Shown here: one piece after another, positions 1-44,701 of the stretch
Numbering within the stretch: the first letter of the stretch is position 1
How the letters are laid out: every line of letters starts with the position of its first letter
Assembly (NCBI GenBank): GCA_019779905.1
Contig: JABAKE010000025.1
Location: 1 to 44,701 of the forward strand
Length of the DNA: 44,701 bases
Direction: 5' to 3'
From: Modestobacter lapidis
GTDB taxonomy: Bacteria > Actinomycetota > Actinomycetes > Mycobacteriales > Geodermatophilaceae
Made by a program: the position numbers and the translations under genes
The notes under the pieces: generated by a model
What the model saw: only the letters and a program-made list of their open reading frames with translations
Told to the model about the DNA's origin: nothing
Databases searched by the model: none

Positions 1-73
1 GATCACCGCTATTGCCGCCGCCGCCCTTGTCCTGACTTCACTCGACCGCGGAACCAGGTGAGAAAACCTCACT
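1..73. mobile_element. Terminus of an insertion element (left window edge)
   Basis: Positions 46-73, read on the minus strand, match 44629-44656 on the plus strand at 26 of 28 bases. The shared core is AGTGAGGTTTTCTCACC followed, after one mismatch, by GGTTC. Here the repeat abuts the truncated serine recombinase. At the other end it abuts a truncated oxygenase gene. The orientation is that expected if one mobile element lies outside the window on both sides, with these as its terminal inverted repeats. Positions 2-61 hold a short open frame ending in TGA at 59-61 that could be the end of a transposase gene; too little is visible to name a family. The identification as an IS end is inference from the repeat and the two truncations. 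Confidence 0.6.
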
Positions 74-290
74 GACTCGCCGACACAACGACGTTGGCGG
101 TGAACTCCCCCACCGGCGTCGTGGTGTCCACACCCAAGTCCAGGCAGAGAACTGACCGCTTCCGCTTGCCAGCCCGCTCAAGCAGCCCACCGAAGTCCTT
201 GACGGACCGAGACAGCCGATCAAGCTTGCTAACCATTGGCCTCGTTGCCAGTGGGATGGACACCGCCGCCAGGAGCGGCTCGACGACCAC
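69..290 (-). pseudogene. Serine recombinase (resolvase/invertase family) fragment
   Basis: The translation contains VSKLDRLSRSVKDFGGLLER and then LDLGVDTTTPVGEFTANVV, the conserved middle of the serine recombinase catalytic domain. The N-terminal part with the nucleophilic serine is missing. The reading stops just after the ANVVVSASQ stretch, where family members continue with an FERR-type segment and a DNA-binding domain. The stop at 69-71 lies inside the inverted repeat of the putative insertion element, so the gene was probably cut by that insertion. About 73 residues remain, so it cannot be active. It marks this edge as a site of past DNA mobility. Confidence 0.75.
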
Positions 291-310
291 GACCCGTATC
301 GGAGGATCCC

Positions 311-804
311 GTGTCCAGCTCCGCCACTTCCTTGTTCGAGGACTTCCAGCAGCTCGTCGCCCAGGTGCCCGAGGCGCTCCAGCCCGTCATCGTCGCCGCC
401 GCCGGCGCCGTCCCCTTCATCGAGGGCGAGGGCGCGGCGGCCATCGGCATCTTCGGCGGCCTGAACCCCGTTGTCGCAGCGATCGCGGCCGCCACAGGCA
501 ACTTCCTGTGCGTGACGCTGTTGGTGCTCCTCGGGTCGCGGGCCCGCACCGCGCTCGTCGGGCGCTCCTACGACACCAGCGACGGGCGACGATCGAAGCG
601 TCGGCAGAAGTTCCAGCACGCCTTCGAGCGGTACGGCGTGCCCGGCGTCAGCCTGCTCGGACCTCTGCTGGTGCCCACGCAGTTCACCGCGACAGCGCTG
701 GTCACGTCCGGCGTCCGGGTACTGGCGTGGCAGGCCGCGGCCATCGCGGTGTGGACGACGCCATCGCGGCGACCATAACCGGCGTGCTGTCGGGCCTGCG
801 GTGA
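311..804 (+). pseudogene. Small multidrug efflux-type membrane protein, 1-nt frameshift near the 3' end
   Basis: A GTG start at 311 has a close ribosome site (GGAGG at 301-305). The protein begins VSSSATSLFEDFQQLV and carries hydrophobic segments (PVIVAAAGAVPFIEGEGAAA; FLCVTLLVLL) and the FERYGVPGVSLLGPLLVPTQF signature of a small actinobacterial membrane family annotated as small multidrug efflux proteins. The frame used so far stops at 776-778 after VWTTPSRRP. The +1 frame continues as AIAATITGVLSGLR and stops at 802-804. Restoring one G near 751 (GACG[G]CCATC) joins the two and gives 164 codons, so a single-base deletion (or sequencing error) is the likely cause. The transport role is family-based and untested; the substrate is unknown. 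Confidence 0.7.
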
Positions 805-1011
805 GCAGCGGCTGAGTCTGACCACGCACTCCGCGTTCGTCGCCGCCGCTGGACGCATGACGCCGACAGCGGAACCTGGACGAAGTATGAAACGTTCGAG
901 ACCAACTTCGTCGACCTGGGCGGCTCCCAGGGGTTGCTGGGACAGGCGTCCGGGCGCACGAAGGCCAACGTGGTCGCCTGGCTCGACGAGAGCGGTGCCT
1001 GGCGGGTCTCT
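805..1011 (+). pseudogene. ISL3-family transposase remnant
   Basis: The frame just after the efflux gene stop reads TWTKYETFETNFVDLGGSQG, then LLGQASGRTKANVVAWLDE. This matches the stretch of ISL3-type transposases (VETxxVDLxGGQGLLGxVxGRTxxxVxxWL) that precedes the DDE catalytic domain. No start, no catalytic residues and no downstream transposase remain. The frame runs without a stop into the nucleotidyltransferase gene, whose own ATG is at 1027. It is a short internal fragment of a mobile element. The assignment rests on recall of the family pattern. Confidence 0.6.
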
Positions 1012-1026
1012 CGCTACCCTTCAGCC

Positions 1027-1350
1027 ATGGGGAGTGAGCCGACCGCCGCGACGCTGCGGCTTCGTGCTGCCCTCGAGCGGCAGCGGAGCCGTGTCGCGGA
1101 GGTGCTGGGTCGGTACGGCGCTACCAACCCACGCCTGTTTGGATCAGTGGCCCGGGGCGACGCTCAAGAGGACAGCGATCTGGATCTCCTGGTCGACCTG
1201 GCTCCAGGCGCCGGTAACGAGTTGCTGCGCGTGGCCGGGCTCGCCGAGGAACTGAGCGCGCTCCTGGGCGTCCGAGTCGATGTCGTGGCGGCAACGCTCA
1301 TGCGCGATGAAGTCTCGGCCACCGCCTTCGCAGACGCGGTGGCAGTGTGA
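1027..1350 (+). CDS. mntA: MntA-type nucleotidyltransferase antitoxin
   Basis: A 107-residue minimal nucleotidyltransferase. The catalytic signature GSVARGDAQEDSDLD at residues 39-53 fits GS-x10-DxD, with G39, S40, D51 and D53. In known HepT/MntA systems this enzyme transfers AMP groups from ATP to a tyrosine of the HepT toxin and so inactivates it. The ATG at 1027 is preferred over the upstream TTG at 934, because the region before it is transposase debris. The stop overlaps the start of the downstream hepT by 4 nt (GTGA), the usual arrangement for this pair. The pair sits among mobile-element remnants and next to a tRNA fragment, as expected for a stabilising cassette of an island. Confidence 0.85.
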   Translation: MGSEPTAATLRLRAALERQRSRVAEVLGRYGATNPRLFGSVARGDAQEDSDLDLLVDLAPGAGNELLRVAGLAEELSALLGVRVDVVAATLMRDEVSATAFADAVAV

Positions 1351-1661
1351 GCCGCTCGGACGAGGAGCGCCTGGCGGACATCCGGATCGCGATCTCGCGT
1401 TGCATCGCCTACCGCGACTATCTCGACTCGGCGGAACTCGGTTCGATGGCCTATGACGCCGTGCTCCGCAACCTTGCCGTCGTCGGTGAGGCAGTGAAAT
1501 CCCTGCCGGAAGATTTCAAGCGGGAACACGCGGACACGCCCTGGAACTCGATCGCTGGTCTTCGCAACGTAGTTGTCCACGAGTACTTTCGCGTCAACGC
1601 GGACATGATCCGCGACATCGTCGACAACCAGTTGGCGCCGCTTCTGGACGACATCGGCTGA
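1347..1661 (+). CDS. hepT: HepT-family toxin (DUF86, HEPN RNase)
   Basis: A 104-residue all-helical HEPN protein. It contains the RNase motif RNVVVHEY at residues 73-80, that is R-x4-H-x-Y with R73, H78 and Y80. In characterised homologues the Arg and His cut RNA and the Tyr is the site AMPylated by MntA. The upstream segment LRNLAVVGEAVKSLPEDF is also typical of DUF86. The GTG start overlaps the mntA stop, so the two are translationally coupled with antitoxin first. Both partners look intact. Positions 1662-1924 downstream hold no recognisable gene. Confidence 0.88.
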   Translation: MSRSDEERLADIRIAISRCIAYRDYLDSAELGSMAYDAVLRNLAVVGEAVKSLPEDFKREHADTPWNSIAGLRNVVVHEYFRVNADMIRDIVDNQLAPLLDDIG

Positions 1662-1924
1662 GTTCGGACTGAGCGCCACACGGCCGCGGTCTGGAACGAG
1701 ATGAGGGCCGGACGGCAACAGGGTGATCGATTCGTACATCGTGGCGAGCGGGGCACCGGGCAAAGCTCCGTGCCGTACATCGATGTCGATGCAACCAGCG
1801 GACCCCCGCAGGGGACGCAGAGGCCGGGCGGTCTCCTGGTCGCGTTACAGCCGGGTACTAGGCGCTGCACGCTCGCTAGCGACCTGCGTCTTCACAGGTC
1901 AGCACAGCGCTTCGGCGGGAAGTG

Positions 1925-1967
1925 CTCATAATCCCTGGGTCGTGGGTTCGAGCCCCACCCGCCCCAC
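1925..1967 (+). other. 3' half of a tRNA-Met(CAT)-like gene; possible att site
   Basis: The sequence carries the anticodon loop CTCATAA (CAT at 1927-1929), the 3' anticodon strand, a perfect T-arm (GTGGG at 1942-1946, loop TTCGAGC, CCCAC at 1954-1958) and the 3' acceptor strand CCGCCCC with discriminator A at 1966. The matching 5' acceptor GGGGCGG, the D-arm and the 5' anticodon strand are absent upstream: the bases before the loop (GGGAAGTG) cannot pair. It is therefore not a working tRNA. Such a 3' fragment is what remains at one end of an element that integrated into a tRNA gene. The partner copy is not in this window. Confidence 0.65.
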
Positions 1968-2017
1968 TACGAATCCGTCCGATCTCGGCTGATCGTTGGC
2001 GGTGTCTCGGTTGATGC

Positions 2018-2713
2018 TTGACACCTCTGTCACGCCTTCTCGGCTGCTCGCGGCCGAGGGGTTGCCGTGCCGTCGTGCGCCCGCCGCCGGCGCGGAGTCG
2101 CCGGCTGCTCCGCCGGCTGACACCGGTGCTGGCCCTCGCCGTCGACCCGATGCGGTCCCTGCTGGCGGCCGCACGTCTCGTCCAGGGGGCGATCGCGGGC
2201 GCGGTCCTGCACGACGACGGACGGATGGACCCGCTACCGGGACTGGCGGGCCATCCGCTGCTCGCAGACGACTCCCCCGCGGTGCACGCGGCACGGGACG
2301 CGATCACCTCCGGGCACGTCTACACGTCCTTCCTCTGGCCATTGGGTGGCCGCCACGCGCCCGAGGGCCATGCCCGCATCACCGCCATGGCCAGTACCGA
2401 GGACGTACCGGCGGCCCTGGCCGGCATGGTGCTCGTCTCGCCACCGGGCACCCTCCGGGGATTGACGCCGAGAGAGCTCGAGGTGCTCGGACTCCTGGTC
2501 GACGGTCGGTCCAACTTTCAGATCGCGGCGGCGCTGGTCGTGGCGCAGCGCACCGTCGCAGCGCACCTGGAGCACATCCTCGCCAAGCTGTCCGCTCCGA
2601 CGAGGACGCTGGCGGCCGTGCGCGCCGAGCGGGAGGGTCTCTACGTCCCGGTCGCGTCCGGCACCGGCGGTCCGTACCGGGTCCCGGCGGCGCGATTTCG
2701 GACTACGCGATGA
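2018..2713 (+). CDS. LuxR-type helix-turn-helix regulator, probably N-terminally truncated
   Basis: The C-terminal third is a clear LuxR/GerE domain: LTPRELEVLGLLVDGRSNFQ, then IAAALVVAQRTVAAHLEHIL and AKLSAPTRTLAAVRAEREGL. The stretch LAVDPMRSLLAAARLVQGAI resembles a segment just upstream of the HTH in larger regulators. The first about 40 residues are Arg- and Pro-rich and look non-native, and the start is uncertain (TTG at 2018). The gene begins about 50 nt after the tRNA fragment, so its 5' part may have been lost in an integration or excision event. It ends 16 nt before the convergent maleylacetate reductase gene. Its target is unknown. Confidence 0.6.
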   Translation: MTPLSRLLGCSRPRGCRAVVRPPPARSRRLLRRLTPVLALAVDPMRSLLAAARLVQGAIAGAVLHDDGRMDPLPGLAGHPLLADDSPAVHAARDAITSGHVYTSFLWPLGGRHAPEGHARITAMASTEDVPAALAGMVLVSPPGTLRGLTPRELEVLGLLVDGRSNFQIAAALVVAQRTVAAHLEHILAKLSAPTRTLAAVRAEREGLYVPVASGTGGPYRVPAARFRTTR

Positions 2714-2729
2714 CTGGAACCCGGTGCCC

Positions 2730-3791
2730 TCACCCCGGTGGCCGGCCCGCCCAGGCGGCCCGCAGCAGTGCTTCGACGCCTGGCGCGGTGACCGGCCGTG
2801 GGTTGGCGTAGGGGTCGCTGACGGCGAGCTCGACGATCCGCGGGATGTCGTCCTCCCGCATGCCCAGCTCGCGCAGCGACCGGGGTGCACCGAGCCGGCC
2901 GGCGAGGTCCCACAGCCAGCGAGCGGGGTCGTCGTGGCCCAGCGCGCGGCGTAGCGCGGCGAGGGCCCCGGGCGCAGCGGGCTGGTTGTAGGACAACGCA
3001 TGCGGCAGGACGACGGTGTGGGTCGGGGCGTGCGGCAGGTCCAGAGTGCCGCCGAGGGTGTGGCAGAGCTTGTGGTGCAGCGACATCGTCGTGGCCGCCA
3101 GCACCGCGCCGCACAGCCAGGCCCCGTACTGGGCCTCCGCCCGGGCATCGAGGTCAGCGCCGTCGGCGACGACCCACGGCAGTGCGGTGGCCAGCGCTCG
3201 TGCGCCCTCCTCGGCCATCAGCGAGATGACCGGCGTCGCGTCCGGTGCGTAGAGCCCCTCGACGGCGTGCGCGATCGCGTTCATGCCGCTGGTCACCGAC
3301 AACCCGGCGGGCAGGCTGAGGGTGAGCTCGGGGTCGTAGAGGACGCTGCGCGGCAGCACCCGCTCGTCGCGACCGGTGCGCTTGCGCCCGTGTTCGGTCA
3401 ACCCCCACACCGGCGTCATCTCCGAGCCGGCGTAGGTGGTCGGCACCGCGATCACCGGCAGTCCGTGCTCCAGCGCGATCGCCTTGCCCAAACCGACCGC
3501 CGAGCCACCGCCGACCGCGACGCAGCCGTCGGCGCCGAGCTGGGTGGCCAGCGCGCGGGCGCGTTTCGCGACCTCGACCGGGACGTGCATCGTCGCCTCG
3601 GCCAGCACGCCGGCCGAGCAATCCCCCAGCGCGGCCGCGACGCGGCGGCCGGTGTCCTCCTGCTCCGGTGAGCAGAGGACGAGCACCCGGCGCAGCCCCA
3701 GCGCGGCGACCTCCTCGGGCAGCCTCGCGAGCATCCCGGCGCCGAAGAGCACCCGCATCGGCAGCGCCTGGTAGGTGAAGGCGAGGCTCAC
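2730..3791 (-). CDS. Maleylacetate reductase
   Basis: An iron-alcohol-dehydrogenase-fold enzyme of 353 residues that reduces maleylacetate to 3-oxoadipate with NAD(P)H, the step after hydroxyquinol ring cleavage. Visible marks are the nucleotide-binding GGGSAVGLGKAIALEHGLP, the PTTYAGSEMTPVWGLTE block and the metal-site region SLHHKLCHTLGGTLDLPHA, all typical of MacA/TftE-type reductases. The GTG start at 3791 overlaps the stop of the upstream dioxygenase by 4 nt (GTGA). The frame stays open far upstream across the dioxygenase gene, but that part is only its shadow. The cytosolic product would feed 3-oxoadipate to a route not present in the window. Confidence 0.92.
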   Translation of the reverse strand: MSLAFTYQALPMRVLFGAGMLARLPEEVAALGLRRVLVLCSPEQEDTGRRVAAALGDCSAGVLAEATMHVPVEVAKRARALATQLGADGCVAVGGGSAVGLGKAIALEHGLPVIAVPTTYAGSEMTPVWGLTEHGRKRTGRDERVLPRSVLYDPELTLSLPAGLSVTSGMNAIAHAVEGLYAPDATPVISLMAEEGARALATALPWVVADGADLDARAEAQYGAWLCGAVLAATTMSLHHKLCHTLGGTLDLPHAPTHTVVLPHALSYNQPAAPGALAALRRALGHDDPARWLWDLAGRLGAPRSLRELGMREDDIPRIVELAVSDPYANPRPVTAPGVEALLRAAWAGRPPG

Positions 3792-4714
3792 GACGGCCCC
3801 GAGGTCTGCGCCTGGCCCTCGCGCAGCAGGGTGACGTCGAAGTGCACCGCGCGGAACGGGTTCGGCAACCCCACCTCGACGGCCCGCGCGGGGTCGTCCA
3901 CCTCGGGGAACTCCCGGATCAGGCTCTCCTTGACCCCGAACACCGCATCGGAGTCGATGTAGGGGCTCTCGTCGACGAACAGGTGGGTGGTCACCGGCCG
4001 ATGCCCCGGAGCGGTCACGATGAAGTGCACGTGCGCCGGGCGGTTGGGGTGCCGGCCGGTGGCGGCGAGCAGCTCGCCGACCGGGCCGTCGTCCGGGATC
4101 GGGTAGTACTTGGGCACGATGCTGCGGAACCAGAACCGGCCCTCGTCGTCGGCGGTGAACAGGCCGCGCAGGTTGCGCTCGGGCTGGATGCCGGGCTGCT
4201 GCACGTCGTAGAAGCCGTCCTCGTTGGCCTGCCAGACGTCGACGACCGCGCCGGCCAGGGGCTGTCCGTCCGGGCCGGTGGCCCGCCCGGTGACCAGGCA
4301 CGGCTCGCCCTTGCCGTCCAGGGCGATGTCCGCGCCCAGCTCCCGGGGCGGGGACTCGACCATGTGGAAGGGGCCGAGCACGGTGGACTCGGTGGACTGC
4401 CCGCCGGTGCGGTGGTTGATCGTCTCCACCAGCATCGAGACGCCGAGGACGTCGGAGAGCAGGATGAACTCCTGCCGCACCTCGTCGCACTTCTGCCCGG
4501 TGGCGGTGAGGAAGGCGATCGCCGTGCCCCACTCCTCGTCGGTGAGTTCGACGTCCTTGACGAAGTCGTGCAGGTGCCGCACCAGGGAGGTCAGCACCCG
4601 CTTCAGCCGCGGATCGGGGGTATCGGCGAAGCTCGCCGCCACCACCTCCGCCGACCGCTCCTCACTGAAGTACTCGACAGGCTCCTGCCCTCGTCGATCA
4701 CGGCTGGCGGCCAT
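3788..4714 (-). CDS. Hydroxyquinol 1,2-dioxygenase (intradiol)
   Basis: A 308-residue intradiol ring-cleavage dioxygenase with an N-terminal helical dimerisation domain (about residues 30-110) and a beta-sandwich catalytic core. Likely Fe(III) ligands are Y169 (NEDGFYDVQQPG), Y204 (PKYYPIP), H228 and H230 (RPAHVHF). Pairing with maleylacetate reductase indicates hydroxyquinol (1,2,4-trihydroxybenzene) as substrate and maleylacetate as product; catechol or chlorocatechol cleavage is less likely. The ATG at 4714 is chosen for its strong ribosome site (GGAGGGGG). A longer frame to 4792 has no comparable site. It is the middle gene of an apparent three-gene operon. Confidence 0.9.
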   Translation of the reverse strand: MAASRDRRGQEPVEYFSEERSAEVVAASFADTPDPRLKRVLTSLVRHLHDFVKDVELTDEEWGTAIAFLTATGQKCDEVRQEFILLSDVLGVSMLVETINHRTGGQSTESTVLGPFHMVESPPRELGADIALDGKGEPCLVTGRATGPDGQPLAGAVVDVWQANEDGFYDVQQPGIQPERNLRGLFTADDEGRFWFRSIVPKYYPIPDDGPVGELLAATGRHPNRPAHVHFIVTAPGHRPVTTHLFVDESPYIDSDAVFGVKESLIREFPEVDDPARAVEVGLPNPFRAVHFDVTLLREGQAQTSGPS

Positions 4715-4837
4715 GGTCCCCCTCCGGTTGCGTCTGATGTCCGGTCTGATGGCCGGGCCCGGGCCGATGACAGGGCGTTGCGCACCTGTCATCGGCGGGC
4801 GGCTGGAGTGCTCCGCTCGGCGGCAGAGCGCGTCGGC

Positions 4838-6484
4838 TCAGCGGCAGAGCACCGCGCGGAGCGCGTCGGTGAGCGCTGCCTCGGGGTCCTCCGCGAGGTC
4901 CCGGCTCCGCCAGGCGATGAAGCCGTCCGGACGGACCAGCGCCACTCCGGCGTCCGAGAGCCCGTACGCGTCCGCGAAGTGGCCCTCACCGTCGGCGACG
5001 GGGGTGTCACTGCCGACCACGTAGGCGCTCAGCGGGAGACCGAGTTCCTTGGACGCCCGTTCAGCAGCCTCCGCCCACACCTGGCCGGCCGGCCCGGCGA
5101 GGACGACGAAGTCGCGGCCCAGCAGGTCCAGGACCGAGCGGTCGTGGTCGTCGACCCGGAGAGCGACATGGGGAGCCCGGCTGCCCGGTCGGCCCAGCGC
5201 CTCGCGGGGATGCCCCACCACCGCCTGGTGCACAGCCTTGTCGTCGTCCTCGGTCAGCACGGCGGCCGAGTGGTACCGGTAGCCGAGTTCCATGCTGAAG
5301 TCGTCGACGAGCTCCGGCGTCTGCTCGTCCAGGAACTCGGGTGCGAGCCGGCGGGTGTAGCGGCTGAAGGCCTGGTCCACGGTCAGTGCGCCCACCGGGC
5401 GGCGCTCGGCCTCGTAGGTGTCCAGCAGCGCCTCGCCGGCGGTCCCGTCGAGGACGAGGGCGAGCTTCGAGGCGAGGTTGTGGGCGTCCTGGACGCCGGT
5501 GTTGCCGCCGAAGCCCCCGTAGGGCGGGACGACGTGGGCCGCGTCGCCGACGAGGAAGATCCGCCCACCCCGGTACCGGTCGGCCAGGGCGGCGGTCGCC
5601 TCCCAGTGGGCGACGTCCTGGATCTCGACGTCGATGTCGGGGACGCCGATGGCCGCCCGGACGAGTTCGACGGCGGTGTCGGTGGTGAAGCCGGCGCTGA
5701 CGTCCAGCGCGCCGGGACGGGTGGGATCGCCGAGGGTCGCCACGCCCAGGAAGCCCGACTGCAGTGACTTCTCGAAGCGGAAGAACCCGCGCAGCCTCTC
5801 GTTCAGCACGTAGATGACGCCGAGGTGGGTGCCCGCCAGCAGCTCCCGGCAGTCCGCCCGGAAGTAGATGGTGGCGCTGCGCGACAGCAGGCCCTGGCCG
5901 CGTGTCTCGATGCCCAGCTGGGCGCGCCGCTGGCTACGCCAGCCGTCCGAGGCGACCAGGTAGCGCGAGCGCACCGTGCGCTCCTGACCCGATGCCTTGT
6001 CCCGGATGACGGTGGTGACGCCCTCCCCGTCGTCGACGACGGAGACGACCTCGGTGGAGTAGCGCAGGTCGGCGCCGAGCTCCTCGGCGCGCGAGCGCAG
6101 GATCGGCTCCAGGGCCTGCTGGGCGACGAACAGCCGACGCGTGGGGCTGAACTCCTCGACCCCGGCGTTCAGGTTGCTGATGAAGCTGGCCGTTTCCCCA
6201 CCGGCGAGGGACTGGACGGCGTTGATGCCCCCGTTCGGGAAGAAGGCCTCGGCACTGGTCCGCGCGACGACCTCCTCGAGGCCCACGGAGCGGAGCAGCT
6301 CCAGGGTGCGCAGGTGGAAGTGCCCCGCCCGGGGATGGATGGCGGTCCGCTCGTGCCGCTCCACGGCCATCGCCTGGATGCCGTAGTGGGAGAGGAACAA
6401 CGCCGTGGACAGTCCGACCATGCTCCCGCCCACGATGAGGACGGGCACCTCGATGTCAGGGGGTGTCTCGAGCGGACGGGTCAT
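4838..6484 (-). CDS. FAD-dependent aromatic hydroxylase (PheA/TfdB-like)
   Basis: A 548-residue class A flavoprotein monooxygenase. The N-terminal FAD Rossmann motif is VLIVGGSMVGLSTALFLSHY (about residues 16-35). The second FAD motif GRIFLVGDAAHVVPPYGGFG lies near residue 310, followed by GVQDAHNLASKL. The C-terminal about 150 residues form the thioredoxin-like domain of the phenol hydroxylase group. By position upstream of hydroxyquinol dioxygenase it probably hydroxylates a resorcinol-, hydroquinone- or nitrocatechol-like substrate to hydroxyquinol; the exact substrate is not readable. It is transcribed divergently from a LysR gene and lies 123 nt upstream of the dioxygenase. Confidence 0.85.
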   Translation of the reverse strand: MTRPLETPPDIEVPVLIVGGSMVGLSTALFLSHYGIQAMAVERHERTAIHPRAGHFHLRTLELLRSVGLEEVVARTSAEAFFPNGGINAVQSLAGGETASFISNLNAGVEEFSPTRRLFVAQQALEPILRSRAEELGADLRYSTEVVSVVDDGEGVTTVIRDKASGQERTVRSRYLVASDGWRSQRRAQLGIETRGQGLLSRSATIYFRADCRELLAGTHLGVIYVLNERLRGFFRFEKSLQSGFLGVATLGDPTRPGALDVSAGFTTDTAVELVRAAIGVPDIDVEIQDVAHWEATAALADRYRGGRIFLVGDAAHVVPPYGGFGGNTGVQDAHNLASKLALVLDGTAGEALLDTYEAERRPVGALTVDQAFSRYTRRLAPEFLDEQTPELVDDFSMELGYRYHSAAVLTEDDDKAVHQAVVGHPREALGRPGSRAPHVALRVDDHDRSVLDLLGRDFVVLAGPAGQVWAEAAERASKELGLPLSAYVVGSDTPVADGEGHFADAYGLSDAGVALVRPDGFIAWRSRDLAEDPEAALTDALRAVLCR

Positions 6485-6630
6485 GGGTCTCTCCTCAAGT
6501 CATCGACAGAGCGCCATCGGTAGGGATGACGGGACTGTAGGGACGAAACCCTCAATAGCTCAATTCATTAGTGTCAATCCCTTGTATCAGTCTGCGTGAT
6601 GGGTCACGCTGCCAGCATGGTGGTGACCAA
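6485..6630. promoter_or_regulatory. Divergent promoter region, monooxygenase operon / LysR
   Basis: This 146-nt intergenic stretch contains an AT-rich core at about 6551-6590 in otherwise GC-rich DNA. TCAAT occurs three times (6552-6556, 6560-6564, 6574-6578). A perfect TTGACA hexamer lies on the minus strand (6572-6577), pointing toward the monooxygenase operon. These fit a LysR-regulated divergent promoter. No clean T-N11-A dyad was found, so the exact operator is open. Confidence 0.4.
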
Positions 6631-7620
6631 GTGACGAACCTCGCCGGCGTCGATCTCAACCTGCTCGTCGCACTGGACGCCCTGCTGACCGAGCGGAGCG
6701 TGACGCGGGCGGCCCGCAAGGTGGGCCTGAGCCAGCCCGGGATGAGCAACGCCCTGGCCCGGTTGCGCAGGTTGCTCGACGACCCGCTCTTCGTCCGGGA
6801 GGGGGTCGCCCTGACGCCCACACCGAGGGCCGAGGCGCTGGTGCATCCGGTGCGCGAGCTGCTCGGTATCGCGCAGCAGGTCGTCGACGGGGGACGGGAC
6901 TTCGACCCCGCCCGCGACGCGCGGACCTTCACGATCAGCTGCTCGGACTACAGCCTGCTCCTGGTCGTGGCGCCACTGATCGCCCGATACGCCGTGCACC
7001 TACCCGGCATCGCCATCCAGGTGTTGCCGCGGTCACCGGATGCGGTGCGCATGCTGCGCGACGGCGACGTCGACCTCGTCATCGAACCGACCGAGATCCT
7101 CCCGGCGGGCACGCTGGAGTCGCGGCCCCTGTTCCGGGACCGGTGGTCCTGCTGCGTGTCGGCATCCCACCCCGCCGTCGGCGACGTCATGACCCTCGAG
7201 ATGTTTCTCGACCTCGGTCACGTCATCTACTCACGCGGGCGGGGTCAGCCGCTGGGGCTGGCCGATCGTCACCTGGAGGCGATCGGGCTGCCGCGGCGGG
7301 TGGAGTTCGTCGTCGAGAGCTTTCTCCTGGCGCCGCTGCTGGTGCAGGACACCGACCTCGTGACCTTGGTGCTCGATCGGGCGGGCCCCTACGTCGAGCG
7401 CAGCGCCGGCGTGCGTCTGCTTCCCGCACCGGTGCACCTGCCCGTGCTGACGCAGCGCATGTGGTGGCACCCCCGCAACACCGCCGATGCGGCACATCGC
7501 TGGTTGCGCAATCGCGTACTCGAGGTCTGCGCCGGCATGACCGACCCCGTCGACTTCCCCGTCGGCGCCGTTCCCGATGCCGCGGGTCGCGGCCGTCCCT
7601 ACGTGGCGCTGGGCACCTGA
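6631..7620 (+). CDS. LysR-family transcriptional regulator
   Basis: A 329-residue LTTR. The N-terminal winged helix-turn-helix covers about residues 5-65 (VDLNLLVALDALLTERSVTR, then AARKVGLSQPGMSNALARLR). The effector domain includes TFTISCSDYSLLLVVAPLIA and resembles the NodD/PcpR/LinR branch. GTG at 6631 is the best start by alignment to the family N-terminus; its ribosome site is weak. Divergent orientation from the hydroxyquinol operon suggests it activates that operon in response to the substrate or an intermediate. Its 3' end overlaps the convergent GntR gene by 22 nt. Confidence 0.85.
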   Translation: MTNLAGVDLNLLVALDALLTERSVTRAARKVGLSQPGMSNALARLRRLLDDPLFVREGVALTPTPRAEALVHPVRELLGIAQQVVDGGRDFDPARDARTFTISCSDYSLLLVVAPLIARYAVHLPGIAIQVLPRSPDAVRMLRDGDVDLVIEPTEILPAGTLESRPLFRDRWSCCVSASHPAVGDVMTLEMFLDLGHVIYSRGRGQPLGLADRHLEAIGLPRRVEFVVESFLLAPLLVQDTDLVTLVLDRAGPYVERSAGVRLLPAPVHLPVLTQRMWWHPRNTADAAHRWLRNRVLEVCAGMTDPVDFPVGAVPDAAGRGRPYVALGT

Positions 7621-8336
7621 TCGATGGCCCGATCGGCGGCCCGATCGGCAACAGAGAGATGGACGGCGTGCCGGCGCCCGACCCGTTCGGCCTCCTCGAC
7701 GTCTGCTGCCGCGATCGCCTCCACGAGGTCCTGGTGCAGACGAAGCCGCTGCTCCTTGTGGAGGGCGTGCTCCTCCTCGTCCACTCCGGCGGCGATCGCC
7801 AACGCCTGCTCCTCCAGGAAGCCGGCCAGACCCAGATAGAGAGTGCGCAGGACCACGTTCGCGCTGATCCGGGCGATGCGCTCGTGCAGCCGCCAGTTGG
7901 CCCGCAGGAAGCCCTCAGGGTCGTGCAGGGCCTCGGCCATCCGAGCGACCAGTGCGCGCAGCTCCACGATGTCGGCTGCCGAGCGGTGCCGAGCCGCATC
8001 GACGGCGACGAGCGGCTCGAGCCCCTCGCGCACCGTCAAGGCGTCGAGCAGGTCGACGGCTTCGCCCTGGACGGAGACCAGCGTGTGCCCCAATCGGACC
8101 AGGGGACTCACCGAGGCGACGAACAGGCCGCCGCCCGGACCGGGCCGCACGGTCACCTGGCCACGGGCCTGGAGGAGCCGGATGCCCTCGCTGATGGTGG
8201 CCGCGGCCAGGCCGGTCTGCTCGCGCAGCTCGGCCTTGGTGGCGATCCACTCGCCCGATCGGAGGCGCCGCTCCCGTACGAGTCGATCGACGTGCGCGGC
8301 GAGCGCCTCGGCCTTGGACTGCCCCGGTTCGAACAC
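7599..8336 (-). CDS. GntR-family regulator, FCD (FadR) subfamily
   Basis: A 245-residue regulator with an N-terminal winged helix (AEALAAHVDRLVRERRLRSG, then TKAELREQTGLAAATISEGI and VRPGPGGGLFV). The C-terminal all-helical FCD domain includes LRANWRLHERIARISANVVL, with the conserved metal or effector-binding histidine region. GTG at 8336 gives the normal family N-terminus; the longer frame to 8441 would run through the promoter. It is divergent from the VOC-DoxX-FAH-ALDH-ABC gene set and is probably its repressor, released by an aromatic acid. It is similar in layout to the GntR gene at 25678, which governs the other extradiol cluster. Confidence 0.85.
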   Translation of the reverse strand: MFEPGQSKAEALAAHVDRLVRERRLRSGEWIATKAELREQTGLAAATISEGIRLLQARGQVTVRPGPGGGLFVASVSPLVRLGHTLVSVQGEAVDLLDALTVREGLEPLVAVDAARHRSAADIVELRALVARMAEALHDPEGFLRANWRLHERIARISANVVLRTLYLGLAGFLEEQALAIAAGVDEEEHALHKEQRLRLHQDLVEAIAAADVEEAERVGRRHAVHLSVADRAADRAIDQVPSAT

Positions 8337-8351
8337 GGGTCGACTATAACG

Positions 8352-8363
8352 AATGAGGTCATT
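8352..8363. promoter_or_regulatory. Candidate GntR operator AATGAGGTCATT
   Basis: An inverted repeat, AATGA-GG-TCATT, lies between the divergent GntR and VOC genes. It partly overlaps a perfect TTGACA hexamer (8362-8367) oriented toward the VOC operon. The arms are only five bases, so the assignment is tentative. Binding here would block the -35 region of the catabolic promoter. Confidence 0.4.
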
Positions 8364-8431
8364 GACAAGCCAGTGGGTGACCTGCAGCATCCCAATGAAC
8401 CTATTGATTACAGCTTGAACGGGAGTGGACC

Positions 8432-8971
8432 GTGCCTTCAATCGAGCGACTCGCCCACGTCGGGATCCATGTCCTGGACCTGGAACGATCCCTCGCCTTC
8501 TACCGCGACATCCTGGGTCTGCAGGTCAGCGACGACGACCGCGAGCACGGGCTGACGTTCCTCAGTTCGCGGCCCGACATCGAGCACCACGAGATCCTGC
8601 TGACCGAGGGCCGCACGGCCGCCGCCGGCGAGCTGTGGCTGCAGCAGATCTCCTTCCGGTGCTCGACGCTGGAGGACGTCATCGAGTTCCACCAGCGCTT
8701 CGTGGAGCACGGCGTCAAGATCGAGTACACGGTGACCCACGGCAACGCCATCGGCGTGTACTTCTACGACCCCGACGGCAACCGGTGCGAGGTCTACTGG
8801 CCGACCGGTCTCGTCGCCCGGCAGGGCTACCTGCAGGCCGTCGACCTCACGCAGTCCCCCGCCGAGATCATCGAGGGGGTCCGCCGCGGCGTCGACCAGT
8901 ACGGCGAGACCGGGGTGATCGACGCCTCGCTCCTGGAGACGATGGACGTGGAGACGGCGGCGACGCGCTGA
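8432..8971 (+). CDS. VOC-family (type I extradiol dioxygenase-like) protein
   Basis: A 179-residue single-domain vicinal-oxygen-chelate protein. It starts at GTG 8432 after GGGAG. The two beta-alpha-beta modules begin at IERLAHVGIHVLDLERSLAF and ELWLQQISFRCSTLEDVIEF. Canonical extradiol dioxygenases bind iron with His, His and Glu. Here H9 and E120 (NRCEVYW) are present, but the position expected for the second His (QQISF, Q71/Q72) is Gln. It may therefore cleave an atypical diol, use another ligand, or be an isomerase or hydrolase-like VOC enzyme. It is the first gene of the operon and overlaps the DoxX gene by one base (TGATG). Confidence 0.75.
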   Translation: MPSIERLAHVGIHVLDLERSLAFYRDILGLQVSDDDREHGLTFLSSRPDIEHHEILLTEGRTAAAGELWLQQISFRCSTLEDVIEFHQRFVEHGVKIEYTVTHGNAIGVYFYDPDGNRCEVYWPTGLVARQGYLQAVDLTQSPAEIIEGVRRGVDQYGETGVIDASLLETMDVETAATR

Positions 8972-9498
8972 TGGACGACGCGCAGATGATCGACCTCGCC
9001 CTGCTCCTGTTGCGTGTGGTGCTCGGCGTGGTGCTGGTCTGCCACGGCCTGCAGAAGGCCCTCGGCTGGCTCCAGGGGCCGGGGCTCACCGGCGCCGCGG
9101 CGTTCATGGAATCGCTGGGGCACCGCCCCGGGCTGACCAAGGCGAAGCTCGCGATCGCCTGCGAGATCGGCTCCGGGATCCTGCTGCTGCTGGGTCTGGC
9201 GACGCCGCTGGCGGCCGCCGTGGCGGCCGGCACCATGCTGGTGGCCGCGACCTCGACGATGGCCAAGGCGCGTTCGTTCTGGAACACCCAGGGCGGCGGC
9301 GAGTACCCGTTCGTCCTGGCTCTCGTCGCCGGGGTGCTGGCCTTCAGCGGCCCCGGGAAGTACTCCCTGGACGCCGTGGTGCTCCCTGATCTTCCCGCCC
9401 TCACCCCGGTGGTCGTCATCGTGGTCGCCGTCGTGACCGCGATCCCGCAGACGATGCAGGCCATCGAGCACCAGCGTCGGGTGCGCGCGCAGAGCTGA
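8971..9498 (+). CDS. DoxX-family membrane protein
   Basis: A 175-residue integral membrane protein with four hydrophobic segments: LALLLLRVVLGVVLVCHGLQ; LAIACEIGSGILLLLGL with the following ATPLAAAVAAGTMLV; YPFVLALVAGVLAFSG; and VVVIVVAVVTAI. The HGLQKALGW motif after the first segment is characteristic of DoxX. Family members occur in redox and catabolic operons, but their function is unclear. Overlap with the upstream VOC stop suggests coupled translation. A role in quinone or thiol redox balance during aromatic oxidation is only inference. Positions 9499-9608 downstream show no feature. Confidence 0.8.
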   Translation: MDDAQMIDLALLLLRVVLGVVLVCHGLQKALGWLQGPGLTGAAAFMESLGHRPGLTKAKLAIACEIGSGILLLLGLATPLAAAVAAGTMLVAATSTMAKARSFWNTQGGGEYPFVLALVAGVLAFSGPGKYSLDAVVLPDLPALTPVVVIVVAVVTAIPQTMQAIEHQRRVRAQS

Positions 9499-9608
9499 GC
9501 CCCTCGCACCACCCGGACCCCAACACCCATACCCGAGACCGCCGACGGCGGTCCCTGGGCGCTGACCGCTGCCCTGGTCAGGCCCCCATTCGAGGAGCTC
9601 AACACAGC

Positions 9609-10442
9609 ATGAGGTACATCGCTTTCCAGGACGGCGCAGTTGTCACCGTGGGCCTGGTCCGCGGCGACGAGGTCATTCCCGTGGCCGAGGTGTCGGACTT
9701 CTACGCCGATCTCCCCCGGTGGACGAGCGAGGAACCGGCCTCAGCACGTCCGGCGCAGGCACGCTCGTCCCTCGAGCCGCGGCCACCCGTGCCCGGCACG
9801 GCGAAGGTCGTGTGCGTCGGGCTCAACTACCGCGACCACGCCGACGAGGCCAACGCCGTGGTCCCCGACCACCCGACGGTCTTCGGGCGCTGGCCCTCGA
9901 CGCTGATCTCGGACGGGGACACCATCCCGGTCCCACCCTCGGAGCCGGGGCTCGACTGGGAGGTCGAGCTCGCCGTCGTCGTCGGCCGGACCCTGACCGA
10001 CGCCGACGAGGAGACCGCGGCAGCGGCCGTCTTCGGCTACACCGTGTTCAACGACATCACCGGCCGCAGCCGCCAGTTCGACACCACCCAGTGGATGCTG
10101 GGAAAGAACCTCGACCGCAGCGGGCCGATCGGCCCGGTGATCGTGACCGCCGAGGAGCTCGGCGAGCCCGGTGGCCTGAAGCTGGAGACCCGGGTCAACG
10201 GCGAGGTCATGCAGGTCGGCAGCACCTCGGACATGCTCTTCTCGGTCGGTCGGATCCTGTCCTACATCAGTCAGACCACGACCCTGCAGCCGGGTGACGT
10301 CGTGGCGACCGGAACGCCCGCCGGTGTCGGGTTTGTGCGCACACCCCCTCGTCTCCTCGTGTCCGGTGACGTGGTCGAGGTCGAGATCGAGCAGATCGGG
10401 ACGCTGCGCAACACCGTCGTCGACGCCGCTGCGCGGCCCTGA
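9609..10442 (+). CDS. Fumarylacetoacetate hydrolase (FAH) family enzyme
   Basis: A 277-residue protein. The FAH core spans about residues 65-275, with the opening motif VVCVGLNYRDHADEAN, the acidic metal-site block LDWEVELAVVVGRTL, the FNDITGRSRQF loop and the closing ATGTPAGVGF. Family members cleave C-C bonds or decarboxylate and isomerise acyclic oxo-acids from ring fission (fumarylpyruvate, 2-hydroxymuconate-derived or homoprotocatechuate-derived acids). With a VOC protein upstream and an aldehyde dehydrogenase downstream, a step in the lower part of a meta-type pathway is likely. The precise substrate cannot be read. Confidence 0.85.
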   Translation: MRYIAFQDGAVVTVGLVRGDEVIPVAEVSDFYADLPRWTSEEPASARPAQARSSLEPRPPVPGTAKVVCVGLNYRDHADEANAVVPDHPTVFGRWPSTLISDGDTIPVPPSEPGLDWEVELAVVVGRTLTDADEETAAAAVFGYTVFNDITGRSRQFDTTQWMLGKNLDRSGPIGPVIVTAEELGEPGGLKLETRVNGEVMQVGSTSDMLFSVGRILSYISQTTTLQPGDVVATGTPAGVGFVRTPPRLLVSGDVVEVEIEQIGTLRNTVVDAAARP

Positions 10443-10451
10443 GCGCCAGCC

Positions 10452-11948
10452 ATGTCGACGACGAGTACGACCGCGACCCGCCGGGTCGCCCCGCCGGCCG
10501 CGGCCGACAGCCCGATGCTGGTCGGCGGTCGGTGGACCCCCGGCGCTCTCGACCGCTGGCTGGACGTCTCGAATCCCGCCACCGGCGAGGTGGTCGGTCG
10601 CACCCCTCGCGCTGACGAGACAGACGTCCGGCACGCCGTGGCGGCGGCCGCCGCGGCCTTCCCGGCCTGGCGCGCCACGGTCCCCGCGGAACGGGCGCGG
10701 GTGCTCGGTGCGATCGCCGATGACGTCGAAGCGGCGGCGGAGCCGATGGCCCGCCTGCTCTCGACCGAGACGGGCAATGCGATCCGCCCGCAGACCAGGC
10801 CGGAGATCGCCAGCGCCGTTGCCCTGCTGCGGTACTTCGCCGGCACGGTCGGCGAGCACAAGGGCGAGACCGTGCCCCTGGGCGGTGGGCTGCTCAACTA
10901 CACGTTGCGCGAACCCCTGGGCGTGGTGGGGGCGATCATCCCCTGGAACGCACCGGTGCAGCTGGCCGCGGTGAAGATCGCCATGGCCCTCTCGACCGGC
11001 AACACCATGGTGCTGAAGACCGCCGAGGACGCCCCGCTGGCGGTCCTGGAGCTTTCCCGTCACTGCGCCCGGCACCTCCCGCCGGGGGTCCTCAACGTCG
11101 TGACCGGGCTCGGCGAGGAGGCGGGGGCGGCGCTGCTGCGCAGCGACGGCATCGCCAAGGTCTCCTTCACCGGCTCGACCCGTGTCGGCCGGCTGGCCAT
11201 GGCGGAGGCGGCCCGGCGGATTCTCCCCGTCTCCCTCGAGTTGGGCGGCAAGAGCCCGGCGATCGTGTTCCCGGATGCCGACGAGGACGACGTCGCGGCC
11301 GGGGTCGTCGCCGGCATGCGCTTCACCCGGAACGGCCAGTCCTGCACCGCTGGTTCACGGCTGCTCGTCCACGAGTCGATCTTCGACTCCTTCCTCGACC
11401 GGGTCCGGACCCGCGTGGAGGCCCTGGTGGTCGGAGACCCGCTGGCCGAGGCGACCGACATGGGCACGTTGGTCAACCGGACCCAGTTCGACAAGGTCGT
11501 CGACTACGTCGAGGGCGGGCAGCGGGACGGCGCCGAGATCGTGACGGGCGGTCTCCCCGACCCCGCCGGTCCGCTCGGACAGGGCCTCTACCACCTGCCG
11601 ACCCTGATGCGCGGAGTCGACCCGTCCTGGCGGATCGCCCGGGAGGAGATCTTCGGCCCCGTGCTCGTCGCCATCCCCTGGACCGAGGAACAGGAGGCCA
11701 TCGAGATGGCCAACGACAGTCATTTCGGCCTGGCCGCCTACGTCTGGACCCACGACATCGGCAAGGCTCTGCGCACGGCACACGCCCTGGAGGCGGGCTG
11801 GGTGCAGGTCAACCGTGGGACGGGCCAGCTGCCGGGCATGAGCTACGGCGGGGTCAAGCAGAGCGGTATCGGCCGGGAGTTCTCGCTGGAGGGAGCCCTG
11901 GAGGGGTTCACCAGCCGCAAGACGATCACGGTGGACACCGGTGTCTGA
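10452..11948 (+). CDS. NAD(P)-dependent aldehyde dehydrogenase
   Basis: A 498-residue ALDH-superfamily enzyme. Visible residues are the cofactor-loop motif PWNAPVQLAAVKIAMALSTG, the general-base Glu in LELGGKSPAIVF, the nucleophilic Cys in RNGQSCTAGSRLLVH and the EEIFGPVL motif. It oxidises an aldehyde to its acid. In this setting the substrate could be a 2-hydroxymuconic-type semialdehyde or an aromatic aldehyde. It begins 9 nt after the FAH gene and overlaps the livG-type ATPase by 8 nt, so catabolism and uptake appear to be one transcript. Confidence 0.88.
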   Translation: MSTTSTTATRRVAPPAAADSPMLVGGRWTPGALDRWLDVSNPATGEVVGRTPRADETDVRHAVAAAAAAFPAWRATVPAERARVLGAIADDVEAAAEPMARLLSTETGNAIRPQTRPEIASAVALLRYFAGTVGEHKGETVPLGGGLLNYTLREPLGVVGAIIPWNAPVQLAAVKIAMALSTGNTMVLKTAEDAPLAVLELSRHCARHLPPGVLNVVTGLGEEAGAALLRSDGIAKVSFTGSTRVGRLAMAEAARRILPVSLELGGKSPAIVFPDADEDDVAAGVVAGMRFTRNGQSCTAGSRLLVHESIFDSFLDRVRTRVEALVVGDPLAEATDMGTLVNRTQFDKVVDYVEGGQRDGAEIVTGGLPDPAGPLGQGLYHLPTLMRGVDPSWRIAREEIFGPVLVAIPWTEEQEAIEMANDSHFGLAAYVWTHDIGKALRTAHALEAGWVQVNRGTGQLPGMSYGGVKQSGIGREFSLEGALEGFTSRKTITVDTGV

Positions 11949-12711
11949 GGCCCTGCTCCAGCTGCGGGGCGTCTCCCTCGCGTTCGGGGGCCTGGCGGCG
12001 CTGCGGGCGGTGGACCTCGATGTCGCCGAACGGACGATCGTGGGGCTGGTCGGGCCCAACGGGGCCGGCAAGACGTCGCTGTTCAACTGCATCAGCGGCG
12101 CCTACGTGCCCACCGAGGGGAGCATCACCCTCGGCGGCGTCGACCTGCTCGCGCTCCCGGTCCACCGGATCGCCGCCACCGGGGTGGCGCGCACGTTCCA
12201 GCACCCGGTGCTGTTGCCCGAACAGACCGTCCTCGAGAGCGTGCTGGTGGGCGCCCACCCCCACCTGCGGGCACCGGCGGTCGCGCACGCCCTCGGCCTC
12301 CGGTCAGCCCGGCGGGAGGAGCGGGAGCTGCGTGCCGCGGCCCTGGAGGTGCTGGATCGGCTCGCGATCGCCGAGGTCGCCGACGTACGCACCGGCGACC
12401 TGCCGCACGGCACCCAGAAGCGGGTGGAGATCGCGCGGGCCCTGCTCCTGCGGCCACGGCTCGTGCTGCTCGACGAGCCGGCCAGCGGGCTGACCCACTC
12501 CGAGGTCGACGAGCTCGGCGCGGTCATCCGCTCCCTCCGTGACGCCCTGGAGCTCACCGTGGTGCTGGTCGAGCACCACATGGGTCTGGTCTCGACGGTC
12601 ACGGACAAGGTGGTCGCGCTGGTCGAGGGCCGCAAGGTCGCCGAAGGCAGCGCGGCGCAGGTGCAGCGGGACCCGACCGTGGTCGCCGCCTACCTGGGGA
12701 CGGCGGCATGA
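11941..12711 (+). CDS. Liv-type ABC transporter ATP-binding protein (LivG-like)
   Basis: A 256-residue ATPase of the branched-chain amino acid/aromatic acid (HAAT) importer family. Walker A is VGPNGAGKTS and Walker B is LVLLDEPASGL. The signature is the relaxed LPHGTQKRVEIARALLL found in LivG proteins, and the switch His is in VLVEHHMGLV. The GTG start at 11941 lies within the ALDH 3' end. The stop overlaps the next ATPase start by 4 nt (ATGA). It works with the LivF-, LivH- and LivM-like proteins and the lipoprotein that follow, probably importing the aromatic acid used by this operon. Confidence 0.9.
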   Translation: MSEALLQLRGVSLAFGGLAALRAVDLDVAERTIVGLVGPNGAGKTSLFNCISGAYVPTEGSITLGGVDLLALPVHRIAATGVARTFQHPVLLPEQTVLESVLVGAHPHLRAPAVAHALGLRSARREERELRAAALEVLDRLAIAEVADVRTGDLPHGTQKRVEIARALLLRPRLVLLDEPASGLTHSEVDELGAVIRSLRDALELTVVLVEHHMGLVSTVTDKVVALVEGRKVAEGSAAQVQRDPTVVAAYLGTAA

Positions 12712-13418
12712 ACCTGCTGGAGGTCACCGGCCTCACCACCGGCTACGGGTCGAGCACCGTGGTGCACGGCGTGGACCTGCACGTCGCCGCGCACGGGGTG
12801 ACCGCCCTCCTGGGCGCGAACGGGGCGGGCAAGACGACGGTCCTGCGTGCCCTGAGCGGCTTCCTCCGTCGGCAGGGTCAGCTGGTCTTCGACGGGCACC
12901 CGTTGCCCTCGGGATCGCCGTCGCGTGTCGCCCGCGCCGGGATCGCGCACGTGCCGCAGGGGCGGGGAACCCTGCGGCAGCTCACGGTGAGGGAGAACCT
13001 CGCCGTCGGCGGGCTGCTGCGTCGCGACCGGGAGGGCGTGGCCCAGGACATGGCGCACTGCGAGGACCTCTTCCCGGTGCTCCGGGCGCGACGGGGCTCG
13101 CAGGCCGGCGAGCTCTCCGGCGGGGAGCAGCAGATGCTGGCCATCGGCCGGGCGTTCATGAGCCGCCCGAAGCTCCTCCTCCTGGACGAACCGTCCCTGG
13201 GTCTCGCGCCCAGGATCACCCAAGAGCTGTTCGAGATGCTGCCGCGGCTGCGCCAGGACTGGGGCCTCGCCGTCCTGGTCGTGGAGCAGAACGCCAATCT
13301 CGCGCTCGCCATCGCCGACCACGCCGTCGTCCTGGAGGCCGGCCAGGTCGTCCTCGCCGGCCCGGCACCCGACATCGCCGGACACGACGACGTCCGGCGC
13401 GCCTACCTGGGCGACTGA
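12708..13418 (+). CDS. Liv-type ABC transporter ATP-binding protein (LivF-like)
   Basis: A 236-residue second ATPase of the HAAT importer. Walker A is LGANGAGKTTVLRALSG, the Q-loop region is VPQGRGTLRQLTVRENL, the signature is GELSGGEQQMLAIGRAFM, Walker B is LLLLDEPSLGL and the switch segment is VLVVEQNANLALAIADH. The ATG at 12708 overlaps the LivG-like stop. Size and motifs fit LivF, the usual partner of LivG. The permease gene follows after 10 nt. Confidence 0.9.
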   Translation: MNLLEVTGLTTGYGSSTVVHGVDLHVAAHGVTALLGANGAGKTTVLRALSGFLRRQGQLVFDGHPLPSGSPSRVARAGIAHVPQGRGTLRQLTVRENLAVGGLLRRDREGVAQDMAHCEDLFPVLRARRGSQAGELSGGEQQMLAIGRAFMSRPKLLLLDEPSLGLAPRITQELFEMLPRLRQDWGLAVLVVEQNANLALAIADHAVVLEAGQVVLAGPAPDIAGHDDVRRAYLGD

Positions 13419-13428
13419 GGAGGACCCC

Positions 13429-14307
13429 GTGCTGCTGTTCTACCAAGTGTTGGACGGGCTCGTATCGGGCTCGATCTACGCGGCGCTGGCGCTCGCCATC
13501 GTGCTCGCCTACCGGGCGACCGGCGTCATCAACTTCGCCCAGGGCCAGATGGCGGTGTTCTCGGCCTATCTGGCCTGGAGCCTGACGACGATCGGCCTGC
13601 CGGTCTGGCTGGCCATCGCCGGCGCCCTGCTCCTGTCCGTGGTCGTGGGCGCGTTTCTCGAACGCGTCGTGATGCGCCGCTTCGAGAGCGCGGAGCCGCT
13701 GGTCGGGATCGTCGTGAGCATCGGCCTGTTCATCAGCGTCAACGGCCTGGTGAGCCTGATCTGGGGAACCAGCCTGACCCAGTTCCCCGCGGTGTTCCCG
13801 GCCGGAAGCATCGAGCTCGGGGACGTGGGGATCACCTACGTGGCGCTGGGGACGGTCGTCGTCCTGCTCCTGGTGATCGCCGCGCTCCAGCTGCTCTTCA
13901 TGCGGACCCGGCTCGGGCTCGGGTTCCGGGCGGTAGCGGTGAACCCCGAGTCCAGTTCCCTGTCGGGTCTGCCGGTCGGGTTACTGCTGATGACCGGCTG
14001 GGGACTGGCCGCGGCGCTGGGGGCGCTCGCGGGCACGCTCGTCGCCCCGGCGCTGTACCTGCAGCCCGGGATGATGGACATGGTCCTCATCTACGCGCTG
14101 GCCGCCGCGGTGCTCGGTGGTCTCGACAGCCCCTTCGGCGCCGTCGTCGCGGCCTGGCTCATCGGGGTGGTGGAGAACCTCGCCGGCACCTTCATCCCGG
14201 CCATCGGCAACGACCTGAAGATCGCGGTCCCGCTGGTGCTCATGTGCCTGGTCCTCTTCTTCCGCCCCCAGGGTCTGTTCGGCCGCGTGGAGGTGGAGCG
14301 GGTATGA
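13429..14307 (+). CDS. Liv-type ABC permease (LivH-like)
   Basis: A 292-residue inner-membrane permease with about eight hydrophobic segments. It begins QVLDGLVSGSIYAALALAIV and has the conserved GVINFAQGQMAVFSAYLAW segment of LivH proteins and AAAVLGGLDSPFGAVVAAWL near the C-terminus. The GTG start at 13429 follows GAGGAGGA. The end overlaps the second permease by 4 nt (ATGA at 14304). Confidence 0.9.
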   Translation: MLLFYQVLDGLVSGSIYAALALAIVLAYRATGVINFAQGQMAVFSAYLAWSLTTIGLPVWLAIAGALLLSVVVGAFLERVVMRRFESAEPLVGIVVSIGLFISVNGLVSLIWGTSLTQFPAVFPAGSIELGDVGITYVALGTVVVLLLVIAALQLLFMRTRLGLGFRAVAVNPESSSLSGLPVGLLLMTGWGLAAALGALAGTLVAPALYLQPGMMDMVLIYALAAAVLGGLDSPFGAVVAAWLIGVVENLAGTFIPAIGNDLKIAVPLVLMCLVLFFRPQGLFGRVEVERV

Positions 14308-15365
14308 GCTCCCTCGGCACCTCTCGGCCCATGACCGGACTCCCCCGGTGGGCACGTCTCACGGCGACCGCGCTCCTCGTCGTCGCCGTCGTCTCGCTGC
14401 CGCTCAACGCCAGCCCCTTCGTCAACCTGCAGCTGTCGATCGTGCTCGCCACCGCGGTCGCCCTCCTGGGCCTCGACGTCCTCACCGGCTGGACCGGCCA
14501 GGTGTCCCTGGGGCAGAGCGCGTTCTACGGCATCGGCGCCTACGCGGTGGCCGTGTGCACTGCCCGGGGCTGGCCGTTGCTGGTGGGTCTCGCCGTGACG
14601 GTCCTGATCGCCGGACTGGTGGGCGCGATCATCGCGATACCGGCGGTGCGGCTGCGGGGCTACGCCCTCTCCATGGTCACCCTGGCGTTGCCGGTGGTCG
14701 CGGTCCCGCTGGCCAAGCGCCTCGACGGGCTCACCGGCGGTTCACCGGGCCTGGCCACCAGGACGGTCTCCGCGCCCGAGTGGTCAGGGCTCGACAACGA
14801 CCAGTGGCGCTTCCTGGTGATCGCCCTGATCAGCGCCGCGGTCTTCCTGCTGGTGCGCAACGTGCTGAAGGGCCGCCACGGCAGGGCACTGGCGACCATC
14901 CGCTCCAGCGAGGTGCTGGCGACGGCCATGGGCATCCCGGTGCAGCGGTACAAGGTCGGGGCGTTCGTCGTCGCGGCCGCCTGCGGCGGGGTGGGCGGTG
15001 GGCTCTACGTCGTGGCGGTGCAGTTCATCTCGCCGGAAACGCTGATCGTCACCTTCAGCATCTCGTTGCTGGCCGTCCTCGTCATCGGCGGGCTGCGCAG
15101 CACCCTCGGGCCCCTGCTCGGTGCCGCGTTCTACGTCCTGGTCCCGAACGTGACCGGTGCGGTCGACGCCGGACAGTCCTACCTCCTGTACGGCCTCTGC
15201 GTCCTGCTGGTCATGTTCCTGCTCCCCGGGGGCCTCGCCTCGGCCGTCCACCGGGTCCTGGCCGGCGCGGCACGTGTCCTGCCGGGCAGCCGGCCAGCAG
15301 TCCCCGATCTCCCCTCGCAGCACCCGATACCCGCCCCACCCCTTCCAGAGAGAGAAGTCCGATGA
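14304..15365 (+). CDS. Liv-type ABC permease (LivM-like)
   Basis: A 353-residue permease with the LivM signature LDVLTGWTGQVSLGQSAFYG and several membrane segments, including VGLAVTVLIAGLVGAIIAIP and ISLLAVLVIGGLRSTLGPLL. The ATG at 14304, overlapping the LivH-like stop, is preferred to the in-frame start at 14244, which would lie inside the previous gene. Its own stop overlaps the start of the binding protein (ATGA at 15362), so transporter genes are coupled end to end. Confidence 0.9.
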   Translation: MSSLGTSRPMTGLPRWARLTATALLVVAVVSLPLNASPFVNLQLSIVLATAVALLGLDVLTGWTGQVSLGQSAFYGIGAYAVAVCTARGWPLLVGLAVTVLIAGLVGAIIAIPAVRLRGYALSMVTLALPVVAVPLAKRLDGLTGGSPGLATRTVSAPEWSGLDNDQWRFLVIALISAAVFLLVRNVLKGRHGRALATIRSSEVLATAMGIPVQRYKVGAFVVAAACGGVGGGLYVVAVQFISPETLIVTFSISLLAVLVIGGLRSTLGPLLGAAFYVLVPNVTGAVDAGQSYLLYGLCVLLVMFLLPGGLASAVHRVLAGAARVLPGSRPAVPDLPSQHPIPAPPLPEREVR

Positions 15366-16603
15366 GGCACAGAACGTCCGTCAAGGCACTGGTCGTCGGC
15401 CTGGCCGCGGTCACCGCGATCGCCGGGTGCGGCCGGGAAGAGAGCGGGGGTGACGACTCCTCCGCCGCCCCCGGCATCACCGACACCACGATCAAGGTCG
15501 GTTCCAGCTTCCCGCTGTCCGGCCCGCTCGCCGGGCTCGGCACCGCCGCGCGCGGGGGTGTCCTCGCCTACCTGGGCGCGGTGAACGACGCCGGCGGGGT
15601 CACGCTCTCCGACGGCGTCGCCCGCCAAATCGAGCTGGTCGACTACGACGACGGCTACGACCCGGCGCGTGCCGTGCAGAACTACCAGCGCCTGGTCGAC
15701 CAGGACGAGGTGTTCGGGGTGATGCAGACCTTCGGGACGGCCACGAACCTCGCGATCATGGAGCGGGCGCAGCAGCTCGAGGTGCCGCACGTCTTCACCC
15801 ACAGCGGCGCCCCCGCGCTCAGCGGGGACCAGGAGGCCCACCCCTGGACGGTCGGCTGGCGGCCCACCTACGCGGGAGAAGGCGCTGCCTACGGCGAGTA
15901 CTTCGCCGCCCAGGACCGGCCGCTCCGGGTCGCCGTGCTCAGCCAGAACGACGACCTCGGTGAGGCCTACCTGAGCGGTTTCGAGGAGGCGATCGAGGGC
16001 TCGCAGGTCGAGATCGTCGCGGAGCAGACCTACGAGCCGTCCGACGCGACCCTGGACAGCCAGATCACCAACCTGGCCTCTTCCGACGCCGACGTCCTGT
16101 TCTCCGCGGTCGCCTTCCCCAATCTGCAGACGGGCCTCCTGAAGCGGGCGCGGGAGATCGGCTGGTCGCCCACGATCGCGGTGATCACGATCACGTCCTC
16201 GATCCAGAAGGTCGTCGAGCCCGCGGGAGTCACCGATGAGGACGACGTCATCAGCGCCAACTTCGTCAAGGCGCCGGATGACCCGCAGTGGGCCGAGGAC
16301 GACGACGTGGCCGAGTTCGTCAGCCGGATGGAGCAGTACAGCCCGGACGCCGATCCTCAGTTGGCCAACGCCGCCTGGGGCTACGGAGCGGCGGCCACCC
16401 TCGTGGCGGCGCTCGAAGGCATGGAGGATCTCAGCCGGCAGGGGCTGATGGACTCCATCCACCAGCTCGAGGGCGAGATCCCCATGCTGCTGCCCGGTGT
16501 GACGCTGGACGGGACGTCGTCCTCCGAGCCGCCGATCCACGGATACCGCCTGCAGGAGTACGCCGACGGCCGGTGGAACCTGCTCGACGAGACCGGCAGC
16601 TGA
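15362..16603 (+). CDS. ABC transporter substrate-binding lipoprotein
   Basis: A 413-residue periplasmic-binding-type lipoprotein. The signal peptide (VKALVVGLAAVTAIAGC) ends in a lipobox with Cys at about residue 21, so it is anchored to the outer face of the membrane. The mature part opens with ITDTTIKVGSSFPLSGPLAG, typical of the Leu/Ile/Val-binding family that also binds aromatic acids. It continues with the type I two-lobe fold (YDDGYDPARAVQNYQRLVDQ). Being last in an aromatic operon, it likely captures an aromatic acid. A strong hairpin follows the stop within 10 nt. Confidence 0.9.
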   Translation: MRHRTSVKALVVGLAAVTAIAGCGREESGGDDSSAAPGITDTTIKVGSSFPLSGPLAGLGTAARGGVLAYLGAVNDAGGVTLSDGVARQIELVDYDDGYDPARAVQNYQRLVDQDEVFGVMQTFGTATNLAIMERAQQLEVPHVFTHSGAPALSGDQEAHPWTVGWRPTYAGEGAAYGEYFAAQDRPLRVAVLSQNDDLGEAYLSGFEEAIEGSQVEIVAEQTYEPSDATLDSQITNLASSDADVLFSAVAFPNLQTGLLKRAREIGWSPTIAVITITSSIQKVVEPAGVTDEDDVISANFVKAPDDPQWAEDDDVAEFVSRMEQYSPDADPQLANAAWGYGAAATLVAALEGMEDLSRQGLMDSIHQLEGEIPMLLPGVTLDGTSSSEPPIHGYRLQEYADGRWNLLDETGS

Positions 16604-16608
16604 ACGAA

Positions 16609-16643
16609 GGGCGTCCCGGGTGTGTCCGGCACCCGGGACGCCC
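16609..16643 (+). terminator. Strong intrinsic hairpin terminator
   Basis: GGGCGTCCCGGGTG at 16609-16622 pairs perfectly with its complement at 16630-16643 around a 7-nt loop. It starts 5 nt after the binding-protein stop. There is no T-tract, which is common for actinobacterial terminators. It closes the 8.4-16.6 kb operon. Confidence 0.85.
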
Positions 16644-16888
16644 ACCTCGTTCGTCGCTGAACCAGGTTGTCGAGACGGCGGTAACGGTGCCAACCAGAGC
16701 CGAGGCCCACTGCACGGCTGTGGGCCTCGCTGGCGGAAAACCGGTGCGAACGGAGTTCCCGTCGGCACTGCGAAGACGCGTAGCGTGAGAGCTGTCGGGG
16801 CCTACTCGCGTGCGCCAGACCGTGGCTCGCCGCCCTTGGTGAACAACGGTGAGCAGCGCTCTTCGGTGCTGCAGAGAGGGACGGACTC

Positions 16889-17638
16889 ATGTCCGACCCA
16901 GGCAACGGCGCGACCAGGACCGTCAGCACAGGGATGGATTCCCTCGTCGATCAGGCGGCACTGCAGGAACTGATTCTCAGCACCGCGGGCATGACGGAGT
17001 TTCTCGACGAGCTGGTGCAGCTGGCTGCGGCCGGGCACCGGTCCTGCGGGATCACCGTGCGACTGGACGACAAGGCTCGAACCGTTGCCAGCAGCGACGC
17101 TCTGGCCGCTCGGGCTGATGAGATCCAGTACGCCCGGGGCGAGGGGCCCTGCCTGGAAGCCATGCGCACCGGCGAAGTGGTCGACGTGCCCGACCTGGCC
17201 GCAGATGATCGGTGGGACAGCTACCGCTCCTACGCTCTCGCGCAGGGATTGCAGTCGGTGCTCTCCACCCCGATGGGCGTCAACGGTGAACACTTTGGTG
17301 CGCTGAACCTCTACGCCACCTCGCCACACGCCTTCGACGACACGGCCCGGACGGCTGCCGCCCGCTGGGCCCAGCAGGCCTCGGGCGCGGTCGGAGTCGC
17401 CGTGCGCCTGGCCGAGCGAACCCGCTACGGCCAGCAGATGTCGGAGGCGCTGACCTCTCGCTCGGTCATCGACCAAGCAATCGGCATCCTCATGGCGCAG
17501 CAGCGCTGCTCTGCCGATGCCGCCTTCGACGTCCTCCGCGCCGCCTCCCAGGGCCGCAACGTCAAGCTCCGCACCATCGCCGCCGACATCGTCGAAGCCG
17601 TCGGCAGCGGGGGGCACACCGGGAACGCCCGCCAGTAG
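16889..17638 (+). CDS. GAF-ANTAR domain regulator
   Basis: A 249-residue protein. The GAF sensor domain covers about residues 25-165 (CGITVRLDDKARTVASSDAL; YARGEGPCLEAMRTGEVVDV). The C-terminal ANTAR domain covers about residues 175-235 (SRSVIDQAIGILMAQQRCSA, then AAFDVLRAASQGRNVKLRTI). ANTAR domains bind paired hexaloop RNA hairpins and act as transcription antiterminators. Such GAF-ANTAR proteins are abundant in actinobacteria. It stands alone between the transporter operon and the STAS gene; no link to the catabolic genes is visible. The 245 nt upstream (16644-16888) hold no gene. Confidence 0.88.
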   Translation: MSDPGNGATRTVSTGMDSLVDQAALQELILSTAGMTEFLDELVQLAAAGHRSCGITVRLDDKARTVASSDALAARADEIQYARGEGPCLEAMRTGEVVDVPDLAADDRWDSYRSYALAQGLQSVLSTPMGVNGEHFGALNLYATSPHAFDDTARTAAARWAQQASGAVGVAVRLAERTRYGQQMSEALTSRSVIDQAIGILMAQQRCSADAAFDVLRAASQGRNVKLRTIAADIVEAVGSGGHTGNARQ

Positions 17639-17875
17639 GAGCGAGGTGCACACGGTCTCTCGGGACGGACTGCGCTGCACGAGATCTGCCTTCTGCCGTG
17701 TGCAATCCGCACTGGCGCCGTAGACCACCGCGGCGGTAACGTCGCGCCAGCGGTTGGGCCGACAGCCGTGATCAGACGCAACTGCCACCGGGTGCGCTAG
17801 GTCACCGCGAGGCTTTTCTTCCGCCAGGCCCGCGCAGCGCTCCTCGAGCAGGCGCCGGTCGAAAGGTAACTCCTC

Positions 17876-18262
17876 GTGGAGTCGGTAAGGGACCCCTTTC
17901 TCGCCACTCGTGGGGCCGCCAGTCGGCGGATCGTGGCCGATGACCTCCTGTCCGTTGACGTCGCCCCAGGTAGCGCAGACGGCATGGTCGCCGTGTCGCC
18001 CACCGGAGAGATCGACTGCGTCACCGCCCCGGTGCTGCGCTCCGTGCTGCTGCAGTGCCTGACGTCCGGCTGCACGCAGATCGTCGTCGATCTCGCCGCA
18101 GTCACGTTCCTGAACTCCGCCGGCCTGACCGTCCTGGCCGAGGCTCACCACCGGGCCGCCGCCGACGGCATCCATCTCGAGTTGCGCGGTGGGTCCCGCA
18201 CCGTACGGCGATCGCTTCAGATCACCCGTCTGCGGGTGCTGATGGCGTCACCAGGCAGTTGA
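17876..18262 (+). CDS. STAS-domain anti-sigma factor antagonist
   Basis: A 128-residue protein with a SpoIIAA-like STAS fold: AVSPTGEIDCVTAPVLRSVL, then CTQIVVDLAAVTFLNSAGLT. The Ser in TFLNSAGL corresponds to the serine phosphorylated by anti-sigma kinases; the usual preceding Asp is Asn here. It would take part in a partner-switching control of an alternative sigma factor, with partners elsewhere in the genome. The GTG start at 17876 follows weakly spaced purines. The 237 nt upstream (17639-17875) and the 176 nt downstream (18263-18438) show no gene. Confidence 0.83.
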   Translation: MESVRDPFLATRGAASRRIVADDLLSVDVAPGSADGMVAVSPTGEIDCVTAPVLRSVLLQCLTSGCTQIVVDLAAVTFLNSAGLTVLAEAHHRAAADGIHLELRGGSRTVRRSLQITRLRVLMASPGS

Positions 18263-18438
18263 ACCGCCAGGCACGGCAGCGGCGAATCACCCTGGCCCGC
18301 CGCCGAGGCGTCGGCCTCTCTCGTTGCGATCACGTCCAGTTCGACGCGCAGCGGGTGCCTGGCTTCGACTCGAAGCGACGGCTGGTCCTCGGATGTCCTC
18401 GTCTCGATGACGGCGAGCCGGTTGCACGCGATCGCTCA

Positions 18439-19012
18439 CTACCCGTATAAGCCCGCCGGGTCGAGGTCGCTCAAGGCGATCCAGCCGGCGCCCGTCGGCT
18501 CGGCGACCTCCGCGCGGGAAGAGCGCAGCTCGATGGTCAGGACGGGACGTTCGTCGATGAGCTGCGTCAGGGCGTAGACGGTGGCCAGGACGTGGACGCA
18601 GGGTCGCCGTCGGCTCCGGCAGTCGCAGGCGGCTGTCTGCTGGTCGAGTGCGACTGCGACGCGGATCCCGTGCTGCCGGAACTCTGCGTCGAGCGCGTCG
18701 GGGAGATCCCCCGGGCCCAATCCCCGAGTGACCGCCCTCGCGCGGGCGATGAGCCGCCCCGCATCGGTCTGGGTCTTCTCGGGCCAGATCGGCAGGTCGA
18801 TCCGGACCCGGTGGACGGCGCCGGAGTCCACCACATCGGCATCGAGGCGGTGCGTCCTGATGGTCAGGGTGACGGCGTGGTTCCGCGCGAGGCTGCGTGC
18901 CCGCGGCAGCAGCCGGTTCGGCCACGCCGTCCTCATCGATTCGATCGTCCGCACCCAGGCGCGCCCCCACGGGGTGGCCCCACGGGGTGGCCCCGAACTC
19001 CTCCGGCGTCAC
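18439..19012 (-). pseudogene. SWIM zinc-finger protein, frameshifted by a 13-bp duplication
   Basis: The C-terminal 170 residues contain the SWIM zinc motif AACDCRSRRRPCVHVLATVY (CxC...CxH). The N-terminus VTPEEFGATPWG starts at GTG 19012 and overlaps the helicase stop (GTGA). Between them lies an exact 13-bp tandem repeat (18965-18990). The 574-nt span is out of frame; removing one 13-bp copy leaves 561 nt and gives GATPWGRAWVRTIESM, the normal family N-terminus. SWIM proteins are typically encoded beside SNF2 helicases, as here, and both genes are broken. The duplication is the direct cause of the frameshift, unless it is an assembly error. Confidence 0.82.
18965..18990. repeat. 13-bp exact tandem duplication inside the SWIM gene
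   Basis: CCCCACGGGGTGG occurs twice head to tail (18965-18977 and 18978-18990) and is followed by a further CCCC. Its length is not a multiple of three, so it shifts the reading frame. It is likely a replication-slippage product; each unit also holds a small CCCC/GGGG dyad. Confidence 0.95.
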
Positions 19013-19765
19013 CCGACTCCGAGGTCCAGATCCAGCACGGTGTGCAGCTCGTCGTCGGACAACGCGGCCAGTGCAGGTCCGGTCTCGCCGGCGACGATCC
19101 TGGCAACCTGACGCTTGGTGTCGTGCATCTGGGCGATGTGGTCCTCGATAATGACGCCGGTGACGAGTGTGTACACGCTGAGCGTGCGCTGCTGACCGAT
19201 CCGGTGCGCACGATCGGTCGCCTGCTCCTCCACGGCGGAGTTCCACCAGCGGTCGTAGTGCATGACGTGGGCCGCGCGGGTCAGGTTCAGCCCGAACCCG
19301 GCCGCGCGCAGGCTCAGCAACAGGATGGGCGACGCGTCGTCGTCCTCCTGGAACGCACGCACGAGCCGGTCGCGTCGCTCAGCGGAGAGGCCACCGTCCA
19401 GGAACGGGACCGAGCTGGTGCCCAGCGCGACGCCGAGATGGTCTGACAGCAGCTCGCCCATCGCCGGTACTGGGTGAAGACCAGCGCCCGATCGCCATCG
19501 TCGACGATCTCGGCCAGCATCTCGGTCGCGCGGTCGAACTTGCCGGACCGACCGCACTCCGCGCGATGGGAGCGAAGGCACTGAGCGGGGTGGTTGCAGA
19601 TCTGCTTGAGCGAGGTGAACAGGGCCAGCACCCGGCCACTGCGCTCGATGCCACGCCCCAGCCCGTCGGAGAGGCGCTGTCCACGGCGTCCTGGTAGAGG
19701 CGGATCTACTCATCGGTCAGGGTGCAGGCGATCGTCGAGCACTGCTTCGGCGGCAGTTCGGCCGC
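19009..19765 (-). pseudogene. SNF2/RapA-type helicase C-terminal fragment, multiply broken
   Basis: The last about 150 residues are a good SNF2 C-terminal domain, with motif V LSLRAAGFGLNLTRAAHVMH and motif VI WNSAVEEQATDRAHRIGQQR. Upstream pieces LFTSLKQICNHPAQCL and ALVFTQYR lie in a second frame, and ELPPKQCSTIACTLTDE and IRLYQDAVDSA in a third. Lesions: an in-frame TAG at 19706-19708 (a codon where family proteins usually have Gln), a lost base near 19670 and a frameshift near 19459-19466. The N-terminal ATPase lobe is absent: the homology starts abruptly at about 19765, where a CoxS-type gene is cut. It is therefore the tail of a helicase fused by deletion to unrelated DNA. Confidence 0.82.
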
Positions 19766-19917
19766 GACCCGGTGAGCTCGAGGTCTTCCCGGATGAACTC
19801 CACCAGCGAGCGCCGGACCGACTCCGTCCGCTCGTGGACGGTCCCGTTGACCGTGACCGTGATTCCTCGCTCGTGGAGGCCGACGTTGTCGGCCGCTGCG
19901 CGCTCCTGGACCTCCAT
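19766..19917 (-). pseudogene. 2Fe-2S small subunit (CoxS/XdhC-type) N-terminal fragment
   Basis: From ATG 19917 the translation reads ITVTVNGTVHERTESVRRSL and VEFIREDLELTGS, the N-terminus of the [2Fe-2S] subunit of molybdenum hydroxylases of the CO-dehydrogenase family. The next expected motif (VGCEHGVCGACTV, with the cluster cysteines) is missing. The sequence instead passes straight into SNF2 helicase sequence (AAELPPKQ). This marks a deletion junction at about 19765. No large molybdopterin subunit is present in the window. Confidence 0.75.
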
Positions 19918-19998
19918 CGGTGTCTCGCTCTCCCGGCCGGTCGTGGTCCGGCCTGATCGTCGTGTCGTCGTCAGGTCTGGGCGGTGGTCCAGGCGTCG

Positions 19999-20855
19999 TC
20001 AGGCCGCCGACACCTGGGCCGAGCCGACCGGCCCGGTCGCCTCGGTGAGCGCCCGCTGCAGGAGGTGCCGGGCCAAGTGACGCCGGTACCCGGCGAGGGC
20101 GTGGGTGTCCGGCGGCGGGTCGAGGTCGGCCGCGAAGTTCCCGGCAAGCTCGGCGATGGTGCCCGCATCGGGCTCCTGGCCGAGCAGATCCTCGACGACA
20201 CCGTGCGCCTGCACGGTGCCGGCCGCAGCGCCGGCGAGGGCGATCCCGGCCCGGGTGACTCGCCCGTCGGTCAGGGCCACCACCGCGGCCACCGCGACCT
20301 GGGCGAAGTCGCCGCGTCGGCGGCTGACCTCGAGGAAGGAACTGCGGGGGTGCCGGCCGGCCAGGCGGGCACCCGGATCTCGGTGAGCAGTTCGTCGGCG
20401 GCCAGGGAGGTGGTGAAGAACCCCTCGAAGAACTCCTCCGGGGCCACCTCCCGGGTGCCGTCGGCGCTCTGCACCACCAGGGTGGCGCCCAGAACACTGA
20501 CCGCCGCGGGGAGCTCCGCGGCCGGTTCGGCGTGGGCCAGGCTGCCGCCGACGGTCCCGCGGGCGGATGTGCACGTGCCCGACCGCCTCGTGCAACGGGC
20601 CCCACACGCGCCCTCGGCGGCCGACGGTGCGTCTCCAAGGCTCGGTGCCGGGTCATCGCACCGATGCGGAGCGTGCCGACATCGACCCCGATCCCGTCGA
20701 GGCCGGCAACGTGGTTGATGTCGACGAGCTGGGCCGGCCGGGCGAGCCGGAAGTTGAGCATCGGCACCAGACTCTGGCCACCGGCGAGCACCTTCGCGTC
20801 GTCGCCGTACTCGCGCAGGCAGTCGAGCGCCTCCGGGACGCTGGTCGGACGGGGT
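19999..20855 (-). pseudogene. FAD-binding medium subunit of a molybdenum hydroxylase (CoxM-type), frameshifted
   Basis: Fragments in three frames line up as one CoxM-like protein. They are PTSVPEALDCLREYGDDAKV with LAGGQSLVPMLNFRLARPAQ (N-terminal FAD part), GTVGGSLAHAEPAAELPAAV with ADGTREVAPEEFFEGFFTTS (middle), and SSFLEVSRRRGDFAQVAVAA to the end at 19999. Visible shifts lie near 20347 (one base lost), 20565 (two bases lost in the RPRGTVGG region) and 20600-20650 (a degraded stretch). The N-terminal dozen residues are also missing where the opposite-strand PucR gene abuts. The gene would have sat upstream of the CoxS-type fragment as medium then small subunit. Confidence 0.78.
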
Positions 20856-20899
20856 TGCCTGGCGACGGGTCGGCGCGACGAGGATGCCCCGTTGCCCGC

Positions 20900-21782
20900 C
20901 GGGACGTCGTCCTGCTGGACCGGCACTGGGGCCATGTCGCCGTCCTGCCGCCGGCCCGCGCCGACGACCCACTCGTCCATGCAGCGTGCACCTACGGCGC
21001 GGAGGCCCTCGGTCTGGCGCTGCTGCGTTCGGCCGCCGGTGGTGACCTCGAGGTGCAGCGCCGGCAGTTGGTCGACGACCTCACCGAGCCGCGCTGGCGC
21101 TCGCCGGGCGAGCTGGTCGCCCGGGCGCGCGTGCTCGGGCTGTCGTTCACCGCCCGCCGCTACGCGGCCCTGGTGGTCACCGACCTCGGGGCGGCCGATC
21201 CCGACGCCGTCTCCGGGCGGCCGTGGGCGCGGTGGCGCCGGAAACGGCGCTGGTGGCGGACGTGGGCGAGGATGTGGTGGCGGTGGTCCGTACGTCGGCG
21301 GTGATGGCCGCCGCGCACGCCGTCCTCCGTGCCGTCGACGAGCTGGGTACGACCACCTCCCCACGGGTGGTCGCCGGCCCGGTGGCCGACCGGCTGGAGG
21401 ACGTCGACCGGTCAATCACCCGGGCCCGGGCTGCGCTGGCGTTGACCGTCGGCGGCGAGCGGGTGGTCTCGGCGGCCGGCATGACCGCCTCGATACTGCT
21501 GGCCGGCCTCCGCGACTCATCGCTGGCCCGCCAACTGGTCCGCGAGGAGATCGGTTGCTTGACCGACCACGACGCGGCGCACGGCAGCGACCTGGTGCGG
21601 ACGCTGCGGGTCTACTTGGCGCACTCGTCGTCAAAGGTGCGGACGTCGGAGGCCCTGCGGCTGCGGCGCCAGACACTCTACGGCCGGCTGCAGCGGATCG
21701 AGGAGCTGATCGGCGACATCTCCCCGCCGACCGGCACACCGCACCCGTGCTGGCGCTGGCCATCGACGACCTGGCCGGCTGA
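20900..21782 (+). pseudogene. PucR-family regulator, truncated and frameshifted
   Basis: Three frames join to give the C-terminal half of a PucR-type regulator. They are DPLVHAACTYGAEALGLALL with GDLEVQRRQLVDDLTEPRWR, then ETALVADVGEDVVAVVRTSA through LAGLRDSSLARQLVREEIGC and LRTLRVYLAHSSSKVRTSEALR (shown here in separate motifs), and HTAPVLALAIDDLAG at the end. The C-terminal helix-turn-helix (RLRRQTLYGRLQRIEELIG) is the conserved PucR DNA-binding part. Shifts lie near 21218 and 21733 (one G lost). The N-terminal sensory half is gone. PucR proteins often regulate nearby molybdenum hydroxylases, which fits the decayed CoxM/CoxS genes alongside. Positions 21783-21893 hold nothing recognisable. 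Confidence 0.78.
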
Positions 21783-21893
21783 GTGCTCGGTAGCGCACGG
21801 GTGCGCCATCCCGCGGTCAAGGGGCCGATCACTGGGCCGTTTTCCTGGTCTGGCGCAGTGGGGCACCGTGCGCGCCTACCCCCATGGCGAGAC

Positions 21894-22817
21894 TCAGCCC
21901 TGGCTGTGGGCGCCGGTCATCAGCGCGGCGAGGTCGTCGGGGGCGAGGAAGGACGGGGGCGGCGGCGGGCCCCAGCTGAAGAGCCCCTTGGCGCCCTCGA
22001 GGGTTTCCGGGGTCCACAGCTGGTCGTCCACGACGCAGTCCATGTCGGAGTAGTACTCACTGAAGTTGCCTGCAGGATCCTTCAGGTACCAGAAGAAGTT
22101 CGAGCCGGCGTGGTGCCGGCCCAGGCCCCACACGTGCCGCTCGGGATTGTTCTCGAGCATCGCCATCGCGCCGCGGCCGACGTCGTCGACATCGTCGACC
22201 TGCCAGGAGGTGTGGTGCAGGAAGCTCACCGGCGCCTTGAGCACGAGCACGTTGTGGTGGTCGGTGGAGCAGCGCAGGAACACCCCGGCGTCCTTGACCA
22301 TGTCGCTGACCTTGAAGCCGAGGCCGTCGACGAAGAAGGCCCGGGTGACGCCGAAATCCGTCGTCCCGAGAACGGTGTGGCCGAGCTTGCGTGGCTGGAT
22401 CCGCTCGGTGCGGAGCACGCCCGGGGCGCGGGCGCCCGTGCGTTCTACCCGGCCGGGACCGTTGTAGGTGGTGGCCGGTACCGGCGCCTGGGTGACCCGC
22501 GGGGCCACCTCCACCGTCGCCCGGACCCCGGTGGCCTTCTCCACCGCGGTCACGCTCTGCGGCCCCCGTGCGGCGTCGATGCCCAGCCGGTGCAGGTTGT
22601 CGGCGACCCGGCCGATGTCGTCGGCGTCGTCGGCCCCGACGTGCAGTTCCACCAGCCGGCGGGTGGGTGAGTGCACGATGCGCATCTGGCGGCCACCGTC
22701 GCGCGTGGTGAACCAGCCGTCCTCCTGCGGGCTGAGACCGAACTCGGTGTAGTAGGCGACGGTCTCCTCGACGTTGGGCACGCCGATGGTGACGGACGTG
22801 AGTCGGTGCAGGGCCAT
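21894..22817 (-). CDS. Two-domain type I extradiol dioxygenase
   Basis: A 307-residue VOC-superfamily dioxygenase with an N-terminal non-catalytic domain (LTSVTIGVPNVEETVAYYTE) and a C-terminal catalytic domain. The iron ligands are in place: H147 (RKLGHTVLG), H201/H202 (FLHHTSWQV) and E254 (GNFSEYYSD). It cleaves a catechol-type ring next to the two hydroxyls. Its neighbours (flavin monooxygenase and reductase, FAH enzyme) suggest a substituted catechol made by that monooxygenase. The ATG at 22817 follows AAGGAGG. It is the last gene of the 25.5-21.9 kb operon, 41 nt after the FAH gene. Confidence 0.88.
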   Translation of the reverse strand: MALHRLTSVTIGVPNVEETVAYYTEFGLSPQEDGWFTTRDGGRQMRIVHSPTRRLVELHVGADDADDIGRVADNLHRLGIDAARGPQSVTAVEKATGVRATVEVAPRVTQAPVPATTYNGPGRVERTGARAPGVLRTERIQPRKLGHTVLGTTDFGVTRAFFVDGLGFKVSDMVKDAGVFLRCSTDHHNVLVLKAPVSFLHHTSWQVDDVDDVGRGAMAMLENNPERHVWGLGRHHAGSNFFWYLKDPAGNFSEYYSDMDCVVDDQLWTPETLEGAKGLFSWGPPPPPSFLAPDDLAALMTGAHSQG

Positions 22818-22858
22818 GTCGGTGGCCTCCTTCAGGGGTCTGCGGGAATCAGGGGATG

Positions 22859-23719
22859 TCAGGTGGTGGGGGTGGCGACGAAGCGCTGCCGGAGTTCACC
22901 GATGCCGGTGACGTAGCTGACGAGCTCGTCACCGGGGGCCAGGAACCGCTGCGGCTCGCGCCCGACCCCGACGCCGGCCGGGGTGCCGGTGAACAGCACG
23001 TCACCTGGCAGCAGCGGCAGCTTCTGCGAGAGCCTCGAGATCATGGCCGGCACCGAGAAGATCAGGTCGCGGGTCCGGCCCTTCTGCATCTGCTCGCCGT
23101 TGATCGAACAGCCGAGCTCCAGGTCGTCCCGATCCGCGACCTCGTCGGGGGTGACCAGCCACGGCCCCGTCGGGCCGAAGCCCGGCAGCGATTTCCCGAG
23201 GCTGAACTGCGGGGACGGACCCGCCGACTGCGTTATCCGCTCCGACAGGTCCTGGCCGACGGTCAGCCCGGCGACGTGGTCCCACGCATCGGCCTCGCTG
23301 ACGTCGCGTGCCGTCTTCCCGATGACCGCGACCAGCTCGACCTCCCAGTCGGTGTGGCCGCCCTCGGGCAGCGCCACCTCGGTCACGGGACCCGTCAGGC
23401 ACGACACCCACTTGGTGAACATCACCGTGGGCGCGTGGGGCACGGTGAACCCGGACTCGGCGGCGTGCTCGCTGTAGTTCAGGCCGATGGCCAGCACCTG
23501 CCGCGGGGCCGGAGTCGGCGGCCCCAGCTCCTCGACAGCGAACGGCGTGGCCGTCGAGAGGTCCGCGTCGGCGGCCCACGATCGGAACTCGTCCCACCGG
23601 TCGTAGACCGCCTGCGGGTTGGATCCGAACCGGCCACTGCTGGCCGCCTCGACATCTACGGCACCGGTGCCGTCAGCGGTGACCAGGATCAGTCGGCCGG
23701 AGAGGTTGGCGATACGCAT
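22859..23719 (-). CDS. Fumarylacetoacetate hydrolase (FAH) family enzyme
   Basis: A 286-residue enzyme with the FAH core: VLAIGLNYSEHAAESGF, the acidic metal block TDWEVELVAVIGKTARDV, FSLGKSLPGFGPTGPWLVTP, and the closing FTGTPAGVGVG. The ATG at 23719 follows GAGGAG; the longer frame upstream has no support. Placed between a flavin monooxygenase and an extradiol dioxygenase, it probably acts on the ring-fission product by hydrolysis, decarboxylation or isomerisation. It is a distant paralogue of the FAH gene at 9609. Confidence 0.85.
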   Translation of the reverse strand: MRIANLSGRLILVTADGTGAVDVEAASSGRFGSNPQAVYDRWDEFRSWAADADLSTATPFAVEELGPPTPAPRQVLAIGLNYSEHAAESGFTVPHAPTVMFTKWVSCLTGPVTEVALPEGGHTDWEVELVAVIGKTARDVSEADAWDHVAGLTVGQDLSERITQSAGPSPQFSLGKSLPGFGPTGPWLVTPDEVADRDDLELGCSINGEQMQKGRTRDLIFSVPAMISRLSQKLPLLPGDVLFTGTPAGVGVGREPQRFLAPGDELVSYVTGIGELRQRFVATPTT

Positions 23720-23763
23720 GGGGTGGAACTCCTCGGATGAATGGGATGACGGCCGCAGCCCGG

Positions 23764-24977
23764 TCAGACCAGTGGGGTGATGCGCTCCTCGACCCCGAGC
23801 AGGGCCTTGCCGTACACCTCGTAGCTCACGGCCGGGGAGACGATGGCGTGCCGGGCGGCGGTCGCCGAGTCCCGCCACAGGCGCTGCAGGGGACTGAACT
23901 CGGCAAAGGACGCGGCACCGTGGGCGGAGAGCAGGATGTCGATGGCGCGGGTGATGCTCTCGGCCACGTAACCGGTGTCCGAGCGCACCCGGGCGCGGGT
24001 CACGTAGTCGGGGTAGCCGCCTCGGCCGGCGGCCTCGTCGATGTCCGCGGCGGCCCGATAGGCGTGCAGGTACGCCGTGTCGATGAGTCGGGCAGCCTCG
24101 GCGATCTGCAGCTGGAAGGCCACGGAATCGGTCTGCGCGTGAAGAAGGTGTAGGAGATCGGCTTCTTCGCAGCCTTGCTGATGACGTACTCGAGCGCCGC
24201 CGTGCCCATGCCCAGCTGGGGACCGACCAGGACGAGCGCGAGGATCGGGACGAACGCCGAGCGGTAGAAGGATTCGGTGCCGGTGTGCTCGTTGGGGTAC
24301 TCCCCGCCGATCGCCGGCGGGACGAGCATGACCCGGTGCTCGGGGACGAAGACGTCCTCGGCCACCAGGCAGTTACTCCCCGACGACCTCATGCCCGCCA
24401 CGAACCAGGTGTCCTCGAGGTCCATGTCCCCGCGCGGGATCAAAGCCAGGCCCTGGTTGACGACTTCGCCGGCCTCGTCGGTGATCGGCATGCCGAGGAC
24501 GGCCCAGGTGGCGTGCCAGGAGCCGGAGTTGTAGTACCACTTGCCGCTCACCCGCCAGCCGCCGTCCACCTTCTGCGTCTCCGCGGTGGGGGCGAGGACC
24601 CCGGACACCTTGGCGTCCGGATCGGCCCCGAACACCTCGTCCTGGGCCTGCTCCGGGAAGAGGCTGGCGAGCCAGGCGCAGACGTTGGTGAGGGTGAGTA
24701 CCCAGGCGGTGCCCCCGTCGGCCGCGCCCGCGGCGGCCGCGACGTCGAGCATCGTCCGCATCGAGGTCTCATAGCCGCCGTAGCGCTTGGGCACGGCCAC
24801 CTTGAACAGTCCCGCGTCGGTGAGCGCCTGGATGCTCTCCTCCACCACGCGCCGGTCCTGCTCACCCTGAGCGGCGTTCTTCTTCAGCAGCGGGTGCAGT
24901 TCCTTGACGCGGGCGACGAGCTCGGCGGCGCTGGGGGCTGCCTCTGTGCTGACGGGCATGTCCTGGACGGTGGTCAT
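23764..24977 (-). pseudogene. Acyl-CoA-dehydrogenase-fold flavin monooxygenase (HsaA-like), 1-nt frameshift
   Basis: From ATG 24977 the protein shows the group D flavin monooxygenase fold: AELVARVKELHPLLKKNAAQ, VPKRYGGYETSMRTMLDVAA, WRVSGKWYYNSGSWHATWAV and WFVAGMRSSGSNCLVAEDVF. At FFTR (about 24138) the frame shifts. The other frame continues FQLQIAEAARLIDTAYLHAY to ERITPLV and stops at 23764. The span is 1214 nt, and adding one C in CGC[C]AG restores 404 codons. Such enzymes hydroxylate phenols with reduced flavin from a partner reductase, encoded next door. Since all neighbours are intact, either the gene died recently or one base was lost in sequencing. Confidence 0.82.
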
Positions 24978-25013
24978 CTCGGTCTCTTTCGTGAGGTTGG
25001 GTGGAAGCGCCGC

Positions 25014-25532
25014 TCAGCGTGCGCAGGCAGCGATGTGGTCGACGATGGGCTTACGGGGGCGCTCCGAGAAGCGCGAGTGGGTGCCGAAGGTGCGGTGGCC
25101 GTAAACGAGCGGTGGCTGCTGACCGGGCACCGCTCGGGTGACCAGACCGACGAGCAGCAAGTGGTCGCCCGCCTCGATGACCTGCCAGAGGTCGCAGACC
25201 GCCCAGCTGGCCGCCTCGTCGAGCCGCGGCAGGCCGCGTGAGGAGGACCAGGAGACCTGGGCGAAGCGGTCCGCGCCCCGCCGGGCGAACAGGAGCGCCA
25301 ACTCGTCCTGGGCCGATCCGAGAACGTTGACGCCGAAGCGGCCCGCCCGCTGGATTCGGGCCAGCAGGCTGGAGGTGCGGTCGAGCGCGATGGAGATCAA
25401 CGGCGGCCGAAGGGACAGCGACGCGAACGAACTCACCGTCGCGCCGTGGGGGCCGTCCTGGTCGGCGGTGGTGATGACGGTGACCGGCGCGCATACCCCC
25501 GTCATGAGGTCGCGGAACTCTTGATCCAGCAT
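25014..25532 (-). CDS. Flavin reductase (HsaB-like) of a two-component monooxygenase
   Basis: A 172-residue flavin reductase of the split-barrel FMN-binding family, with VTVITTADQDGPHGATVSSF, SLRPPLISIALDRTSSLLAR, FGVNVLGSAQDELALLFARR and the C-terminal YGHRTFGTHSRF. It reduces FMN or FAD with NAD(P)H and hands it to the oxygenase encoded 36 nt downstream. It is the first gene of the minus-strand operon running to 21894 and is divergent from the GntR gene at 25678. Confidence 0.87.
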   Translation of the reverse strand: MLDQEFRDLMTGVCAPVTVITTADQDGPHGATVSSFASLSLRPPLISIALDRTSSLLARIQRAGRFGVNVLGSAQDELALLFARRGADRFAQVSWSSSRGLPRLDEAASWAVCDLWQVIEAGDHLLLVGLVTRAVPGQQPPLVYGHRTFGTHSRFSERPRKPIVDHIAACAR

Positions 25533-25610
25533 CGTCGCCCCAATCCATCATGGTGAATTGCTGCGTCCAGGTTGGGCATGACGGTGGTCACCTGTCAAGG
25601 GGTCTGGCAC

Positions 25611-25628
25611 AATTCAGCATGCTGGATT
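25611..25628. promoter_or_regulatory. 18-bp near-perfect palindrome, likely GntR operator
   Basis: AATTCAGCATGCTGGATT is a dyad with only one mismatched pair. Its inner ten bases, CAGCATGCTG, are perfect. It lies in the 145-nt region between the divergent flavin-reductase operon and the GntR gene, 49 nt before the GntR start. Position and symmetry fit an operator for that dimeric regulator. Confidence 0.65.
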
Positions 25629-25677
25629 TGGAGCGAGCTGCGGTGCCCTCGGGTCGACCGTGGAAACGGAGGCGCTG

Positions 25678-26460
25678 ATGGTTGCGGATGCTCCTGCCCT
25701 GCGGCGAGCTGACTGGGAGCCACGGCCGGCCGGCCGGTCCTCGGCACAGACCCGGCCGGAGCGGGCAGCCGAACGGATCGCCGCGCTGGCCGCCGCCACC
25801 GAACCCGGCGACCGCCTCGGCACGAAGGACGAGCTCCGCGCTGAGTGCGGCGTATCGGTCGGCACCTTCAACGAGGCCCTGCGGCTCGCCCAGGCCCGGG
25901 GGGTGGTGACGGTACGGCCCGGTCCCGGAGGCGGTCTGTTCGCCAGCCGGCAGTCGCCCATGGTGAGGTTGGGCAACTCTGTGCTGGCCCTCGATGAGGA
26001 CACCGCCTCGGTTGCCGACGCCATCCGGCTACGCGACGCGCTCGACCCGCTGTTGGTCGAGGATGCCCTCCAGCATGCCTCCCGCCTGGATATCACGGCC
26101 ATGCGCGTCGAACTCCAGCAGATGCACGCCGCTGCCGAGGAGCTCGACGGAACGGCGTTCATCCATGCCAACTGGGCGCTGCACGCCCGCATCGCCGCGA
26201 TCAGTCCGAACGCGATGCTCCGCTCCTTTTACACGAGTCTGCTGGACCTCATCGAGTCACACGTGCTGTCGGTCCAGCCGGTGGACGGACAACCCCTTCC
26301 CGACTACATCCGCAGCCGCTACGAGTTGCACGCGGCCCTGGTTGAGGCGATCACCGAGAAGGACAGCGATCGAGCGCTCGAGCTCATCCACGAGCACAAC
26401 ACCACGATGGCCACGCCGTCAGCCGACGAAGACCTCTCCGCGGCGGTTCCCTCCGGTTGA
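25678..26460 (+). CDS. GntR-family regulator, FCD subfamily
   Basis: A 260-residue regulator with a winged helix (KDELRAECGVSVGTFNEALR, VVTVRPGPGGGLFASRQSPM) and a C-terminal FCD effector domain (AFIHANWALHARIAAISPNA). The ATG at 25678 is chosen for GGAGG six bases upstream; a GTG at 25660 is in frame but less likely. It shares the VRPGPGGGLF turn and overall layout with the GntR gene at 7599-8336, so the two are likely paralogues serving two extradiol clusters. It probably represses the divergent operon through the palindrome at 25611-25628. Confidence 0.87.
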   Translation: MVADAPALRRADWEPRPAGRSSAQTRPERAAERIAALAAATEPGDRLGTKDELRAECGVSVGTFNEALRLAQARGVVTVRPGPGGGLFASRQSPMVRLGNSVLALDEDTASVADAIRLRDALDPLLVEDALQHASRLDITAMRVELQQMHAAAEELDGTAFIHANWALHARIAAISPNAMLRSFYTSLLDLIESHVLSVQPVDGQPLPDYIRSRYELHAALVEAITEKDSDRALELIHEHNTTMATPSADEDLSAAVPSG

Positions 26461-27046
26461 CTGACGGACGTCCACGTGAAGAAGCCGAGCCAGGTCAGAT
26501 GTCCACTGAATCAGCTGTCAACGATCCTCAAGGGGCCCGGATCAGCCGGGCCAGGTGACTGACCGCCGTCGCAACGGCGGCGAATCCTGTACTCGCGGTG
26601 GTCTCTGCCAGGAGCCGGGTGAACGCTGCAGTTCGGCGCCACTGTGGTCGGCGGCCATCGGACGCCCACCCGCCCTCAGAACGAGGAGCGCCGGATACCG
26701 TCCGGCAGCGCCGGCTCGGTTCGCTCGTGCCGACGCGCGGACGGCAACAGTGTCCGGACCGCAGCAGTCGTGGCGTCGGCAGGCGTTCCGACGGCGCTCC
26801 CTCTGACATGGGCAGTCAGCGCTGGGCGGCGGTGAAGCGCTCGAGCACTGCGCTACGGCGGTCGTCAGCCGCCGGGGCTTCGTCATCTACCGCGCCAGCC
26901 ACGACGACGACCAGGACAACTTCCTGCCCAGCGGCGTCACCACCGGCAGCCCCGAGGAAGCCCTCGACTGCACTGCGGCCTCTACCTCAACGACGACCGC
27001 AACGCCTGGCGGCAGCCCGTTAGACGCCGAACGAGAAGCAGGACCA
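26461..27046. other. No intact gene; possible coding remnant
   Basis: No complete gene is recognisable in these 586 nt. On the plus strand, about 26870-27020, coding-like pieces appear in two frames: FVIYRASHDDDQDNFLPSGV with PEEALD, then CGLYLNDDRNAWRQ after a shift near 26970. They look like the end of a decayed gene of unknown family. Minus-strand frames here are Arg- and Pro-rich and look like chance reading frames. Confidence 0.4.
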
Positions 27047-27772
27047 CTAGCGGCGCAGCTTCCGGTACGCGTGGGACGACAGCGGCAGGAAGATCGCGGT
27101 GATGAGCAGCGGCCACCCCACGGCCAACAGGACGGCCCCGTCGACCAGCGGCCCCTCGGAAAACCCGGTCGGATTGCCGAGCAGCTGCCGGACGGCGGTA
27201 GCTGTTGCCGAGATCGGATTCCACGCCGCGACCGCACCGAGCCAGTCGGGCATCGTCTCCACCGGGATGATCGCGGCGGACAAGAACCCGAAAGGCCAGA
27301 CCAGCACCTGGACGGCGGTGGTCGCGCCTTCTCCGCGGAAGCTGAGCCCGAGAAAGATCCCCACCCAGAGCACGGCGAAGCGCAGCGCCAGCAACAGCAC
27401 CACGGCCAGCACAGCCGAACCGGGATCCGCGTCGACGCTCCATCCGATCAGCAGCCCGGCGGCGATGAGCACAACGAGCTCGACCACCGAGTTGGCCATG
27501 TCGGCGCCGACCCGCCCGAGCGAGACCGATGCACTGCCGATGGGCATCGAGCGGAAGCGGTCGGTGATGCCCTTCCTGGCATCGCGCGCCATGGCCGAGG
27601 TGGTCGCCTCGACCCCGAACATCATCGCCATCGTCAGCATCCCGGGGACCAGGAAACCGAGGTAGTCGCCGCCTCCCGGCACCCCGATGGCGCCGCCGAA
27701 CAACAGGGCGAAGATCAGCAGCAGCATGAGCGAGAACAGCAGACCGAAGATCGGTGTCGAGGGTTGCCTCAC
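27047..27772 (-). CDS. ABC-2 type permease, possibly N-terminally truncated
   Basis: A permease of about 241 residues with six hydrophobic segments, for example FGLLFSLMLLLIFALLFGGA, YLGFLVPGMLTMAMMFGVEA, VELVVLIAAGLLIGWSV and the conserved VWPFGFLSAAIIPVETMPDW with WNPISATATAVRQLL. It belongs to the DrrB/daunorubicin-resistance type of drug exporters. The coding frame continues upstream of the GTG at 27772 (AGWIITQRDLLHWVRQP is typical of the family), but no start codon with a ribosome site is visible. The ATPase gene (DrrA-like) that should precede it is absent. It may be a remnant rather than a working exporter. Confidence 0.68.
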   Translation of the reverse strand: MRQPSTPIFGLLFSLMLLLIFALLFGGAIGVPGGGDYLGFLVPGMLTMAMMFGVEATTSAMARDARKGITDRFRSMPIGSASVSLGRVGADMANSVVELVVLIAAGLLIGWSVDADPGSAVLAVVLLLALRFAVLWVGIFLGLSFRGEGATTAVQVLVWPFGFLSAAIIPVETMPDWLGAVAAWNPISATATAVRQLLGNPTGFSEGPLVDGAVLLAVGWPLLITAIFLPLSSHAYRKLRR

Positions 27773-28224
27773 CCAGTGGAGGAGGTCGCGCTGGGTGATG
27801 ATCCAGCCTGCCCTGAGCGTGCTCCCACCCTCACGAGCGGGACCTCTAACGACGCTGCAGACTTCGCGTGATGCTGCGGACCCGTCCAGTCGCTCCCCCT
27901 TGCAGGGCTCTCGACACTGGGCTTCGACCCGGCCCGTTTCCAGACCGAGCCGCCAGTCTGCTACCGGGCCTCCTGGCAGCTACCCGGACCGGACTTCCAC
28001 CGGCAAGCGACGACGAGCACGGACAGCGAGATCACCTCATCACGAGGTCACCTCCCTGTTCTGCTGGGCGCACGAAAGATCGAGGCTAGAGATTCGGGGG
28101 CGCTCCCGATCGCGGAACGCACAGGCTGGCTGGGCCGCTTCGCTGGGGCCAGGGGCCGATGATGCTTCCCGGCTGGCAGCCGGCCGGCCATGCCGCGGGG
28201 CTACGAGAGGGCCGGAGGACGGAA
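27773..28224. other. Gap without recognisable genes
   Basis: These 452 nt separate the lone permease from the end of the meta-pathway operon. The first 50-100 nt (minus strand) still read as the 5' end of the permease. The rest shows no conserved protein motif, RNA gene or clear hairpin. Confidence 0.5.
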
Positions 28225-29277
28225 TCAGCCGGCTCTGGTGGAAGTCCTGTCCCGGTTGGCGACCGTAGTGGCCCGAGTAGAGAGAAGGTCGAGGGCCACG
28301 TCGATGATCATGTCTTCTTGGCCCCCGACGAGTCGACGGCGGCCTACCTCGACGAGGATGTCGCGGGTATCCAGCCCGTACTGCACGGCGGCCTTTTCCG
28401 CGTGACGCAGAAAGCTGGAGTAGACCCCGGCGTACCCGAGGGTCAGCGTCTCCCGGTCGACCTGGACGGGCCGGTCTTGCAGCGGCCGGACGAGGTCGTC
28501 GGCGGCGTCCTGCAGCTCGAACAGGTCGCAGTGGTGCTGCCAACCGTGAATGTTGGCGACGGCGATTAACGGCTCGATGGGGCAGTTCCCGGCTCCGGCG
28601 CCCATGCCGGCGAGCGAGGCGTCGACCCGGTAGGCGCCCTCCTCGACGGCGACGACGGAGTTGGCCACCGACAGCGACAGGTTCTGGTGGGCGTGGATGC
28701 CGATCTGGGTGCCTTCGTCGAGGACGTCGCGGTAGGCGCGCACGCGCTCGCGGACGCCGTCCATCGTGAGCCGGCCGCCGGAGTCGGTGACGTAGACGCA
28801 GTGCGCTCCGTAGGACTCCATCAGCTTCGCCTGCCGGGCCAGCTCCGCCGCCGGCGTCATGTGGCTCATCATCAGAAACCCCGACACGTCCATGCCGAGG
28901 TCGCGGGCCTTGCCGATGTGCTGGGCGGCGACGTCGCCCTCTGTCGCGTGGGTGGCCACCCGCACGGAGGTGACGCCCAAGCCGTGCGCGCGCTCGAGGT
29001 TCTCGATCGTGCCGATGCCGGGAAGGAGCAGCGTGGTCAGCCGCGCGTTCTTCACCACGTCGGCGGCGGCGGAGATCCACTCGTCGTCGGTGTTGCTGCC
29101 CGGCCCGTAGGTGAGGCTGGCGCCGGCGAGACCGTCACCATGCGCGACCTCGATGGCGTCTACGCCGGCGGCGTCCAGCGCGGCGGCGATCGCCCGCACC
29201 TGGTCGACGGAGAGGCGGTGCCGGACGGCGTGCATGCCGTCCCGGAGGGTGACGTCTTGGATGTAGACGGCGGTCAT
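28225..29277 (-). CDS. 4-hydroxy-2-oxovalerate aldolase
   Basis: A 350-residue HMGL-like TIM-barrel aldolase that splits 4-hydroxy-2-oxovalerate into pyruvate and acetaldehyde. Visible marks are [20 protein letters not shown] near the N-terminus (metal-binding Asp), the HxH metal ligands in [17 protein letters not shown] and the C-terminal [14 protein letters not shown]. Its ATG overlaps the stop of the acetaldehyde dehydrogenase by 4 nt, reflecting the known complex in which acetaldehyde is channelled between the two. It is the last gene of the 37.8-28.2 kb operon. Confidence 0.93.
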
Positions 29278-30236
29278 CGGGGGGTCTCCACGAGCTCGGC
29301 GGAACGGGAGGCCGTCCGATCGGCGATCCGCTCGGCCACCCGCACGGCCGCCGAGGTCATGATGTCGAGGTTGCCCGCGTAAGCCGGGAGGTAGTGCGCG
29401 GCACCCTCGACCTCGAGGAACACCGTCACCTGCACCCGGTCGATGTCGGCCGCGTCGTCGCCGAGCAGCACGCGCAACGATTCCGACGCCGGCAGCGGGG
29501 TGAACTGGACCTGCTGCTTGAGCCGGTAGCCGGGCACGTACTCCTGTACCCGCGCCACCATCTGCTCCACCGACGCGGTGACCGCGTCGCGGTCACAGTC
29601 GTCGACGATGCACAGCACCGTGTCCCGCATGATCAGCGGCGGGTCGGCGGGGTTCAGCACGATGATCGCCTTGCCCCTGGTCGCCCCACCGACGGCCTCG
29701 ATCGCCCGCGCGGTGGTCTCCGTGAACTCGTCGATGTTGGCCCGGGTGCCGGGACCGGCCGAGCGCGAGGAGATGGAGGCGACGATCTCCGCCCAGTGCA
29801 CCGGGGCGACCGCAGCGACCGCCGCCACGATCGGGATGGTGGCCTGCCCACCGCAGGTCACCATGTTCACGTTGCCGGTGGCCAGGTGGTCGTCGAGGTT
29901 GACTGTCGGCACGACGTAGGGCCCGATCGCGGCCGGGGTCAGGTCGATCAACCGCTTCCCGTACGGGGCCAGGGCGTTGGCGTTGGCCATATGCGCGCGG
30001 GCCGACGTGGCATCCAAGACGATCTCGATACCGTCGAAGGCCAGCATCGCGATCAGCCCGGCCACGCCGTCGGCGGTCGTCGGCACGCCCATCCGCTGCG
30101 CGCGGGCCAGACCATCGGAGTCCGGGTCGATCCCGACCATCGCCGCGACCTCGAGTACCTCCGAAAACCGCTGGATCTTGATCATCAGGTCGGTGCCGAT
30201 GTTGCCCGAACCGATGATGGCCACCTTCGTGGTCAC
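29274..30236 (-). CDS. Acetaldehyde dehydrogenase (acetylating)
   Basis: A 320-residue enzyme that converts acetaldehyde and CoA to acetyl-CoA with NAD+. The NAD-binding motif [19 protein letters not shown] is at the N-terminus. The catalytic Cys lies in [15 protein letters not shown] near residue 130, and [17 protein letters not shown] is typical of DmpF/MhpF proteins. The GTG start at 30236 follows GAGAGGAG. It forms a bifunctional complex with the coupled aldolase gene. Confidence 0.93.
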
Positions 30237-30302
30237 TGCGCGCTCCTCTCGGTGAATGTGACGGAAACCGAACCCAGGCAGGTCACCTCGGCGGAGACGG
30301 TG

Positions 30303-31139
30303 CTATTTCAGCGCGTACCCAGCGTCGACCGGCAGCGTGATACCGGTGATGTACCGCGCCTCGTCGGAGGCCAGGAACAGTAGGGCGTTGGCGATATCGG
30401 ACGGTTCCACCCAGGGCACGGGAAGGGCGTTGAGCGAGCGGTAGACCGGCTCGACGTCTTCGAGCGTGGGGTCGTCCAGGTCGGGCCGGAACAACCGGAA
30501 GTTGACGTCGTTGATCAGCATCGGCGTCTGCACCGTCGTCGGGTGGATCGAGTTGACCCGGATGGAGTGCGCGGCCAACTCGAGAGCGAGTGTCTTCATC
30601 AACCCGACGAGGCCGCTCTTGGCGGCGCCGTACGGCGCCAGACCCGGTACCAGCTTCAGTGCGATCGACGAACTGATGATCGTGATGGAACCTCCGCCGC
30701 CACCGGCGATGAGGTGCGGGATCGCCGGCTTGACCGTGTTGTAGACACCACTGAGGTTGGTGTCCAGCACCGCCTGCCAGTCCGACGCCGACGTTTCCGC
30801 GACCGAGCCCGGAATGCCCTGGATCCCGGCGTTGGCGACGACGATGTCGAGTCGGCCGAGCTGGGCCACACCGTCGGCCAGCAACGCGGTGACAGCTTCG
30901 GGCTCACGGGCGTCGGCCCGTGTGGCGATGATCCTCCGGTCGAACTTCTCGACGAGCCGGATCGTTTCGGCGAGGTCCTCGGGCGTTGCCGCCGGCGCGC
31001 CCTGAGCGGGCACCGGGCCCGCAACGTCGAACGCGATGATGTCCGCGCCCTCTTCGGCGAGCCGAACGGCGTGCGCGCGACCCTGACCTCGCGCCGCCCC
31101 CGAGATGAATGCCACCTTGCCCTCGACTCTGCCTGCCAT
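30303..31139 (-). CDS. Mycofactocin-coupled-type SDR oxidoreductase
   Basis: A 278-residue short-chain dehydrogenase. The cofactor motif is AFISGAARGQGRAHAVRLAE, the catalytic Tyr-Lys are in APYGAAKSGLVGLMKTLALE, and the ending is ITGITLPVDAGYALK. The ARGQGR variant and the insertion after the second strand (about residues 40-65) are features of actinobacterial SDRs thought to keep their NAD bound and to exchange electrons with mycofactocin. A strong ribosome site (GGAGGAG) precedes ATG 31139. It lies between the triple fusion and the lower-pathway genes. Its substrate, an alcohol or diol of the pathway, is not evident. Confidence 0.85.
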   Translation of the reverse strand: MAGRVEGKVAFISGAARGQGRAHAVRLAEEGADIIAFDVAGPVPAQGAPAATPEDLAETIRLVEKFDRRIIATRADAREPEAVTALLADGVAQLGRLDIVVANAGIQGIPGSVAETSASDWQAVLDTNLSGVYNTVKPAIPHLIAGGGGGSITIISSSIALKLVPGLAPYGAAKSGLVGLMKTLALELAAHSIRVNSIHPTTVQTPMLINDVNFRLFRPDLDDPTLEDVEPVYRSLNALPVPWVEPSDIANALLFLASDEARYITGITLPVDAGYALK

Positions 31140-31293
31140 GTCTCCTCCTTCGTGTGCCGGCGCTCTCGGCCGGTAGCGGTCGTGGGTGCCCGCGGCAGCC
31201 CATCAAGGGCGCTGGCGCGCGCGAACAATCGGTTCTACTTCCCCGGTCGCCAGCCGGGTCCCGGCCGTCGTCGTCGAGTGGCTGTTCCTTCCG

Positions 31294-32598
31294 TCACGCC
31301 GGTTCCCCGGCGCCGAACGTGACGGCGACGGGCCCCAGTCCGCTCACCTCGGCGGTATACGTGGCACCCGCCCGGACCGGCACCATGGGTCCGAGGGCTC
31401 CGGAGAGAACAACGTCGCCTGCCCGTAGCGGCTGGCCCAGGTCGCGGGCGGCCGCGGCGAGCCATGCCAAGGCCGCGAGCGGGTCCCCCAGGCAGTCGGC
31501 ACCGGTGCCGGTGGACACCTCGTCGTCGTCCTCGCACAGCGTCATCCGCACCGCTCGCAGGTCGAGGTCGTCCAACGGCCGGCGCCGCGAGCCGAGCACG
31601 AACAGCCCGCTGGAGGCGTTGTCGGCAACCGTGTCCACGAAACTGATGTCCCAGCCGGCAATGCGGCTGTCCACGATCTCCAGGGCGGCCGCTACCTCGG
31701 CCACGGCCGCACGGACGTGTCCGCTGGTGAGGTCGGGCCCAGCCAGGTCAGCGCCGAGGATCAGGGCCACTTCGGCCTCGATCCGCGGTTGGATCAGCCG
31801 GCCGGCGTCGACCGTCCCACCGTCGGCCACGGCCATGTCCTCGAACAGCACGCCCAGGTCGGGCTGGTCGACGCCTAGCTGACGTTGCACCACGGGGTTC
31901 GTCAGGCCCACCTTCCGGCCGACGACCTTCCGGCCGACGGCGACGGCGCGAGCGGAGAGCACCTGCTGAACGGCGTAGCCGGCCGCCAACGTCGGTGGCA
32001 GCACGTCACGAACCGGGGCACAGGGCGTACCGGTCACCGCCGCCTGGTGGAGTCGTTCGACCGCGGTCGCCACCGCGTCCGGGGACACTCCGTCGGTCAC
32101 CGGCCGCGCCGCGGGCAGCTGTGGCTCGTCCACCGGGGGGTCGAGGACGGTGATGGCCCGCACCGGGCAGCTCGCGGCGGCCTCGAGCGCCAGGGCGCGG
32201 GCGTCACCGGCAACGGGCTCCAGAACGACGGCGACGTTGCGCTCGTCGTCGAGGTCGAAGAGCTCGGGCGCGGACACGACGCACGAGGCAAAGCCCTCAC
32301 ACCGCTCGAGGTCCACCGTGATCTTCATCGTCTCTCTCTCGGTCAGGTCATGGGCCGGATGGTCGGCACCGAAGCGCTGCATCGGATCGATCCCAAGGGC
32401 ACCCGCCAGCTGCATCACCAGCAGCGGGTGGGCGCCCCGGTAGTGGAGGGTGACCAGGTCGCCCTCGAGGACGGCCGTCAGATCGGTCAGCGGTACACCC
32501 GCGAGGTCGGCCGCCCGCTGACCCGCCTGCTCGGCAGCGGAACGGAACCCCGGATCCTGGACGACCTGGCGGATGACCTGGTCCAGCGGCAGGTTCAC
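31294..32598 (-). CDS. Triple fusion: LigA-like subunit / [3Fe-4S] ferredoxin / 2-oxopent-4-enoate hydratase
   Basis: A continuous 434-codon frame with three modules. Residues 1-80 resemble the LigA small subunit of class II extradiol dioxygenases (LDQVIRQVVQDPGFRSAAEQ; YRGAHPLLVMQLAGALGIDP). Residues 91-155 form a one-cluster ferredoxin with C100 and C106 (CEGFASC) and C144 (SCPVRAI). Residues 170-434 are a 2-oxopent-4-enoate hydratase/4-oxalocrotonate decarboxylase-family domain (GRKVGLTNPVVQRQLGVDQP; RIEAEVALILGADL; LGDPLAALAWLAAAARDLGQ). The ATG overlaps the LigB stop by 4 nt. An internal ATG at 32328 preceded by GAGAGAGA could also release a ferredoxin-hydratase product. The hydratase makes the aldolase substrate, and the ferredoxin may serve the nearby Rieske oxygenase. 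Confidence 0.85.
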   Translation of the reverse strand: MNLPLDQVIRQVVQDPGFRSAAEQAGQRAADLAGVPLTDLTAVLEGDLVTLHYRGAHPLLVMQLAGALGIDPMQRFGADHPAHDLTERETMKITVDLERCEGFASCVVSAPELFDLDDERNVAVVLEPVAGDARALALEAAASCPVRAITVLDPPVDEPQLPAARPVTDGVSPDAVATAVERLHQAAVTGTPCAPVRDVLPPTLAAGYAVQQVLSARAVAVGRKVVGRKVGLTNPVVQRQLGVDQPDLGVLFEDMAVADGGTVDAGRLIQPRIEAEVALILGADLAGPDLTSGHVRAAVAEVAAALEIVDSRIAGWDISFVDTVADNASSGLFVLGSRRRPLDDLDLRAVRMTLCEDDDEVSTGTGADCLGDPLAALAWLAAAARDLGQPLRAGDVVLSGALGPMVPVRAGATYTAEVSGLGPVAVTFGAGEPA

Positions 32599-33491
32599 GG
32601 CTCCTGCTCGGGGAACAACCGGGCCAGTGCGATCCCGGTGGCCCAGTCCGGCACAGACCGGTACGCCAGCACTACACCGCGGGGCGTGCGCGACGTCCGT
32701 CCTGCTGCCTGGCCGGGCCCCTGCCCGGACTCGGACGCTGCCCGGCTCTCGCCGGCGGTCGCGGCGGCCATCGCGGTGACCCAGTTGCGGATCTCCGGGG
32801 CGCCGTTGCCGGCCTCGGCGAGGACGTCGGCCGTCTTCATGGCGAGGATCGAGTCGAGGTCACCCGCCTGGACGTCTTCCAGGAACGCCTCGTCGAAGTC
32901 GACGTTGATCTGGCCCATCTCCGGCGTGCCGACCCAGTGGGAGAGTCCACCGGTGCCCAGCACGACCACCCGTTCGACCGCGGGGCGCCGGCCGATGACG
33001 TCGCGCAGCAGTTCCCCGAGCTGGGCACAGCGCCACAGCGGCGGCAGCGGCTCGGTGCTGGCGTTCTGGAACACCGGCACGACCGGGATGTCCATCTCCG
33101 GTCGGATGAGCGTCAGGGGCGCCATGAAGGCGTGGTCGATCTTGGGGTTCGCGGAGAATGCGAGGTCGAAGCCGGCGGCCACGCCGTCGGCGAGGAGCTG
33201 GGCGGCGAAGGCGCCGGCCAGCGGGAGTTCGGCGCTGGCCACGCCTCCGTCACCCCAGCCGGTGGCCGTCTCCCCGATGCCGACGCAGATCTGCGGGAAG
33301 CTGTCGTAGCCGAATGAGTTCAGGTGCTCGCTGCCGATGACGACGAGCACGTCGGGGGCCAGCCGGTCCACCTCCGCGCGCACCTGGTCGAAGGCTTCGT
33401 GGACCGCGGCGTGCACGTCGTTGTCCGGCTGGAACTTGCGGATGATCATTGCCGTGTGGGACGTCGCGTACGCCCCCACCAACCTGCCCAT
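32595..33491 (-). CDS. LigB-type (class III) extradiol dioxygenase, catalytic subunit
   Basis: A 298-residue LigB-superfamily enzyme. Likely iron ligands are H12 (YATSHTAMI), H56 (GSEHLNSF) and the Glu in GNGAPEIRNWV; the active-site His region PKIDHAFMAPL is also present. It cleaves a catechol-type ring using Fe(II). The small LigA-like partner needed by many such enzymes is encoded immediately downstream as the N-terminal module of the triple fusion, with a 4-nt overlap that would keep subunit synthesis balanced. The hydrolase just upstream indicates that the fission product is a ketone hydrolysed by C-C cleavage. Confidence 0.9.
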   Translation of the reverse strand: MGRLVGAYATSHTAMIIRKFQPDNDVHAAVHEAFDQVRAEVDRLAPDVLVVIGSEHLNSFGYDSFPQICVGIGETATGWGDGGVASAELPLAGAFAAQLLADGVAAGFDLAFSANPKIDHAFMAPLTLIRPEMDIPVVPVFQNASTEPLPPLWRCAQLGELLRDVIGRRPAVERVVVLGTGGLSHWVGTPEMGQINVDFDEAFLEDVQAGDLDSILAMKTADVLAEAGNGAPEIRNWVTAMAAATAGESRAASESGQGPGQAAGRTSRTPRGVVLAYRSVPDWATGIALARLFPEQEP

Positions 33492-34468
33492 CAGCCGGCT
33501 CGCAGGGGGTCGGAGGCCCGATCGTCAGGGCGACCGTCGCCGACGGTCCGGCCAGCCGGGTACTGCTCGGTGAGTGAGCGCAGGAAACCGCCGACGACAG
33601 CCTGGAACTCCGACGGCTTCTCGAACTGCGGCCAGTGGCCGGCGTCCTCCATCAGGTGGAACGCTGCATCGGGGATGATCCGGCTGGCCGCCTCCCCCAC
33701 CGGCCACGGCATGGTCGGGTTCTGCCGGGTCCACAGCACGAGCGTCGGGCAGCTGATCGTCGCCAGCCGCTCGGCGGTCAGCATCTCCTCCGGCCGGACC
33801 CGGGCGGTGAACCCGGCGACCATGTCACCGGCGATGGCGGCGAAGTCCGGTCTGGTGTAGATCCGGTACCGGGTCTCCACCAGCTCGTCGGTGACCACGG
33901 ACGGGTCATGGACCAGCCATTCCAGCCGGGCCCGGACCTTCTCCCGGGTCGGGGTATCCAGGGCCTTGGTGGTGGCGGCCGCAACCTTCTGGCCGACCTG
34001 TTCGGTCAGCGCGGCGCCGTCGGCGTCCAGCTGCAGGCCCGCCCCGGTGACGCTGACGAGCGAGGCGACCCGCTCGGGGTGGTGGACGGCGAGAAACGCC
34101 GCGACCCAGCCGCCGAGGGACTGACCGACGAGGTGGGCTCGCGGGGCGCCGATCTCGTCGAGGAAGCCAAGCACGTGCTGGGCGAGCGCGCGGATCGAGT
34201 ACTCGATCTGCGGCTTGTCGGTGAAGCCGTGGCCCAGCATGTCGATGGCGTGCACGCGGAAGTCCCGGCCGAGGATGGCGACGTTGCGCACCCAGGTCTC
34301 GGCGTGCCCGCTGATCCCGTGCAGCAGGACTACCGGCTCACCGGTGCCTGCCTCGACGCTGCGGGTGCGGTACGGGCCGGCCTGGCGGTACCGGACCTCG
34401 GTGCCCAGCAGGTCCACCCAGAACGAGTTCCCCTGCGGCGGGGTCGTCCCCCCGTCGACGCTCGTCAC
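33491..34468 (-). CDS. Meta-cleavage product hydrolase (alpha/beta fold)
   Basis: A 325-residue alpha/beta hydrolase. The oxyanion region is VVLLHGISGHAETWVRN, the nucleophile elbow is LVGQSLGGWVAAF with S117, and the catalytic His is in MEDAGHWPQFEKPSEF. It resembles BphD/TodF/CumD-type C-C hydrolases that split ring-fission products into a carboxylic acid and 2-hydroxypenta-2,4-dienoate. The GTG start at 34468 follows GGAGAGGAG; the longer upstream frame is unsupported. The stop overlaps the LigB start (ATGA). Confidence 0.87.
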   Translation of the reverse strand: MTSVDGGTTPPQGNSFWVDLLGTEVRYRQAGPYRTRSVEAGTGEPVVLLHGISGHAETWVRNVAILGRDFRVHAIDMLGHGFTDKPQIEYSIRALAQHVLGFLDEIGAPRAHLVGQSLGGWVAAFLAVHHPERVASLVSVTGAGLQLDADGAALTEQVGQKVAAATTKALDTPTREKVRARLEWLVHDPSVVTDELVETRYRIYTRPDFAAIAGDMVAGFTARVRPEEMLTAERLATISCPTLVLWTRQNPTMPWPVGEAASRIIPDAAFHLMEDAGHWPQFEKPSEFQAVVGGFLRSLTEQYPAGRTVGDGRPDDRASDPLRAG

Positions 34469-34514
34469 GTCGAGCTCCTCTCCGTTCGGCCGCGCGGAGG
34501 CGCGGGATGGTCGG

Positions 34515-34883
34515 TCACTCTGGTCCGAACGGCTCGGTGAGCAGCGCGGTGAACGCCCTCTCGTCGAGCCAGGTGAGGCTCTCCAGCTGCAGTGCGTCGA
34601 GGAAGACCTCGCGGCCGGTGCGCAGGCTCCGGATGGCCAGGCGAAGGTCGTTGCCGTCGCGGTCGGCGCGTACCCGTACCCGGGCGAACTCGTTGCTGAC
34701 CACGAGCTCGCCGTCGGCAGACCCGGTACGCAGCCACGAACCCGGCTCCGGTGCGTCACCGGCCCCGACGTCCCGGCTGCCGACGGGATCGGCCGCCGGG
34801 ACCTCAGAAGAAGATGGAGATGGCACGGGGCAGCACCCGGTGGTCGAGGAGCACGGTCCGTTCGGCGATCTTCCAGCTCTCAC
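34515..34883 (-). CDS. Small conserved protein next to oxygenase beta subunit (copy 1)
   Basis: Function unknown. The C-terminal 65 residues read VVSNEFARVRVRADRDGNDL, then LQLESLTWLDERAFTALLTE and PFGPE. They match the small protein at 42730-43113, which also follows an oxygenase beta gene (shared pattern: NEFA.VRV, L.LE.LTW, F..L/I...PFG). Similar small proteins in actinobacterial oxygenase clusters are sometimes labelled dihydrodiol dehydrogenase, but no cofactor motif is seen here. The start is unclear. GTG 34883 would overlap the beta gene by 80 nt, and a GTG at the VVSNEF segment would give only about 62 residues. It lies between the beta subunit and hydrolase genes. Confidence 0.65.
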   Translation of the reverse strand: MRAGRSPNGPCSSTTGCCPVPSPSSSEVPAADPVGSRDVGAGDAPEPGSWLRTGSADGELVVSNEFARVRVRADRDGNDLRLAIRSLRTGREVFLDALQLESLTWLDERAFTALLTEPFGPE

Positions 34884-35307
34884 CGGAGGTCACTATCCGG
34901 TCGCGACGGGAGCCGACGAAGAACTGCTCGGAGTTGGCCCGCCGGGACTGGAAGACGATGAAGTTGCACTCCACTACCAGGTCGCCGTTCGGCCCGGGGG
35001 TGACCAGGACGTTGCTGATGAACCGACGCGTCCGCGACCGCGGCTGCTCGGAGTGGGCAAGGCCGCCGGCCAAACGCTCCATCCGCTTGGCGAGGAAGCG
35101 GGCGTCCTCCTCCATGAGCGACCACTCGCCGGGGACGTGGTCCCGGTGCTGCCGCACCTCACGGGTCTCGGTGATCGGCATCCAGTAGCGGACGTCCTCG
35201 GTGAACAGGCCGAGCCACTCGTCGTAGCGCTGCTCGTCGAGCATCTTGGCCTCGCGGTAGAGGAAGTCCTCGACGTCGCGGCGCAGATCGGTGAGGGAAC
35301 TGGTCAC
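34804..35307 (-). CDS. Ring-hydroxylating dioxygenase beta subunit (copy 1)
   Basis: A 167-residue beta subunit of a Rieske non-haem iron oxygenase (SnoaL-like fold). It contains VEDFLYREAKMLDEQRYDEW, LFTEDVRYWMPITETREV and FFVGSRRDRIV, with SWKIAERTVLLDHRVL near the end. It has a structural role in an alpha3beta3 oxygenase with the alpha subunit, whose stop overlaps its ATG by 4 nt. Family members include the beta subunits of biphenyl-, benzoate- and cumate-type oxygenases. It shares the fold with the beta gene at 43110 but is 30 residues shorter. Confidence 0.92.
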   Translation of the reverse strand: MTSSLTDLRRDVEDFLYREAKMLDEQRYDEWLGLFTEDVRYWMPITETREVRQHRDHVPGEWSLMEEDARFLAKRMERLAGGLAHSEQPRSRTRRFISNVLVTPGPNGDLVVECNFIVFQSRRANSEQFFVGSRRDRIVTSGESWKIAERTVLLDHRVLPRAISIFF

Positions 35308-36635
35308 TTCTGCTCTCCCGGGGTGGTCATGAGCTCGAGCCAGTAGCGGTAGAAGTTGCGGTGGTTCTGCTCCGAGTAGTGCGGCCCCAGGTGGCCGGGG
35401 TACCCCTCCTCGTGGACCTCGCCCTCGTGCCCCAGGCCCATCGCGTAGTTGAAGTCCCGAGTCTGGGAGACGACCCCGCGGGCGGATTCGGTGATCTGCT
35501 CGAAGTTCTCGCCGTCGTCCTGGCCGAAGATCCCGGCCGCCGCGTTCTCCTGGGACATCTGGGTGCGGGCGAAGTCCTTGACCGACTGCGGCGCGCCGCG
35601 GTCGAAGAGCGCCGTCTGCCAGACCTCGATCTCACCCGGCCCCTTCGGGTGCCATTGGAAGAGCCCGAAGACGTGGAAGACGCCGAACTTGATCCAGGAC
35701 AGGTTCGGGAAGATGTTGCCCTCGCCCAGACCGTGCATCTCCGCCTGTAACGGGGAGACCCGGGCCTGCAGCCGCTCGTGGACGGCGGTGACGTACTCGA
35801 TCGCCTCCGGCCCGAGGAACTGGGCCATCCCGACGTCGTTCTGGTAGGCCCGGCCGGGCTTGCTGATGTCGCCCATCCCGTGGCCGTGGTCGAAGTGCGC
35901 GATGTAGTCGGCGAGCATGTCGTAGTCGGGGAGGAAGCCGATCTGGAAGGCCGACCCGTGGGTGTACAGCACGTGGTAGTCATCGCCGGCGAAGTTCTCC
36001 GCCGCCAGCTTCCAGTTGGCCTTGATCCGAAACTTCATCGTGGGGCCGATCACCTCGAGCCCGCCGAGCGGCGCCTCGAAGGCCAGGTCCAGGTACCAGA
36101 GCTGGTCGGCGCCGAGGTAGTCCACCAGCGGGATGGCGTTCTCGTCCCAGTTGGCGAAGACGAAGCCCTTGTAGGTCTCCACCCGCGGAACGGCCTTCAG
36201 GCCCAGCCGGGACTTGTCCAGCTCGCCGTTGTAGACGGTGTCCGCGCGGGGCACGCCGATCAGGTCGCCGTTGTTGCTGTAGGTCCAGCCGTGGTACGGG
36301 CAGCGGAAGAACTTCGACGTCCCGGCGTCGGTGCTGCAGACGGCCATGCCCCGGTGGGCGCAGGAGTTGAGCATCACCCGGATCGCTCCGTCCGCACCGC
36401 GGGTGGCGATCACCGGGTCCTCGCCCATGAAGTTCGTCAGGTAGTCGCCCGGCTCGCTCAGCTGCGACTCGTGCCCGATGAACAACCAGGTCTTGGTGAA
36501 GACCCGGTCCAACTCCGTGCGGTAGATCGCCTCGTCGACGAAGACCGTTCGGCTGACGGCGCCCTCGTCGGGCTTCACCAGGTCGTGCAGTCCTGCGGCG
36601 GCCACGTCAACGGGGCGTTCGCTGATGCTGGTCAT
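35304..36635 (-). CDS. Ring-hydroxylating dioxygenase alpha subunit (copy 1)
   Basis: A 443-residue catalytic subunit. The Rieske [2Fe-2S] ligands are C92, H94 (SCAHRG) and C112, H115 (RCPYHGW). The mononuclear iron site is in ENFAGDDYHVLYTH with H221 and H226. It adds O2 to an aromatic ring to give a cis-diol, using electrons from a ferredoxin. The ATG at 36635 follows AGAGGA; the frame runs further upstream only as a shadow of the SDR gene. Downstream genes give a full meta pathway to pyruvate and acetyl-CoA. The substrate class (alkylbenzene, biphenyl-like or carboxylated arene) cannot be fixed from the sequence. Confidence 0.93.
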   Translation of the reverse strand: MTSISERPVDVAAAGLHDLVKPDEGAVSRTVFVDEAIYRTELDRVFTKTWLFIGHESQLSEPGDYLTNFMGEDPVIATRGADGAIRVMLNSCAHRGMAVCSTDAGTSKFFRCPYHGWTYSNNGDLIGVPRADTVYNGELDKSRLGLKAVPRVETYKGFVFANWDENAIPLVDYLGADQLWYLDLAFEAPLGGLEVIGPTMKFRIKANWKLAAENFAGDDYHVLYTHGSAFQIGFLPDYDMLADYIAHFDHGHGMGDISKPGRAYQNDVGMAQFLGPEAIEYVTAVHERLQARVSPLQAEMHGLGEGNIFPNLSWIKFGVFHVFGLFQWHPKGPGEIEVWQTALFDRGAPQSVKDFARTQMSQENAAAGIFGQDDGENFEQITESARGVVSQTRDFNYAMGLGHEGEVHEEGYPGHLGPHYSEQNHRNFYRYWLELMTTPGEQK

Positions 36636-36726
36636 GGTCGGGTCCTCTCGGGGCCGGACGGGTTGCGTGGGGTGAGGTGGGAGGGCGGACCGGAGCGGCC
36701 CACCTGCAAGCGGGCCCCCTCCGGGA

Positions 36727-37800
36727 TCACTGAGCGCTGTCGGTGCTGGCCCAGCTGTTCTGGGCCCCGAGGTTGGCCATGCCCGCCGTGTACAGGGCGC
36801 CCTGCGCGTCGAAGGGGAGATGTGCCACGCCGGCCCGCTCGTAGACGGGGGTCGCGGCTTCCAGCCGGCTGTAGATCTCCTCCATGTCCGGCGGCAGCTC
36901 GTGGTCCTGCCACGCGGCGTAGTCCCCGTAGCCGTGGTCGTAGTTCCACTCCGGCACGTAGTAGAGGCGCCCGGACGCCCCCGCGCTGTCCTGCGCGGCG
37001 AGGAAGAGCGAGATCGGCAGCAGGTGCTCGGGAATCGCCGGGCGCATGAAGTAGGCGATGCCCTGCTCGTTGAAGGCCCGGGCGGTGGCGTCGAACCACG
37101 ACGCGCGGGTGTGCCCCGGCATGATCGCGTTGACCGCGACACCGTCGCCGCGCACCTCCTCGGCGAGGTAGAAGGTCAGCGCCATCACGGCGGCCTTGGT
37201 GGCCTGGTAGGGCATCTCGACCGTCCACGGGCGCAGCCCGTGGTAGCCGCCGCCGGCGGCGACGGGCAGGACGCCGCTGCTGACGACGTTGACGATGCTG
37301 CCCCGCTGCTGGGCCCGCATCGGCTCGATGAACCGGCGGATGGCCTTCAGCGTGCCGAACACGTTGACGCCGAACATCACCTCCCAGTCGCGGTCGGTCG
37401 TGTCGAGGGTGTTCCGGTGGCCGGTCGGGGCGAAGAGGGTTTCGGAGACCAGAGACGCGTTGTTGACCAGGACGTCGACGGTCCCGAACCGGTCGATTAC
37501 AGCGTCTCGGGCGGCGTCGAGGGCGGCGTCGTCGGTGATGTCCATGTCGACGGCCATGCCACTGCCGTCCGACTCCAGCTGCTTGCGGAAGTCGTCAGCG
37601 TCGTCCCACGTCAGGTCCGCGGCAACGACCTTGGCGCCGGCGCGGAGCAGTCCCTCGCAGAGGGAGCGGCCGATGCCGCGGGCTCCACCGGTGACAACGA
37701 CGACTCGACCCGCCACCTCGCCCTGCCACTCACCGAGTGCCCGCTCCACCAGTTGACGCTGCCGCGCAGTGGCTGCGGCTCCTCCACCAGACTCTGACAT
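36727..37800 (-). CDS. SDR-family dehydrogenase, first gene of the meta operon
   Basis: A 357-residue short-chain dehydrogenase with the NAD(P) motif VVVVTGGARGIGRSLCEGLL, the NNAS motif (VDVLVNNASLVSETLF) and the catalytic MPYQATKAAVMALTFYLAEE. It is longer than usual because of a C-terminal extension (YVPEWNYDHGYGDYAAWQDH onward). Similar long SDRs with a DHGYG segment occur in actinobacterial aromatic clusters. It probably oxidises the cis-dihydrodiol made by the oxygenase or a related alcohol. The ATG at 37800 follows GGAGAATGAG. The gene is divergent from a LysR gene. Confidence 0.85.
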   Translation of the reverse strand: MSESGGGAAATARQRQLVERALGEWQGEVAGRVVVVTGGARGIGRSLCEGLLRAGAKVVAADLTWDDADDFRKQLESDGSGMAVDMDITDDAALDAARDAVIDRFGTVDVLVNNASLVSETLFAPTGHRNTLDTTDRDWEVMFGVNVFGTLKAIRRFIEPMRAQQRGSIVNVVSSGVLPVAAGGGYHGLRPWTVEMPYQATKAAVMALTFYLAEEVRGDGVAVNAIMPGHTRASWFDATARAFNEQGIAYFMRPAIPEHLLPISLFLAAQDSAGASGRLYYVPEWNYDHGYGDYAAWQDHELPPDMEEIYSRLEAATPVYERAGVAHLPFDAQGALYTAGMANLGAQNSWASTDSAQ

Positions 37801-37812
37801 CTCATTCTCCTC

Positions 37813-37906
37813 ATAGCAGGACAGCTGTCTGCGCTGCAGTGCGCGTTGGAAGGAACGTATGGCCCTCATCACACCCTGTCTATAGATTGTTCTGGAGTCC
37901 TGCTAT
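37813..37906. promoter_or_regulatory. Long-spaced perfect 10-bp inverted repeat in a divergent promoter
   Basis: ATAGCAGGAC at 37813-37822 has its exact reverse complement, GTCCTGCTAT, at 37897-37906, with 74 nt between. One arm lies 13-22 nt before the SDR start and the other 26-35 nt before the LysR start. The layout suggests paired binding sites for the LysR-type regulator, perhaps with DNA looping, controlling both genes. The palindrome TCTATAGA also occurs at about 37879-37886. Confidence 0.55.
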
Positions 37907-37931
37907 TCACTGGTGGAACAAGGAGCCGCAC

Positions 37932-38846
37932 ATGGAGCTGCGTCAACTCAGGTATCTCGTTGCGGTTGCCCGCGTGGGGTCGTTCCTCGGCGCCGCCGCC
38001 ACCCTCGACGTGCCGCAGCCCTCGCTGTGGCGTTCGGTCAAGGCGCTGGAGGCGGAGCTGGGCATCGCCCTCTTCGAGAGGTCCGGCCGCGGAGTACAGC
38101 TGACCGGTGCCGGGCACCAGTTGCTGCCCCGCGCCGAGCACCTGCTGGATCGAGCGGAGGCGGTCTCCCTCTTGGCCAGCGAACTCGCTCACGGTCGGGC
38201 GGGCGTCGTCACGGTGGCGTGCGCCCATCCGCACGTGCCACGGTTCCTCGCGCCCCTGATCGGCACCTTCCGGTCGACGCATCCCGGCATCCACGTCGCC
38301 GTCCACGAGTACTCGGGCCTGCCCGCGATCGAACAGGTGCTCAACGGTGACGTCGATCTCGTTACAGGCCTCCCGCAGGCCGAACAGCGTCTAGCGGGCC
38401 ACCAGCTCGGCGACGTGCGGCTGGCGGTGGTGACCTCCGACGACCACCCGTGGCGGGGCCGGCGCCACGTCTCGACCGCTGAATTGCGCGGCCAGCCGGT
38501 GCTGACCGGGCACGCCGGCAGCCTCACCCGGCGCCTGCTGGAGCCGGCGCTGCGGGCAGGGGGCTTTGGGCTCGACATCACGTTGGAGAGCGGCAACGCC
38601 ACCACACTCGTTGCGCTCGCCCGGGCCAGGCTGGGGGTGGCCGTCATCGCCGACGACAACCTCGGTGCCAACGACTCGGCCAGCTGGCCAGCGCTCGTCG
38701 ACGAGCACACCCCGATGAGCGCCCCGCTGTGGATCTACTGGTCACGCGAACGAGGCATCGCCCCGGCGGTGCGGTCCTTCGTGCGCCACGTCCAGGGATC
38801 CGGCGACCGGCTGGACCGGGACGGCGGCCAGCGCAGTCCGGGCTGA
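37932..38846 (+). CDS. LysR-family transcriptional regulator
   Basis: A 304-residue LTTR with a helix-turn-helix at residues 1-62 (MELRQLRYLVAVARVGSFLG; PQPSLWRSVKALEAELGIAL) and an effector domain from about residue 90 (VTVACAHPHVPRFLAPLIGT). The ATG at 37932 has AAGGAG upstream. Its divergent position makes it the likely activator of the operon that starts at 37800. The SLWRSVKALEAELG recognition helix is of the CatR/BenM/CbbR branch. It ends by the hairpin at 38865. Confidence 0.87.
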   Translation: MELRQLRYLVAVARVGSFLGAAATLDVPQPSLWRSVKALEAELGIALFERSGRGVQLTGAGHQLLPRAEHLLDRAEAVSLLASELAHGRAGVVTVACAHPHVPRFLAPLIGTFRSTHPGIHVAVHEYSGLPAIEQVLNGDVDLVTGLPQAEQRLAGHQLGDVRLAVVTSDDHPWRGRRHVSTAELRGQPVLTGHAGSLTRRLLEPALRAGGFGLDITLESGNATTLVALARARLGVAVIADDNLGANDSASWPALVDEHTPMSAPLWIYWSRERGIAPAVRSFVRHVQGSGDRLDRDGGQRSPG

Positions 38847-38864
38847 GGCCCAGCCGACCTCGGG

Positions 38865-38881
38865 CTGACCACGCTGGTCAG
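38865..38881. terminator. Bidirectional hairpin between convergent LysR and IclR genes
   Basis: CTGACCA (38865-38871) pairs perfectly with TGGTCAG (38875-38881) around a CGC loop. It sits 18 nt after the LysR stop and covers the last bases of the IclR gene. It is short and lacks a T-run, so it is a moderate candidate. Confidence 0.5.
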
Positions 38882-39672
38882 AGCAGGAGGTGGTCGATCT
38901 CCTCCGCCGCAGCTGCCAGCCGAGTGAGGACGTCCTGCTCGGTCGCCGGGCTCATCCGACTGAGCGGCAGGGAGGCGTTAACCGCCAACCGCGGGGAGCT
39001 GGTCGAGGCCAGTGCGACGGCGAGGGAGGCGACACCCTCCTCGCTCTCCTCCTTGCTCGTCGCAAACCCCCGGGAACGGATCGTGCGCACCGCGTCGAGA
39101 AGCTCGGTCCGGGTGCCGAGCGAATGTGGGGTCAGCTGGACGAGCTGCTCGTCGGGATAAAGCAGACGCAGCTCGTCGTCAGTCAGCATGGCCAGCAGCG
39201 CCTTGCCGGTGGAAGTGCAGTGGGCGGGCATGCTGCGCCCGAGCCGGTTGGCCACCCGCAGGGCCCGTTCGCTCTCGATGGAGTCGATAAAGTGGACCTC
39301 GTTCCCCTCGAGCCGGCCCAGGTGCACCGTCTCCCCCAGGTCGCTGTTGAGCCGCTCGAGCACCGGGCGTGCCCGGTTCCGGACGTCGAGTCGGCGCAGC
39401 AGACCGAACGCCAGCGAGTCCAGGGTCGGCCCCGGGACGTAACTGCGCGTCGCGGCGTCCTGCCGGACGTAGCCGCGGTACTGGAGCATGGCCAGCAGCC
39501 GGTGCGCGGTGGACGATGCCACGCCGAGGTACTGGCTGACGTCCGTCAGCCGCAGGGTGGGGTGCTCCCCCAGCAGCAGCACCACCCGGAGTGCGTTGTC
39601 GACCGACTCGATCGGGTACTGCGGCGCGGAGCCGAACTCCGGTGTTGGGGGCAGGTTCGACACCGCGCTCAT
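38878..39672 (-). CDS. IclR-family transcriptional regulator
   Basis: A 264-residue regulator with an N-terminal winged helix (SVDNALRVVLLLGEHPTLRL; SQYLGVASSTAHRLLAMLQY) and a C-terminal IclR effector domain (GETVHLGRLEGNEVHFIDSI; MPAHCTSTGKALLAMLTDDE). IclR proteins commonly control aromatic-acid catabolism (PcaR/PobR/PadR-type clusters). The gene follows the class II aldolase gene by 63 nt on the same strand, so it may be co-transcribed with the second oxygenase operon and regulate it. Confidence 0.88.
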   Translation of the reverse strand: MSAVSNLPPTPEFGSAPQYPIESVDNALRVVLLLGEHPTLRLTDVSQYLGVASSTAHRLLAMLQYRGYVRQDAATRSYVPGPTLDSLAFGLLRRLDVRNRARPVLERLNSDLGETVHLGRLEGNEVHFIDSIESERALRVANRLGRSMPAHCTSTGKALLAMLTDDELRLLYPDEQLVQLTPHSLGTRTELLDAVRTIRSRGFATSKEESEEGVASLAVALASTSSPRLAVNASLPLSRMSPATEQDVLTRLAAAAEEIDHLLL

Positions 39673-39735
39673 GGGTCTGAGGCTACGGGGTGTCTGCTGT
39701 GCAGAGAGCGATGCCGACGGCCTCCGCCCCGGCGG

Positions 39736-40467
39736 TCACCCCATCCGGGTGACTTCATGCCGCCACGCCACGCCCTCGTTGAAGCCCGGTCCGAGGTCGG
39801 GCAGCGCCGCCAGGTCCTCGGCCGGCAGGTCCGCCTGGGTGCCTCCCGCCGAGGCGATCTGGAGGGACAGCCGGGCCAGGGAGTCCACGCTGATCGCCCG
39901 CAGGACCGCTTCCTGGACCGATCCGCCGCTGCTGGTCAGGCCGTGCCCGCGGAGCACGACGACCGGCCGCTCACCCATGGCCGCCACCATCTCCAGGGCC
40001 AGACCCCGGTTCCGTACCAGCACGCCACGCCGGTAGACGGGCACCCCGCCGGCAGCCAGCTTGGCGCCCGGGATGTCGAACGCACCGACGATGGGGCGGA
40101 TCGCGAGGCCGGCCAGGTCTGCTGCGACCACCGCCGGCGGATGCACGTGGACGACGGCGGCGGCCTCCGGCCGGGCACGCAGCACCTCCACGTGCAGCGG
40201 CAATTCGTTCGGTGGGGACCACCCATCGAGCTCGCCCGGAGCTCCGGGGGCACCCCCCTGGTCGACGAGGTGGACGTCGGCGGCCGTCGTCCAGCCCAAG
40301 CCCCGCTCCTGAGGGCCGCGGCAGCGGATCAACAAGCGTTCCTCGTCGATCCGCAGGCTGACGTGGCCCAGGAACCCGTCGGACAGCCCACGGGCTGCGG
40401 CGACCCGACACGCATCCGCGACGAGCTGCCGCTCAGCGGCGTAGTCGCCCCTGATGCCGCCGCTCAT
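39736..40467 (-). CDS. Class II aldolase/adducin-family protein, possible aromatic decarboxylase
   Basis: A 243-residue zinc-dependent class II aldolase fold: ARGLSDGFLGHVSLRIDEER at the N-terminus, metal ligands in AAVVHVHPPAVVAADLAG (HVH) and VVVLRGHGLTSSGGSV (His). In actinobacterial phthalate clusters and in p-cumate pathways, members of this family decarboxylate dihydroxylated aromatic acids. Since the gene lies directly after ferredoxin reductase, ferredoxin and diol dehydrogenase genes of an oxygenase cluster, that role is likely here. This is inference from context. Its ATG overlaps the reductase stop by 4 nt. Confidence 0.8.
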   Translation of the reverse strand: MSGGIRGDYAAERQLVADACRVAAARGLSDGFLGHVSLRIDEERLLIRCRGPQERGLGWTTAADVHLVDQGGAPGAPGELDGWSPPNELPLHVEVLRARPEAAAVVHVHPPAVVAADLAGLAIRPIVGAFDIPGAKLAAGGVPVYRRGVLVRNRGLALEMVAAMGERPVVVLRGHGLTSSGGSVQEAVLRAISVDSLARLSLQIASAGGTQADLPAEDLAALPDLGPGFNEGVAWRHEVTRMG

Positions 40468-41702
40468 GCCGGCGCCGCCACCGCGGCCGGCAGCCGGTCG
40501 AGTTGCGCGACGACGTCGTCGAACGACGCGCCCGCACCCACCGCCCTCCGGCAGAGCAGCAACGCCTTGGGCCAGTTGACCGCGACCGCTCCTCGCAGGA
40601 CCCCGCTGTCGTCGGTGTAGACCGCGGCTCCGCGGCGATCGGCACTAGTCAAATCCCCCACCAGCGCGTGCCGGGTCGCCCCGACCGGCCGGCCGACGAT
40701 CTGGATCTTCCAGTCGTACTGGTCGCTCCACACGTACTCGACCGGGCGGTGGGACCGCAGGTCCTCGGGGTGGGCGATGTTGTGTGCCACCACGGCAGCG
40801 GACTCAACCGCGTTGGTCCAGTGCTCGACTCGCACATGCTCTCCGTGTCCCGGGTGGAACCACCGCAGCACGTCACCGACGGCGTACACCTCCGCGGCGT
40901 CGACCGCTCGGCAGTGCTGGTCGCAGACGACGCCGTTGTCCACGAGGAGGCCCGAGGAAGCCAGCCAGCCGTCGTTGGGAACGGCCCCGATCCCGACCAC
41001 GACGGTCCCCGCCGTCAGCTGCGAACCGTCGGTCAACTGCACCGTTAGGTCACCGGCTCCGCCCTCGACCGACTCGACACCCAACCCGAACTTCGTGTTC
41101 ACGCCGTGCCGGGTGTGCAGGTCGACGAACAACTCTCCAACCTCTCGGCCGACGACGCGTCCGATCGGAGCGGCAAGGGGATCGACGACGGTGACCTCCC
41201 GGCCCAGGGCGTGCGCGGTGGCGGCCACCTCCGCGCCGATGAAGCCACCGCCGATGACCACGACTGGCCGGTCGACCTCCAGGTCGTTCCGCAGCCTGCG
41301 CGCGTCGGCCATCGAGCGCAGGACGTGCACCCCGGATGTGGCCGACCACGGGGAGGGGCGCGCGGCGGCACCGGTGGCGAGCACCGCAGCGTCGTAGTCG
41401 ACCGTGCTCCCATCGATGAGCAGCACCTGCCGGTCGGCGACGTCCAGACGCTGCGCCGCGACCCCCAGACGCAGCTCGATCCCGACTGCTGCCGCCGCCT
41501 CGGCGGTCAGCAGCGCGATCCGCTCTTCGGACCAACTGCCGGCCAGGAGTTGCTTAGACAGCGGCGGCTTGTCGTAGGGCAGGTCCGGCTCGTCGCCCAC
41601 GAGGACGATGCGACCGCCGAAGCCCTCGGTGCGCAGGGCCTGCGCCGTCCGCACGCCGGCGACCGACGCGCCGACGACGACCACGGTCCGGGGATCCGTC
41701 AT
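40464..41702 (-). CDS. Ferredoxin-NAD(P)+ reductase of the oxygenase system
   Basis: A 412-residue FAD-dependent pyridine nucleotide-disulphide-type reductase (BphA4/rubredoxin reductase class). FAD motif VVVVGASVAGVRTAQALRTE, PYDKPPLSKQLLAG, NAD motif VVVIGGGFIGAEVAATAHAL, and the second FAD block VDAAEVYAVGDVLRW. It takes electrons from NAD(P)H to the ferredoxin encoded immediately upstream (4-nt overlap) and hence to the Rieske oxygenase. As the only reductase of this kind in the window, it may serve both oxygenases. Confidence 0.92.
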   Translation of the reverse strand: MTDPRTVVVVGASVAGVRTAQALRTEGFGGRIVLVGDEPDLPYDKPPLSKQLLAGSWSEERIALLTAEAAAAVGIELRLGVAAQRLDVADRQVLLIDGSTVDYDAAVLATGAAARPSPWSATSGVHVLRSMADARRLRNDLEVDRPVVVIGGGFIGAEVAATAHALGREVTVVDPLAAPIGRVVGREVGELFVDLHTRHGVNTKFGLGVESVEGGAGDLTVQLTDGSQLTAGTVVVGIGAVPNDGWLASSGLLVDNGVVCDQHCRAVDAAEVYAVGDVLRWFHPGHGEHVRVEHWTNAVESAAVVAHNIAHPEDLRSHRPVEYVWSDQYDWKIQIVGRPVGATRHALVGDLTSADRRGAAVYTDDSGVLRGAVAVNWPKALLLCRRAVGAGASFDDVVAQLDRLPAAVAAPA

Positions 41703-41896
41703 CAGTCCTCGATGCTCAGCGCGTTGACCGGACAACTGCGCGCGGCTTCCTCGACCCGCGGCCGGTCGGCGTCGCTGATCTCCTCAGTCAGGAGCACAAC
41801 CTTGCCGTCGTCGTCGATGTCGTAGGCGTCGGATGCGCCGGTGATGCAGTTGCCGTATCCCTGACAGGCCTCGACGTCGGCCATCAACCGGGGCAT
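41702..41896 (-). CDS. One-cluster ([3Fe-4S]-type) ferredoxin
   Basis: A 64-residue ferredoxin with cysteines in EACQGYGNCITGA (C-x5-C) and RSCPVNALSIED (CP). The missing fourth Cys (Tyr/Gly in its place) is typical of [3Fe-4S] ferredoxins of actinobacterial P450 and oxygenase systems. AGGAGAG precedes ATG 41896. Its stop overlaps the reductase start. It resembles the ferredoxin module in the triple fusion at 31294-32598 (C-x5-C, CPV.A). Confidence 0.9.
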   Translation of the reverse strand: MPRLMADVEACQGYGNCITGASDAYDIDDDGKVVLLTEEISDADRPRVEEAARSCPVNALSIED

Positions 41897-41923
41897 GAGC
41901 TCTCCTGTTCGATGGTGGGTGGA

Positions 41924-42733
41924 TCAGGAACGTTTTCTGGGGGAGGCGGAGACACCGATCCCGCCGTCGGGGTGGACCACCCCGCCGGTGATGCCACGGG
42001 ACCGGTCGGAGGCCAGGAACACGTAGCTACACGCGTGGTCCGCAGCCGTCAACGCGACCTGCAGCGGTACCCGGGACGCCAGTTCCTCGGCGCGGCCCGG
42101 GATGTCGCCCAGGCTGCGCCCCGCAGTTCCCAGGCTGGGCAACCCGCGCAGGTCGGTGCCCAGCGTGCCGCCCGGTGCGACCCCGTTGACCCGCACCTCC
42201 GGCGCCAGGTCGTGGGCGAGGGCCGTGACGATCCCGCGGACGGCGAACTTCGAGGACAGGTACAGAACGCCGCCTCGGCCCGGGAAGTAGGAGGACGTCG
42301 ACTCTGTGAGGAGCACCACTCCGCGTCCCGACGCCTGCAGATGGGGCAGTGCCGCCTTCACGGACTGCAAGTGGGAAAGCACGTTGGTGCGGAACATCTC
42401 GTCGAAAGCGGCCTCGAGCACGTCGGCGTCGAGGTCGAGGAGACTGCGGTAGAAGTCGAACACCCCCACGCAGTTGACCAGAACGTCCAGCCCGCCGAAG
42501 GCCTCGACTGCCGAGGCGACCGCGGCGTGGTTGGCCTGACGGGTGACCGCGTCGCCGACGGTGACCGGGACGTCGGGCAAGGCTGCCTCGATCTCCGCGC
42601 TCTTGTCCGGATCGCGCTCCAGGACCGCGACCCGCGCTCCTTCGGCGAGGAAGGCGTCCACGACCGCCCGGCCGATGCCCGAGCCCGCGCCCACGACCAG
42701 CGCTCGCCGCCCCTCGAGCCAGCCCGCGGTCAC
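41924..42733 (-). CDS. cis-Dihydrodiol dehydrogenase-type SDR
   Basis: A 269-residue SDR with ALVVGAGSGIGRAVVDAFLA (NAD), the VNCVG motif (LDVLVNCVGVFDFYRSLLDL) and the catalytic Tyr-Lys in GVLYLSSKFAVRGIVTALAH. The FDFYRSL and LFxxN-like segments resemble BphB-type cis-dihydrodiol dehydrogenases, which oxidise the oxygenase product to a catechol. The GTG start at 42733 overlaps the stop of the small conserved gene by 4 nt. The ferredoxin gene follows after 27 nt. Confidence 0.87.
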   Translation of the reverse strand: MTAGWLEGRRALVVGAGSGIGRAVVDAFLAEGARVAVLERDPDKSAEIEAALPDVPVTVGDAVTRQANHAAVASAVEAFGGLDVLVNCVGVFDFYRSLLDLDADVLEAAFDEMFRTNVLSHLQSVKAALPHLQASGRGVVLLTESTSSYFPGRGGVLYLSSKFAVRGIVTALAHDLAPEVRVNGVAPGGTLGTDLRGLPSLGTAGRSLGDIPGRAEELASRVPLQVALTAADHACSYVFLASDRSRGITGGVVHPDGGIGVSASPRKRS

Positions 42734-43113
42734 TGGCTGCCACCCTCGGGCAGGTGCTGCGCCGGCTCGTTGTCGCCCTCGAGGACCGCGCCGTCCTCGA
42801 GGATGCCTGCGGTCCCGTCGGCGACCAGCGACCCGAAGGGGTTGCCGATCATCGCCGAGAAGGTGGCGGTGCTCTGCCAGGTCAGGGCCTCGAGCTCCAG
42901 GGGGTCCAGCGCTACCCACTGCCCGGACTTCGGTGACTCGACCAGGAGCCGGGAGCCGTTGCGGGTATCGACGCGGACCACCCGCACCTCGGCGAACTCG
43001 TTCGCGATGGTGATCGCGTCGCCGCGGACGCCCGCTAGCAACGCGTCGCGCTCGGCTGCGGCGCGCCGCGCAGCCCGGGCATCGACCTCCTCGCCCTCCC
43101 AGTGCAGCGTCAC
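42730..43113 (-). CDS. Small conserved protein next to oxygenase beta subunit (copy 2)
   Basis: A 127-residue protein of unknown function. It has a charged helical N-terminus (EGEEVDARAARRAAAERDAL), then ITIANEFAEVRVVRVDTRNG, VALDPLELEALTWQSTATFS and IGNPFGSL, and an acidic tail. The middle part matches the small protein at 34515-34883 in the other oxygenase cluster. The GTG start overlaps the beta-subunit stop, and its own stop overlaps the diol dehydrogenase start (GTGA in both cases). Translation is thus coupled to the oxygenase, suggesting an assembly or accessory role. No cofactor or catalytic motif is seen. Confidence 0.75.
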   Translation of the reverse strand: MTLHWEGEEVDARAARRAAAERDALLAGVRGDAITIANEFAEVRVVRVDTRNGSRLLVESPKSGQWVALDPLELEALTWQSTATFSAMIGNPFGSLVADGTAGILEDGAVLEGDNEPAQHLPEGGSQ

Positions 43114-43703
43114 AGGAAGATCGCCAGGTTCTGCATCCGCATGACCGAGTCGTCCACGAGGATCGTGCGACGGGCCAGTTTCCATCCCCCGGGAGTCCGG
43201 CGTAGGAGATCCTCGCGCCCGGCGGAGACGAACGAGCCCTCGCGGACGTCGCCGCGGCTGCGGAACAGCAGGGTCGCCGACTCGACCACCAGGTGGTCCT
43301 CCACCAGCTGCCCGTCCAGATCGGCGGCGAAGGTGCGCACGTTGCTGAGGTGGTGGCGCAGCCGGGACGGCGGGTCCTCGGTCCAGGCGTGCTCGGTGAG
43401 GAACCGTGCGACCCGGCGGGACAGTGAGTACTTGTCCTCGTCGAAGTGGGCCATCCCCGGAGAGGTGTCGAAGCCGGCGCCCAGCGCGGTCGTGACCCGC
43501 ACCGGCATCAGGTAGTGGATGTCGTCGGTGAGGAGGTCCAGCCAGTCGGAGTACGACTGTGCGTCGAGCATCCACGTCTCGTCGACCAGCCACTGGTGGG
43601 CCATCAGGTGCCGCTCGTCACCGAAGGGCAGCGACCGCCCGGTCCGCTGAACACGGGAGGCGTTCCGGCCGAGCACAGAACTCGCGGAATGAGTGTCGGT
43701 CAT
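43110..43703 (-). CDS. Ring-hydroxylating dioxygenase beta subunit (copy 2)
   Basis: A 197-residue beta subunit with an N-terminal extension of about 30 residues, then AHQWLVDETWMLDAQSYSDW, LLTDDIHYLMPVRVTTAL, LRHHLSNVRTFAADLDGQLV, SFVSAGREDLLRRTPGGWKL and ARRTILVDDSVM. It pairs with the alpha subunit encoded upstream, whose stop overlaps its ATG by 4 nt. The subunit itself looks intact even though its alpha partner is truncated in this window. Confidence 0.92.
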   Translation of the reverse strand: MTDTHSASSVLGRNASRVQRTGRSLPFGDERHLMAHQWLVDETWMLDAQSYSDWLDLLTDDIHYLMPVRVTTALGAGFDTSPGMAHFDEDKYSLSRRVARFLTEHAWTEDPPSRLRHHLSNVRTFAADLDGQLVEDHLVVESATLLFRSRGDVREGSFVSAGREDLLRRTPGGWKLARRTILVDDSVMRMQNLAIFL

Positions 43704-44629
43704 GCCTGCGCCGCCGTCCCGTACGACGCGGCGGTGACCTCGCCGGCCGGGGCCGGGATTTTCGCGGAGGCGTCCCGGGCGCCCTCCCCCGGTCCACCCA
43801 CCTCGACCGTGGCCGCGATGGACATCGGCTTTTCCAGGTCGTCGGCCCAGCGGTTGAGCAGGGCCCGCTGGTTGTACTCGCTGTAGCCGGTGTGCGCCGA
43901 CCCCGGGCCGTGAAACTGCTCGGGGGTGAGCTGCGGGATCACCTCAGTGTCGTCCTCGAGGATGCCCATCCGGCTGTTCAACCGCAGCCGGCGGGCCATG
44001 GAGCCGGCCGCGGTGTTGGTCAGCGAGACCCAGTTCTCGACGTCGTCCTGCTCGAACATGCCGGTCGAGCCGAAGCACATCAGGTACGCCTTGTAGGACA
44101 ACGCCTTGAATTCCTCCGGCGCCTCGGCGTCGACGGCGAACCACGACAGCACCTCGGTCTCATCCTCGCTGATCGGCTGCCATTGCCGGATGGAGATGAA
44201 GGGCAGCACGTCCTCGGAGTCGGCCACCCGCGGCCAGTTGTGCACGAGGGAGAGGTTCGGGTAGATGGACGCCGCGCTGATCATGAAGCCGTCGTCGCCG
44301 ATGACCTTGAGCTGATCGGACGACAAATGCTGCTTCATCCGGTCCACCATTTCCTGCGGATACCCGACGTAGCGCAGCCGCTCGTCGAGGTCGCCCTCGG
44401 GGAGCTTGTAGGTCGTCCCGCCCCCGGCGCCCGCCCAGTAGGTGGCCCCGTCCTTGCGCTTCTCGGCCTTGGGCTCCCGGAACAGCCCGATCTCCACCAC
44501 CGAGGTGTGGGTCTGCGGCGTGTGGTACATGTCGCCGGCGAAGTTCTCCGCTCCGATCTTCCAGTTGGCCTTGACCCGCCAGCGCTGCGGGCCGCGCAGC
44601 TCGATGCCGCTGCCGCTCTGCTTGGTGTA
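43700..44629 (-). pseudogene. Ring-hydroxylating dioxygenase alpha subunit (copy 2), Rieske domain missing
   Basis: Only the catalytic domain is present. GIELRGPQRWRVKANWKIGA aligns with residues about 192-212 of the first alpha subunit, followed by the iron site ENFAGDMYHTPQTH and the remainder to the stop at 43700. The first about 190 residues, including the Rieske cluster ligands, are absent. The homology ends at the 28-nt repeat (44629-44656) that also truncates a recombinase at the other window edge. The frame stays open to the window edge (LVRKPHYTKQS at the junction), but no Rieske motif appears in any frame of the 72 bases beyond. Insertion of a mobile element is the best explanation; a real protein cut only by the window edge is less likely. 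Confidence 0.75.
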
Positions 44630-44701
44630 GTGAGGTTTTCTCACCAGGTTCGGCGGCCTGAAGGACGTCGTCGCTGGTCGTCGCGGGTGTTCCGGATGTA
44701 G
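44629..44701. mobile_element. Terminus of an insertion element (right window edge)
   Basis: Positions 44629-44656 are the inverted counterpart of 46-73 (26 of 28 bases). The repeat holds a short internal dyad, GTGAG-GTTTT-CTCAC. The oxygenase alpha gene loses homology exactly here. The remaining 45 bases to the edge would belong to the element; no transposase motif can be read in so short a stretch. Confidence 0.6.

Follow-up and report, generated by a model that had tools for sequence, protein, structure and literature searches.

The window, the whole stretch of 44,701 nucleotides of Modestobacter lapidis DNA that was analysed, contains an operon in the order SDR, Rieske alpha, Rieske beta, hydrolase, LigB-type subunit, fusion, second SDR, MhpF and MhpE (Table 1). 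The fusion is a minus-strand frame of 434 residues, running from a GTG codon at 32598 to 31294, and the ORF check showed it to be free of internal stops. Domain and fold searches confirmed that LigA-like, ferredoxin and hydratase modules lie in this one frame, as the first-pass annotation had proposed; the ATGA overlap with the LigB-type gene that it had reported is actually GTGA.

Table 1. Features of the fusion frame, its junctions and the adjoining genes in the window; percentages are identities to the counterpart in Rhodococcus sp. p52.
Feature	Position	Strand	Evidence or remark
Whole fusion ORF	31294..32598	-	434 aa, GTG start; order LigA-like module, ferredoxin, linker, hydratase
LigA-like small-subunit module, residues 1-88	32335..32598	-	11 stand-alone relatives; fold match to DesB/LigA
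Ferredoxin module, residues 91-157	32128..32328	-	Cys100, Cys106, Cys144; three-cysteine type
Linker, about residues 158-180	32059..32127	-	Ka/Ks 0.43-0.55 over residues 153-179
MhpD-type hydratase module, residues 181-431	31306..32058	-	profile and structure-sequence alignment; Ka/Ks 0.14-0.18
GTGA overlap, LigB-type stop TGA and fusion start GTG	32595..32598	-	sequence
GAGAGAGAGA run ahead of internal ATG	32331..32340	-	predicted Shine-Dalgarno-like pairing, -9.2 kcal/mol
Internal ATG, start of ferredoxin-hydratase in relatives (MKITV)	32326..32328	-	comparison with relatives
SDR dehydrogenase (FlnB-like)	36727..37800	-	97%
Rieske dioxygenase alpha (DbfA1-like)	35304..36638	-	96%
Rieske dioxygenase beta (DbfA2-like)	34804..35307	-	95%
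Alpha/beta hydrolase for ring-cleavage product (FlnE-like)	33491..34471	-	84%
LigB-type catalytic subunit (FlnD1-like)	32595..33491	-	83%
Mycofactocin-type SDR, between fusion and mhpF	30303..31139	-	TIGR03971 above cut-off
Acetaldehyde dehydrogenase (MhpF-like)	29274..30236	-	TIGR03215 above cut-off
4-Hydroxy-2-oxovalerate aldolase (MhpE-like)	28225..29277	-	TIGR03217 above cut-off
3,4-Dihydroxyphthalate decarboxylase (PhtC), adjoining cluster	39736..40467	-	381 bits vs cut-off 200
Ferredoxin reductase, adjoining cluster; possible electron donor	40464..41735	-	best model 283.6 bits, below its 450 cut-off

The ferredoxin module exhibits a single-cluster C-x5-C...CP motif, matches the Pfam families Fer4_13 and Fer4_15 and is 85.5% identical to the p52 ferredoxin. 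By this motif it is of the DbfA3 type, for which a [3Fe-4S] cluster and electron transfer to DbfA1A2 are predicted. The hydratase module matched NF008461 over residues 180-431 (8e-88) and was aligned to the MhpD structures 1sv6 and 2wqt over residues 182-433 (E 2.1e-73). Since it missed the 2-keto-4-pentenoate hydratase equivalog cut-off, with 294 bits against 350, we name it MhpD-type; it would fit as the enzyme for the five-carbon fragment freed by the hydrolase. MhpD itself, the 2-hydroxypenta-2,4-dienoate hydratase, is a stand-alone enzyme, whereas the hydratase of the window carries a ferredoxin and a LigA module at its N-terminus.

Residues 1-88 gave no Pfam match at E-values up to 10, and a sequence search of the PDB with this module found no LigA, whereas fold comparison did find one. 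The structure model of the module (pLDDT 80.7) is helical, and the LigA-type domains of DesB gallate dioxygenase and of LigA, from LigAB protocatechuate 4,5-dioxygenase, were the top 8 Foldseek matches and the top 7 VIA rows, above all the unrelated chains listed, the helical fold being common to these proteins at 11-15% identity and with weak fold-match E-values of 0.1-1.7. The domain search of the 434-residue protein thus recovered the ferredoxin and the hydratase by profile but not LigA, which is recognised by its fold as a LigA-type small subunit, an assignment that we consider good but not beyond doubt. In DesB the LigA-type domain lies inside the catalytic chain, while here it is fused to the ferredoxin and hydratase of other steps. 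As the LigB-type partner (Pfam LigB, 5.3e-30) and a LigA-type part are both present, a class III two-subunit extradiol dioxygenase of the LigAB/FlnD type, its complex formation and its ring cleavage are predicted. In the full-chain model most of the LigA and ferredoxin parts have a pLDDT under 50-60, so that no arrangement of the modules is predicted.

The first-pass annotation had called for a survey of homologues with the same module order, and the two joins gave different results. Ferredoxin and hydratase are joined in 8 of the 120 protein clusters listed (7655 matches in all); seven of these have 342-351 residues, and P0001 alone, 97% identical to the fusion of the window, is of full length. 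The LigA join proved exceptional: P0001 was the sole match of the LigA part among 272 candidates of about 239-760 residues, and a search restricted to proteins of about 49-155 residues yielded 11 clusters of stand-alone LigA-like proteins (84-102 residues), two of which are those of M. muralis and the genome G093. At E 1e-20 or better, a LigA-containing locus was found in 5 of 112 genomes of the family, own genome included; wider sampling yielded few: in the order 4 of 397, one of them weak, and in the class 3 of 394, two of them weak, both counts including the own genome; in the genus of G352 2 of 18; and in a further order a single weak match among 293. LigA is in frame with the ferredoxin in the window, P0001 and the genome G011, and separate in M. 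muralis and G093; the hydratase of G011 is interrupted, close to the end of a contig, by three deletions that are either real or assembly faults. Judged from these sequences, the ferredoxin-hydratase join is the wider core and the LigA join the rarer, and a plain reading as three fused genes was dropped for this reason.

We compared the junction between LigA and the ferredoxin among these loci. In M. muralis and G093 the LigA-like stop overlaps the start of the ferredoxin-hydratase, and the spacer of the window has a net length difference of one base to that of M. muralis, so that the frames are continuous in the window; one base within a GA repeat decides the LigA join. The junction of G011 is also in frame, with three codons that differ from the window and a TTG in place of the internal ATG. 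This ATG at 32328 and its purine run, to which the first-pass annotation had drawn attention, are present and kept in relatives, and seven ferredoxin-hydratases of 342-351 residues start at this codon or four residues later. Predicted pairing before the ferredoxin start, calculated with an assumed 16S end, is -9.2 kcal/mol in the window, -8.7 in M. muralis, -10.4 in p52, -9.6 in G011 and -3.5 in G093. Because the internal ATG and the purine run are kept, with a pairing near the M. muralis and p52 values, a short ferredoxin-hydratase is likely also made from this start. The fusion may tether the enzymes of its modules, and conservation of the internal start speaks for two forms made in different amounts over a strict 1:1:1 stoichiometry.

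The own genome is a draft of 383 contigs with a completeness rating of 100%. Although 16 members of the broad FAA-hydrolase family are present in it, it contains one LigA match only, and the nearest other MhpD-like gene reaches 32% identity. As this draft yielded neither a second LigA nor another close MhpD-type hydratase, the long protein probably serves both roles, and if the LigB-type enzyme needs such a small subunit, its source would be the long protein. Ka/Ks values among the window, M. muralis and G093 amount to 0.06-0.18 in the ferredoxin and 0.14-0.18 in the hydratase, compared to 0.43-0.55 in the linker. We consider it fairly probable that the 434-residue LigA-like, ferredoxin and MhpD-type frame provides the small subunit of the ring-cleaving dioxygenase, the electron carrier of the angular dioxygenase and the hydratase of the five-carbon fragment, the short form being likely made alongside. 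Against this reading count the LigA join itself, which rests on the window, P0001 (protein sequence only) and G011 (with its broken hydratase), and the weak pairing in G093, which bears on the internal start. Our confidence is slightly lower on account of the fold E-values and the G093 start, both weak, and of a second Rieske pair in Geodermatophilus ruber (described below).

It is possible, if rather doubtful, that the LigA stop was lost neutrally by drift within an overlapping stop and start, the long protein being tolerated while the ferredoxin-hydratase started at the internal ATG carries out the function. In M. muralis, G093 and six plasmid-type loci LigA has a gene of its own, 11 stand-alone clusters exist, the internal ATG and the purine run are kept, and the net one-base change in that run could be neutral. 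Such drift is, however, difficult to reconcile with the single LigA match of the own genome, given that the LigB-type partner would need the long protein, with the frame being kept in P0001 and at the junction of G011, and with the TTG at the internal start of the latter.

On plasmid pDF02 of Rhodococcus sp. p52 the genes of the operon lie in equal order up to the ferredoxin, with 78-97% protein identity, the LigA-like part being 78% and the ferredoxin 86% identical (the other genes in Table 1). The same order up to the ferredoxin is found on Gordonia rubripertincta pGRS1 and R. pyridinivorans pNAPH, and on the R. rhodochrous LH-B3 plasmid the visible part matches from the alpha subunit onward. 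These dbfA-type clusters share with the window the SDR, Rieske alpha, beta, small protein, hydrolase, LigB-type, LigA-like and ferredoxin series, but their LigA-like protein and ferredoxin are separate genes and of the hydratase there is a frameshifted start only. In Terrabacter sp. DBF63, FlnD reportedly consists of two subunits, FlnD1 and ORF16, and DbfA3 is reported to be the [3Fe-4S] ferredoxin for DbfA; that system has, like the window, a LigB-type subunit with a small partner, but as separate proteins. Strain p52 is described as a user of both dibenzofuran and fluorene, with dbfA, which serves the initial attack on dibenzofuran, located on pDF02 (PMC11357670). This plasmid has two Rieske pairs, and we presume from the gene order which one corresponds to dbfA. 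By order and identity to this dbfA plasmid, the operon of the window is likely of the dbfA/fln type, for dibenzofuran and fluorene breakdown; the first-pass annotation had not recognised this likely identity or its link to phthalate genes.

A phthalate-type cluster adjoins the operon at 38878-44701, comprising an IclR regulator, PhtC, ferredoxin reductase, ferredoxin, SDR, Rieske beta and Rieske alpha, the latter truncated by the contig end. PhtC lies far above its cut-off, which fits a route from fluorene to phthalate. The ferredoxin of this cluster (41705-41890), 34% identical to that of the fusion, might serve DbfA instead, which counts against the role assigned to the fusion ferredoxin.

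Separate ferredoxins were found at six loci, from four plasmids and two genomes (L087, L091, L092, L093, L097 and L098). All six carry behind the ferredoxin the linker minus one base and then about the first 50 hydratase codons with further indels, and the similarity to the window stops at an identical point in each. The four loci compared are 98.8-100% identical in DNA and, as the six are near-identical, the remnant counts as one event. The ferredoxin stop lies just past the base loss in the linker in five of the six; that of G795 (L098) has an additional, earlier frameshift within the ferredoxin, taken as a draft-assembly fault. Over remnant and linker, identity is 89.8% to the fusion of the window, 85.2% to that of M. 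muralis and 71.1% to that of G093, and 71-76% to stand-alone hydratases over a shorter stretch. Since linker and hydratase start sit behind the ferredoxin and are nearest to the fusion of the window, and the fusion-bearing M. muralis is the sister of the plasmids, the separate plasmid ferredoxin would most simply descend from a ferredoxin-hydratase fusion and not the reverse; an ancestor with ferredoxin and hydratase adjacent but out of frame needs more changes. No intact plasmid ferredoxin-hydratase was present among the 60 of 498 matching records listed, in which no match starts before residue 53 of 344 and which include only 2 of the 8 records covering 80% or more of the query. The ferredoxin part alone gave 4 close plasmid matches (84-87%), all being the four plasmids described, with 11 of 11 matches listed.

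The hydratase tree was built from 50 rows, of which two derive from DNA and 48 from the 120 listed proteins, P0001 being left out; M. muralis and G093 are represented by P0002 and P0007, the latter as cluster representative. The 8 ferredoxin-hydratase rows sampled form one clade (97/91) with P0009, which is a hydratase only, without ferredoxin, counted as fused for its linker-like start. As hydratases of Geodermatophilus and Blastococcus belong to the set in which this clade sits, Geodermatophilaceae or similar bacteria are a likely source of the plasmid clusters. In the DNA tree of LigB, LigA and ferredoxin (9 rows, without P0001, L097 and L098), M. muralis groups with the plasmids at 94/92, just under the starred level, and the window, G011 and G093 are unresolved. 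For this reason, and because of the long G. ruber branch, one and two origins of the LigA join are indistinguishable.

The remnant also bears on whether the hydratase part is dispensable and the fusion of the window is heading for its loss, as in the plasmids and perhaps G011, which we regard as unlikely. A hydratase remnant follows the ferredoxin at 6 of 6 separate-ferredoxin loci, pDF02 has another, separate hydratase-type gene elsewhere (50-53% identical), and the hydratase of G011 is broken. Against such decay, the hydratase is stop-free and constrained among the window, M. muralis and G093, and mhpF and mhpE follow the fusion in the window and likewise in M. muralis. That an assembly or base-calling error in the purine run fakes one gene from two, the decisive single base lying in a GA repeat of a draft of 383 contigs, is very improbable given that P0001, which is 3% different, shares the frame, as does G011 with its three differing codons.

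The G. ruber locus (L022 and L084, one 222,870-base contig) presents an SDR, a hydrolase, a LigB-type gene and a LigA-hydratase frame of 344 residues. Like in the window, LigA is fused to the hydratase directly behind the LigB-type gene; unlike in the window, there is no ferredoxin between LigA and the hydratase and there are no Rieske genes between SDR and hydrolase. Between these two genes a search for Rieske remnants gave short matches only, scattered over the window (best E 0.008); another Rieske pair, 38-45% identical, lies some kb off on the opposite strand. Of mhpF and mhpE only remnants exist, and at 13156-13329 of L084, behind the LigA-hydratase frame, a deletion scar connects the mhpF start to the mhpE end. 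The best tree places the G. ruber hydratase next to the stand-alone P0023 (91/86), one clade with the fused forms being unrejected by the AU test (p 0.286); this form may stem either from loss of the ferredoxin or from an independent fusion. A LigA-hydratase without ferredoxin counts against the reading in which all three modules of the long protein cooperate. On the other side, the ferredoxin and the dbfA1A2-like pair are found together (window, G011 and four plasmids that represent one lineage) or are both absent (G. ruber), which fits the ferredoxin as partner of the oxygenase, in the few lineages with loci long enough for both.

In the mechanism that we favour for the main reading, the hydratase core would oligomerise like MhpD and carry the ferredoxins via the flexible linker, long chains would add the LigA module, docking on the LigB-type subunit, and short chains from the internal start would dilute this module in the mixed oligomer. 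As the corresponding history, a ferredoxin gene would have joined with the hydratase gene in an mhpDFE operon, the LigA stop would have been lost later through the net one-base change in the spacer, and in the Rhodococcus/Gordonia lineage the hydratase part would have decayed to leave a separate ferredoxin. As a further speculation, which we hold to be rather unlikely, a hydratase oligomer of mixed short and long chains would be a scaffold gathering the electron carrier of the angular dioxygenase and the ring-cleaving enzyme around the hydratase of the five-carbon fragment, a natural fluorene/dibenzofuran metabolon, of which the plasmid ferredoxin would be a leftover, the scaffold having decayed after leaving Geodermatophilaceae.

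The fusion combines known parts in a rare way within an operon recognisable as one for pollutant degradation, and its plasmid relatives carry an unexpected trace of its evolution. As the first-pass annotation had rightly stated, its parts serve different pathway steps: electron carrier, hydratase and ring-cleavage subunit are an odd natural grouping in that they act at separate steps of one pathway, three of which one protein would serve. If the parts cooperate, the fusion would be a ready-made example of how bacteria may build degraders of dioxin-like pollutants, while the remnant gives a checkable history of the plasmid ferredoxin gene and a pointer to its likely Geodermatophilaceae-like source. 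Among the papers listed by a literature search, judged by titles and abstract openings, none describes a LigA-ferredoxin-hydratase fusion; most subscription journals were outside its scope, so that prior publication is possible.

Several minor observations were made. Identity to p52 is 95-97% for SDR, alpha and beta and drops to 78-86% for the genes from the hydrolase to the ferredoxin, and identity to M. muralis is 75% for LigA compared to 92-99% for ferredoxin, hydratase, second SDR, MhpF and MhpE, which suggests a recombination mosaic or a fast-changing LigA. Plasmid pDF02 has a phtC-like stretch (L091, 1290-1887), about 90% identical to that of the window and aligning in two frames, and a second, annotated phtC-like gene (64%) at 16607-17302. 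A small protein directly follows the beta subunit in both Rieske clusters of the window (34515-34826 and 42730-43113, minus strand); the two are 43% identical over 61 residues and have no Pfam family at E up to 1, and p52 has annotated hypothetical proteins at both corresponding positions. Finally, an HsaA-like flavin monooxygenase gene (23764-24977, minus strand), adjoined by an HsaB-like flavin reductase gene (25014-25532), appears to be split into an N-terminal frame of 325 residues and a C-terminal one of 119, by a frameshift or a sequencing error.
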